A stretch of 64,000 nt of DNA from the NCBI RefSeq assembly GCF_004027225.2, contig NC_044301.2, forward strand, positions 25,360,210-25,424,209, in the 5' to 3' direction. This stretch comes from Strigops habroptila (lineage: Eukaryota > Chordata > Aves > Psittaciformes > Psittacidae). Position 1 is the stretch's first letter. Every line of letters begins with the position of its first letter. The translations under genes were made by a program, and so were the position numbers. The notes beneath the pieces are model-generated. The model was not told the DNA's origin. It saw only the letters and a program-made list of their open reading frames with translations, and made no database searches. This document shows, piece after piece, positions 1 through 64,000 of this stretch.

Positions 1-190
1 AACAAGTGGATTACATGAACATTTCTTAGACTATTCTGTTCTGCTTGAAGTGGTTATATTAATCACTGAATCTCACAGTCCTTATTTGATATGAAGTGCA
101 TAAAGTGGGAAAAAGCACCACCAAAATGTCTAGAATTTTAAAACTTTTTCATCTAGAGTAGGAATAACAATGACTGTTTATATTCTGTAG

Positions 191-274
191 GTTCCGAAAA
201 CAGATAGTGTTTGCCTTTGTATCAGTGATGACAGTCTGCTGCCTGTGCTGGCTCACTATCTTGGAGCAAAGCAG
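191..274 (+). CDS. PRMT7: PRMT7 internal exon (second methyltransferase-like module)
   Basis: This 84-bp phase 0-0 exon encodes 28 residues that include [19 protein letters not shown]. It is flanked by an AG acceptor (189-190) and a GT donor (275-276). The peptide matches the start of the C-terminal, catalytically degenerate methyltransferase module of PRMT7, a type III protein arginine methyltransferase that makes monomethyl-arginine on histones and splicing factors. The assignment rests on family knowledge and is supported by the downstream exons and by the SMPD3 neighbour. Earlier exons, including the catalytic N-terminal module, lie left of the window. Confidence 0.85.
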
Positions 275-1448
275 GTACAGTACTTCCTGTTTTTCTGATC
301 TTTGTGTTTTCACTTGGTATTTTTAGTTCTCTCATAGTTCAGTATTTCCATCCCATTATTATTTCCAGTGCTGCTTCAGTGATAAGTGAGAAAGAGGCTT
401 CCACTGTGTTGAAGTGGAGGTTAAATTCATCTCTGATCAAGCTGAAGTCCAGGGAGGAGATAATTGCCAGTTTTGATGTTTACTGTTGTGTAGCCTTGAA
501 TGCAAGTGGTGTTTCTCATTGCCCACTGATTCCTGTTTGCCATCTTGTCTCTTGGCGCTTTTGGAAATACTTTTTCTACCAACCTAAATGTCTGGCAGGT
601 TTGGGGTTTTTTTGTTTGTTTGGGGTTTTTTTTATGTTTGCAATTCCATAATTACATTTAATATCTAGTCTGAAGTGGAAGGTCTTGTAACAGCAAGATA
701 GGAAGCAATAAGAATACTGAGTCTGTGTGTAAATGAGAGCTGCCTGGCTGTCTCACTTAGGTATATATGTTACTTGATGTGTTCTCTCATGGGGCTCTTC
801 AAAGTAAAATACATTACAGTTGCACAGAATATTTGGGAATGTGTAATGTAATATCCTGAGAAAGATGCTAGGCAATTCGTAGAAATGACTAACCATGATG
901 AGTTAAACTAGTGATCCATGGCCCCTGTATTTTTGTCTTAGTAGTGGCTAGTCACAGACAACTACTAAGGAGAGAGGAAATGAATAGGGCAGATAGATAG
1001 ATTTCCATAATATTCTCCTAGCCCTGTAGCAGCCTGTTGCCTAACTATTTACCAGTTTTGAATAAAACCTAATTTTTTTTCTTACTTCAAAAGGCTGGTG
1101 TGCTGCATTGCACATCTGAGCTCTTCCAGCTGATACAGTCAGACCGTGTTAAACAATGCTTACAAGGAGTAAGCACCACTGGAGAGTGGTTCAGCACACT
1201 GGCAGTATGCTTGTGTTTGTTCAGCAATAAATGCATATGGCTGTGAAAACAACATTTAGCCTGTAGTTATTGGGGGTGGTTTTGCTGTTAAAAAGGTGCA
1301 TGACTGTGGGCTGTGGATTAGATGCATGGTTGTTATGAACTGTGTTCACTACGGCATTAAAATCATTCCTTCATTGTTCATTTCCATATTCTTTTAATCA
1401 AAAATTATAAAGCTAGTTTGACTAACTTGTGTATTTTCTTTACATCAG
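275..1448 (+). other. PRMT7 intron
   Basis: Intron bounded by GT (275-276) and AG (1447-1448). It joins two phase-0 exons whose peptides run together as in other PRMT7 proteins. I see no repeat of known type inside. The open frame at 304-651 is low-complexity intronic sequence. Confidence 0.75.
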
Positions 1449-1496
1449 GTATTTACATTAGAAAACTCTGCTGTGTCCTGTTCTGTCATGGAAAAA
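1449..1496 (+). CDS. PRMT7: PRMT7 internal exon
   Basis: This 48-bp phase 0-0 exon encodes VFTLENSAVSCSVMEK, between ..CATCAG and GTGAGT. It continues the preceding exon directly (AKQ then VFTLE) and matches the motif following the AdoMet-like fold of the second PRMT7 module. It is the last recognisable PRMT7 exon before the retroviral insertion. The next residues of the family (roughly 150 amino acids) were looked for up to 9860 and not found. Confidence 0.85.
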
Positions 1497-1955
1497 GTGA
1501 GTATTTGGTTTTCTGTTAAAGCAGTAAATGAACTCATGGCATTTCTAAGGCCAGAGCTGATGCCTTGGATTCTTCTTGCATCAACTGCTTGGAGGTTAAA
1601 TCAGTTTAATGAATGCATTTGATCGTAGAGTTTGACAACACTGTGGGAGGTAGGATATGTTGGAGAGGGGGAGTTCTTATTTTTTCCTGGTATTTGTACA
1701 GAGCTTTATGCAGATACTTAGAGGAATACATCCTGTCGGAGATAGATCCAGTCTCACAGCTTTAGCCACAAGCTGAATAGGCCACTGGGGAAGTTGAGCT
1801 GATCAGAGGGAATTATGGTTGCCACTGCTTGATCTCTACTTGCAGGTGCCTGTTGGCTTGTTTGCTTGAACTGCTGCTCTGCTGCCCTCATTGCATTAGT
1901 GATAAAAACCAAGGTGTTTGTTTCTGAGGGTTAGTGGAATGTGAGAGCACCCATC
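1497..1955 (+). other. PRMT7 intron remnant left of element A
   Basis: Starts with a good GTGAGT donor and runs to the TG of the element A LTR at 1956. I see no coding similarity to the missing PRMT7 exons and no known repeat. Confidence 0.6.
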
Positions 1956-2523
1956 TGTCGTGGTTTTAGCCCAGCCGGTAACTCAGAACCACACAGCCAC
2001 TCGCTCACTCCCCCCCTTCTTCCTCCCCCCACTCGCGGAGGGATGGGGAGGAGAATCGAAAGAATGTAACTCCCACGGGTTGAGATAAGAGCAGTCCTGC
2101 AACTAAGGTATAATACAAAACCACTACTGCTACCACCAGTGATAATAATGATTAGTGAAATAACAAGGGGAGAGGATACAATTCCTCACCATCCGCTGAC
2201 GGATACCCAGCTCGACCCGAGCAGTGATCTGGGCCTTCTGGGTAACTCCCCCCAGTTTATACACTGGGCATGACGTGCTGTGGTATGGAATACCCCTTTG
2301 GCTAGTTTGGGTCAGGTGTCCTGTCTCTGCTTCCTCCCGGCTTCCCCTCCTCCCTGGCAGAGCATGAGACTGAGAAAGTCCTTGGTCAGAGTAAACATTA
2401 CTTAGCAACAACTAAAAACATCAGTGTTATCAGCATTGTTCCCAGGCTGAAAGTCAAAAAAACATAGCACTGCAACAGCTACTAAGAAGGAGAAAAATGA
2501 CTGCTATAGCTGAACCCAGGACA
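1956..2523 (-). repeat. Element A 3' LTR
   Basis: A 568-bp LTR. In viral sense it runs from TGTCCTGGGTTCA (2523) to ..CCACGACA (1956), so it has TG..CA ends. It contains a TATA-like GTGTATAAAC on the minus strand near 2265. A purine-rich stretch (about 2524-2545, viral sense AATAAGGGGTGGATAC) abuts its start as a likely polypurine tract. The same LTR occurs at 8769-9170, 43,262-43,430, 47,945-48,186 (opposite orientation), 48,226-48,677 and 57,551-58,119. No clear target duplication can be assigned because the right end of the element is truncated. Confidence 0.85.
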
Positions 2524-2828
2524 GTATCCACCCCTTATTCCATACCATTCACGTCATGCTCAGATCCCACATCTCTCAACACACCATCGTCCCTGTCCCA
2601 TATATAGACATATATATACACCCACACCCACACACAAAGAGAAAGATATCATTCCCTAGTCCATGGACCAATCCCTACAAAGTTGCTGAATTCATCCAGT
2701 CCATGATGTCAGGCTCCATCTCTTGTAATAGTCTTTCAGGGCAGGAGGGACGGTACGTAGTGTTGGGTTGTTGCCTGCTGATGACACTGCCAAACTCATC
2801 TGGTCACTGCTGAGCTCGTCTGGTTTCC

Positions 2829-2957
2829 TCAAAATTCATTCTTTGTTGGGGTGATGATCGGAGGGAAGTCAGGGTCAGTTGCTGGTGACATGAAGATATC
2901 TAGCTGGTGGGCTATAAAAGTGTTATAGAGCAGGCAACAGTGTACAATTGAGTTCAT
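2829..2957 (-). pseudogene. Post-pol small ORF of element A, truncated
   Basis: Begins with ATG at 2957, overlapping the end of the integrase frame in another frame. The peptide starts MNSIVHCCLLYNTFIAHQLD, a short hydrophobic signal-like stretch, and stops after 42 residues. The equivalent ORF in element B (58,540-58,310) is 76 residues. The copy here is shortened by an indel near 2835. No known homolog is recognised. It could be a remnant of env leader sequence, an accessory ORF, or chance. Confidence 0.35.
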
Positions 2958-3709
2958 TGGCTGTTTTCCCCCAAAATCAAATTCCCTTGAGGTACACATT
3001 GGACTTCCCGCATTACGCACCAAGTATATCCAGGTCCCTGAGCAAAAGCAACCCCACGAGTGGGTTTGCCTTTACCTGAAGCAGGAATAACCCAGACGGT
3101 CTTCCCCAACAAATTCTTTATGTGCACCACAGGAACTTTATCCCCCTCTACAGTAGGTAAAAGTTCTGATTGGGCTGGGCCAGCCCTGTTGGCAGATCCC
3201 CTACTGTTGACCAACCAGGTGGCTTTTGGTAAATGTGTATCCCAGTGTTTGAAAGTCCCACCACCCATTGCTCTCAGTGTACTTTTTAACAGCCCATTGT
3301 ATTGTTTGATTTTCCCAGAGGCTGGTGCATGGTACGGGATGTGATATACCCAATCAACGCCATGCTCTTTGGCCCAAGTGTCTCTAAGGTTGTTCCGGAA
3401 ATGAGTCCCATTGTCTGACTCGATTCTCTCTGGGGTGCAGTGTTGCCACAAGACTTGTTTCTCAAGGCCCAGGATAGTGTTCCGGGCAGTGGTGTGGGGC
3501 ACACCATATGATTCCAGCCATCTGGTGGTTGCTTCCACCATGGTAAGCACATAGCGCTTGCCTTGGCAGGTCGGTGGGAGTGTGATATAGTCAATCTGCC
3601 AGGCCTCCCCATACTTGTACTTCAGCCATCGTCCTCCATACCAGAGAGGCTTTAACCACTTGGCTTGCTTAAATGCAGCACGTTTCACATTCATGAATAA
3701 CCTGGGCAA
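2954..3709 (-). pseudogene. Element A integrase, catalytic Glu lost
   Basis: An open segment of 251 codons covering the integrase core and C-terminus. Recognisable landmarks are WQIDYI (first catalytic Asp) and SDNGTHF (second Asp). The third position of the DDE triad is Lys in SGKIKQYNG, whereas element B has Glu at the same place (SGKTEQYNG). The N-terminal zinc-binding region upstream (about 3710-4020) is broken by frameshifts and stops. Integrase would insert proviral DNA in the nucleus; with the Glu replaced this copy could not. The ORF ends at ..LILGENSQ next to the small ORF. Confidence 0.85.
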
Positions 3710-4020
3710 TAGTGTCCATTGTTAAGTCCACCCCTCGATCACGAGCCCATCTATATGTTGCATCTCTGCCTTGATGGCCCACTGGGCTAAAAATAATTCA
3801 CCCTTATGTTGCCAATCTAGGTCCATCTGAGAACTTCAATCTTAGCAGCTTTATCCACTTGCTGGTTATTCTGGTGTTCCTCAGTGGCCCGACTCTTGGG
3901 TATGTGAGCATCTACGTGGCATACCTTCACCACCAGGTTCTGCACCCAGGCAGCGATATCTTGCCACAATGCAGCAGCCCAGATGGGTTTACTTCTGTGT
4001 TGCCAGTGGCTCTGCTTCCA

Positions 4021-6111
4021 TTACTGCAACCACCCCCACAGGGCATTTGCCATCATCCATGAGTCAGTATAGAGGTAAAGTACTGGCCATTTTTCTTGTT
4101 CAGCAATGTCCAAGGCCAGCTGGATGGCTTTCACCTCTGCAAAGTGACTCAATTCACCCTCTCCTTCAGCTGTTTCTGCAACTTGTCCCAGGGGACTCCA
4201 CACAGCTGCCTTCCATCTCTGATGCTTTCCCACAATATGGGAGGACCCATCAGTAAACAAGGCATATTGCTTTTTACTCTCTGCCAGTTCATTATATGGT
4301 GGGGCCTCTTCAGCATGCGTCACCTCCTCTTCTGGTGACATCCCAAAATCTTTGCCCTCTGGCCAGTCCATGATGATTTCTAGAATTCCTGGACGACTGG
4401 GATTTCCTGTTAGAGCTCCTTGCGTAATTAGTGCAGCCCACTTATTCCATGTAGCATCAGTTGCATGATGTGTAGAGGAGACCCTGCCTTTGAACATCCA
4501 GCCCAGCACAGGCAACCGGGGTGCCAGGAGGAGCTGCGCTTCAGTTCCAATCACTTCTGAAGCAACTCGAACCTGTTCATAGGCTGCCAGTATCTCTTTT
4601 TCAGTGGGAGTGTAGCTGGCCTTGGATCCTTTATATCCCCGACTCCAAAAGCCAAGGGGTCGACCTCGAGTCTCCCCTGGAGCTTTCTGCCAGAGGCTCC
4701 AGGTAGGACCATTCTCCCCAGCTGCGGTATAGAGCACATTTTTCACGCCTGGCCCGGCCCGGACTGGTCCAAGGGCTACTGCATGAACTATTTCTCGTTT
4801 AATTTGTTCAAAGGCTTGTTGTTGCTCAGGGCCCCATTTGAAATCATTCTTCTTCTGCGTCACGTGATAGAGAGGGCTTACAATCAGACTGTAATTTGGG
4901 ATGTGCATTCTCCAGAATCCCACAACACCTAAAAAAGCTTGTGTTTCTTTCTTGTTAGTTGGTGGAGATACTGCTGTTATCTTTTTGGTCACCTCTGTGG
5001 GGATCTGGTGACCTCCATGTTGCCATTTTATTCCCAAAAATTGAATCTCCTGTGCAGGTCCCTTGACCTTATTCCGTTTTATGGCAAAACTGTTCTTCAG
5101 AAGGATTTGGGTTCTTTTTCTCCCTTTCTCAAAAACTTCTTCCACTGTGTCACCCCACACGATGGCACCATCAATGTACTGCAGGTGTTCTGGAGCTTGC
5201 CCCTGTTCCAGTGCAGTCTGGATCAATCCATGGCAGATGGTAGGGCTGTGTTTCCACCCCTGGGGCAGTCGGTTCCAAGTGTACTGGACGCCCCTCCAAG
5301 TGAAAACAAACCATGGCCTGCATTCTGCTGCCAAAGGGATTGAGAAAAATGCATTGGCAATATCACTTGTGGCATCCCACTTGGCTGCCTTTGACTCCAG
5401 TTCATATTGAAGTTCTAGCATGTCCGGTACGGCAGCACTCAATGGTGGTGTGACTTCGTTCAGGCCACGATAGTCTACTGTTAGTCTCCACTCTCCATTA
5501 GACTTTTGCACTGGCCATATGGGGCTATTAAAGGGTGAGCAGGTCCTGCTGATCACTCCTTGGCTCTCCAATCTACGGATCAGCTTATGGATGGGAATCA
5601 AGGAGTCTCGGTTGGGACGATATTGCTGCCGGTGCACTGTTGTGGTCACGATTGGCACTTGTTGTTCTTCGACCTTCAGCAACCCCACAACAGAAGGATC
5701 CTCTGAGAGACCCGGTAAGGTGGACAGCTGCTTAATTTCCTCTGTCTCCAAGGCAGCTATACCAAAAGCCCATTGGTACCCTTTTGGGTCTTTGAAGTAC
5801 CCTCTCCTGAGAGAGTCTATGCCAAGGATGCATGGATCCCCTGGACCAGTCACAATGGGGTGCATTTGCCACTTCCTCCCAGTCAGGCTGATTTCAGCTT
5901 CCAGTATAGTTAACGCTTGGGATCCTCCTGTCACTCCAGAAATATAAATGGGTTTCACCCCTTGATACCTTGATGGCATCAGAGTACAATGTGCACCGGT
6001 ATCTCCTAGAGCCTTATACTTCTGTGGGATTGATGTGCCAGGCCATCTGATCCACACAGTCCAGTAAACCCGATTATCCCTCTCCTCCACCTGGCTGGAG
6101 GCAGGGCCCCT
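4021..6111 (-). pseudogene. Element A protease, reverse transcriptase and RNase H
   Basis: This is an open frame in the same frame as Gag, directly after the UAG at 6114-6112, with no ATG at its start (the first near-start codon is GTG at 6090). Counting from 6090, an aspartic protease has DTGAHC at about residue 30. The RT has SDIANAFF (about 243), LPQGWKHSP (about 275) and YIDG (305-308) where YIDD is expected. RNase H has FTDGSS (about 612), a Glu near 652 and YTDSW (about 674). The frame ends at TAA (4023-4021), where element B has CAA, so this is a nonsense change that cuts RNase H from integrase. The loss of the second RT Asp predicts an inactive polymerase. Confidence 0.9.
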
Positions 6112-6114
6112 CTA
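6084..6114 (-). promoter_or_regulatory. Gag-pol UAG with downstream hairpin (readthrough candidate)
   Basis: Gag ends with UAG at 6114-6112, and pol is open in the same frame immediately after it. Ten bases downstream a perfect 6-bp stem with a 6-base loop forms: CCTCCA-GCCAGG-TGGAGG (6101-6084). The loop GCCAGG is complementary to CCTGGC at 6042-6037, so a pseudoknot is possible. All of these elements are identical in element B (63,454-63,424 and 63,382-63,377). Stop-codon readthrough with a downstream pseudoknot is the established gag-pol strategy of gammaretroviruses; its use here is inference. Confidence 0.55.
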
Positions 6115-8706
6115 ATAGTGATCATAAAATTCTCCACTTCTGTCTTGTAGAAAGGGATTAGTATTCCTTATCACAGGAGCTGGAGTAAAATCAGCTCTTC
6201 CACTCCATCTGGGAAACTGCTCACCAGAGACTGGAGCAGCAGCTTTCCTGGGAGGATCATCCTTGACCATTGTTCTCCTCTTCAGTTTACGCACCCGTTC
6301 CTCCAGAGCTGAAGTAGGTTTTCCATCCCACTTTCTCATGTCTTCTCCGTGATCCCGCAGGTAAAACCATAGGGTGGCCCGGGGCGTGTACCTCCTATAT
6401 TTTCTTTCTCGAGCAGTAGGGCGCCTTCTGTTAATAGCTGAGACATGGGTTGGTACGCGTGGGGAGCTGGGTATATCAGATAAATCGTCTCTCAATTGTT
6501 TGAACTCCTGGGACAGTTTTTCCACACCTGAAATGATGGAAGGGGTGAGATTGTCTTCGAACTCTCAGAGTTGACGAATCAGGCAATCCACTGTTGGTGA
6601 TATTCCATCATTCCAGGTCATTGATGACAATGTGTGGGCATATGATGATGGCGCACTCCGTGTAAGTTTCCGCCACATGGGTCGTGTACGTTCGACTTCA
6701 TCTGGATCTACGGATGTGTTCCTGGCATCCGGCCTACGATAGATCATCTCTATAATGGCTGATTCCCTCAGGGACTGGATGCCTTTCTCTATCGTGGTCC
6801 AGTTGGCTGAGCAACTCGTAATATCATCTTTGTAGGGAAACCTTTCCTTCACAGCTGCCAGGAGCCGCCTCCAAAGACTGAGGGCTCTCTTCTCTCTTGC
6901 AATCGCTTTGTCAATTCCTCCTTCCCTAGCAAGTGATCCCAGCTGCTTGGCTTCCTTACCTTCTAGTTCGTGACCGTCGGCCCCATTGTCCCAGCATCGG
7001 AGCAACCAGGTGACAATGTGCTCCCCTGGAAGATGGGTGAAATCTTTTCGCATATTGCACAGCTCGGTTGAGGTCCGGGGTCGAGAAGTGACCTCTTCTT
7101 CTTCTTCCTCCTCTTCCTCTGATCCACATAGTAGTAACTCTTGTTCAGATTCTGTTCCGTGTAGTAATGGCATTGGGTCTTCATCTTTCTTCACTTCGCG
7201 GGTTGCTCTTTGTGCCTCTCGTCTGCTTTTGCTTACAGGGGCAACAGACATTGTCACAAACTGGCCATTTGGTTTAGCTGCAGTGTTTGTCACTGTGGTT
7301 GGAGTGGCTGCAGTGCCTGCCACTAGGATTGGAGTGGTTGCAATGTCTATTGCTGGGGTTGGTGCAGCTGTTGTGCTTGGGAGTTGAGTAACGCCAACAG
7401 CTGCATTGTCTGTTGCTGTCGGGGTTTGAGTAGCTACTGTGCTTGTCACTGGGGTTGATGTAGCTGCGGTTCTTGGAGTAGCCACATAGACTCTTGCTGT
7501 CGGGGTTTGAGTAGCTACTGTGCTTGTCACTGGGGTTGGTGTGGCTGCGGTGCTTGGAGTAGCCGCATTGTCTGTTGCTGTCGGGGTTTGAGTAGCTGTT
7601 GTGCTTGTCACTGGGGTTGGTGTAGCTGCTGTATTTGAAGTTGGAGTAGTTGCGTTGTCTGTTGTGGTCAGGGTTTGAGTAGCTGTTGTGCTTGTCACTG
7701 GGGTTGATGTAGCTGCTGTACTTGGAGTAGCTGTGTTGACTGTTGTGGTCAGGGTTTGAGTAGCTGCTGTGCTTGGAGTTGGAGTAGCTGCCTTGTCTAT
7801 TGCTTTGCCATCAGATCCAGAGACATTTTTTTCCCTTTGAAGGTGCTGGATAGTGTTGAGCAGGGCTCTGTAGGCGTAGGGCAAGCCCCAGCACATTGCA
7901 GCGTGTTGTCCCTCTCTGGTACAACCAGGACGACAGCACACCTCGTTTAAGTGTTTTACTAGTTTTTCCGGATGTTGTGCTTGTTCAGTGGTGAAGTTCC
8001 AAAGCACTGGAGGGGCCCACTGGCCTAGGTACTTGCCCATACTATCCCACACACCCTGCCACTCATGACTGTCCAGCCTCAGGGAAAATCTCTTGGTGGT
8101 CCTCCTATATCGTCGTCTACCCCAAGACCAGATTTGAACCCGATACTGCTTAACTTTCGAGATTAAACGAAATAGGGTGTTCCCAGGGTGGGATGGCCGT
8201 GGGTAAAACACACTCCGTATGTTTGCCAACATGCTGATCCCCAGCACAATCAGCAGGCAGGTCTCAAGGGTATTCAAAGGCCATCCAAAACCTTCAGAAC
8301 TCTCAAATGCTGTTGCAGAAACGCTGGTGGGGGAACAGGGGGTGAAAGAGAATGCCTCCTTCATAAGTTTACCCCCCGAGGAGAAAAAAAAAGATATGCA
8401 ATTGCTAAAATATTTCATTATATACCTCCCAAAGTATAGAGGTGATGGCCACACTGGAAGCACAAACCAGACCAGTTTCATGATCAATGAGTCTATTGTT
8501 ATACAAGTCATTACCATGAAGTACAGTGAAACCATAACCTTAGCCCAGGCCCCCCAGCCGATAAACACTAAAACAGCAAATAGTGGCCGTAAGTAAGGTA
8601 CAACATGCTGAAACTCTGAAATCAAGCGCAACATGTCTGAGAGCCAAATAATCACCATTGTGACGAGTAGTAACAATGAATGCTTATCACGAATATGATT
8701 AGACAC
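6112..8706 (-). pseudogene. Element A Gag polyprotein, one internal stop
   Basis: A 713-codon open frame (8706-6565), then a TGA at 6567-6565, then the same frame continues to the UAG at 6112. Element B has CGA at the internal stop, so this is a single nonsense change. The first codon at 8706 is GTG; the first in-frame ATG is residue 17. Features by residue: several hydrophobic, probably membrane-spanning segments (about 8-26, 36-98, 146-163), a basic patch (about 184-208), a Cys-His cluster C-x3-C-x5-H-x3-C (258-272), a Thr/Ala/Pro repeat (about 305-478), a Glu run (529-538) and a capsid-like region (about 545-690, with WLLRCWDNG and RTRPMWRK). The N-terminal membrane-like part is unusual for Gag. 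Confidence 0.75.
7390..7800 (-). repeat. 81-bp coding minisatellite in Gag
   Basis: The motif (c)(g/a)gggtttgagtagctg recurs at 7420, 7501, 7582, 7669 and 7750, with spacings of 81, 81, 87 and 81 bp, so the frame is kept. It encodes a 27-residue Thr/Ala/Pro-rich unit repeated about five times. It resembles a mucin-like linker between the N-terminal part and the capsid region of Gag. Confidence 0.85.
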
Positions 8707-8742
8707 ACTCTGGTCAGATCTGTCGTTATCTCAACCTTTCGT

Positions 8743-8760
8743 GCCCCACGTTGGGCGCCA
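8743..8760 (-). promoter_or_regulatory. Primer-binding site, tRNA-Lys(1,2) type
   Basis: On the minus strand, 8 bases after the LTR end, the sequence reads TGGCGCCCAACGTGGGGC. This is the 18-base PBS known from retroviruses primed by tRNA-Lys1,2. Its position fixes the 5' end of the internal region of element A. Confidence 0.85.
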
Positions 8761-8768
8761 CAAAGAAC

Positions 8769-9170
8769 TGTCGTGTTTTGAGCCCAGCCGGTAACTCAGA
8801 ACCACACAGCCACTCGCTCACTCCTCCCCTTCTTCCTCCCCCTGCTCCCGGAGGGATGGGGAGGAGAATCGAAAGAATGTAACTCCCACGGGTTGAGATA
8901 AGAGCAGTCCTGCAACTAAGGTATAATACAAAACCACTACTGCTACCACCAGTGATGATAATGATTAGTGAAATAACAAGGGGAGAGGATACAGTTGCTG
9001 ACCACCCGCTGACCGATACCCAGCCCAACCCAAGCAGTGATCTGGGCCTTCCGGGTAACTCCCCCCGGTTTATATACTGGGCATGACGTGCCGTGGTATG
9101 GAATACCCCTTTGGCTAGTTTGGGTCAGGTGTCCTGTCTCTGCTTCCTCCCGGCTTCTCCTCCTCCCTCA
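8769..9170 (-). repeat. Element A 5' LTR, U3 end truncated
   Basis: Matches 1956 to about 2360 of the 3' LTR, including the minus-strand TATA box (plus 9069-9076, tttatata). It is cut at cctcctccctc, so the U3 start with TGTCCTGGG is missing. It joins directly to a second, different LTR piece. Confidence 0.85.
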
Positions 9171-9345
9171 CAGCCACACAGCCGCTTGCTCACTCCCCCC
9201 CTCCTTCCCCTCCCGCTCCCAGAGGGATGGGGAGGAGAATCGAAAGAATCTAACTCCCACGGGTTGAGATAAGAACAGTCCAGTAACTAAGGTATAATAC
9301 AAAACTACTACTGCTACTACTGCTACTACTGCTGCTGTAATTATA
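9171..9345 (-). repeat. Second partial LTR abutting element A
   Basis: The LTR sequence restarts within the region equivalent to 1994 of the 3' LTR and runs to the tataatacaaaa part, ending in an expanded ctactgctact microsatellite (about 9303-9337). It carries gaacagtccagtaact, which matches the element B LTR and not element A (gagcagtcctgcaact). It therefore derives from another subfamily member. Confidence 0.7.
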
Positions 9346-9859
9346 TGTTTCTCTTTGTGAAACAAAATTCAAGGTTTCACGAAATCCAGGACCATCCGCA
9401 TGGGGTCTCTGTGCCTTTGCACTGGTTGTATTTACTGGCAACACACTAACATGACCTCTGCTTCTTGTGGAGCAGACACTCGAAGTGAGATGGTGTGTGT
9501 GGTAAATACTTTCTCACAATTCAGAAACCATAGATGCTGCGGGCTCTGAAGGAAGTATTCTTCAAATATGCCATATAATTTATGCCATGTTATCAAATGC
9601 CTGTTAAATGAATGAGATTTTGAGCAGATTTAGTTAGTTATGACGTTCTCCTCTTCTTTGTCTTTTTTAGATTTCATGTCTGCAAACACTTTAAAAGTTG
9701 CTACCCATTTACCAAGTCATTCAGGTCTTGAATTTTTTTTCAAGGAAACAAGTTAGTCATGCTTTTACAGCTCTCACCTAAGCTATGTGAGGAACGGGTG
9801 CAGCATTTAAGCTGTCAGTAGTATAAATTAAAAGGTTTTGATCCTCCACCTCTCCCTAG
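9346..9859 (+). other. Unassigned sequence between element A and PRMT7 exon
   Basis: No coding similarity to the missing PRMT7 exons is visible. The last part is presumably the intron upstream of the exon at 9860 (polypyrimidine and AG at 9858-9859). The first about 150 bp could belong to the chimeric LTR junction; I cannot assign it. Confidence 0.4.
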
Positions 9860-9956
9860 GAAAGGAAAGAGCCATGGAGCAGTTCTGTGGATGGAATATC
9901 ATCTTGCTGCTGCTATCTCCATTAGTATAGGACTGATGCAAATCTCAAATGAAAAG
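9860..9956 (+). CDS. PRMT7: PRMT7 penultimate exon
   Basis: A 97-bp exon with acceptor ccctag at 9854-9859 and donor GT at 9957. The first base completes a split codon, then 32 codons follow, including KGKSHGAVLWMEYHL. This matches the GQSHAAVLWMEYHL segment of the PRMT7 C-terminal module (family knowledge). Its entry phase (one base completing a codon) differs from the phase-0 exit of the exon at 1449-1496. The two exons therefore cannot be spliced to each other in frame, which supports the loss of intervening exons. Confidence 0.88.
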
Positions 9957-10499
9957 GTATTTATTTCTTCAATATCTAATTCATTATGCCAAAGTCTATA
10001 AGATTACAGTGCTGAATAATGGGTTTATGTAGTGCTCTTTGTTACGCTGTTTGAATACAATGTAGACAGAACCAGTAAGACTATCTGTTTGTATTTTTTG
10101 GGGGAGCAGATGTAGCTTGAAATGGGAGAGTCTGGATTGAATCCAAATGCTCCCATAGTTTTGAAACACATTCAGAACATGAATATGATGCTAGCTCAAA
10201 GTAGAATTTATTCATACAAATCCCTTTTCTCAGTTTAACAAAAGCAAAACTTTTAAGAGGAAAGAATAATATTTTCAGTATTCTATCTAAATAGAAATCC
10301 ATATTTTTACTACCTCACTGTGTAGTGTAGCATATGGTATTTCAAGTTATGTGTTCCTATAATGGAATGGATGGCAATGGAAGTGATCACTATCTGATCG
10401 TTGGATAGTGGACTGGGAACAAGAATTCTTACTGCATATTACTATCTAGTAATAATATAATAGGTTTTGACTGCTTTCACTTTTAACTCTCTCCTATAG
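9957..10499 (+). other. PRMT7 last intron
   Basis: GT (9957) to AG (10,498-10,499). It links NEK to GNCEWNPHC without a frame change. No repeat was recognised. Confidence 0.8.
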
Positions 10500-10660
10500 G
10501 GAAACTGTGAGTGGAATCCCCACTGCGAGCAAGCTGTCTACTTCTTCAGTTCTGTTATTGAATCAGAAATTCTGTCAGACCTTCCTAGTGCTGTCACATA
10601 TGCTATAAATTTCAACACAAAGACAGATGAGATATTGCCATGGATTTTAAGCTACTGTAA
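10500..10660 (+). CDS. PRMT7: PRMT7 terminal exon with 2-bp frame break
   Basis: Encodes GNCEWNPHCEQAVYFF and continues to ..NTKTDEI, matching the PRMT7 C-terminus. After GATGAG the genome reads atattgccatgg. Without the extra AT the frame would read IAMDFKLL and stop at TAA 10,658-10,660, in line with the family's short tail and with a poly(A) signal 33 bases later. As written, the frame runs past the poly(A) signal to 10,829 with an unrelated tail. This is either a real frameshift in a decaying gene, a tolerated C-terminal change, or a sequencing error. Confidence 0.75.
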
Positions 10661-10693
10661 AATACTTTCCTTTTACTCATGTTCCCAAATTGT

Positions 10694-10699
10694 AATAAA
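10694..10699 (+). terminator. PRMT7 poly(A) signal
   Basis: AATAAA lies 33 bases after the family-like stop at 10,658-10,660 and is followed by a T/GT-rich stretch (10,700-10,755). It supports the shorter C-terminus as the original one. Confidence 0.65.
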
Positions 10700-10759
10700 C
10701 TTGTACAGTTGGGGGTTTTTTTGTACAGCAGAGCAGTTTTTTTTGTTGTTGTTGTGCTC

Positions 10760-13700
10760 AGAGAGCAAAGTGATTGTTCTGAAATTTCTGAAATACACTT
10801 TAAACCTTTTGGGTTTGTTTTCAAAATAGATAGGGAGGTAGAGAGGAACCTTTTCATAAGGACAGATATTCCTGACAGGGTTTACATACATATATACACA
10901 TGCTTGTTATCATATGTTTCAGTGTGAAACTGGTATTTTTGGGTTTTGATTACTGTTATGGAGCTACAAAACAGTTGACTTCCTGGTTATTGCATGGCAT
11001 ATCAGTGGATGAAGACACTGAACCTTACACTAACATGACATAAAAGTGAGTTACATCTATTTCTAGGCTTTGTTCTTGTCACTATAAAATGGGAAATAAT
11101 CTTCGGAGTGCACAAAAAGAAATCCCAGGTCAAGCTACATATGTATATTAGTGCACTTAATAGGGTGCTCACGGACTTCTGTCACTTATGGCTAGTATTT
11201 AACTGAAATGTTCAGTATGATGCACTGACGTTCTACTGGAGTCTGAGATGCTGCATTTCTGAAGTGACATTTGCCAAACAGTGACCAATGTCAGGAAAAG
11301 TGTAACTGGAAATTAGAAAATGTACATATCCGGGTTAATTGGAAGTGACAAACTGATGGTAGTCTGACCAGAAACAAAAGAAAAAGCTGTAGTGTAAAAA
11401 AACTTACAAATCTTTAGGAGATACGTAATATGCATTATCTGGTCAAAAATGTGGCCTTATACTCATTCCACCAGAGGTCTAAATAGTATCTTCCAGTTTA
11501 GCTGAGTTGTATGTCGTTCTATAGCACACGTCCACAACCGAGGTTTACTTAGTTGCATTCCAAATCATGTTGGGAGAAGTTGGAGTGTGTGCAATTAATT
11601 CTACTTTAGATGAACAATCAATTGGTGGATCTGTTTTGTATGTTAACCTATTAAGGGAAATAAATAGAAAATCAATGTACTACTTGTCCTAAATTATGTC
11701 AGCCAGCCACTGGCATAGCTCTGCTTACCAAAGCTACTCCTGTTTCCTCTGAGCAGCAACTTCAGCAAAGTGAAAGGAATGCCATAAAGAAGCCATGAGG
11801 GAGCAGGAGTTTTGCTTTCCTGGTCACCCTGATACATAATTCTGGTGAGTAGGAATTTTTCCTCTTTCTCTTCCTAAGCATGTGATCACATTTATAGACC
11901 TGGAAGCCATCTGAAATATTCCTAAATTTCTCAGAACTATTTTCCTGATGAAGGTCTTCATACTTAATAAATGTAAGGAAGCAGTGAAATACGTGACTAA
12001 CGTTTTTCACTAGAACAGGAACCCTGCAGCTCCTATTGAGATCTGTGGATTTCACTTTTCAAAACTGTACTTTTAAGATGCTTAACTTCAGACTCTCATT
12101 TCTTAAAAACTTTGCTGGAATATGTAGGTTGCTGTTCATTAAACAATTGTTTCTAATTTTGCTATCCTGTGCCTAGCCTACAGAAAGTATGGTGGCACAA
12201 ATCTGTTTGTTAATATGTTGGGAACATAAGCTGTACAATTGTAAAGGGAACAATAATATGGCCAAGCCTTTTAAATGGTAAAGGCTTTTAAAATTTATTT
12301 TATAAAAAAAAAAAAGGCACAGAGACAGTTGTGTGAGTATGAATGTGCAAGGTCTGCACTGTATAACTTCTCTTCTCCTGGAGGAGATAACACAGCAGAA
12401 AAACCACAGATGCTGCCTCCTGTGTTTGCTCGTGGTCTGACACAGAAAGCATGAGTTGCTGTTCTTGTTCTGCAGTAGGAATAGCTTCTGAAGATGCTTT
12501 GCATTTGACTGCACAAATTATTCTGGACCTAACAGAAGCATACAGTGTTCCAAAGGGAACACAGAACTAATAGACAGCAATATATTAGAATTTATATGTT
12601 TGAAAAATAAAAGATAGAACAAAACCACAACTGAATTTACAGTATTTTAATGTCTACTGTTAATTTTCTTAAAGATTACCGTGTATGTATGGGCCTGAAT
12701 CATGCTTCCTAAGAAAAAATAAACCAGATAAATTTGCTAAAATGCCAAGGAGAAGAAATCCACATTGATGGGAATTTGTATTTTATTATCAGTGTTATGT
12801 ATGTTGAAGATGTGTGGGCACTGCGGTAGAAACTAGGCATGGTGACTGAGAGGTATCCTTTTTGAACTCTCTTGGTATTGTGAGACTTGAGACTATTGAG
12901 ATTCTCAGAGGGGGGTGGAGTGAAAATGAAGGGCATAAGGTAAATGTAGTAGCTAGCATCTGCAGAACTGTGCTTCCAGAACTGAACTGTGCAATTAATA
13001 TGGATCATACTATCTGCATGTGAGGAAAAACATCTTAAATTTCAGTATACCCGGAGTGGAAGTCGTATTGCTGCTGCCAAAAAAAATTAAAAAGGATGGA
13101 ACACTGAGTGTATTTTAGCACCTGTGGGCTCTTTACAGGAACAAAATCTGATGGATGTGCTCGAGAAACCTTGTGTGTGTTTTAATTCACTGTGTGATCA
13201 ACATTACTAATCCTTGCTGGTTATACTTCGGCATTTTAACAGGCACTGAAACTGCTTGGAGGATTTGGTTAAAACATGCTGGAAGCTGTTACGTTGGAGG
13301 AAACCTTTACCCATATGTATGGATTGAATGTTTTCGCAAAGGTCACACCACTCATTAAATTCCGGTACATACAAAACATAGCTGTGTTGATACTAATCTG
13401 GGTGACTTGGGGAAAGATTTGTTCATTTGTGATTAGGAGTATTTAGTGTATGTATCAAGTCTTCCTTGGCTTCTGTGAATTCTTCACAGACTTAAAACCC
13501 TAGTGTGATCTGTAAATTATGTGGAAAACAGCTGCTTATAGGGAGATAGCAGCCATTCCGGATACATGTATGCAAAACCAAAACAAGTACTTCTATCTCT
13601 GTCCTCCTCCACAGGGCATTTTACTGCAAGCGCACACATGGGGGAGGAAAGCCACTTGATCAGAAAAACACATCTGCCCAGTAGCAGCATTCAGACCCCT

Positions 13701-14969
13701 GTTTATTCCCAGACCTGACAGAAGCATTGCGATGATGTGCTGATTTGGAAGAGCTTCTGGCTACTGGCATCTTAATAAGCAGAGCCAGAATCCTATTTTC
13801 TCTTGGAAGGATCTTATTCTGTACAGCCACCACAGGCAATTTTTTTTCTAAATGACAACAGCTTTGATCTTGACTGGGCCTGGAGGCATAGACACGTGTT
13901 TTAATAGAAACAGGATCTCCTGTCACCACTGAACCAACAGTATTACAGTTCATATATTGCCTGAGACCCAGTGTGCCACTGGCAGATTTTTTAATGTGGC
14001 ACAAGAGATGCTTGCACCAAAGATGCAGATTTTATTCAGGTATTAAAAATAATCATGAACTACCATGTTTTGCCATTCACATTTAACTTCCCTATTGTAG
14101 TTTTGCTGCAAAAATAGTAACTTTTCTGTAGCTCTGAACTGTAATGGAAGTTTTACTAATACTTGGTGGTTATCACAGCAGAAATCCACGAGAGGGTGCT
14201 GAGAATCCACTTTTACATTTCTAGCGTGTTTTCAGATCACGTTAACTTCTAATGAGGTAAAGTGCACAGATTGTAATGCATCTGTCTCATCTTATGCACA
14301 AATAAAACGCTTGTGATGTTATGAGATACACTGTACATACATGCACCGAAGTAGAAAACTAGTACAAAAAATGAAAACTGTAGTAAGGCTAATACACAGA
14401 CCACAAAAAGCAGGCAGGCAACAAAGTGTCTCATGCTGAATACAGGGAATTAATAGTACTCTTATGACAGTGAAATTGTCATGGTCCTAATGAATGACAA
14501 GTCTTGCATTTTAAGGGTGTTTTCTAAGTTGTGACAGCTGACTGTTATTTGCAGAACTGGTACTTTTTGTCTGAAGGCTGGGCAATTCAAGGACTGAGAT
14601 CCTGGAGCTTGCTTTTCTCCTTTATTAGTCCCTTTGAAACTGCTTTGTCTTGCCTTCCTGCATTTAACGAGATAGAGGATGCAGTTCAAGACTAATTCAT
14701 TTAGTCACTCTTTTGTATTCTATTTTGTAGTTACAGCTGGTTGTTAGGAGGGGAAGAGACTATTACAGCTTCTTAGTGTTAGATTTTTCCAGTGACGATT
14801 GTGGGCTGAATACAATGGGTGCTTGTGTTGTCAGTCCACCTTATTGACTCTGATGGCATTGCAAAATGTTAATTTGGTTTGGTACTTAATCATTTTAAAA
14901 CTTCACATTTCCAAGACATTTCCAAGCATTTACTGCAGATTAATGATTAAGAAGCTTCTCAGAGAGAGG
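10760..14969. other. Intergenic region downstream of PRMT7
   Basis: AT-rich, with no long open frames, no recognisable exons and no clear transposable element. The short ORFs in it show no domain or repeat signature. Confidence 0.5.
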
Positions 14970-15131
14970 TGTGTCTTGTTATCCCTGTTTTTTAGATGAG
15001 AAAAAACTAAGTGCGCTTTGTGTGGGTGTTCAAATGTTTCATCTGCCCCAGGCTCACTATAAGATTAGGGCCTCAGAGCTAAAAATTATTTGCTCAAGGC
15101 CATGCAGAATAAACTAATCCCCTGGCTCCCT
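14970..15131 (+). repeat. Possible old MIR-type SINE fragment
   Basis: The segment has ttatccctgttttttagatgag followed by about 70 diverged bases and then gctcaaggccatgcag. These correspond in order to the conserved core of MIR elements (TTATCCCCATTTTACAGATGAG; CCAAGGTCA-CAG). Divergence is high, so this is a tentative call. Confidence 0.4.
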
Positions 15132-16199
15132 TGCTCTGCTTTAATAATTTGTTTTCTTAGCGCAGTGTGATTTCAAATGCAGCCTTATGAGGTTTGACTG
15201 AGATACAGCAGATAAAGGCTCAGAGGCAGCAAATCCTTGGATACCTCAGTAATTAAAACCATGCTTTTTTTTAACATATCTTAAATAACATAAATTATAT
15301 ATAATATATATAAATTATATTTTTATATATAGATTATGTATATATTTATAAGGCTATAAGGCTATAGGGCTTTGGTTTTGTTTTGAAAGGCTATCGCGAA
15401 GATGACCCACTTTTTTTTTTTCCTAGCAGGATTCTGTCTAGGATTTGAGAGCCCTAAAGATGCCTCTTTTGTGGACTAATGAAAGAATGAGAGCTGATTA
15501 TCTTCCTGTAGACAAAAGGAAAGCCCTGCAGCTGCAGGTCTGCTCATGCTCTTGGCAGTGGTGTGGGCACAGTCCCAGGGTATCTTAGCTCTTGAGTTAC
15601 ACACAGGAGCCTGGCCACATAACCACTGCTCCTTCCTCAGGGTGTTGCTGAAGTACAGCTGCATGATGTACTGCAGCAGCAGCTTGTTTGCTGTGGGTTT
15701 GGTCTCTCACTCCTGTTATTTTCCACAGCCTCTGCTCTTCCTTGCCTTGCACATCACTCGGTGAAGCATCACACTTGTGCTCTGGAAGAAAGAGTGGGTG
15801 CTGCAGCTTACTGAGTGGACTCCTGCTTCTCAAGGCTGATGGATCCAGCTATATCTGTACTCCCATAAAGTGACTGCCTGCTTCATGCTAGAGTATCTAA
15901 GAAACCAGTTGCTCACAACCCTGAGAGTCAGTAAATAAGTCAAGCTGCGGCAATTAATGGCGTGGGAGGGAGAAACAAACAGCCTTTGCTGCAGCACTTG
16001 AAAATGTCATGTTCCTTCTCAACTGCAGTGTTTCTAGGAATGGTTGAAGTGACTGTACTGTAGGTCTACCTGCATAATCTCACACCTACCCCACAGACAA
16101 CTGCAAAAGCATTTGTAACGAAGGGCTTGCGATCATGTCACTTGCTTCAGCTGGAAAGAGCCATGAGTACACCCAGAATTAATTAGTAATAAACTGACT
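15132..16199. other. Intergenic region with AT microsatellite
   Basis: Holds an AT/TATA-rich simple repeat at about 15,280-15,366. I see no other structure or gene. Confidence 0.5.
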
Positions 16200-16800
16200 C
16201 CCCTGGAGCCTGCCGCTGCAGGTGATGGAGGGCAGCAAGGTGGCCATTCGTTCCAGGGTGCCTCGACCCTTGCTCTGCTTCCTTTTCCCGGGGCTGCCGG
16301 TCCCAGTGGCGGCTGGGCGGCGGCGGCTGCTGCTGCCACCGCTGCTGCCGCTGCCACCGCACCGCGGCCAGACTCGCCACACCCCCGAGGTCACCTCTTC
16401 CAGGAGTGTGGGGGTCCGCTCTTGATTGGCCAAGCCCCTTCCTCAGGCCGGCTGGGTACCATTTTGTCCTCCTGCTGCCTCAGGGGAGGGGATAGCTATG
16501 TTCTTGTCTCCCTCGGCCTTGCTGCGGCGGAGGAGGTGGTGAGGGAGCCCTGGCTGGTGCCTGTGTTGCAGGAAGGCTACTGTAAGCTGGGCTGGGGAGG
16601 CACGGTGCTGTGGCGGCAGTGGGGGGGCCGGGGCACCAAGCGCTAGAGTGGTTCCAGTCATGGCGGCGCGGGCTGCCATTGTGAGGCAAGCCAGGTGGGC
16701 CCTTGCCCATCTCGTTGCGGTGGCCCTTTGTACTGCGCTGTGGCTGTGGATCTGTGCCTCCCAGCAAGCCTGGTTGTTTCCGATGTAAAATTAAATTGTG
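16200..16800. promoter_or_regulatory. CpG-rich island between the two genes
   Basis: This is the only GC- and CpG-rich block in the intergenic region, with more than 30 CpG by eye, CGG/CTG-type triplet runs at 16,315-16,365 and a GATTGGCCAA box (16,424-16,433, inverted CCAAT). It is about 5.5 kb downstream of PRMT7 and 12 kb downstream of SMPD3, where no promoter of either is expected. It may be the promoter of an unannotated transcript or an orphan CpG island. The alanine- and proline-rich open frames across it are by-products of base composition. Confidence 0.55.
16660..16788 (+). CDS. Short ORF in CpG island, hydrophobic 42-residue peptide
   Basis: ATG in a strong context (G at -3, G at +4: GTCATGG) opens a 42-codon ORF to TAA 16,786. 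The peptide begins MAARAAIVRQARWALAHLVA and continues with a hydrophobic Leu/Ala/Trp segment (about residues 14-32), like a signal anchor. A GTGAGG at 16,681 could instead be a splice donor, so the ATG may start a longer spliced product. No homolog is recognised. It may be chance in GC-rich DNA. Confidence 0.25.
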   Translation: MAARAAIVRQARWALAHLVAVALCTALWLWICASQQAWLFPM

Positions 16801-17318
16801 TCGGCACCTGTTTCCAGTCCACTGGTTTACATGAGGGAGGAAACTTTGGCGTAGAGGCCTGTTTTTAGAACTTTTTAGTGGGACTTCTGAAGCAAAAGTT
16901 CATTTGTTGAGTGTGTCTGTGTGACTTTTCAGACTGAGTAAACCAATCACGAACATGGGTAACGGACTGGTATGAAAAGAATATTCATACCACATATCTT
17001 TGCTTGCTGTTTTGCCGTGTGTGTATGTATCCTGGAGTGCTGAGATGTTGTATGAAGTAGCGAGTAAACTGAGGACCAAGGCAGGGGCTGTAGAATTGCA
17101 TGTTCGTGCCCTGGTATTTTGAAACATCAGTAGCATTTAGGGTCTCAGCTGATGTGGTTTAAGAGTTCTCTGTAATGCTTCTCATAGCCTGGTTGCTGTG
17201 AGTGGAGCCTCTGTCTTGTGGCCTTTTAGTGGAAAGCTCATGAAGAGGAAGAAATGTCTTGAATGCACTTGGCCTCTAAAGAAAGAGGTATTGATAGGAG
17301 AGGATTTGTTTTACTGAT
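16801..17318. other. Intergenic sequence
   Basis: Nothing recognisable. Confidence 0.5.
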
Positions 17319-17818
17319 TGTTAGCTGAAGCAAACCACCAAGTTGAACTTTAACTAAACAAAACCATACATATGTCAAGAAGGAACAAGACAACAGGTAA
17401 AGAACATTCTTTGCCTATCCAGCTCATTGAACTGAGAACCATTCCTCACAAAGTCAGAAGAGAAGCCAACCTAAGACCATAAAAGGAAGACAAGAGTTCA
17501 GCCAAAGGTCAACAAAGATACGACCACCAGGGGTCCCAAAGACCCTTGGGACCCTCACTCAAAATAAACTGCACATGCTCTAGTGGGTAGTAACCTATGT
17601 TAATTAGTTCTGGGAAGAAATTATAATATGTATAAGATTTCTGGGAATTATAATGTATATGTATGAGATGAATGCTTATAAGCAAGAAACCTGTAAGAGT
17701 CGGCATGCACATTAGGAGGAGCTATATCCCCTGTGCATCCGACACCATAATAAATAATGCCTGCTTCTTAATGCTACATTGGTATTAAGGAGTTTTATTC
17801 TTCTGACTTTCAGTGACA
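17319..17818 (+). repeat. Solo LTR of an ERV-L-like family
   Basis: The right part has a typical avian LTR R/U5 organisation: gtcggcatgcacattagg, gtgcatccgacacc, AATAAA at about 17,751, gcctgcttcttaatg, then agttttattcttctgactttcagtgaca. It ends in ..GACA at 17,818. The left end at TGTTAGCTG (17,319) is a guess. No target duplication was found and no internal viral sequence is adjacent. Confidence 0.55.
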
Positions 17819-20800
17819 ATATAAAACAAAATGCTTAATTTGTTTGTTTTCGTATCACTGAAAGCTAATAGCTTTTAGGTCTAATTTGCTGTAAACTTAG
17901 TTTTTTTTCTTCTAGATATGTCTTTACAAATAATAAATCTAAAGAGCTATTTTTCAAGCCATGTTGACTGACAAAAAGACAAAGGAGTTTTTTGTGGATT
18001 CTGCCCCCTTTTAGATACCTTTCTGTGTTATGGATAGCATTTATATCATAGCTATCCTTGCCTTAGGGGGAAGAAGGGAGAGTCCAGTGGGGGATGAAAG
18101 GAAAATAGTAGTTGCAGAGCCCAGTTTTGGGTTAAATTTAGTGTTAATTCTTTTGTAATCTATACATGCAAGGCTGAAAACTCAGGGGAAGGGTTCTTTA
18201 TGTTAAAGTCTAGTCATCCCTGGTTTGTTTTAAAACATTCCCCCCCCCCCCCATTTTAAAAGCAAACAACTGTAGCAGCTTTATCATACCTTCTGTGTTA
18301 AGTGACACAGATTAGCTTCAGCTGCCCACATATACAGCTTGCTCTGTTACTATGTGTCTCTGGTAGTGTGTTCTCGTCTGGGTGATTAAAATGGTCTTTG
18401 GACTCCAAATCTAGTAGTTTCATTCTGGTAAGAGAATTTAAGTGAGGGTCCCTTAAGCGACCCTTTTGGCATTGCTCCTTGTTAAGCCTTGGCCTTGCTT
18501 TAAATCAATGGCCATCTCTTGTTCCTCCAACCTCCCTTGCACCCTGTTGACCAGGCAGTCTATCCTGAGAGCAGAGCAGAGGTTTCAGAGGCTAACTGAA
18601 AAGTAAGCCAGGAAGTCTTCCAGGATTAGGCAAGGACCTGAACTTCTATTTAGCAAGAGGTGGTTTTGCCTACAAAAATGTATCATCTAAAGTTTATGCT
18701 TCTGGAACTGAAGCATAAAACCAAAACTTTATCTGAAGGCAGTGATGAGGCATGGGGGGGAAGTGTGGTAAGATCACAACAAAGTTCTCTTATGCAGCCT
18801 GTGTGTCATTAGAGAGCACTAATCCTGAGTCTTTAGGCATAGCAAGCCAAAGGATGGAGGTCTCGATGGAGGCAGTATGTTAATATATTATGGTCTTGTG
18901 TTGAAAGCTGCATTCTGATGGCTTAGTATATGTTTCTGTTTGATATGAAACTGTCAGGGAAGTTGCATCTCCTTCATGCATTAAATAATTATTCTTTTTT
19001 TAGATTTCAGGAGTTTAGATACACCCACCCATCCTCCCTTTCTGTTTTTGTGTAATACTGACTAGTGCTCAACAAAAGCTAGGAGTTCCCTCTGTGTCGC
19101 ACAGCAGAATAAATGAACCGTAAGGTCAATTTCCATGTCAGATGTAACAGTTTCACCTTTTCTTGTATTATCTTGGCATGTACCCTGCAATATACATCAA
19201 AAAAGTCTCCAAAAAGGGAAGAAGGCAAAGAAAAATCTAGGAAAGACTGTGTCTTCATATTTCAATACAAAATAGGCTTTATGCTTGTTGTAGCAGGGTG
19301 CTCTGCTCCACAGGTTTCATGGGTATATACTGACAAAACATTAAATTTCTGTGGGTTTTCTTTTGTGCTTGTTATGGGCCATAAGCCTTTCAAGGCCAGT
19401 CTCTTGCTGTATCTGTGTGCAATGCCTGCACTGCCAGGCTATGGGTTTATTTGATGTTTATAGGTGATATGAATGTAACAGCAGGGTAGAGGTATAAGTA
19501 GCACTTGCCTTCCAAAAGAGTAATCAGCACCTTGGATCATCTAAACACTTCCTTCCTAAACCAGATTAGAGTCAGGGTTGTGTTGCAGGGAGCTGAATTC
19601 CTCTCATTATCCATTGTAGATAGGCTAACATATAGATGTAGTTGCAGCATGTTCCTTGCTCCACAGTGGCAGTCATCAGGTATCAACAGGAGTTCTGTGG
19701 TGAGGATGTGACAGCCCTTTCAGGTGCTGTTTAGCCCATTCTCTTTCTTTGAAGCCTTCCTTGTTGGCAGAGCTTGTCCCCATTTAGAATGCTGTCATTT
19801 TTGTGCTTGTCACAGTGCCAGTCAGCCAGGCCATGTAGTCTGCCTGAATAAATAAAGGTATTTTCTCACAGGAGATCATTTGTTCAGATTGATGCAATGC
19901 CTTCTATCCACTGCCAGCTTCCTGCTGCTTTCTTGGATGCTGCTGCCCGTATCTCTTTGCTTATGGGGAGAATATTCCACTTGTGTCTCTGCCTCTAGCT
20001 GGGAGCTAGATACACTGCTCCATTGTTTACCTCCCCTTAAAAGCTGAGACTCTTTTTGAGACAGTCTGTATTTGCATTCCCTGGGTTGGCTGGGCAACAG
20101 CTAATCAAATAATTATATTTAAAATAAGATTTAATAAAAAAGCATCTCTAAAACTAAAGGCAAGGTGTAGTCATGCTTGTCACCAACAAAACTAGTCAGC
20201 AATGTACATACTGTGGAATGTTTCCCAAATAACTAAGGGCTATTTAATCTTTCTTAATGTTTTTAACTTTTTTTAATTGCAGTTTACTTTTTTTTCTTTT
20301 TAGATGCTCCTGTGTCTTTATAGTATGTCTGCAGATTGAGTAGCTCCTCATTCCATTCATTTATTTTCCATTCTCCTTTACCCCCCACACTTTAAGTATA
20401 GTCTTCTTACAGGGAGCTATTCATTGCTAGTTTCTGCTAGTAAGTGCCAGTCCTGTCCATGTTTAAAAAGTGAATAGAAATATCAATTCTTTTTTTAAAA
20501 GAAGAAATTGAGGGTCCCAAACAGATAATTAGGCTTGTGCTTGTAAATAATCGTTACTCAGAAGCAGAAGAAATTCTGTACTTTTCCCCCATCCTCAAAC
20601 CAAGTGCAGGACTGAGTGGGACCTTCTGGGTTGCTCTGTATAGTCCCTTCCTGTAGTAGGGCTCACGCATATAATCTCTCTTTAAAAATAGATCAAACTC
20701 TTTTTTAAAAGCAGTGGGTTTTCAGAGAGGAATTTTTGTTTGGTTGGTTGTTTCACATTCCATTGTGGTCAGTTGGAAGCTGGTTTTGAACTTGCCTGGT

Positions 20801-22443
20801 CTTGTGGTCAGAAACCTTCTTCTAATTGTCAGTCCCTTGGAAGCCAGGCCTGGACAAGGACCTTTTACACTGTGTATGGAGCCACTGCCCAGCACTTAAC
20901 CAGACTGAGCGATTCTTTCTGTCAGGGTATAATAAATGCTACATTTACAGCTTCTAATTTGCTCTAACATTGGAACACATAGCTGCAGAATGGTGAGGCT
21001 GAGGTTTTTGCAGTGAGGCAGAAGGACACTCAAGGTCAGCTGTGGGCAAGAGGGGTCTCACCAGGGTAAGCATTGCTGCAACAGCACTGGAAACCCCTTC
21101 AGTTGTTTTTACTGCATCATCCAGAATATAAAAAATTATAGAAACACCATTGTGGAATAGAGCAGTTCTTACTATAGGTGCATCCTGAACTCAGTGCGAG
21201 TCATTCTGCTAGGCATTTGTGGCATTGCAGCTCACAGGTTCAATGTGTAGGTTGTGTGTGCACGCTTTACAGACATGCTACAGTTCTTTCTGCAGGCAGC
21301 TCTGTTCCCCTCGTCTAACACTGCAATGTCTTTGCCATCATCCTCCATTTTGTATCGAGGCAGAAGGATTTATATCAGTTACTAGCTAATACGGTGTTTA
21401 ATGTGTGCATCTGTGAAGCAAATTCCATTTTATCAGGGTGGAAAGCGGTCAGAGATCTCAATATTCAGTACACTAATGACAGTACAGCATTCAGGATCAC
21501 ATTAAGGTCTCTGTTGAGCTCATCAGACTGATGCATCTTGTTGCTGGGATCTGGAAGAGTCAAAACACTTGCGAATAGGAATGGGACTTTTAAGGTTCCT
21601 GGTTGCTTTGGACACATGCTGCCATGAGTTGAGGAGCTTTAGCAGAGCTTTGTAAAAGAACTTGTAACAGATGTAATAACTACTGTGAAACATTAGGATT
21701 TTGTTGCAGTGTTTATACAGATAAAGGATATTCTGGCACATGTGGCTTACCAACTGGGGACTGTGGCACGTGGGGCAGTTTGGAGTTGTTCTGCTGGTTT
21801 GGCCTTGGAGACATCAAAGGTTTACTTACAAAAGGGAAAGAGGGGGCTTGGCAGTGGTAGAAACTGTGCAAACACATGGTGGGTACGAGATGCTGATGGG
21901 AGCAAAAGAAGGTGAAACATCAGCTTATGGACGTTTCCAGAGGAACAGAGTAAGCAGGGGCTGTTTTGCAAGAATTATGCAATTTACAGACAGGAAAGCC
22001 AGCTGTAAGCTAGTGTGTTAATAGAAACATGGGAAAATGTCCCTGTATTTTATGTGATTATATTCAATTATCTCATCCTTTAAAGCACACAGGAAGGCTG
22101 TAGCGTTTTTCTACTACAGTTAATCTCCTCTTTTGAGTAGTTTACTGTTTAGATGGTTCTGGTGCCTGGGAACCATTTTCCTTGATGTTGTAGTGCTGGG
22201 TGCTGTGTAAGAGACAGGACAGTGACATGGTCTTCTGCCTTGAGGCATCTGTGAGTCAGACAGGAGGAGGGTGAGAGGACATACCAAACGGTGAAGGTGG
22301 GTGAACCAGGCTCCCAGGTTGGAGAAGTGTCTATTAGTGTGAGAGGCAATGGTACCAGTGTAGGTGCTGCAGCCTCTGTAGGGCTGAGCACAACCTCAGC
22401 AGCTTGTATGATTTGCAATAGTTCAAAATGTTCATCAGGCCTA
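17819..22443. other. Intergenic region
   Basis: Contains a poly-C tract at 18,240-18,252. Otherwise it is AT-rich with no exon, ORF or repeat I can identify. Confidence 0.5.
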
Positions 22444-22814
22444 TGTGGCGTATGCAAGGCACGGACTCAGAGCATCTTCATGCAGCGAATCACTTTATTG
22501 CCTATTGCTCTAGCTTTTATACCATTCTAGCAAAGCTATCTTTAGCCTATTGCTCTAACTCTTATGCCAAACTATTTTATCACATCATGTTTAGTTCCTG
22601 GTTTACAGTTTTGGGTTTTTTTCAACATTCTTCGTTGTTTCACAAACAGTCCCAGAATAACCAATTCCTTATCTTTCTGTTCTCCTACTTCTGTCCAGCT
22701 GGGTTGCTCTGCTTGATCACACAGTGTACTTTGCTTCTTCTTTAACTCTTTCTTCTCCAGCCAAGGAGTTACTTCTCTCTGGCAATAATGAAATAGTTTC
22801 CATCCTCTCCCACA
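22444..22814 (-). mobile_element. Solo LTR of the provirus C family
   Basis: A 371-bp LTR on the minus strand, the same length as the LTRs at 39,962 and 42,696, with the same TGT..ACA ends and an AATAAA in viral sense near 22,499. It is flanked by a perfect 6-bp duplication GGCCTA (22,438-22,443 and 22,815-22,820). It was formed by recombination between the two LTRs of a former provirus. Confidence 0.92.
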
Positions 22815-22820
22815 GGCCTA

Positions 22821-25800
22821 TAATGGGGTTTTGGGGACTGTGGGGAGGAGGGAAAAAGAGTGAATATATGGCCCAGGTTAAATGTTGATGGAGATTCCAG
22901 GATCTTTTTGGGTACATAGACCCAATGTGTAACTATCCTCGGATATTTTTTTTTCCTTTTTCCATTTTCTTGTAGTCTTACCTGCAATTAATGTGTATCT
23001 CTTCCTGTCCACATCTAATGGTTGGAAGGAGCAGTTGTTAAATCTGCCATTACAAAAAAGATGAGAAGGAGGATTGTTGTTTTCCTGCCAGTCTTCCTAG
23101 TAAGCCCCACTCACTGATCTCACAAATGGCTGATTGGAGCCTTCCCTAAATGTCAGGGAAAGTATGGAAGAAAATGGGCTTGCAGATTTAGGAGTGGCAG
23201 ATGGGAAATTTGGGGTAGTCAAAAACGATGGTAGAGGGTAAGAGCATGTCTTCTGAAAGGCCATGAAAATGTAGATGAGCAACTTGGATTTGCTGCAGCA
23301 AGGAGGATTGGTACATCAAAGTATTAAACAGTCAAAGAAAAGGGCTGGAAGAGTAGTGGTTTCAGCAGCATTCTTAGCAGGAATTTCAGTGGGATAGGGA
23401 GGTTTCTGTTTTAATGGGTGCTTTGCTAAAAGAATCTGTAAAATAGCCTGAGGCAGACGGCATTTCAGTTAGTTACAGTGCTGACCTCCAGGCACAGGTT
23501 CACAGTAAACTACACTACAACTCCTGGGGCAGGGGGAGCAGGAAGGAGTAATGATTTTTCTATACTTGTTCTTCTTAGTTAAATGTCTGGACAGCGCCAA
23601 CTGTCCAAGAAATGGTGTTTTACCTTGTGGCTTTATAGCACTTCATAGAGGGGAAGCCACTCATGAGCTGCTCACACGATAATGCAAACTGCAACAATGG
23701 AAAACAGGTCAGGTATTGCAGAAGAGGCACATGCTAGGAATCTACCACTGGAAAATTAAGTCTGTCAAAGGATAATGCTATGGTAGCATCAGAATGCAGA
23801 CAAAAATTACCTGTACAGCAGTGGAGAAAGCTGCAGAGATCCAGCTCTAACATCCTGTCTCAAAAGCGATTCCTTCCTGAGCTAATGGCAAGAAATGTCT
23901 GCTGTGCTCTTCCTCTGTCACTCGCACTGCATTGATTTCCTCCTTTCTGCTTGTGGAGAAAATAAATTCTTCAAGGTGGGGTTTCCTACTGGCTTTTATA
24001 AAGGACTCTGAGGACTGTTCAGAAAGACTGAACCAGTAGAATGGATTCCTTTCCCTTGACTTTTGTTTTATTACTGGATTTATTAAGGACAAATGTACAG
24101 AGTCTGTGTGTGTTTTTAATTATCTTTGGCTGGACAGTATAAAGATAAAAACCTGCTCTCATTAGTTCAGGGACTAGATAACTGTTGAGATGTCAAGATG
24201 TACAACTGCATAAGAAGAAATTGTTCTTGTGAAGTGGCCTTATATTAAACACCAACAGAATGCAATGCAGAGTGGATATCCTTGTCCTTGGTGGAGAGAT
24301 GGGGGTTCAGGTTTGCAGCCAACAGCAGGCACTGTGAATGCCTGTGTGAAACACTGAGCAGGGTGTCTGCGAGGGGGGATGTTTGAGCCATGGAGGGCGA
24401 GTTAAAAGCACTTATTTGTTTCAGCCTTTATTTTCTGCAGATTCACTACAACAGGTGTAGCACAGGGAGACTGGACTCCTAGAGTCAGATTTGTTAGTGA
24501 TGTCAGACTCCGCATCACAAAACCAGAAAAAGTGGACTGCACAGAATCATTTGAGCCTTGAAATTTTATTATCTTGTTTTCATCGACCAGTTATTCCTTT
24601 CAGCACCAATAAAAGACAAAAACCTCTCCCTATTGTTCAAAATAACTTGTTTTTATCAGGTCTGAGATTGTGGTTTTCTTGCAGGTAAAGAAACCAATGA
24701 AAATATTTAATTTTTTTTTCTTTTTTTAATATGTTTATAACAAAATGTCAGAAGGTGCACGCTTACCATATAAAACCATTAGGTTCCAGAAGGATACGAT
24801 ACCAAAAAATCATTGAAATAAAAAAGGTTATTCGTAGTATAGGATTTCTAAACCTCAGCAATAATACAAGTCTTTAAAAGCATCAAGATTATATTTAAAA
24901 CAAGATGGCATGGAAAAATGAGACCTTCAGTAACAATTTGACCCTCATTGCAATGGATAAAATTGGGAGTTTTTCAAAGTGCTTGAACTGTATTTCTGTT
25001 CTCCTGTAGTGTCAAAAGGAGGCAAAAATGCTTCATTTCTGAGCTGATGATATGTGCTGACATTGATGTGCTACTGTGTGATCCCAGGGTAGCTCAGAGA
25101 CCAAACTGGGGACAGCCAATTTGCTTAATCGGGAACACCAAACAAAAGCCATTAAAAAAAAAAAAAAATCTCTATTGGAATTGTAAGTTCCTTAAATGTT
25201 ACTGTCTTACCCAACAAGTAGGAGTGAGGGTCTAGCCAGACTGGCTGAATGCTTCCTGGACAAAACCTCATCATGCTACTAGCACAAGGCAGGTAAACTC
25301 ATTATACCAGGCAGATTTCTCCAGGGTTTCTCTACAGCAGGCCACAGCTCAGTGGGCTGCATGTTGGAGCCAGTCTGTGGCACAGTTTGGTTGCTTTATA
25401 CAGCTGCTATTAAGCATCCAGTTTGTGATGGAATAAAACTAGCTGGCCACCACTTGAATTGGTTATAGTGATATAGTACACTAGGCATTACTACTGGTCC
25501 TCAGTGGCTGCAAAGCAGGTGGATCACATGTCCCTCAGACAAATAGTGAACAGATTAACTGGATCTGGATGTGCCCAAGAGGCTACGTTCTGTAGGCTGT
25601 GTTTTTGAAGTGACCAAAAGGTACTGACTTTGTAAGGATCTGACATCCTTGAAACTTCTGGGAGCTCTTAGTTTTCGGCGATCCTTGTTTGTGTATTCTG
25701 TTCACTTGTTCTAGCAGTGCTGTTGTAAAATGCAAATGGAACATGAGAAACAGGAGATGTTACCTAGCTTTCATAAAAACAGATGATGCTTCATCTACAG

Positions 25801-28664
25801 TATCCCTGTTGAGTGGCAGCTATTAAACCAAGAATAGTGTTATCACCCACTTCTTGAAGATACCTGAAATTCTTGTACAAAGGGGAGCCAGCATAGTTGA
25901 GTAAGCCTAACTCAAACTTCTAATAAATAACATCCTACTAATAAATTGGCTTATGCTATCCTTAAGCGAGGTGGGATTGACATTTGAAAAAGCTATCCAG
26001 GGTTTGATTTCCTGGGCATGTTCTCCATGACACTTCCCCCCCCCCCCTTTTTTTTTTTAATGCAGATATTCTATTACATAGTACCTGTCTAAGGCTTGTA
26101 ATGATTGATACCTGCTGGTACAGGCGTCATCCTAGTCATTCTCTGCCAGTCAGTCTATGGAACTGTGGTAGTAGTGGTGTAGACAAACTTGCTTTTCTCC
26201 AGGAGGTTGCTCCTCTGGAAAGGAAAGCCTGTTTGTTACAGTTTAGCAGTACATACGCTCTCTGACTCCTGCAAGCATACCGAGGTGTCAGAAGGCACAG
26301 GATTGATGCACAAAAGCAAGGAGCATCTATACAGTGGTGCCACAATGCTGTACCTCCCAGCATTGTGCTCTTACAAGGTTGATCCTTAAGACAGTAAATT
26401 AGTAAGAACTACCTAGACTGATTAAATGTATGTGTATTGTATCGAGAGAACATTTTACAACTATCCATTTCATGATCACTGAGAAACTAAGAACATCAAA
26501 ATCTAAAACAGTTCAAATTTGAAAAAATATTTCCCAGCATATCTCAAAAAGTTGACAAAAGTGCCTGGTTTTTAGTCAGTACAAAGCCACAGAACTGATT
26601 TTGAAGTAATTTAGACCATGTTAGTTTTACTGTAAATAATGTAACATTGTTTGGCAGTAGTTCTAGGATTATATCCCCCACGGTGCCAAATTCAGTTCCT
26701 GCAACTGATACTTAGAGAAGTGGATATCAAATTGTAATTTACATTGATAGGAAAGCTATTAAAAATACTGTACCTTATATTTAATCTTACTACTGAGAAA
26801 TAGCTGCTGGACAGCACACATTGCTATGGATACCATTTGTTTTTTTAAAAAAGGTTAATAAAACACAAGCAAGGTAGAAAATAGGGTTAAAAGCATTATT
26901 TTAGGTACAAGTTTTTCTGAATTGGGTGGGGAGATAAGAAACTGGAAAAACACATTGCACATATGTGCACCCTCTGTATAAAGAGAAACATACAAAGTGG
27001 GAAAGTGGTGGTGCACTGGGACAGCACATTCGAGTCTCTGATGCTGTAAACTTGAATTCCTAATTTTATCAAAAAGGGGAATTTGGTCTGGTTCCATTTT
27101 GGAGTCCCCATGGTTATGCTTGCAGACTACCCCATGGTTTGGCACGGTATACTGTTTAGAGGCAGTCTCTGCTGAAGGGATGCTGGGACTGGAAAATGAG
27201 GCATAAAACATGTTGAGACCAGGTGCCGTGGGAGTGCATGAGCAGTGGCCTACTATCTACTTGGGATTAGGCAGTACTGTCAGTCCAGTACTCTCATGAC
27301 TGTTAAAAAGTTTCTCTACTTGCAAAATCAGACTGACCTAAGTGAAAGTTCCACTGTTTACTGCAGCTAATTAAGCCAGTACCAGAGGCTGCACAGACTG
27401 TGATTTCTAATTTAAATCTGTTCTGATTTAGCTCAAGCTGATTCCTAGCAGGTGTAATCAAAACCAAAACAAGAGCATCTTCATGAGTTTGTGGCCAGCA
27501 TAACTAGAACAGTTTATTTAATGGAGTAAGTCTAACTATTAGATTAACTCTTCTCTTTTTAACTCAGGGTATTTATAATGTAAGAGAAAATAACACTAAA
27601 ACTGAACAGGAAGTAGGCAGAAGAAACTAAGTATCGGTGGAAACACAAGGGGTCTCCTTGTTCTCCCAGCAACACAAACCTTTCTGAATTTAAATCCCTA
27701 AAGAAACACCAAGTCTCGCCATGGACCTGATCCTCAGCTTTTCATTATTTTTGTTAAGGTTACAGAGGCTGGGTAGGCCAGATCATAGGGATAAGATGGC
27801 AGAGGGGAGCCCCACATTCAAAGAGCTGCAGGGGAAAGAACATACAAATTAGCTGGCAAAGACCCCTATTAAAGCCTGTGAGTGCATAACATACTGAAGA
27901 ACTCCGTCTCACAGACAGAAACAAACCCTCTGCTCCTAGGCAGTAGTTACCTAAGGCTGAGAGTCACAGTTCTATTTACTCTCTAGTTAGTCATACTACA
28001 TTTTCCTTTTAAGTGTCCTGATTGATTCCTTTTAAAAAACTGTTAGGTTATCCTGCCTTATCAGTCATACACTCTTCTACATTTTTCCAAAGAAATTTTT
28101 ATTTTAACTCTATATCTAGCATGCATTTTACAAGCTATTTCCCACTTACTCTTTCTAGCTAAGGCAGAAGGTTGGCTCTGGTGTTACCAATGGTATTACA
28201 GGAATTTATTCACTCTACTGTAACATACATATCATCCCATACCATAATTCAAAACTGTCCCATGTATGGGAAAGAAAGAAAAGACATTACAAAGGAACTG
28301 TATCCCTTCTTAAGGGAATAACTTGCACTTAGAAGGCTAAAGGCCCAATTCTGGAGTCATTTTCCAGACAAAACACTTCAGAATTTCAGTGGGAACACAG
28401 CTGGAGTAAGGGTAGAACTGTGTTCTTAACGTCTTAATTGCAAATCTTTTAAGTATCCTTAAATAGGACAGGAAGATACTGGTCTGCAAACTGAATACAG
28501 GTTCTGTTTGCTTTAAGGTCTATCTGTAAGGACAGAAGGGTTTGCCGGTCCCAGAATGCCTTGCTTTGGCTGGTATCTGATTTTTGAACTCACTTCCATT
28601 CTGATATTCCCCATGGTATCTTACTGACTATTTTATCTCGGAGCAGCATGCAGCATGGGCGCAT
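22821..28664. other. Intergenic region / SMPD3 3' flank
   Basis: No genes recognised. A C-then-T homopolymer lies at 26,036-26,058. Part of the right side is likely SMPD3 3' UTR. Several minus-strand AATAAA candidates exist (for example 28,103-28,098), but none can be chosen. Confidence 0.45.
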
Positions 28665-28720
28665 GCTACTGATGCAAGCACGCTACTGATGCAAGCACGC
28701 TACTGATGCAAGCACGCTAC
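28665..28720. repeat. 17-bp tandem repeat, 3.3 copies
   Basis: The unit gctactgatgcaagcac is repeated exactly at 28,665, 28,682 and 28,699, with a partial fourth copy. It lies in the presumed 3' UTR or flank of SMPD3. Confidence 0.95.
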
Positions 28721-29171
28721 TACAACTTTTAACAGGCTAAAAAAAGAAAAAAAGCTTTAGCTTATTAGTTATACAAGGAAATGATGCAAAAAAACATTGA
28801 GCGGCACTAACTCACAGACTAATTATAAACTAAATTGTGCTATATATTAGTATAAAAACACGTTTTAGTAAGAATGGCACTGTTTCAGAAGGAATTAGGA
28901 CTTCCATCTTGGTTCTGTTCGATCCACAGTGAAAGCATTGTAGTACAGGCCTGCCCTGTTGCCTGAGCAACTTGTGACAGTGGCTTTTGGCCACAACCCC
29001 TTCCATTTCTTCTCTTTTTATATCCGCCTTTGTTGGTACATTCTGGGAGTAGCCCAGGTCAGGTCTGCTCATCTTTCCTAACATGGCACCAGAACAGTTT
29101 GTTCTTATCCTCTGATATTTTCTTAATATCGTTAACATTTCCCTCTTCTGATCTCTCAAAGCTGGTCAGTT

Positions 29172-29273
29172 TTAAGGGTCATCATCTCCTGTAGAAACCA
29201 TGAGACGCATTGCTACTGGTAGGTGGTCTGTCAAGCTTGCTAACTGGGTAATAAAGCTGAACTCTTCCACTTC
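29172..29273 (-). CDS. SMPD3: SMPD3 last coding exon
   Basis: SMPD3 is neutral sphingomyelinase 2, a membrane-bound Mg-dependent enzyme that cleaves sphingomyelin to ceramide and phosphocholine and acts in exosome release and skeletal development. This phase-0 exon follows an acceptor (ctgcag) and encodes 33 residues with EVEEFSFITQLASLTDHLPV, then TAA at 29,174-29,172. The TDH motif holds the conserved catalytic histidine of the DNase I-like phosphodiesterase fold. The C-terminal GDDDP replaces the acidic tail of mammalian proteins. The exon is intact. Confidence 0.95.
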   Translation of the reverse strand, partial: EVEEFSFITQLASLTDHLPVAMRLMVSTGDDDP

Positions 29274-30684
29274 CTGCAGAGGAAAAACAAAAGAAAGAAG
29301 GAATTGGAAAACTGATCTAGTATAGCACACACTGTACTTGGGGTTTATGCCTCTCTCTAGTTTACTTTGAACTTCCTTTCTGCATTAGTAGATGTATGGG
29401 ACCAGCCTAGACTGGCTGGGCTCATGGTAAACTATCTGCCACACAGGGCATGTCAGTGTGGTGCAGTTGATGAGGTGAACCATTTATATGATACCAGTTA
29501 AGCTAGTCTGGATGGAATCTGTTGCACCTTTTCTTTCTGTTACAGCTGTGCTGTTGCAGACACTGATCTACAGTGCTGCAGTAGGTGATCCATGTGCATA
29601 AGGAGGGGCTAGCTGTACCGTACTAGCCATGGCATGCAGCTAAAAAGGAAGCTTGTCTTCTAGACTGAGGTGTTGAACTTCCTGGGGACTCAAGGCAATG
29701 AGGAACCCTGCTCCTCATGTCTCCAAATTCCAGACTTTGTTCTGGCAACATTGCATAGGACCAAATTGAAGTTCTGTAGGAAATACTGTGTGCTTCCCAG
29801 CTTCTGACAGCTGGATGGAGCCATCCTAATGCTCACCTGATGCAATGCAGCTGACCCCTTCCACCAGCCAGGTACTTACTTCGCCAGTACTTTGGGAATT
29901 GCTTGCAGGAAGCACATATATTTGTTATGCTGCCAGCATGAGCCTTATCAATGACTTAATCTGGGTCAAAACTATTCAAATACTGGCTTTATTGCTGTTT
30001 GTGCAAAATGTAAGATGGGTTTACCATACGGATGTACCATGGGCATTTTGTGCGTCTGAAAAGAATTTAACTGCTAAGCTGTCATGTCTACAGAGTGCAC
30101 ACAGAGCACAGGCAGATCGAGGTACTGTGCACTAAGCTATGCTGAACTGCTCTATTGCCTGCTCTTCTGCAGCAGCTACAGCAGGGTATGGTAGATAAAT
30201 GTGAACTAGTGTCTCTTTTTCATCATGGAATTCTGTATAAGCTAAGGTCCTACACCAGGAAGCAGACAATGCACTGCAAGGTCTTGCTCTAGTTAGCTCA
30301 TGTCAATGTCTGCCTGCATATCACGGGCTTGTAACTTAGGTAGGTTTTAATAAGCATAATAAAAGAACATCCAAATGCCTGAAAAGATGAAAAAACATTC
30401 AGATTGCTGGCATTACCAAAACACCTAGTCTGGCAAGACTTTGAAACAAGGTGTTTTGTTTGTTTGTTTTTGAGGAGCAGCATATCTACCAGTGCTACTA
30501 CTCCTCTCGAATTTGTTTACATAATAGGTTTACAAACTCCATACTTGCTTGCAGAAGTAGAAAATAGCAAAGCAGTAGGTTCCCCTTGGAGTATGAATTT
30601 GAACCCAAGCAGAACAGGCTGCAATACCACCCAGACAAGTTTGTTGTGTGAGTTACAGCTCTTTTTGTCAGCTCTGAAACTCAC
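29274..30684 (-). other. SMPD3 intron
   Basis: Bounded by minus-strand GTGAGT at 30,684 and CTGCAG ending at 29,274. No repeat was recognised apart from a TTTG-rich patch at 30,448-30,470. Confidence 0.85.
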
Positions 30685-30847
30685 CACTTTCCATTCCAGG
30701 TAGAGACCTTCTTCTGTATAGAGCATGTAGTCAATCCTCCTCCCGTTTCCTTTCAAGGATGCCTTCCTCCCCTTCTGACTGGAACTGTAGTTCTTGCTGG
30801 TGGGGTAGACCAAGTATCCTTTCCTTCCTTCTTCACTTTCCAGCACC
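30685..30847 (-). CDS. SMPD3: SMPD3 coding exon
   Basis: A 163-bp exon: one base completes Lys, then 54 codons, including VLESEEGRKGYLVYPTSK and LKGNGRRIDYMLYTEEG. It exits in phase 0 at GTGAGT. The RRIDYML segment is characteristic of the sphingomyelinase phosphodiesterase core. The exon is intact, and the phase matches both neighbours. Confidence 0.95.
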
Positions 30848-33800
30848 CTATTTCATTAAAAAACAAAACAAGTGCATTAAATGGTTGCTTGTTCTATCCC
30901 TTCGTGTATTGCACTAGATTCTCTCCAAATCCCCAGTAAGGGTAATGCCTGTCCAAAAGGACTGTTAAACTTGTAGGGCACATCTTCCACATGTGTTTTC
31001 CAGTATGAGGCTGTGCTAACTGCTGATAGTGCTCTTAAAGCTTCATGGTGTGTTTGGCATCGGTGGTGGACCTATCCTTGTAGCCAGAAACACAGACACC
31101 TGTGAGGAGGACCCTGCCTGCCTGCCTGCTATCTGTAGTATATTGCAGTCCACAGCCCCTCTGTTGATTTCCAGCATTGCTGAGTCTAGGAGAGGAGGAA
31201 ACTGTTTCATGGGTTACTTCAGAACAAACCTGAGTACTTCAATGCAAACCTCTCTATTCTGATCAGAGCAACTCTTTCTGAGATTTAGGCAACCAGCTTT
31301 ACAGACAGGATGTGGATGAGGAATGGCTTTCTGGAGCATGCACCTGGGCAGGTGCTAGCTGGTTTTGAGCAAGCCTCAGCATCAGATTATTGTGTCTTGG
31401 ACCCCAAGCTCTTACTTCACTAGTAATGGCAGCCTAATCTACTTGATTTCTGTATGTGACACTCTCCAAACTCCTCTACAGAGATGGACTTACTCAGTGG
31501 GTGTGTTAGTCCTGCCCCCATCTTGCAAGGAGATTGCCCAGCCCAAAACCGCATGCAGAAGCACTCAAAATTAAGAATCAGTTGTCTAGGTACCAGTTCT
31601 GTGTTCAGGCAAAGCTGCAGCTCTCCCATTAAAACTTTTATTTTGGGTGCTTAAACCTTAACAGTGGGTTTTATACAGAAGACTATTGAGGCCCTGAGCA
31701 ACTTGATCTGACTTTTGAAGTTAGCCCTGCTTTGAACGTGCTACCACAACGGTCCCTGTCACTCTATTTTACGGTAAATTTATGTTGCTGTGCTGTTCTG
31801 TATTGTTTTGATGTTGTCTTGGATTTAAAAGGAAACTTGGTTTCCCTTCTTGTGTTCTGTTTAAAAGATCTGCCAACAACAGACACAACCGTGCGTGCAA
31901 AAGCAGGAGCTCCACACAATAACTGCCTGTGTAGGGTATTATGCAGACAATTGATATCAAGTACAGTTGCAGCTGGTTTGAGTGATAACTGTGCATGCAG
32001 AGAGGGACAGGTTAGGCTGTGGTTTTGCTCTCTGGCTCAAAACACAAACAAACTACTTTCCAAACCACCTCCTTGAAAATAATTTTCTTTTACTTACCTG
32101 CCAAAACCTGAGCTTAAGGTTCTGTGGTTTCCCTTGTAAGAGTTGATTACACCATTAAGCTACATCAACTATCACAGGAGAAACACTGAGCCATGAACTT
32201 GGGTCCTAGCAGGTACAAAGCCTTTAATTTCACCTTGGGGGAAAAATAAGATATTTTTGATCACCTGTTTTTTAAGACTTGACTTTGGGTGGGTTTTATG
32301 GGGTTGGGTTTAGGAGTTTTTTAATGCATGCATGTGAGAGTACAGAATGAAGGAAAAACAAGAGACAAACACCAGACTCTCATGATGTGTTTTAATGGTT
32401 GAGATTTAAATGGTTTCTTTGTCAAATTTTGTCTCTTTGGAGAAATCTGAATGGTGGCGCAGGGGGGACAGCACTTGCTGCAGTTGATTAGGTCTCAGTA
32501 GTGTTATAATCTGTACATTTGGGTCAGTTGAGACATACAAGAAATACTACATGTGTCCTCAAATATAACAATGACAAAATTCTGGTCATATACTTATTTA
32601 ATCACAACTTTTAACCCCCTTTGGACTTGGTGAGGTATTGAAGGTTCTTGGAGTTTATTGTAACCAGTTTATGAAAGTAAGCTTCCTTTTATGTATTATT
32701 CTGTTTTAGCCTGTCATCTAATAACTCACATTAAATTAGCTTGCTGTCTGCACCCCATTTGCAAGCTGATCCTACAGAGAGCTACTGCAAATGATTCACT
32801 TACTGTAATTCTTTTTTCTAGGTTCAAGAAAGCAAGCTCTTTGATGGGACTGACCTCTTTCAAAAATTGTGCTTATATTTGGCAAAGCTAATTAAGTAAC
32901 AAAGTAGAAGAAACTGCTGATTAGCGCTGCAGTGCTACTGCCAAAAATCTTATTTGCATTAATTTAAAAGATGAATTTGTTTTAGCTTCAATTATGTCCT
33001 TTCAAAAGTCTGTAAACGCTGGGTATTCACTCAACCTGCACAACTGCTCACAGAAGGGAAATGTTAATTTTAAATACATGACGAAACCAAACTGTAAATG
33101 TGCATGCATCTGCTTCTGCCTAAATTTCATAGCACTTCATACACAGTGGTTTGCTGTTTGTCTCTGCAGGAAGCAGACACCAGTACTGGACATCTGGCAT
33201 GTGCTGTGAAACAGTTACATGCTAACAATTTAAGTGAACATAACTAATTATGACCGAGTTGCACAACTAAACCTGAATTTTGTCAGAGTAATTGGCTTAA
33301 TTCATTGACACAAAGAAAGGGAGGATAGAAAGTAATTAGAACTTCATATTTTTTCTTGAAAGACTTTCAGTCTCAAATAAGCTTAAAGTTTAAGTATGAA
33401 CATTCTATCGGGCAGCTTTCTGGCTGCTGGCTGGTTGGTAGTGCTGACTGTAGCTGCAGCGAACACAGGAGGAGCGTGAAGAGCAGTGTATGCAAGGGAG
33501 CCATAAAGCAAAACTCCCTCATCATAAAGCTTGAGGGACCATCCCTCATTCAGGCGAGAAGCACCTGAGTTAAGGAGGACTTTTCTTACTGGTGCTGCAG
33601 CCTGTCACCCAGAACTGTGAGCCACCGTCCAGCAGTGGAGACTGGAAAAATTATCATTTAAATCTTGTTTCTTAGCTGTGCTCTCCTGTACCAGACTCCC
33701 ATCAGAGTTTGGAGATGAAAATGGCCTTACTCCAGTGCTTTGCTCAAAGGCCACAATCATCTATGATGTGAGATGAGATTGTGTGCCTTTTGTGAAGCCT

Positions 33801-36164
33801 TGCTGAGCAGAAGCTTGTGCAGCTTCCAGCACTGGGGCAGGGCCCAGACTGTGACAGCTAGCTTATTAATTGTAATAATTACAGCCACATACAATTATTG
33901 TTCCACAATTGTGACTGGCTTATTATTGTACCAAGTATGTTCTTCTAGTCTGATGTTGTACACATGCTGTACTTAACGTGAAAGCGATACTTAAGAACTA
34001 GTTGTTCTGCTGATTTTATGGCCTAATTAGTTTAGTAATGTGAAGTACTTAATTTTATTTATAAACTAGAGAAGAGTGCCAATGAAGAACTAATTCTCTA
34101 GATAGCTTATGCTGCCAATTTAAATGTCTGTTTGAACAGTCTGTAAAGCTTGATTAAGGCTTTTTATTGAAAAATTTGAGAACAGATCAATTTTAGGCTG
34201 TGCCCTGTTTTGCTGTGTAGATGAACGATGCTTGTTAGATGCACAGTGCTCCACAGCTTCTGTGCTATTTAGCATTTAAACATCTTTAAAGCTCAGATTC
34301 CATTAGTAGCTTTAAATTTTACTGAATTTATTGGCAATTTTTATGTTTACCAGTCCCTTGCAGAGATGGGAGGACAGGCTTGCCTGGCCTCTTGTGGAAG
34401 TGGTTTCTCTAATATTAAAGTACATCTACATAAGGTACACATGCAGATCCCTGCTTCCCTGCACATCTGCATAAGAAAAATAGTGGAAACTGAGGTCTAA
34501 GAGAGGGGGTTTTCATCTGATTAAGAGAATTATAACATATTGCAGAAAACAAAACCACACTGAGTAGGCAAAAGGTGTCATGTATATTCTGTTGCCAGTA
34601 CTCAGGAATATTTTCCAGTTATCTCAAACTGAGGTGCTGTATGTACGCATAGCTAGTGAAGTAATACTCTTAAATCTTTGTTGATCATTTGATGGCTTTT
34701 ATCTATCAGTCATGTATTTGTCAGTGGAACTTTATTGCTGAATACAAGGAACTCTTCAGGGAATAAAACAAAATATCCTAAAAGTAATTTGGTGACAGGT
34801 TGCCTGCTCCTGGAACCATAAAATAGATTGTTACACCCACATACAGATTTGCATTTGCAAACTTGATTGTGGGGCCAAATTACCTTACTTTTGCTTTCCA
34901 GAAATCTCTTTCACATGTACCAAATTCCTGTCTTCAACATGTGAATAGAAATGCCTGGAAATTTTGCAGGCTCTTGAATGTGCAAAGCATGACTTGCTGT
35001 AACAAATCCTTATTTTGAATATCAACTAAATCCAGACCTTATGTCTAGAATTCAATTTCTTTGTTCAAAACTGATACAAAGATGACTTCAAGGGGTAGCC
35101 TCACCTAAATACATTCAACTAAGTGTCCATCTATACCATGCCATGTTCTGTACTTGGTGAGTAAAAATGCCAACAGAAACTGTGCCTATGTAATGTACCG
35201 TTTCCCTTATGTGTGTTAACTGAAGCATCTGCACAGATGCATTAATTCAAATAACTTTACCTCTTCAGGATATTTTGGTAATGAACAGCTACAGCATCTT
35301 TACAGTTAAAATAATAATGTAGTTAGTCCATTAATCTAGCCTTCAAGATAGAGAAGGTGCAAAAAGGATCATCACATGTACAAAGCTTATTAATGTCTCT
35401 CCACTAGCATATTATTTGACAAGCAGCACAGGTATTCAAGAAATTTATCTGAAGACTTCTGCAAATTAAGGGGTTTTTGCATTTCTCATAAGTCTACTAG
35501 CTCAAACCAAAGATATCTGTTTCTCAATATCAAACACTCCTTAAAAGTAGTAATGCTGCACTAGTATCACCGATAGATATTAAGCTGTGGCTGATGTGCT
35601 ATTTAATTCCTCTCTATTTGTGAGCTTGCTTTGTTAGATGTATCGAATTCTGCAAGCTTTCTAGAATAGGTAATTAGTTGTTGGGTTGGGGTGGTGTTTT
35701 AAACTTTACAGGGTTTTTTATTTGAGGAAAATGACATTTCCTTCTGTTGCTGCCCTTTACAGGGCCATGACCACAGAGCTGGCTGCCTGCAGAAGCACTT
35801 CCAGACAAGCTGTTCATGTACCCTTTTTGGTAGTGCTTGGAGTTTCTTGTCCTATGGGGCTGTCCAGGTAGGACCAACTTTAGAGACATAAAAACACTAA
35901 CTGCAGTTGCTCTCATCTTCCCACCCACTGAAGCCAATTCTGTTAAGACTTAGAGAAGTAGCCCTTTTCCCTTTTCTCCCTCTTCCCCAAGTATCACTGA
36001 GTAAAAGTGATTGGTTTGTTGGATTTTGGTAGTAGGTGTTTATATTATTTTTTATTTTGCAGTCCATAAAACACCCCTCAATTTGTGAAATGTTAAATAG
36101 CAAGCAATGAACTGGCTTTTGAAGGAATTGTCTAAAGCATGTGGGAGAATTAGGAATTGCATAC
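30848..36164 (-). other. SMPD3 intron
   Basis: A 5.3-kb intron of ordinary AT-rich sequence. I see no transposable element or ORF worth naming. Confidence 0.85.
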
Positions 36165-36228
36165 TTCTGTAGGTTATCTGGAGTGCACACTTCTTCATCA
36201 TACAGTCCTTCAGGATCCAACAAGGTAC
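36165..36228 (-). CDS. SMPD3: SMPD3 coding exon
   Basis: A 64-bp exon encoding (G)TLLDPEGLYDEEVCTPDNLQ(K). It has acceptor ttcacag and donor GTATGC, with split codons at both ends that close correctly on the adjacent exons. It matches the GLYDEDVCTPDNLQK segment of SMPD3 (family knowledge). Confidence 0.95.
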
Positions 36229-37103
36229 CTGTGAAGAGAAAGGGAGATGTGACTGTCCCAGCACACCTCCTGTGACCTACCTCAGGAAGCTTCTGGGGGC
36301 AGAGGTGTGTGAAGACAGCATCTGTGGGGGGAGAGGGGACTGCGCTGAGAGCACGTTGTGTTCACCGTTCCTCTATCCAGACCTCCCTGCTGCCTGCTAC
36401 CTTCCAAAACATTGCCTCTACCCTTCCAGCATTGGGGCAGTTTCTCAGCCCGTGTCTGATTTTTTTGTTTGTTTGTTTGTTTGCTTGTTTTTCTGCTACA
36501 ACAGAGTAAAGCCATGTTATCAAACAGTTCCACATTCTTACCTTTAGTATCTTCACAGTTATAATTGCTCCTCTAGAGAAAGTCTAATTCCTGAACTAAA
36601 GATTCACCAAGTTCAACTGAGTTTCACCAGGTATGAATAGCTCACAGTTCCATGAAACATTTTATAAGATGAATCCTACAAGTTCGTAGTGTTGTTGAAC
36701 TTTGTTCCATCCTTGCTTACAGTATTTATAGAACACCAAACGGAACATTCTGATCAAAAGCTGCAGGCTTTCACTGCATGCAGAAAGTACAGAAACAATA
36801 ATTTGGCTCCTCCCCACGTAATCTAGAGATTATTTTTAAGTAGAATAGGTGTGGGAAGGCATTCAACGAGTTTGATGCTTAAGTTCTAGAATGTGGACTG
36901 AAGTTTGTGATCTCTGGTTCTTAATTATAATTCAACAAGACACTGTTAAGGCTTATAAAATACATGTTACAGAAAAACCCCTTGTAAATATTTGGTCTCC
37001 ACCAAATTCTTACTCGCAGTTAGCTGAACTATCTGCTGCTTATAGATGTTGTGTGAGTGAGACAAAGAAATGTTCATACACTTATGGTTAGAGAAGGTCT
37101 TAC
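36229..37103 (-). other. SMPD3 intron
   Basis: Contains a (TTTG)n simple repeat at 36,461-36,490; nothing else was recognised. Confidence 0.85.
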
Positions 37104-37193
37104 CGATTGCCCATGGTTTATCCTCCCCAGGACCAATTCGGCATGGGTCTTTGTAGTGTATGAACAGAGAATGTTGTTGCTCCAGCTTGTCCT
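37104..37193 (-). CDS. SMPD3: SMPD3 coding exon
   Basis: A 90-bp exon encoding (E)DKLEQQHSLFIHYKDPCRIG and on to KPWAI(G). Acceptor ccctgcag and donor GTAAGA. It is colinear with SMPD3 and intact. Confidence 0.95.
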
Positions 37194-39961
37194 CTGCAGG
37201 GAAAGCACAAGCCCAAGAAAAGGCACATCAGCTATGTGTGGTGAACCTTGGACAACCATGTGTCCTGCCACAACGAAGGCAAGTCCTCCTTCCTGCTCGA
37301 TACACATACACACGGTTGATTTGAACCAGTTCAGTAGCAGCTGTACTGCACAGCACTATCTTGTCTTGATCAGAAATCCCAGCAAATGCTTGATAGTAAC
37401 AGTGCTTTCCTACAAAGTCTTTCATAGAAAGACATTTTCAGTAGTGTCTAGCAGTAAACTGAAGTGAGTTTTCCAGTGCATTTCCTCTCCCTGCCATTGA
37501 CACTGCATGGCTTACACTGGGACAAAACTTTAGTTGAGATGGATCATCCCATGGAGGATTGGACTGACTCCACAGTGGCAATGTGAATGGCTGTTGTGGG
37601 TGTATATACACATCTTGGTAAGTTCGAAGATAAAAGTTTGTGCTTTACTCACTTCAGAAAAATTCACTGAATGTTTTCCAAGCTATAACAGATAAGAGAA
37701 AGGGCAGACAATTGATAATTCACTCGGGATATTATCTATAGCATTAAAGTCATTCTAAACATAATCAGCATGACCTATCAACTTTAAATGAATTTCTTCC
37801 TAATTGCTGCTATACTCCTTGCATTTAGCACATCAAGCTCCTAGGATTATTTAGTAAGAGATCCTACAAAAATGTATATAGCAGAATTTCAGACACTGAA
37901 CAAATAAGCAAGTTCTAGTTCTATGCATGCTGTTTGACATACTTGGGAAACAAGCACAACCAGAACTGGAACACACCAGCTGCTACAATTCCATTTGTGT
38001 TAAATGGCAAAGAAACTGGCAACAGCTCCTGTTAACTTTCTTGCAGCACTTTTACACCTTTTACAAGGTTAAAACTTCTTAGCAACACTTGAAGGTTTTC
38101 TCTTGGGCCCAACAGAATATTCACCTGTGTTTGGAGCTGCTGCTGTAACATACTTGTTGCTGTCTATTGCCAAGACAACATGTAAGTACACATGAAAATG
38201 GACTCCTCTGAAGTGGGAAACAAAACTTTAAACTGTGGGCTGTGTATCTTAGCCAGAATGCAGCTCACACACTGCAGGAATCGCATTAGATCTCCTTGTG
38301 TGAAATGCTGTTCTTGACAAGGGAAGAAGCTCTTGACCTCTCCCTGTTAAGAAGGAAGCAGAGCACAAATGTGGAGTGCAGTAGTACTGCATCCATAGCT
38401 GTAGGCATGTTTGCCATTTTCTTACTAGTAGTTATTAATAGAGCTGACTGTCCTTCAGCTACTGCATCCACACCAGCCGATCTATCTCACTACATGCTTC
38501 TAGCCTCCCCCCACCTCCCCTAATTATCTCGTGACCTTGAGAACATCCTCATAATTGCAGGCAGATTGAAAAATTAACTTGGCAGGGTACCCTGGAGTTG
38601 TGGCAGTGGATGGGAGGACTGACCTCTCTAAGATTTGACAGGGATGCAATGCAGAGAATTGCTTGTTCTGCCTGAACAGCCAAGTGGTTTGTTTAATATT
38701 TATGGAAAAGTAGATGATGAAACCTGGGCAATTGTTCATTTCTCCAGGTTTTCCCTTGTTATATGTCTACAAAATTTTCCTCAAAACCAAGATGATAGAT
38801 TAAAATTTTGTTATGACTGATTTGCAACTGTGGCACTGACAGCAACAAGTCACAGCTGATGAGACAAACTTAACCCATCTGACTGGAAGGCTTTTTATCT
38901 TATGCTAAAAGGTTTAAAAACATTAATAGATTTCTACATATGATGTCAGTCAAAATCAACCTGACCTTTCCAATAACGTTCCCACTAAGTGTATGAGTGT
39001 TTTCATAATGTTCTGTAAAGCTGGAGGGGAAAAGTGAGTTGCAGAAAATTTGTCATAAGCAAAAAAAAGCTGTTCTGTCAATACAGCTAAGAATAGAAAC
39101 TTGATATTCACTGGAACATTAATTACTTGCCATGTCAGTCTGTGGAGTGGGAAAGAATACAGAAAATCATACACAGAACCACAGAAAGCTGACAATTGCT
39201 TAAAAAAAATAAATGTTCAGTTCCCTGTAATGCTAACAAATGTCCTTAAAACAATGAGTAATGTAAAAATGGAGGAGAAAAAAACATTGCGTTACTCTTG
39301 CTTAGAGCATAAGGAAAGAAAGCAATCTAGAAATAAAAGATAAAGTAGCCAGCTTAATTTCAGTTTCCAGGCTGAGTGAATTTTAAAGGGGAGGGGGGTA
39401 AATAAGCAGCAGAGATAGCAAAGATAAAATGGATTTTTATAACCTACTTTTCAGTCCTTAGTAGTAGTAGTTGCAATGTTTACAACTATTATTTGCAAAA
39501 GCAAATAGTTGCAGGTCACAACAGCATTAATTATACCCTGTGCTTCTTGTGCAAGATCTAGGTTAGAGGGCCAGAACTTCCTGGGTGGAGAACACTGACC
39601 ATACGTTCTGCCTCTCTGCTTCACTCCCATCTCTCTCCTCATGCTGCACAGCCCTATTCATTTTCCATTTGCCATCTGGCTAGGTAGTCTCCCGTTGCTA
39701 TGCAGCAGGCTGTTTATTTCCTTGATGGACACCTTTGCCTCCAGGCCACTCCATCCACCCAACAGTACTGCAAGCGAAACAGCCGCATCACAGATTTGAC
39801 AGCAGATATGGCCATTTGTATCCATCCCCCGGCTTCTGTCTCCCTTCACCAGCACTGCTCCAGTTGCCTCCTCAGCCTGTCTGTATAGCAGCTTGGCTAG
39901 CTGAAGGCCTCTTACTGAGCACATTTCTTCCCTCCTTCCCTAAAAAAACTCACTATCACAG
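37194..39961 (-). other. SMPD3 intron, part left of provirus C
   Basis: The left part of a 6.9-kb intron that carries provirus C and an LTR fragment. There is no other structure apart from AT-rich tracts. Confidence 0.8.
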
Positions 39962-40332
39962 TGTAGGAGAGGATGGAAACTATTTGATTGTTGCCAAAGA
40001 GAAGTAACTGCTTGGCTGGAGAAGAAAGAGTTAAAGAAGAAGCAAAGTACACTGTGTGATTAAGCAGAGCAACCCAGGTGGACAGGAGCAGGAGAACAGA
40101 AAGATAAGGAACTGGTTATTTTGGGACTGTTTGTGAAACAACGAAGAATGTTGGAAAAAACAAAACTGTAAACCAGGAACTAAACATGATGTGCTAAAAC
40201 TCGCTTGGTATAAAAGGTAGAGCAATAGGCTAAAAATATCTTTTGCTAGAATGGTATAAAAGCTAGAGCAATAGGCAATAAAGTGATTTGCTGCATGAAG
40301 ATGCTCTGAGTCCGTGCCTTTCATACGCCACA
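39962..40332 (+). repeat. Provirus C 5' LTR
   Basis: Starts TGTAGGAGAGG and ends CGCCACA. It has TATA-like gtataaaag boxes near 40,209 and 40,253 and the poly(A) signal AATAAA at 40,277-40,282. Confidence 0.95.
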
Positions 40333-40334
40333 AA

Positions 40335-40353
40335 TGGCTGCCTGAACTGGGAC
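40335..40353 (+). promoter_or_regulatory. Provirus C primer-binding site candidate
   Basis: TGGCTGCCTGAACTGGGAC begins two bases after the LTR. It resembles the tRNA-Lys3 PBS (TGGCGCCCGAACAGGGAC) with one extra base and two mismatches. The tRNA identity is uncertain. Confidence 0.5.
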
Positions 40354-40564
40354 ATGAATAGGAGGCTCACGGAGCCCAAACCGGTGGCATAGCCTGACTG
40401 AACCAGGAGCCGCGGGAACTTTGATATTGTGCACCCATCACCGTTAAGCAGGTGAGTGGTCGGGAACCGAGGGAGGGAAGTTATCCCGAGATCAGCAGCG
40501 CAGTCTGGAAGTAATGCACTGTCTGCTTGAAGCTCAGCATCGGCCCATATCGGGTCCGTAACTT

Positions 40565-41208
40565 GTGACTTTGTTAGAATGGATCCATGATAAAGTGCCT
40601 GACTTTCTAGCTGGCGGCACTTTCCAAATCCCCACTTGGCAAATTGTTGGTAAACGGCTGCATGATGCTGCTTCAAACAGGGACCCCACAGCAGGGAAGC
40701 ATTTGGCAACCTGGTGGCAGATCGTGGCCACTCTTCACCAGGTACAGACCAGCGCTGCCGCTGATGCTGTCACGTCTAAGGAAGCTACTGATGCTTGTGA
40801 GGGGGTAAAATCTCCTGAAGCCTCATCACCAGCTGCCCTCCCGTACCCCCTTCTGTCTCCCCGTCTGCGCCTCCTTTGTCGTCGCAGTCCTCACCGCTGA
40901 TCACGACGATCCTCGCGGCGCAAGCGCCTCTGTCAGGAGCGGCTGAGTCGGGTGATGACCCTGATAACCCTGATAATCCTAACGACCCTACAGACCCCTT
41001 TGATTCTGGTTTTGTTGATCCGGAGAAGGAGCCGGACTTGTTTCCTCCTCCTGCTGAGGTGCAGACATTTACAGGGAAGCAGGGGTGGGGTCCGGAGGAC
41101 CGATGGCAGGACTGCAGGCGGGAAGCTCTTAACCGAGGGGACATGGGAGTAGTGGTGGTGTGCCCAGTTGTCTATCGGCCACACCAGGCTCCCTCAAAGA
41201 CACGTTAA
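40565..41208 (+). pseudogene. Provirus C gag-like 5' segment
   Basis: Two overlapping open segments (40,565-40,900 and 40,876-41,208), neither opened by ATG at the stated start. The first encodes TLLEWIHDKVPDFLAGG and looks like a retroviral matrix N-terminal region. The second is rich in Asp/Asn/Pro repeats (DDPDNPDNPNDP) and ends near an FPPPAE stretch, typical of the linker between matrix and capsid. No capsid, protease or RT follows. Assignment to gag is by position and composition. Confidence 0.5.
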
Positions 41209-42309
41209 CAAAAAAAAAAAAAAAAATAAAGGGGAACTGGGATCGAGACTCCCCACAAGATAGACTATGGAAAGCCACATTCGTCTCGAACTTTTTAAAT
41301 CATAATGGCTAGCTCAGTCGGTAGAGCAGTTGGGGGGCCTTGCACATTTGGTAGGCTCTTTCTTTCACCCCAAAAACTCAGCCATAACAGCATGGAAGTT
41401 ACGCCACATCTTTATATGCACCTTTGTGTTAAAATAATTAAAAACTTATTAAAATTAATTGTTCCATATGCTATATGGAAATACAATTATTAAATTGCTA
41501 TATGAATAGACACAGAGTAAGGGCTGTGCACACGTGTGCGTGTGTGTGAGCACTTGCACATGCATCTGTGTGGTGTAACAAACATACATTGTGCATAATG
41601 CATAATGGATATTAACCACAGACCTTTATAACAGTAAAATATGTAATTATAGACACATGAATATAAACCGAGATTATTAAAGCCTGTATGAATATATATT
41701 TATATTATTTATAGCTGTATATGCAACAGTATATAGACATCTAGATACACAGAGTGTGCAGGCATATGGATGTATTATGACAAATTGTGTGCATAATACA
41801 CAGCATTTATCGTAAAAAACTCCTTTAAAACAATAAAAGCTTTAAAAAATATATGTTTTAAAGCCATATTCAATTAGTAAATTCTAATGATATGGGGTGT
41901 GGTGTGTATTATAGCAAATATAGTGTGTGTGTATAAAAAAAAATAGTCATAGTAAATGCTGCTAAATACATGCTATGACAGTGTAATTACCCAATTTAAA
42001 CCAATATGGATCTACAGCTATGTAGAGAGCTCTATGTTCATCTTTGTGTCTGTGTGCATCTGTTAGAACAAATACGCTTTGTGTCTCACTAAAGCTGGCA
42101 TTTATATTGATAAAATCTACTATATGTATTGATAAATATAAAGCTAACCTTTAACAATAAATACTGCTAAATATGGTTTATGAAAATAGAATTTTAAAAT
42201 GTTTTTCAATAGCCACTTTTTTTTAATGTTGGCACATAAGTAAGTGTGTTAAAATATATCAATTCACTTTTACATATTATATAGACAAAACTAATGAGCA
42301 GGTGCACAC
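41209..42309 (+). other. AT-rich insert of unknown origin inside provirus C
   Basis: Begins with an oligo(A) run (about 41,210-41,226) and is followed by about 1.1 kb of AT-rich sequence without long frames. A 22-base tRNA-like stretch lies near its start. Its composition is unlike the flanking viral parts. Because the LTRs are almost identical it cannot be decayed pol or env; it looks like captured sequence. Confidence 0.6.
41307..41328 (+). repeat. tRNA-Lys-like D-arm fragment
   Basis: GGCTAGCTCAGTCGGTAGAG plus CA is identical to positions about 5-26 of vertebrate tRNA-Lys(CTT), including box A. The rest of the tRNA (anticodon, T arm) is absent, so this is not a functional tRNA gene. Confidence 0.7.
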
Positions 42310-42609
42310 ATGCTGAGCAAGAGCGTGATTGTGTCTGTGTTATTTAAACATGGGTGTGAGGATTTTAATGGAATGTGTTACATGAATCTAAGCGACCACT
42401 CAGAATCAATTCATAAGAGTATCCAGAAATTGAAAGATTCAAACAAAGACTTGCAGCTAAATCAGGGGTGGGATGCTTTTGGTCTGTTTTCACAGCTCGG
42501 GAATTTTGGACCATGGGTCAAAAATATCGCAGGGTTTATTTTAATAGCTCTAATTGCAGTATTAATGATTGCCTTATGTCTTCCTTGTCTTTTTTCTTGT
42601 GTTCAATGA
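42310..42609 (+). pseudogene. Provirus C env transmembrane C-terminal fragment
   Basis: A 99-codon frame with a cysteine motif HGCEDFNGMCYMN (C-x6-C with Tyr where a second Cys is usual), a helical SIHKSIQKLKD segment, and GPWVKNIAGF followed by a membrane span (about residues 73-96) with Cys residues on the cytoplasmic side. These are features of alpha/gamma-type retroviral TM proteins. The fusion peptide and surface subunit are missing, so it cannot mediate entry. The start codon context is incidental, because the 5' border is a deletion junction. Confidence 0.7.
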
Positions 42610-42681
42610 TCAATCGAACGAAGTATGAATCGGGTTATGGTCACGCAGTTATATGCGAACCTTGCCCTTTCGCAGATAAAT

Positions 42682-42695
42682 AAAGAAGGGGGAGA
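42682..42695 (+). promoter_or_regulatory. Provirus C polypurine tract
   Basis: AAAGAAGGGGGAGA directly precedes the 3' LTR, as required for plus-strand priming. Confidence 0.85.
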
Positions 42696-43066
42696 TGTAG
42701 GAGAGGATGGAAACTATTTGATTGTTGCCAAAGAGAAGTAACTGCTTGGCTGGAGAAGAAAGAGTTAAAGAAGAAGCAAAGTACACTGTGTGATTAAGCA
42801 GAGCAACCCAGATGGACAGGAGCAGGAGAACAGAAAGATAAGGAACTGGTTATTTTGGGACTGTTTGTGAAACAACGAAGAATGTTGGAAAAAACAAAAC
42901 TGTAAACCAGGAACTAAACATGATGTGCTAAAACTCGCTTGGTATAAAAGGTAGAGCAATAGGCTAAAAATATCTTTTGCTAGAATGGTATAAAAGCTAG
43001 AGCAATAGGCAATAAAGTGATTTGCTGCATGAAGATGCTCTGAGTCCGTGCCTTTCATACGCCACA
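42696..43066 (+). repeat. Provirus C 3' LTR
   Basis: 371 bp, with one difference from the 5' LTR by eye. Followed by the TSD copy TCACAG at 43,067-43,072. Confidence 0.95.
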
Positions 43067-43261
43067 TCACAGCTGCCTTCCTATTTTGTCCTAATACATG
43101 TTAGTTTAACTACAGTATTCTGTAGCCATTACCACTTACTGTTCACCTCCACAGTGCATAATGGGTTCTTCTACCCGTCAGAGCACTTGCCAGCACCTTC
43201 TCAGACCATTCTGAGTTTACTTTGGATCATACAGTTGTGACCCATTTAATTTTTGGTACAT

Positions 43262-43430
43262 TGTCCTGGGTTCAGCTATAGCAGTCATTTTTCTCCTTCT
43301 TAGTAGCTGGTGCAGTGCTGTGTTTTTTAACTTTCAGCCTGGGAACAACGCTGATAATACTGGTGTTTTTAGTTGTTGCTAAGTAATGTTTACTCCGACC
43401 AAGGACTTTCTCAGTCTCATGCTTTGCTAG
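43262..43430 (+). repeat. LTR fragment of the element A family
   Basis: Starts TGTCCTGGGTTCAGCTATAG, identical to the LTR start of element A, in plus orientation. It breaks off within the U3 region at ctcatgctttgctag. The remaining LTR is absent. Confidence 0.85.
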
Positions 43431-44109
43431 AAATGAACACCAGAAGGGCTGTGTTTTGGGTTGATGATATTTTCTACCCTCTTAAATGTTTCTCCAACTT
43501 TGCTAAAGTCTTCTGTTACAAGTGTCCAACAGCTCCAAGCCATTGTGCAAGGCCAGCAAGGAGCTCTGCTGGCTGCCTGAGCTGTACTGAGCAGGAAGGC
43601 AGAAGGGATACACAAACACAATGATCTGCACCCTATGTTGGCAATTCAACTGTTAGCAAAATGTAACATCTATGTTTGGAAAAGGCTACCATCTCTGTGA
43701 ACTCACCAGCCATTAATTATGGCTTTGTGGAGTTCTTTTTTTCTAGTACCCTCAGTATCCAAATATAGAAGAAAAAAATATTAAAAACTCCCAGAAGTAC
43801 ACAGCATAAGTTAATTTTTTCCAAGACTGATTCAGCAATGTTTAGTTCTCTCTGCAGCATTAATCTCCTGTCTGTGTATTTGCACTATCAAATTATTTTT
43901 AACTGCATGAATTTACTTTTTTCTTCACAAAAATCCCATAACATCCATGTCTCAGACTCAAGGCTAGTACCTATTTTAGAAGCATATGTAGCAATTAAGT
44001 CTTTCCTTGCAAAAGCCAGTCACAAGTTCAGATACTGCTATAGCCCACAGGAACTTTCCTGTTTCTTTTTGGAATAGGCAGACACCAGGAAAACAAAACC
44101 TTGTCTTAC
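43431..44109 (-). other. SMPD3 intron, part right of LTR fragment
   Basis: No recognisable element. Confidence 0.7.
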
Positions 44110-44265
44110 CAGAGGAGCAGTTATCGAAGTTGAGATCTCCACAGATGACATCAAAAGCCACCAGCTCCTCTGGATTGCCTGTACTGGAGGAGGAGGTAGA
44201 TTTTCTGAATTCAGACAGCCAATCTTGAAGCATATCCAGTTGCTCACATTGAACAGTAGTATCTC
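44110..44265 (-). CDS. SMPD3: SMPD3 coding exon with catalytic Asp/Asn motif
   Basis: A 156-bp exon in phase 1-1, from acceptor gctacag to donor GTAAGA. It encodes (G)DTTVQCEQLDMLQDWLSEF and on through FDVICGDLNFDNCSS. The GDLN motif corresponds to the conserved GDFN of the family, whose Asp and Asn are active-site residues of the DNase I-like fold; Phe is replaced by Leu between them. The exon is intact. Confidence 0.95.
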
Positions 44266-44599
44266 CTGTAGCAAACAAATAAACAACCAAATAACTAAAC
44301 GAAGAAGCAAGACCTCCTGTTAGCAGGTTACTCAGCCACATGTTAGTTGCTAAGCTATTGCTAGACATCTTGAGAGAAATGGTGCAAGATAAAAATTGGC
44401 GTGGTTAATAGTATACTTAGCACATGGTGCATAGCCCGTTACAGAGTTCATTAGGAACTATTGGGAATCCGAGGAGGAGATTGACTGGTGGACCTGCACT
44501 CTACCATCCCTGAGAGTAGCAAGTCAGCCACCCAAAAGAAAAGAACTTCAGGATCCCCTACCTTCTTGCCATCGGGCAGATGGAAGGAACCTAGGAGAC
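44266..44599 (-). other. SMPD3 intron, possibly the 5' margin of a CR1
   Basis: The part from about 44,440 may already be CR1, but the border is unclear. Confidence 0.4.
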
Positions 44600-47500
44600 A
44601 AGGGAGGTTGGAAATGGGTTACTCCTCAGACTAGACGGTCTGTGGGTGAAGATCAGGGGGAAGGCCGAACAAACTGATATCCTGGTAAGAGTCTGTTCTA
44701 GACCACCCATCCTGGCTGGATGAAGCTACAGACAAAGTGTTCTTCAAACAACTGGTAGAAGTTTCACGATCACTTGCCCTTGTTCTCGTGGGGGGCTTCA
44801 ACCTACCAGATGTCTGCTGGAAGTACAACACAGCAGAGAAGAAACAGTCCAGGAGGTTCTTGGAGGGTGTGGAAGATAACTTCCTAACCCAGCTGGTTAG
44901 TGAGCCAACTAGGGGAGATGCCTGGCTAGATGATAGAATTTTCAGTCCTTGGAGAAGTCAGGAAGAAAGTCAGCAACACCTCTACCTTAGACTTCTGGAG
45001 GGCTGACTTTGGCCTGTTTAGGAGACTGGTTGGCAGAATTCCTTGGGAAACATTACGGAAGGACAAAGGAGTCCAGGAAGGCTGGACATTCTTCAAGAAT
45101 AAAAACCTTAAGGCACAGGAGGAGGCAGTCCCCATGTGCCAAAAATCAAACCGGTTGCGAACAGACCAGCCTGGCTGAAAAGGGAGATAGTGCTAGAACT
45201 CAGGAAAAAAAAAAAGAGAATTTATTGCCTGTGGAAGAAGGGAGTTACCCCATAAAAAGTACAAGGATGTTGTTAGGTTATGTAGAGAGAAAGTTGGAAA
45301 GGCGAAGGCACAGATGGAACCAGAATCGTAGAATCCTAGAATAGTTAGGGTTGGAAAGGACCTTAAGATCATCTAGTTCCAACCCCCGTCATGAGCAGGG
45401 ACACCTCGCACTAGATCATGTCACCCAAGACTCCATCGACCTGGCCTTGAACACTGCCAGGGATGGAGCATTCACAATTTCCTTGGGCAACCCATTCCAG
45501 TGCCTCACCACCCTCACTGTAAAGAACTTCTTATATTTAACCTAAACTTCCCCTGTTTAAGTTTGAACCCGTTACTCCTTGTCCTACCACTACAGTCCCT
45601 AAGGAAGAGTCCCTCCCCAGCATCCTTACAGGCCCCCTTCAGATACTGGAAGGCTGCTAGGAGGTCTCCACGCAGCCATCTCTTCTCCAGGCTGAACAGC
45701 CCCAACTTTCTCAGCCTGTCTTCATACGGGAGGTGCTACAGCCCCCTTATCATCCTCATGGCCCTCCTCTGGACTTGCTCCAACAGCTCCATGTCCTTCT
45801 TATGTTGAGGACACCAGAACTGTACACAATACTCCAAGTGAGGTCTCACGAGGACCTTACACTTGGCTTGGTTGAACTTCATGAGGTTGGCATCAGCCCA
45901 CCTCACAAGCGTGTCCAGGTCCCTCTGGATGGCATCCCTTCCGTCCAGCATATCAACCCAAACACACAGCTTGGTGTTGCCAGCAAACTTGCTGAGGGTG
46001 CACTCAATCCCACTGTCCATGTTGCCAACAAAGATGTTGAACAAGATCAGTCCCAACACCGATCCCTGAGGGACACCACTCATTACTGGTTTCCAACTGG
46101 ACATTGAGCCGTTGACCACAACTCTTTGCGTGCAGCCATCCAGCCAATTCTTCATCTACCGAGTGGTCTATCCAACAAATAGATGTCTCTCCAGTTTAGA
46201 GACAAGGATGTCATGCGAGACAGTGTTGAAGGCTTAGCACAAGTCCAGGTAGATGATGTCAACTGCTATGCCCCTGTCCATCAGTTCTGTAACCCCATCA
46301 TAGAAGGCTGCCAAATTGGTCAGGCAGGATTTCCCCTTAGTGAAGCCATGCTGGCTGTCACCAAGCACCTGATAGTTTTTCATGTGCCTTAGTAGGCTTT
46401 CCAGGAGAAACTGCTCCAAGATTTTGCCAGGCACAGAGGTGAGGCTGACTGGTCTGTAGTTCCCTGGGTCTTCCACCTTCCCCTTCTTGAAAATGGGGGT
46501 TATATTGCCCTTCTTCCAGTCATCGGGAACTTCACCTGACTGCCAGGATTTTTCAAATATGATGGACAGTGGTTTAGCAACTTCATCCGCCAGCTCCTTC
46601 AGGACCCAGGGATGGATTTCATCAGGTCCCATGGACTTGTGCTCGTTCAGGTTCTTAAGATGGTCTCGAACCTGATCCTCTCCTACAGTGGGCCTAAGGT
46701 CTTCATTTTCACAGTCCATGCATCTGCCTTCCAAGACTTGGGTGGTATGGTCAGAGCATTTGCTAGTGAAGACTGAGGCAAAGAAGTCATTGAGAACCTC
46801 AGCCTTCTCCAAACCCAGGGTAGCCAGTTCTCCTGATAGCTTCTGGAGAGGGCCCACGTTGTCCCTAGTCTGTCTTTTATTTCCTATGTACCTATAGAAT
46901 CCCTTCCTGTTATCTTTCACATCCCTTGCCAGATTTTATTCTATCTATCTGGGCCTTAGCTTTCCTAACCTGGTCCCTAGCTTCCCGGACTATATCCCTG
47001 TATTCTTCTCAGGCTGCCTGTCCTTGCTTCCACCTTTTATAAGCTTAATTTTATAAGCTTAATTATTACGAAATCTGGCCACTGCCATAAAAGATAATAA
47101 AAAGCACTTTTCCAAATATATTAGCAATAAAAGGAGGGCCAGGGAGAACCTCCATCCTCTGCTGGATGCTATCATCTATCAGCAGTCCTGGTCTGGTGGT
47201 CAGGTCCCAGAGGATTGGAGGTTGGCCAATGTGATGCCTCTCTACGAAAAGGACAGGAAGGAAGACCCTGGGAACTACAGGCCTGTCAGCCTGTTCTCAG
47301 TGCCAGGGAAGGTCGTGGAGCAGATGATCCTATGTGAGATCATAAAGCACGTGCGGGAAAACGGAGGGATCAGGCCCAGTCAGCATGGGTTCATGAAGGG
47401 CAGGTCCTTCTTGACCAACCTGATCTCCTTCTATGATAAGGTGACTCACCTGGTTGATGAGGAAAGGCTGTGGACATTGTCTATTTGGACTTAAGTAAAG

Positions 47501-47765
47501 CATTTGACACTGTCTCCCACAGCGTTCTCATGGACAAATTGGCTGCTCGTGGCCTGGATAGGTGGATTCTTCGCTGGGTTGGAAACTGGCTGGATGGCCG
47601 AGCTCAAAGAGTGGTGGTAAATGGCATCACATCTAGTTGGCGACCAGTCACTAGTGGTGTCCCTCAAGGGTCAGTGTTAGGGCCAGCGTTGTTTAATATC
47701 TACATTGATTTGGATGAGGGGATTGAGTGCATCCTCAGTAAATGTGCAGACGACACCAAGTCGTC
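44600..47765 (+). mobile_element. CR1 copy 1 (ORF2), interrupted by another CR1
   Basis: Plus-strand CR1 LINE in two blocks, 44,600-45,322 and 47,067-47,765. The first block holds the end of the endonuclease and the linker (SLALVLVGGFNLPDVCWKYN). The second holds reverse transcriptase ([36 protein letters not shown]). Frameshifts break it. It is split by a minus-strand CR1 at about 45,323-47,066, and the two sides rejoin almost exactly (..cacagatggaacc / aaatctggccactgcc). Confidence 0.9.
45323..47066 (-). mobile_element. CR1 copy 2 nested in CR1 copy 1
   Basis: A 5'-truncated CR1 with its 3' end at 45,323 (agaatcctagaatag-type terminal repeats). Reverse transcriptase runs 46,920-46,234 and continues, frameshifted, in 46,155-45,736. 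The RT motif FADD is changed to FAGN ([10 protein letters not shown]), so the catalytic aspartates are lost. It is inactive. Confidence 0.9.
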
Positions 47766-47944
47766 AATTTGATGGATGAACCACTGGGTGGATAAAAAAT
47801 TGGCTGGATGGCTGCACGCAGAGAATTGCAGTCAATGGCTCAATGTCCAACTGGAGATGGGTAACAAGTGGTGTCCCTCAGGGTTTGGTGTTGGGACTGA
47901 TCCTGTTCAATATCTTCGTTGGCGACATGAAGAGTGGGATTGAG

Positions 47945-48186
47945 TTGTTGCTAAGTAATGCTTACTCTGATCAAGGACTTTTCAGTCTCTCATGCTCTGC
48001 CAGTGAGGATGGGCATAAGAAGCTGGGAGGAAGCAGAGACAGGATGCCAGACCCAAACTAGCCAAAGGGGTATTCCATACCACAGCACGTCATGCCCAGT
48101 ATATAAACTGGGGCGAGTCTCCCAGAAGGGGAAAATCTCTGCTTGGGTCGGGCTGGGTATCAGTCGGTGGGTAGTGAGCAATTGTA
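47945..48186 (+). repeat. Element A family LTR, left arm of inverted pair
   Basis: Plus-oriented LTR starting inside U3 at ttgttgctaagtaatg and running past the TATA box (gtatataaac, about 48,099) to gagcaattgtatt. The following 48,187-48,225 is T-rich and unassigned. Confidence 0.85.
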
Positions 48187-48225
48187 TTGTGCATCACTTG
48201 TGTTTATTTTTTTCCTTTTCCCCTT

Positions 48226-48677
48226 TGTTGTGGTTTGAGCCCAGGTGGTAACTTGGAACCACGCAGCCGCTCACTCACTCCCCCCCTTCTTCCTCCCCCT
48301 GCTCCTGGAGGGATGGCGAGGAGAATCAAAAAAATGTAAGTCCCACGGGTTGAGATAAGAGCAGTCCCGTAACTAAGGTATGATACAAAACCACTACTGC
48401 TACCACCAATGATAATAATGATTAGTGAAATAACAAGGGGAGAGGACACAATTGCTCACCACCCGCCGACCGATACCCAGCCCGACCCGAGCAGTGATCA
48501 GGGTCTTCCGGGTAACTCCCCCCAGTTTATATACTGGGCATGACGTGCCGTGGTATGGAATACCCCTTTGGCTAGTTTGGGTCAGGTGTCCTGTCTCTGC
48601 TTCCTCCCGGCTTCCCCTCCTCCCTGGCAGAGCATGAGACTGAGAAAGTCCTTGGTCGGAGTAAACGTTGCTTAGCA
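48226..48677 (-). repeat. Element A family LTR, right arm of inverted pair
   Basis: Minus-oriented LTR from TGTTGTGGTTTGAG (48,226) to ..gtaaacgttgcttagca. It is truncated in U3 within a few bases of the same LTR position as the left arm. Confidence 0.9.
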
Positions 48678-49245
48678 GGTCAAAGGAGGTGATCCTGCCC
48701 CTCTACTCTGCTCTCGTGAGACCTCACTTGGAATACTGTGTACAGTTCTGGTGTCCTCAACACAAGAAGGACATGGAGCTGTTGGAGCGAGTCCAGAGGA
48801 GGGCCATGAGGATGATAAGAGGGCTGGAGCACCTCCCGTATGAAGACAGGCTGAGGAAGTTGGGGCTGTTCAGCCTGGAGAAGAGATGGCTGCGTGGAGA
48901 CCTCATAGCAGCCTTCTGGTATCTGAAGGGGGCCTATAAGGATGCTGGGGAGGGACTCTTCCTTAGGGTCTGTAGTGATAGGACAAGGGGTAATGGCTTC
49001 AAACTTAAACAGGGGAAGTTTAGATTAGATATAAGGAAGAAGTTCTTTACAGTGAGGGTGGTGAGGTACTGGAATGGGTTGCCCAAGGAAGTTGTGAATG
49101 CTCCATCCCTGGCGGTGTTCAAGGCCAGGTTGGACAGATCCTTGGGCGTCATGGTTTAGTGTGAGGTGTCCCTGCCCATGGCAGGGGGGTTGGAACTAGA
49201 TGATCTTAAGGTCTTTTCCAACCCTAACTTTTCTATGATTCTATG

Positions 49246-50625
49246 TTACATTGTTAAAATGTAGCTGAAAAATTCATGAATCTTCTTTACCACTACCCAG
49301 TACTTCAGGGACTGGTGGGTTTGTTCCTAAGTCTGTCTGCAGCTGAAGCACTGATGAAGTGGAAAGGATGCTGGCTGCCTGACCGGGTTAACCTTGACAT
49401 GCTGTGGCACATCGGTTCAACCTTATGCCACGTGTAACAGGTTGCTGATTGGCCTCGGCCTGCAGCATACCTGCTGTCTAGGCAGTCCAGGAGGGCTGTG
49501 TTGTGCTCTCCAGCATTCAGGAACACAAGAATCACAGTTGCATCAAGGAAAACTTCAGGATATTCACCACCCCTCTGGCTAAATTAAATTGTAGTCTTAC
49601 ACAAAGTAAAGGTTTGGAGATCTGGCTTTTATTTTACTCCTATACCTACTCAGTATAGAACTGATAGTTTTGATGCAAAAGATAGGAGTGATACATGGAA
49701 AATTTTCCATAGGCATCTCCAAGATATTCAAGTATTTGTCAGTTTTAATTGGTGAGTGTCCAGGTGAACAGCTAAAATGAGTAAGAATATTTCGAAATGT
49801 ATACATCAGAACACTAAAAATGGAATAAAACAACCCTAAGTATCTTTAAACATTATTAACTTTTCTTCCCCTTGCTTTCTGGGCTGGGGTTGTAAAATGG
49901 AGATGAGGCCGCCCATCTACCTCAGCCCTGCTCTGAATATTTAGATTAAAAGGAGAGCTGAGTGTTGAGGTACTATCATAAAAAAAGGTTGTGAAAGGTC
50001 ATAAAAGATGGTTGATGAGGAACGGTCTCCACCACAACCTTATTTTATGACCTTAGAAGATACTGTTTCATGAAACAAAGGGGATACAGCATGCTGTGGC
50101 GTGCTGTAGTAAATATTACAGTGGGATTGCTTTTAAACATGACCAGGAGAATTTTTCAATGAGTGTATTAACTTGCTCACCATTTATGTATGAAATTTAC
50201 AGGTCAAAACCCAGAGAATGTGGGCTTATTCCAGCTCCTGATTTCTGCTGTCCCAACTTGTATTTTCTGATAATTCCCTAGTTACATACAAATAAATGTT
50301 TATATATTGATACTCACAGTATGGGCTGTTAAATGCTATTGAGTAAGGATGATAGTAGTGTATATGCTAAAATAACAGTATTTGGTTAAGAGGGAGCAAA
50401 GAGAAGGAAACCTCTCAAGGGATATTTTTTGTTTGTGTCCTATAATACTTAACTACTCCAGGAGTGGAAAGGGGAAGGTTTGGGGATGTACTTGTCTACC
50501 CTTCTTCACTATTTCACTGCTATTTGCAATGCAGACTGCACTGTGTCAGAAATACTGGAGGAGCAAGAACACCACCACAGACCTCGGAATAGTGAACAAG
50601 TAGGATATGCAATTTAGGACAGTAC
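49246..50625 (-). other. SMPD3 intron
   Basis: Unique-looking sequence. Nothing recognised. Confidence 0.75.
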
Positions 50626-50701
50626 CTGCAATAGCTTGCAAGTGAGTGCAGGAAATGTATCCCACAATTCTTTGGTCCTGAGGTGTACTTCCCACTTGCA
50701 C
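50626..50701 (-). CDS. SMPD3: SMPD3 coding exon (second coding exon expected)
   Basis: A 76-bp exon encoding VQVGSTPQDQRIVGYISCTH and on to LQAIA(G), from acceptor ctcccag to donor GTACTG. It matches the family's VQVGSTPQDQRIVGYIACTHL. The large upstream exon with the membrane hairpins and the N-terminal part of the catalytic domain is not found between here and 64,000, so it should lie beyond the window. Confidence 0.95.
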
Positions 50702-51422
50702 CTGGGAGGGAAGGAAGAAATAAAAAGGTGATTAATGGAAGAGCTCATACAACTCCACTTCCACCCCAGCTGTGCAGCCTCTGTACATGGTATTGTCCTT
50801 TTTCCCCCAGTCTTTCCATCTTGGCTCCATTTTGAAAACACACACACATGAAATCCACTGGAGACACACACTGGGGCTTCCTGGGGTCCCACTGTGGCTA
50901 GCACACTGCCTCCCTCCTGATCACCACTACATCAACCTTTCCATTTTGATCTGTGACACATACAAAATGTGACAACTCTTTGCAATCCCACTGGTTCTCT
51001 GTCCCAGTTGCACTGCCACCCTTTTGCATCCCAGCTCTTGTTCACATGCAGGATTCAGGCCCACCACTGAAGTGTCATGCAATACTGATATTATCAGCAG
51101 TCTAATTCTTGCTCACTGTGTAAGATGAGAATGCAGAAGGAAAAAATGCCAGGGGAGGCTGGGGAAAAGGATGAAACATGAAATAAATACTGGTTTTGAC
51201 CATGTTTTCTCCATTCTACAGCAAGATTTGGATTTTGATGGATTTTTTTCCATTCTTCGACAAAGGTGTTAGGGATTTTTGCTATGTCTCAGCAAAGTGT
51301 TTACATTCTTCAGCACCCAGCAGCAGCCCCCATGTCTGTCAACCAGATGAAAAAAAAGTGTGCTGCTGCTCTTACTCACAGAAGAGGCAGGGCTTCGACA
51401 GAAGCTGGAACATAGTATTATT
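50702..51422 (-). other. SMPD3 intron
   Basis: No features recognised. Confidence 0.7.
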
Positions 51423-53166
51423 AGAATCATAGAATAGAATCATAGAATAGTAAGGGTTGGAAAGGACATTAAGATCATCTAGTTCCAACCCCCCTGCCAT
51501 GGGCAGGGACACCTCGCACTAATCCATGTGGCTCAAGGCTCTGTCCAACCTGGCCTTGAACACCGCCAGGGATGGAGCATCCACAACCTCCCTGGGCAAC
51601 CCATTCCAGTGCTTCACCACCCTCACTGTAAAGAACTTCTTCCTTATATCTAATCTAAACTTCCCCTGTTTAAGTTTGAAGCCATTACCCCTTGTCCTAC
51701 CACTACAGTCCCTAAGGAAGAGTCCCTCCCCAGCATCCCTATAGACCCCCTTCAGATACTGGAAGGCTGCTAGGAGGTCTCCACACAGCCTTCTCTTCTC
51801 CAGGCTGAACAGCCCCAACTTCCTCAGCCTGTCTTCAAACGGGAGGTGCTCCAGCCCCCTTATCATCCTCGTGGCCCTCCTCTGGACTTGCTCCAACAGC
51901 TCCATGTCCTTTTTATGTTGAGGACACCAGAACTGTACACAGTACTCCAAGTGAGGTCTCACGAGAGCAGAGTAGAGGGGCAGGATCACCTCCTTCGACC
52001 TGCTGGTCACGCTTCTTTTGATGCAGCCCAGGATACGGTTCTCTGAATCTCTTCTCTGCCCAACCTGTAGCAGTGCCTGGGATTGCCCTGACCCAGGGGT
52101 AGGACCTTGCACTTGGCTTGGTTAATCTTCATAAGTTTGGCATTGGCCCACCTCTCAAGCGTGTCAAGGTCCCTCTGGATGGCATCCCTTCCCTCCAGCA
52201 TATCAACCGAACCACACAGCTTGGTGTCGTCAGCAAACTTGCTGAGGGCGCACTCAATCCCACTGCCCATGTCGCCGACAAAGATGTTGAACAGGACCGG
52301 TCCCAACACCGATCCCTGAGGGACACCACTCATTACACTTTTCCAACTGGACATAGAGCCATTTACCACAACTCTTTGCGTGCGGCCATCGAGCCAGTTC
52401 TTTATCCACCAAGTGGTCCATCTATCAAATTGATGTCTCTCCAATTTAGAGACAAGGATGTCATGCGGGACAGTGTCGAATGCTTTGCACAAGTCCAGGT
52501 AGATGACATCAACTGCTCTGCCCCTGTCCATCAGTTCTGTGGCTCCATCATAGAAGGCCACCAAATTGGTCAGGCAGGATTTCCCCTTAGTGAAGCCATG
52601 TTGGCTGTCACCAACCACCTCGTCGTTTTTCATGTGCCTTAGCATGCTTTCCAGGAGAATCTGCTCCAAGATTTTGCCAGGCACAGAGGTGAGGCTGACT
52701 GGTCTGTAGTTCCCCGGGTCTTCCACCTTCCCCTTCTTGAAAATGGGGGTTATATTGCCCTTCTTCCAGTCATCGGGAACTTCACCTGACTGCCAGGATT
52801 TTTCAAATATGATGGACAGTGGTTTAGCAACTTCATCCGCCAGCTCCTTCAGGACCCGTGGATGGATTTCATCAGGTCCCATGGACTTGTGCACGTTCAG
52901 GTTCTTAAGATGGTCTCGAACCCAATCTTCTCCTACAGTGGGCCTAAGGTCTTCATTCTCACAGTCCCTGCATCTGCTTTCCAAAACTTTCGTGGTGTGG
53001 TTAGAGCATTTTCTAGTGAAGACTGAGGCAAAGAAGTCATTAAGAACCTCAGCCTTCTCCAAATCCATGGTAGCCAGTTCTCCCGATATCTTCTGGAGAG
53101 GGCCCATGTTGTCCCTAGTAGAGGGCCTATGTTGTCCCTAGTAGAGGGCCCACCTTGTCCCTATTG
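51423..53166 (-). mobile_element. CR1 copy 4, 5'-truncated
   Basis: The 3' end is at 51,423 (agaatcatagaatag duplicated). Reverse transcriptase is in 53,107-52,007 with [28 protein letters not shown] and an intact FADDTK, then the C-terminal domain in 52,112-51,519. Compared with CR1 copy 6 about 85 bp are deleted near 52,043, which shifts the frame. The 5' end carries three 23-bp tandem copies. Confidence 0.9.
53098..53166. repeat. 23-bp tandem repeat at CR1 5' junction
   Basis: gagggcccatgttgtcccta(gta) occurs at 53,098, 53,121 and 53,144, the third copy diverged. Confidence 0.9.
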
Positions 53167-55283
53167 GGCCTAATTCCTCATCTATATCATGTGCTACAGT
53201 CTTTTAAAAATGTATTTGCTGGTGGACACACAACCAAATCAGAATGAAGTTCTGGTTTAGGTTTTTAACTCTATTGAAGGGTTTGGCAGTTCAGGACTTG
53301 ACTTACGCAGTTGCAAATCAGAATTCCCGGTGATTTGAGGATCAAGATTTGGTTTGCGGCAAGAAACTAGTTTGAGCATATGGTTTTCCTGCTGACAGTT
53401 AACATGGCAACACTGCATGGACTACTAAAGGAAATGCCCATGGAGGAAAGTTGTACCCAGGGCTCAGAAAACAAAACCACAGATGATTCTCCTTCACAAG
53501 GCTTGGTACAGATTTCATCTGACACCTTTAAATAACAAGCAGAGCTCCATTTCCTACAGACACAGTTTTGTCATCTTCGTTGGTTTTCTTGTTTTTCAGC
53601 TATCCAAGAACCATGCAATTCATTTTATAACTGGAAAGTCAGCTCTGCAGTGAGTGAATTTGGAAGTCATTTGTACTCAACAATACCTTGTTAACTTTCA
53701 GATTTTTTTCCAGCTAGGAGAGTATGTAATAAACAACTTGCAGTATTCTGTCCTCAGCCTGTTCAGTCCTTGTTTAGACAGCTTTCCAAATGGATATTGA
53801 TGGTGTTCTTATTTGCTGTGCCCATACAGTTCACCTGCTTTGGGGAGGGTGAAGGCAGAGGAAGACAAGGAAAATACATGCAGTCGCTAGTGGATCTACC
53901 CCTAAGCCAGAGGATTCTCCTGAACCCACAAGACTGTAGCAGAGTTGCAGAGGACATCCTGATCTGCTGGATGGCTGCTAATGACTACTGCAGATGCTTC
54001 ACTATGCAGACCTCTTTCTTCCGCCCTCGGGCTGCCTCGGTCTGAATATATCACTGTCACAGGTGAATTGAAAGAGGTGTTCTCTCCAACTTTTTCTGCA
54101 CCATATGCCATTCCAATATAAAAGTGGGAAACCACTAGTTTATATCCTCTACTATCTAGGGGAGGCAGGTGTATCAATTATATTTTCCAAACTTAATAAC
54201 TCAGAATCAGATTTTCTCTTCAACACTGAAAACTACATATTGTAATGTCTCTGCTAGTTTACAAATGTGCAGTGTCTCCTGCTGCAGAGAAAAGTGTGCA
54301 TTGTACGTCTTTCCATGCCACCTACTGTAACCACACTGAAAAGAAAATACTGCACATAGTTTCCTGCCTTATAGCAAGAATGTGCTGCTTGTAATCCTCT
54401 TATTAACCACAGCAGATGGAATAATTTTCAGTGTCTCTATCCAAAAAGCATAAAATATTTAAGTCTAAAAGCTGAATATCCGAACATAGGTTATAGTCAG
54501 TTGAGAAAAGGAAGTTAACTCAAATTGGCTTTAGAATTTCCTGTGCAGCCTTAATGGAGTGCCTGACAAGGCCTCATATTCATCAACTAATTAATGCATA
54601 GGATCATTCTCATTTGCATTAAGCATAAATAAATACATAGCGTGCGGTGTCCCTGTGTGCACAGATCTATACTGAAATGGTCTTGGGATCTTTCACTCTC
54701 AAAGAATGACAAGAAATGGCCTAGAAGAAAAGACTGAATGCAGCTACAGGCAGCTGGGTGACTGCAACAAATGCCCCTTGGGGTTACCACCACCAAGGAA
54801 CAGTGCCCCAGGTCTCTGCACTTGCTGAGAACGAGGGCTGCTTCACACGCCCCCTGTGGGGGAAAAGGAGAGGGCCTTTCCTAAGGACTCTGCTAATTAA
54901 AAAAACCCTAGACAACTCAAAAGCAAGAGCTGAAGACATTAACATAATTAGAATTTCCTTGGAAATGACAATATGGAAGTACATCCAAAGCAGCTTGACT
55001 CCCAGATTTCACATTTCCTCCAATGTTTTTGACTTTTGGTTTGAGGTTGGTTTTTATTGTTTATTTTGAGTGGCACTATTGATGTAAACCACCAAGCAGA
55101 GTCCGAGTATAATCACAATGGAGGCAAATATTTGTGACAACTACTAGGAGAGAAAAAAAAATATCCTCGCAGCCTCTTAGTCAATTCCCACCTACAGCAG
55201 AAGTACTAGTGTATTAAATATAGTCTGAAATAAAATAGTAAGGAAAATGTGATTATTCAGCCTAATTTGGTATTTCACAGATG
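53167..55283 (-). other. SMPD3 intron
   Basis: AT-rich, no recognisable exon or element. The ORFs at 53,770 and 54,758 have no domain signature. Confidence 0.6.
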
Positions 55284-55578
55284 GACTACTCTTCATTAGG
55301 GTCTGGAGTGATAGGACAAGGGGTAATGGGTTCAAACTTAAACAGGGGAAGTTCAGGTTAGATATAAGGAAGAAGTTCTTTACTGTGAGGGTGGTGAGGC
55401 ACTGGAATGGGTTGCCCAAGGAAGTTGTGAATGCTCCATCCCTGGCAGTGTTCAAGGCCAGGTTGGATGGAGTCTTGGGTGACATGGATTAGTGCGAGGT
55501 GTCCCTGCCCATGGCATGGGGGTTGGAACTAGATGATCTTAAGGTCCTTTCCAACCCTAACTATTCTATGATTCTATG
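55284..55578 (+). mobile_element. CR1 copy 5, short 3' fragment
   Basis: Encodes the very end of ORF2 ([31 protein letters not shown]) and the 3' tail attctatgattctatg. Confidence 0.9.
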
Positions 55579-57550
55579 ACAAGGACTATGGGATGTGCAG
55601 TCAGGAAAATCACTTGACCTCTGGAATATTACAAGCCCTGTAATTCTGCATAAAACCATTCCTTTGTGTGGCCAAAGAGTGTAGCTACTTTTAGACTGTT
55701 CCATTTTCTAGGGTATATTATATTGTGGCAGCTACATGGCAGTCTTGCAGGAAGGCAACACTGAGCGTTCACTTCAGCCTGCAATGGAGATTTGGCAGAA
55801 AGGGTCCACTTCCATCAACCCAGGTCAGCACTTCACAAATATAATTTTTGCTGCTTAATACAGAAAAAACTTCTAAATTCACATCTGCAAAGAAAATATA
55901 TGTAAGCAAATAAGCCAGAGTGGCTCCTTCCCCATAAGCTTGACTTAAGTTCACCTCAACTGTTTGACATGTAGCAGCAATGTGTCAATAATACATTCAC
56001 TGAATTACCCTTCTGCAGGGAACTACTTCAGATACAACTTTCTAAAAATCATTGTATAATCTTAGTTGTGTCATGAAGCACTCTTCTATTCCTATGGAAA
56101 TTTACAGAAAGGTAATATCTAAATATATTTATAACTTGCCTATGTTTTAAACCAGGATAATTACTATAAGAGGAAAAAGTTGTATGTGATATCCTGTTAA
56201 ACTCTGATGTTACCAAGAGGTAAAATTAAATCAGAGAGAACATATTTGTGGTTTAACAAAGTGTCTAATTATATAACTTTGACAGAAACAAATGAACATT
56301 TATCCATATTATGCTGAAATATGGAAAATCTACATTTTCAAAAGTTAAGTAATAAAACTAGTCAAACATTTGGAAGCTAGGAGTGGATTTGGATCCCTGG
56401 TACACCACTGAACATTACATTTTGTTCACTGTTGGGGGGGGAATAAAAAGCTCCTTACAGAAAGAAGCTATTTTCTGTAAAGGGGAAAGCCTGCTAAGGT
56501 TGTGTTTGGAATTCAAAACACCAGTTTCTACTGCTACATATTTACATTTGACCCCTGCCTTTTATATATGATATCAAGTACTTTTTATTAAAAGATTTCA
56601 TCTTTGTGCTATAGCACCTTAGTACAAGCTTTTGGGAGAGACCATGATGATACTGTGCTGTACTATACAAAATGGTGTATATTCCTATAGTTGTGTATCA
56701 AAAACTTGTCCTGTGTGGACTAAGGAGGAGACTGGTATCAAGTAATACGCCATGCTCACGAAAGACAGCAAGCCCTCAGGGCTACAGCACGAAGAATCTT
56801 GTTGACATGGAAAAAAAGTGCAATGAGTAGCAACAGTTGAAATTTTAGAGCTACAGTGAAAGAAATAAATAACTTGAAATTCAATCACATTACTTGCTAT
56901 CATGGGAATTTTCTGAGTTAAAAGGAAAATCATGCACATCTCATGTTTACCATGCTCTAGTATAATAAGTATACAAAGCTGCAAACATAACAGATATCTT
57001 GTCTTTAACAGGTTATATTTACACACATCTGTCCCAGCACTGCAAAACAGTAGTATTGCACCTGTATGTCAAGAAAAGCATCAAGAAAGAAATGGAGAAC
57101 ATAGTTTCTCTTTCTTTCCAGTACACCTTTTCTGTAATCTCCCAAATTGTATCAACCCCTCCTGGATATTTGTTTCTATTTCAGCAATTTTCCAAGACAA
57201 ACAGGAGAGTCAGCACCAAGCAACTGACTAGAAGAGCCAGGCCAACTGCAGGACAAAATTCCTTGCTCCTGTTAGTGTTAAGATGCCAATGAAAAATTGC
57301 AAGTGCTCACAGTCACAATTCAAACCTTCCTGTCCCACAGGGATGAATAAGACTAGTGGTAGCATCCAAGAAAAAGATATTTTATTCCTGTAATTTGTGT
57401 TCTTTGTAATAGTTCTGGTTAGCTTAGACATAGAGTAAAAGATCAATCTTATTTTTGGTACTTTGACAGCTCTGCCTTTTCCCTTCAGGGATATGTAGCA
57501 GCTTCTAAAGTAGATGCATTAGTTAGATTACTAATTAGTTATTATACCTA
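55579..57550 (-). other. SMPD3 intron
   Basis: AT-rich. Nothing recognised. Confidence 0.6.
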
Positions 57551-58119
57551 TGCATCATGGTTTAAGCCCAGCTGGTAACTCGGAACCACGCAGCCGCTCG
57601 CTCACTCCCCCCCTTCTTCCTCCCCCCACTCCCGGAGGGATGGGGAGGAGAAACAAAGGAATGTAACTCCCATGGGTTGAGAAAAGAACAGTCCAGTAAC
57701 TAAGGTATAATACAAAACCACTACTGCTACCACCAATGATAATAATGATAAGGGAAATAACAAGGGGAGAGGATACAATTGATCACCACCCGCCGACCGA
57801 TACCCAGCCCGACCAGAGCAGCGATATGGGCCTTCCGGGTAACTCCCCCAGGTTTATATACTGGGCATGACGTGCTGTGGTATGGAATACCCCTTTGGCT
57901 AGTTTGGGTCAGGTGTCCTGTCTCATACTCCTCCCGGCTTCCCCTCCTCCCTGGCAGAGCATGAGACTGAGAAAGTCCTTGGTCGGAATAAACATTACTT
58001 AGCAACAACTGAAAACATCGGTGTTATCAGCATTGTTCCCAGGCTGAAAGTCAAAAAAACAGCACTGCACCAGCTACTAGGAAGGAGAAAATATGACTGC
58101 TACAGCTGAACCCAGGACA
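57551..58119 (-). repeat. Element B 3' LTR
   Basis: In viral sense it begins TGTCCTGGGTTCAGC (58,119) and ends near 57,551 (..CCATGATGCA). A TATA-like GTATATAAAC lies near 57,853 on the minus strand. Confidence 0.85.
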
Positions 58120-58309
58120 GTATCCACCCCTTATTCCATACCATTCATGTCATGCTCAGACTTTTCAATATACCATCGCTTTTGTCTTTTTTATATATAT
58201 ATACACCCACGCCCACACGCAAAGAGAGAGATATCATTCCCTAGTCCATGGGACAATCCCTATAAAGTTGCTGAATTCATCCAGTCCATGATGTCAGGCT
58301 CCATCTCTT

Positions 58310-58540
58310 CTAATAGTCTTTCAGGGCAGGAGGGACGGTGTGTAGTGTTGGGTTGTTGCCTGCTGATGATACCGCCAAACTCATCTGGTCACTGCTGAGC
58401 TCGTCTGGCTCGTCAAAACTCATTTTCGTTGGGGTGATGATTGGACGGAAGTCAGGGTCAGTTGCTGGTGACCTGAAGATATCTAGCTGGAGGGCTATAA
58501 AAGTGTTATAGAGCAGGCAACAGCATACAATTGAGTTCAT
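58310..58540 (-). pseudogene. Element B post-pol small ORF (76 residues)
   Basis: ATG at 58,540, overlapping the integrase end in a different frame, to TAG 58,312-58,310. The peptide begins MNSIVCCCLLYNTFIALQLD, a short hydrophobic leader-like stretch, and continues polar and acidic (FDEPDELSSDQ). The matching ORF in element A is prematurely ended. It could be an accessory protein, an env leader remnant or chance. No similarity is recognised. Confidence 0.4.
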
Positions 58541-59508
58541 TGGCTGTTTTCCCCCAAAATTAAATCCCCTTGAGGTACACATCGGACTTCCCCATCTTCC
58601 CGCGTTACCCACCAAGTATATCCAGGTCCCTGAGCAAAAGCAACCCCACGAGTGGGTTTGCCTTTACCTGAAGCAGGAATAACCCAGACTGTCTTCCCCA
58701 ACAAATTCTTTATGTGCACCACAGGAACTTTCTCCCCTCTACAGTACGTAAAATTTCTGATGGGCTGGGCCAGCCCTGTTGGCAGATCCCCTACTGTTGA
58801 CCAACCAGGTGGCTTTTGGTAAATGTGTATCCCAGTGTTTGAAAGTCCCACCACTCATTGCTCTCAGGGTAGTTTTTACCAGCCCATTGTACTGTTCGGT
58901 TTTCCCAGAGGCTGGTGCACGTTAGGGGATGTGATATACCCACTCAATGCCATGCTCTTTGGCCCAAGTGTCTATAAGGTTGTTCCGGAAATGAGTCCCA
59001 TTATCTGACTCAATTCTCTCTGGGGTGCCGCGTCGCCACAAGACTTGTTTCTCAAGGCCCAGGATAGCGTTTGGGGCAGTGGCGTGGGGCACAGCGTATG
59101 TTTATAGCCATCCAGTGGTTGCTTCCACCATGGTAAGCACATGGCACTTGCCTTGGTGGGTCGGTGGGAGTGTGGTATGGTCAATCTGCCAGGCCTCCCC
59201 ATACTTGTACTTCAGCCATCGTCCTCCATACCAGAGAGGCTTTAACTGCTTGGCTCGCTTAATTGCAATACATTTCACATTCATGAATAAGCTGGTCAAT
59301 AGTGTCCATTGTTAAGTCCACTCCTCGATCACGAGCCCATCTATAAGTTGCATCTCCGCCTTGATGGTCTGAGGTGTCATGGGCCCACCAGGCTAAAAAT
59401 AATTCACCCTTATGTTGCCAATCTAAGTCCATCTGAGCCACTTCAACCTTGGCAGCTTGATCCACTTGCTGGTTGTTCTGGTGTTCCTCAGTGGCCCAAC
59501 TCTTGGGT
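58537..59508 (-). pseudogene. Element B integrase, broken
   Basis: Zinc-binding region, core and C-terminus are recognisable in several frames. HECEMYC lies near 59,280. The WQIDHTTLP part is in 59,299-59,102, and the C-terminal GKTVWVIPASGKG part in 58,854-58,537. The third catalytic position is Glu (SGKTEQYNG, about 58,900), but a stop follows YHIP just before it. The upstream border is the CR1 insertion. Confidence 0.8.
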
Positions 59509-59512
59509 ACAT

Positions 59513-61251
59513 AGAATCATAGAATAGTAAGGGTTGGAAAGGACATTAAGATCATCTAGTTCCAACCCCCCTGCCATGGGCAGGGACACCTCACACTAAA
59601 CCATGACGCCCAAGGATCTGTCCAACTTGGCCTTGAACACCGCAGGGATGGAGCACCCACAACCTCCCTGGGCAACCCATTCCAATGCCTCACCACCCTC
59701 ACTGTAAAGAACTTCTTCCTTATATCTAGTCTAAACTTCCCCTGTTTAAGTTTGAAGCCATTACCCCTTGTCCTACCACTACAGTCCCTAAGGAAGAGTC
59801 CCTCCCCAGCATCCCTATAGACCCCCTTCAGATATTGAAGGCTGCTAGGAGGTGTCCACGCAGCCTTCTCTTCTCCAGGCTGAACAGCCCCAACTTTCTC
59901 AGCCTGTCTTCATACGGGAGGTGCTCCAGCCCTCTTATCATCCTCGTGGCCCTCCTCTGGACTTGCTCCAACAGCTCCATGTCCTTTTTATGTTGAGGAC
60001 ACCAGAACTGTACGCAGTACTCCAAGTGAGGTCTCACAAGAGCAGAGTAGAGGGGCAGGATGACCTCCTTCGACCTGCTGGTCACGCTTCTTTTGATGCA
60101 GCCCAGGATACGGTTGGCTTTCTGGGCTGCAAGTGCACACTGCCAGCTCATGTTAAGCTTCTCATCAACCAACGCCCCCAAGTCCTTCTCTGCAGGGCTG
60201 CTCTGAATCTCTTTACCCAACCTGTAGCAGTGCCTGGGATTGCCCTGACCCAGGTGTAGGACCTTACACTTGGCTTGGTTAAACTTCATAAGGTTGGCAT
60301 TAGCCCACCTCACAGGCATGTCAAGGTCCCTCTGGATGGCATCCCTTCCTTGCAGCGTATCAACCGAACCACAAACAAAATTGCTGAGGGCGCACTCAAT
60401 CCCACTGTCCATGTCGCCGACAAAGATGTTGAACAGGACCGGTCCCAACACCGATCCCTGAGGGACACCACTCGTTACAGGTTTCCAACTAGACATCGAG
60501 CCATTTACCACAACTCTTTGCATGTGGCCATCGAGCAACTTTTTTATCCACTGAGTGGTCCATCTATCAAATTGTTGTCTCTCCAATTTAGAGACAAGGA
60601 TGTCATGCGGGACAGTGTTGAAGGCTTTGCACAAGTCCAGGTAGATGACGTCAACTGCTCTGCCCCTGTCCATCAGTTCCGTGGCTCCATCATAGAAGGC
60701 CACCAAATCGGTCAGGCAGGATTTCCCCTTAGTGAAGCCATGTTGGCTGTCACCAACCACCTCGTTATTTTTCATGTGCCTTAGCATGCTTTCCAGGAGA
60801 ATCTGCTCCAAGATTTTGCCAGGCACAGAGGTGAGGCTGACTGGTCTGTAGTTCCCCGGGTCTTCCACCTTCCCCTTTTTGAAAATGGGGGTTATATTGC
60901 CCTTTTTCCAGTCATCGGGAACTTCACCTGACTGCCAGGATTTTTCAAATATGATGGACAGTGGTTTAGCAACTTCATTCGCCAGCTCCTTCAGGACCCG
61001 TGGATGGATTTCATCAGGTCCCATGGACTTGTGCACGTTCAGGTTCTTAAGATGGTCTCGAACCTGATCCTCTCCTACAGTGGGCCTAAGGTCTTCATTC
61101 TCACAGTCCCTGCATCTGCTTTCCAAGACTTGGGTGGTGTGGTTAGAGCATTTGCTAGTGAAGACTGAGGCAAAGAAGTCATTAAGAAACTCAGCCTCCT
61201 TCAAACCCAGGGTAGCCAGTTCTCCCGATAGGTAGGCAGTTCTCCCGATAA
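59513..61251 (-). mobile_element. CR1 copy 6 inserted in element B, with TSD
   Basis: 5'-truncated CR1 in the same orientation as element B. It is flanked by ACAT on both sides (59,509-59,512 and 61,252-61,255), and the interrupted ERV reads through when the CR1 is ignored. RT is in the frame 61,261-59,828 with [14 protein letters not shown] and [11 protein letters not shown] 15-base in-frame deletion removes the catalytic FADDT ([11 protein letters not shown]). At the 5' junction a 16-base stretch ending in ttctcccgata is duplicated (about 61,215-61,250). Confidence 0.92.
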
Positions 61252-63451
61252 ACATGAGCATCTCTGTGGCGTACCTTCACCACCAGGTTCTGCACCCGGG
61301 CAACGATATCTTGCCACAATGCAGCAGCCCAGATGGGTTTACTTCTGCGTTGCCGGTTGCTCTGCTTCCATTGCTGCAATCACCCCCACAGGGCATTTGC
61401 CACCCTCCGTGAGTCACTATAAAGTGCTGGCCATTTTTCTCTTTCAGCAGTGTCCAAGGCCAGCTAGATGGCTTTCACCTCTGCGAAGTGACTCAATTCA
61501 CCCTTGATTCACTCAGTTTCTGCAGCTTGTCACAGGGGACTCCACACGGCTGCCTTCCATCTCCAATGCTTTCACACAATATGGCAGGACCCATCAGTAA
61601 ACAAGGCATATTGCTTTTCACTCTCTGCCAGTTCATTATATGGTGGGGCATCTTCAGCACGCATCACCTCCTCTTCTGGTCATATCCAAAAATCTTTGCC
61701 CTCTGGCCAGTCCATGATGACTTCCAGAATTCCTGGATGACTGGGATTTCCTATTCGAGCTCGTTGTGCAATTAGTGCGGCCCACTTACTCCATGTAGCA
61801 TCGGTTGCATGATGTGTAGAGGAGACCCTGCCTTTGAACATCCAGCCCAGCACAGGCAACCGGGGTGCCAGGAGGAGGTGTGCTTCAATTCCAATCACTT
61901 CTGAGGCAGCTCGAACCCCTTCATAGGCTGCCAGTAACACTTTTTCAGTTGGAGAGTAGCTGGCTTCCGACCCCCTGTACCCCTGACTCCAAAAGCCGAG
62001 GGGTCGACCTCGGGTCTCCCCTGGAGCTTTCTGCCAGAGGCTCCAGGTAGGACCATTCTCCCCAGCTGCAGTGTAAAGCACATTTATCACATCTGGCCTG
62101 GCCCACACTGGTCCAAGGGCTGCTGCATGAACTATTTCTCGTTTAATTTGTTCAAAGGCTTGTTGTTGCTCAGGGCCCCATTTGAAATCATTCTTCTTCC
62201 GGGTCACGTGGTAGAGAGGGCTTACAATCAGACTGTAATTTGGGATGTGCATTCTCCAGAACCCCACAACACCTAAGAAAGCTTGTGTTTCTTTCTTGTT
62301 ACTTGGTGGAGACATTGCTGTTATCTTGTTGATCACGTCTGTGGGGATCTGGCGACGTCCATCTTGCCATTTTATTCCCAAAAATTGAATCTCCTGTGCA
62401 GGTCCCTTGACCTTACTCCGTTTTATGGCAAAACTGGCCTTCAGCAGGATTTGGATTACTTTCCTCCCTTTCTCAGAAACTTCTTCTGCTGTCTGGCCCC
62501 ACACAATAATGTCATCAATGTATTGCAGGTGTTCTGGAGCTTGCCCCTGTTCCAGTGCAGTCTGGATCAATCCATGGCAGATGGTAGGGCTGTGTTTCCA
62601 CCCCTGGGGCAGTCGGTTCCAAGTGTACTGGATGCCCCTCCAAGTGAAAGCAAACTGTGGCCTTCATTCTGCTGCCAAACTGATTGAAAAAATGCATTGG
62701 CAATATTACTTGTGGCATACCACTTGGCTGCCTTTGACTCCAGTTCATATTGAAGTTCTAGCATGTCCGGTATGGCAGCACTCAATGGTGGTATGACTTC
62801 ATTCAGGCCACGATAGTCTACTGTTAGTCTCCTCTCTCCATTAGACTTTTGCACTGGCCATATGGGGCTATTAAAGGGTGAGCGGGTCCTGCTGATCACT
62901 CCTTGGCTCTCCAGTCTATGGATCAGCTTATGGATGGGAATCAGGGAGTCTCGGTTGTTGCGATATTGCTGCCAGTGCACTGTTATGGTTGCGATTGGCG
63001 CTTGTTCTTCGACTTTCAGCAACCCCACCACAGAAGGATCCTCTGAGAGACCGGGCAAGGTGGACAGCTGCTTCATTCCCTTTGTCTCCAAGGCAGCGAT
63101 ACCAAAAGCCCATCTATACCCTTTTGGGTCTTTGAAGTACCCTCTCCTGAGATAGTCTATGCCAAGGATGCATGGAGCCCCTGGACCAGTCACAATGGGG
63201 TGCTTTTGCCACTTCCTCCCAGTCAGGCTGATTTCAGCCTCCAGTACAGTCAACTCTTGGGATCCTCCTGTCACTCCAGAAATATAAATGGGTTCCACCC
63301 CTTGATACCTTGATGGCATCAGGGTACACTGTACACCAGTATTTACTAGAGCCTTATACTTCTGTGGGACTGATGTGCCAGGCCATCTGATCCACACAGT
63401 ATAGTAAACCTGATTGTGCCTGTCCTCCACCTGGCTGGAGGCAGGGCCCCT
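61252..63451 (-). pseudogene. Element B protease, RT and RNase H, frameshifted
   Basis: Follows the Gag UAG in the same frame. The protease Asp-Thr-Gly is NTG here (LVNTGVQCT), so the catalytic Asp is lost. A one-base deletion in the T-run at about 62,688 shifts the frame inside RT. The second part (62,570-61,680) has YIDDIIVWG intact. A stop before RNase H (KDFWI) and further breaks lead up to the CR1 insertion. Confidence 0.85.
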
Positions 63452-63454
63452 CTA
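63424..63454 (-). promoter_or_regulatory. Gag-pol UAG and hairpin, element B copy
   Basis: UAG at 63,454-63,452, ten-base spacer, then the same CCTCCA-GCCAGG-TGGAGG stem-loop (63,441-63,424) and the complementary CCTGGC at 63,382-63,377 as in element A. Confidence 0.55.
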
Positions 63455-64000
63455 ATAGTGATCATAGCATTCTCCACTTCTGTCTTGTAGAAAGGGATTA
63501 GTATTCCTTATCACAGGAGCTGGAGTAAAATCAGCTCTTTCACTCCATCTGGGAAACTGCTCACCAGAGACTGGAGCAGCAGCTTTCCTGGAAGGATCGT
63601 CCTTGACCATTGTTCTCCTCTTCAGTTCATGCACCTGTTGCTCCAGAACTGAGGTAGGTTTTCCATCCCACTTTCTCATGTCTTCTCCGTGATCTTGCAG
63701 ATAAAACCATAGGGTGGCCCGTGGCATGTACTTCCTATATTTTCTCTCTTGAGCAGTAGAGCGCCTTTTGTTAATAGTTGAGACATGGGTTGGTACATGT
63801 GGGGAGCTGGATAGATCGGATAAATCGTCTCTCAATTGCTTGAACTCTTGGGACAATTTTTCCACAGCTGAAATGATGGAAGGGGTGAGATTGTCTTCGA
63901 ACTCTCGGAGTTGACGACTTACTTCATCCACTGTTTGTGGTGCTGCCTCACTCCAGGTCATTGATGCCAATGTGCGGGCATATAATGATGGCGCACCCCG
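63452..64000 (-). pseudogene. Element B Gag C-terminal part, runs off window
   Basis: Open from the window edge to the UAG, matching the end of element A Gag (QLREFEDNLTPSI, WFYLQDHGEDMRKWDGKPTS). The CGA codon here is intact, where element A has TGA. The segment after the capsid is basic and lacks the usual zinc knuckles. Confidence 0.8.

Follow-up and report, generated by a model that had tools for sequence, protein, structure and literature searches.

Has PRMT7 been disabled in this bird at an endogenous retrovirus (ERV), or has the assembly lost sequence at a repeat? The question is raised by the window, that is, the whole stretch of 64,000 nucleotides analysed here (C25:25360210-25424209), in which PRMT7 exons stand on both sides of an ERV and the exons between them are missing. 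We refer to the copy in the window as PRMT7-W; it is most likely the W-linked gametolog of a complete copy on a second contig, C26 (Z). The following PRMT7 exons remain in the window:

191..274, plus strand: coding exon 10 of PRMT7-W, AG/GT splice sites intact; identified by protein homology and comparison with the Z copy
1449..1496, plus strand: coding exon 11 of PRMT7-W, ending in phase 0, AG/GT splice sites intact
9860..9956, plus strand: coding exon 16 of PRMT7-W, identified by homology to mouse PRMT7 and to the Z copy
10500..10660, plus strand: coding exon 17 of PRMT7-W, with a net 2-nt insertion relative to the Z copy

The original prediction had assigned these four exons to PRMT7, and the assignment holds. 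They match the mouse PRMT7 structure 4c4a with an E value of 6.9e-33, and their nearest protein is ibis PRMT7 (112/121 residues identical), the best of 51 proteins compared, which were picked among the best 120 of 721 matches. The PRMT7 of the parrot Amazona ranked below it, with 108/121 residues, and the protein encoded on C26 shows the same nearness to ibis and Amazona. The predicted phase clash is real as well, since splicing the exon at 1449-1496 to that at 9860 shifts the frame and leads to a stop at 9923. About 150 residues were said to be absent; in agreement with this, mouse PRMT7 residues ~441-604 gave no significant match in the window by tblastn (best E 0.42). Aligned to the complete copy, the missing part corresponds to coding exons 12-15 (90+162+75+161 = 488 nt). 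The window contains zero N bases. PRMT7-W is not an intronless processed pseudogene, as its introns are present and homologous to those of the Z copy.

We searched ibis PRMT7 against the genome from which the window comes (1,148,577,936 bases, 89 contigs). The 24 matches were confined to two contigs, C25 and C26. Only C26 had matches to exons 12-15, with none on C25 or any other contig. The C26 copy, at 19.5 Mb, has 17 exons and a complete predicted reading frame of 2,070 nt, with AG acceptors at exons 2-17, GT donors at exons 1-16 and a C-terminus, GEIAMDFKLL, shared with most aligned birds. The possibility that PRMT7 has been lost species-wide, which the window taken alone does suggest, thus has next to no chance of being right, as a complete reading frame lies elsewhere in the same assembly. 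Of the predicted disablement of an allele or of the species, the disabled copy therefore stands and the loss from the species does not; a W-linked gametolog, the most likely case, had not been among the options considered.

Several observations point to C25 and C26 as W and Z. VCP, which we take to be an old Z/W gene pair, was found on both contigs. MC1R was located at C26:2.25 Mb (126/286 candidates scored in the first search) and SMPD3 within C26:19.446-19.496 Mb; together with PRMT7, these are, we assume, genes of chicken chromosome 11. For the assignment of C25 and C26, we rely on two marker genes together with contig sizes. Blocks aligned between C26 and C25 show 82-96% identity and are collinear to about 44 kb of the window, and SMPD3 comes after PRMT7 on both contigs. 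The order is disturbed at 45-61 kb of the window, where two or three copies of certain Z blocks are present. An autosomal segmental duplicate, rather than a W gametolog, would also place two PRMT7 copies on two contigs; we consider it highly improbable given the long same-order alignment, with SMPD3 following PRMT7 on both, and the presence of VCP on the same two contigs.

We then compared the two copies across the gap. Z-W homology ends at window position 1951 (Z axis 10966) and restarts at 9332 (Z axis 16185), and what lies between is ERV-derived, so that the gap coincides with the ERV exactly where this had been proposed. Its parts are as follows:

1952..9331, unstranded: ERV-derived stretch of 7,380 bp, in place of 5,218 bp on Z (C26:19499317-19504534) that bear exons 12-15
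1956..2523, minus strand: left LTR, from repeat comparison within the window
2957..8730, minus strand: ERV interior, from open reading frames and Pfam
2957..3721, minus strand: open frame, Pfam integrase core
4024..6111, minus strand: open frame, Pfam reverse transcriptase and RNase H
6115..6564 and 6568..8730, minus strand: open frames, no Pfam match for either
8768..9168, minus strand: right LTR, ending abruptly at 9168; over 401 bp, its identity to the left LTR is 95.0%
9167..9320, minus strand: piece of a second LTR, ~10% diverged from both LTRs and truncated at both ends, bridging the cut LTR to the PRMT7 intron

With an LTR pair, a reverse transcriptase and an integrase, this is an LTR retroelement. 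It is not a complete provirus with two full LTRs and a target-site duplication, because the right LTR is cut at 9168; reading of the two edges of the ERV revealed no target-site duplication. The interval from the left LTR to the integrase frame contains no minus-strand frame of at least 90 aa. The LTR pair differs by a K2P distance of 0.052 over 401 bp, compared with 0.088 and 0.094 for the Z-W introns flanking the ERV, which indicates that the element probably arrived after Z and W had diverged. If rates were equal, its age would be somewhat over half of the Z-W divergence, a rough figure only, given that Z and W rates differ and that the two LTRs may not have started out as a pair. Another ERV copy of like kind and orientation, ~90% identical in two long blocks, occupies 57555-64000 and runs out of the window at its end.

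The ERV in intron 11 is not the only damage, and five further lesions were found outside it (in exons 1-2, 7, 8, 9 and 17). A 30-kb stretch of C25 that takes in ~21 kb on the upstream side of exon 3 gave no match to exons 1 and 2. One nucleotide is deleted in exon 7, codon 388 in exon 9 has become a stop (CGA to TGA), and in exon 17 a net insertion of 2 nt within 10627-10636, of ambiguous placement, shifts the C-terminal frame. Exon 8 is interrupted, upstream of the window, by ~7.8 kb of ERV sequence (C25:25351124-25358939) flanked on either side by a short GGTA repeat; this insertion looks nested, as if one element had entered the LTR of a second one. Ten W exons were examined (3-7, 9-11, 16 and 17); all of them retain AG acceptors, and the nine internal ones retain GT donors, so transcription is possible.

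Could exons 12-15 truly exist on the W, the assembly having collapsed between ERV copies? Related copies ~90% alike are indeed present in the window, and the right boundary of the ERV is a patchwork of LTR pieces. However, exons 12-15 were matched on C26 alone, a simple collapse of two alike copies should not leave a cut LTR next to a piece diverged by 10%, and the lesions elsewhere disable PRMT7-W regardless. We therefore regard such a collapse as very unlikely, and the assembly loss at the repeat that the original prediction had offered as its other option is disfavoured on the same grounds. The copy in the window is then most likely a broken W gametolog that lacks several exons at the ERV, as predicted, and for which an ERV-linked deletion is plausible.

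The neighbouring gene provided a control:

29178..50704, minus strand: SMPD3-W, with six coding matches inside the window and the first exon outside it

SMPD3-W has no stop in 652 compared codons, and its Z-W dN/dS is 0.14 (20 nonsynonymous and 39 synonymous changes), calculated from compared codons. That it is open speaks for a generally sound assembly of the region, although it is no test of the ERV junction. Broken LTR pieces in both orientations lie between SMPD3-W exons (43262-43430, 47940-48187 and 48220-48677).

For PRMT7, Z and W differ at 55 residues in 471 compared codons. When polarised with a set that excluded the parrot protein, 34 of these differences (one of them the stop) fell on W and 8 on Z, with 13 ambiguous; 25/34 of the W-derived changes lie at sites invariant among 10 outgroup proteins. 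The Z-W dN/dS is 0.36 over 435 codons (47 nonsynonymous and 34 synonymous changes), gapped codons, stops and exon 8 being omitted. This value is not a neutral one and mixes a constrained Z branch with any time that the W copy spent under constraint; a ratio below 1 is expected under continued Z constraint and, taken alone, does not show neutrality on the W. We prefer the polarised test because a test of private changes in the window exons is weak. It scored 47 sites that are otherwise invariant and gave four private changes for the window, four for the crocodile and 0-3 for the others. It was based on 26/50 protein rows, the remaining 24 having been dropped because they had more than 3 gaps; of the rows retained, P0155 and P0167 seem to be mis-annotated at exon 11. 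One of the four changes in the window, a G to D close to the C-terminus, may belong to the 2-nt insertion.

Taken together, we hold with high confidence that the window lies within the chromosome 11-derived arm of a neo-W and that its PRMT7 decayed once recombination with the Z had stopped, a complete Z copy remaining. The bird is probably a parrot, perhaps the kakapo, a reading based on the chromosome 11 fusion and on contig sizes; protein similarity does not single out parrots. The redundant W copy would have begun to decay after that arrest, a single ERV would have inserted into intron 11, and a subsequent deletion, bounded by LTR sequence, would have taken the right end of the ERV together with exons 12-15; in females, PRMT7 function would be supplied by the single Z copy. 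The ERV in intron 11 and the LTR-ended deletion likely account for the absence of exons 12-15. That insertion preceded deletion is our inference, and the ERV may have entered an already dead gene. It is possible, if somewhat doubtful, that ERVs themselves caused the exon loss, with exons 12-15 removed either through a deletion between a provirus LTR and another LTR or during a repair that copied in an LTR fragment.

This history resembles known systems. In the parrot ancestor, chromosome 11 fused to Z and W, forming neo-W stratum S4 (Huang et al. 2022, PMC8854603). For this stratum, ~31.8 My old, a Z-W similarity of ~86%, 16.9% of gene content kept on the W and many long LTR insertions are reported; chromosome 11 origin, LTR insertions and Z-W divergence are shared with PRMT7-W. 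The W data shown there are those of the monk parakeet. Neither PRMT7 nor SMPD3 occurs in the main text of that article. It also describes the parrot loss of ALC1, a locus with exon deletions and CR1-psi copies, for which repeat-mediated deletion was proposed. As in PRMT7-W, exons are gone where transposable elements sit; in contrast, ALC1 is gone from parrots and its repeat is CR1-psi, whereas PRMT7 keeps a complete Z copy and its repeat is an LTR element. Peona et al. (2021, PMC8310711) describe the avian W as a refugium for endogenous retroviruses, and an ERV-rich W is the common feature; what is treated there is ERV load and expression, whereas the present case is the breakage of one gene. 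In the crested ibis, a microchromosome was also joined to Z and W, but it is chromosome 22 and not 11, and decay is slow (Xu et al. 2024, PMC10891136). An ibis-type neo-sex chromosome, considered when the ibis protein proved nearest to the window exons, was dropped given that the reported ibis fusion involves chromosome 22.

ERV build-up on the avian W, gene loss on the parrot chromosome 11 neo-W and the fusion itself are already published. W-linked PRMT7 decay was not found in the literature searched, including PRMT7 together with parrot. The case is most likely one of ordinary sex-chromosome decay. It removes a false alarm, as loss of a conserved methyltransferase gene is not implied, and illustrates that in a female assembly a W-linked copy can be taken for the gene itself. 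It also sets two neighbouring neo-W genes side by side, PRMT7 dead and SMPD3 open, the deletion being marked by a broken LTR element. If ERVs themselves did cause the exon loss, ERV-ended deletions could be a regular route of exon loss in young neo-W genes, beyond the passive filling of genes already dead.
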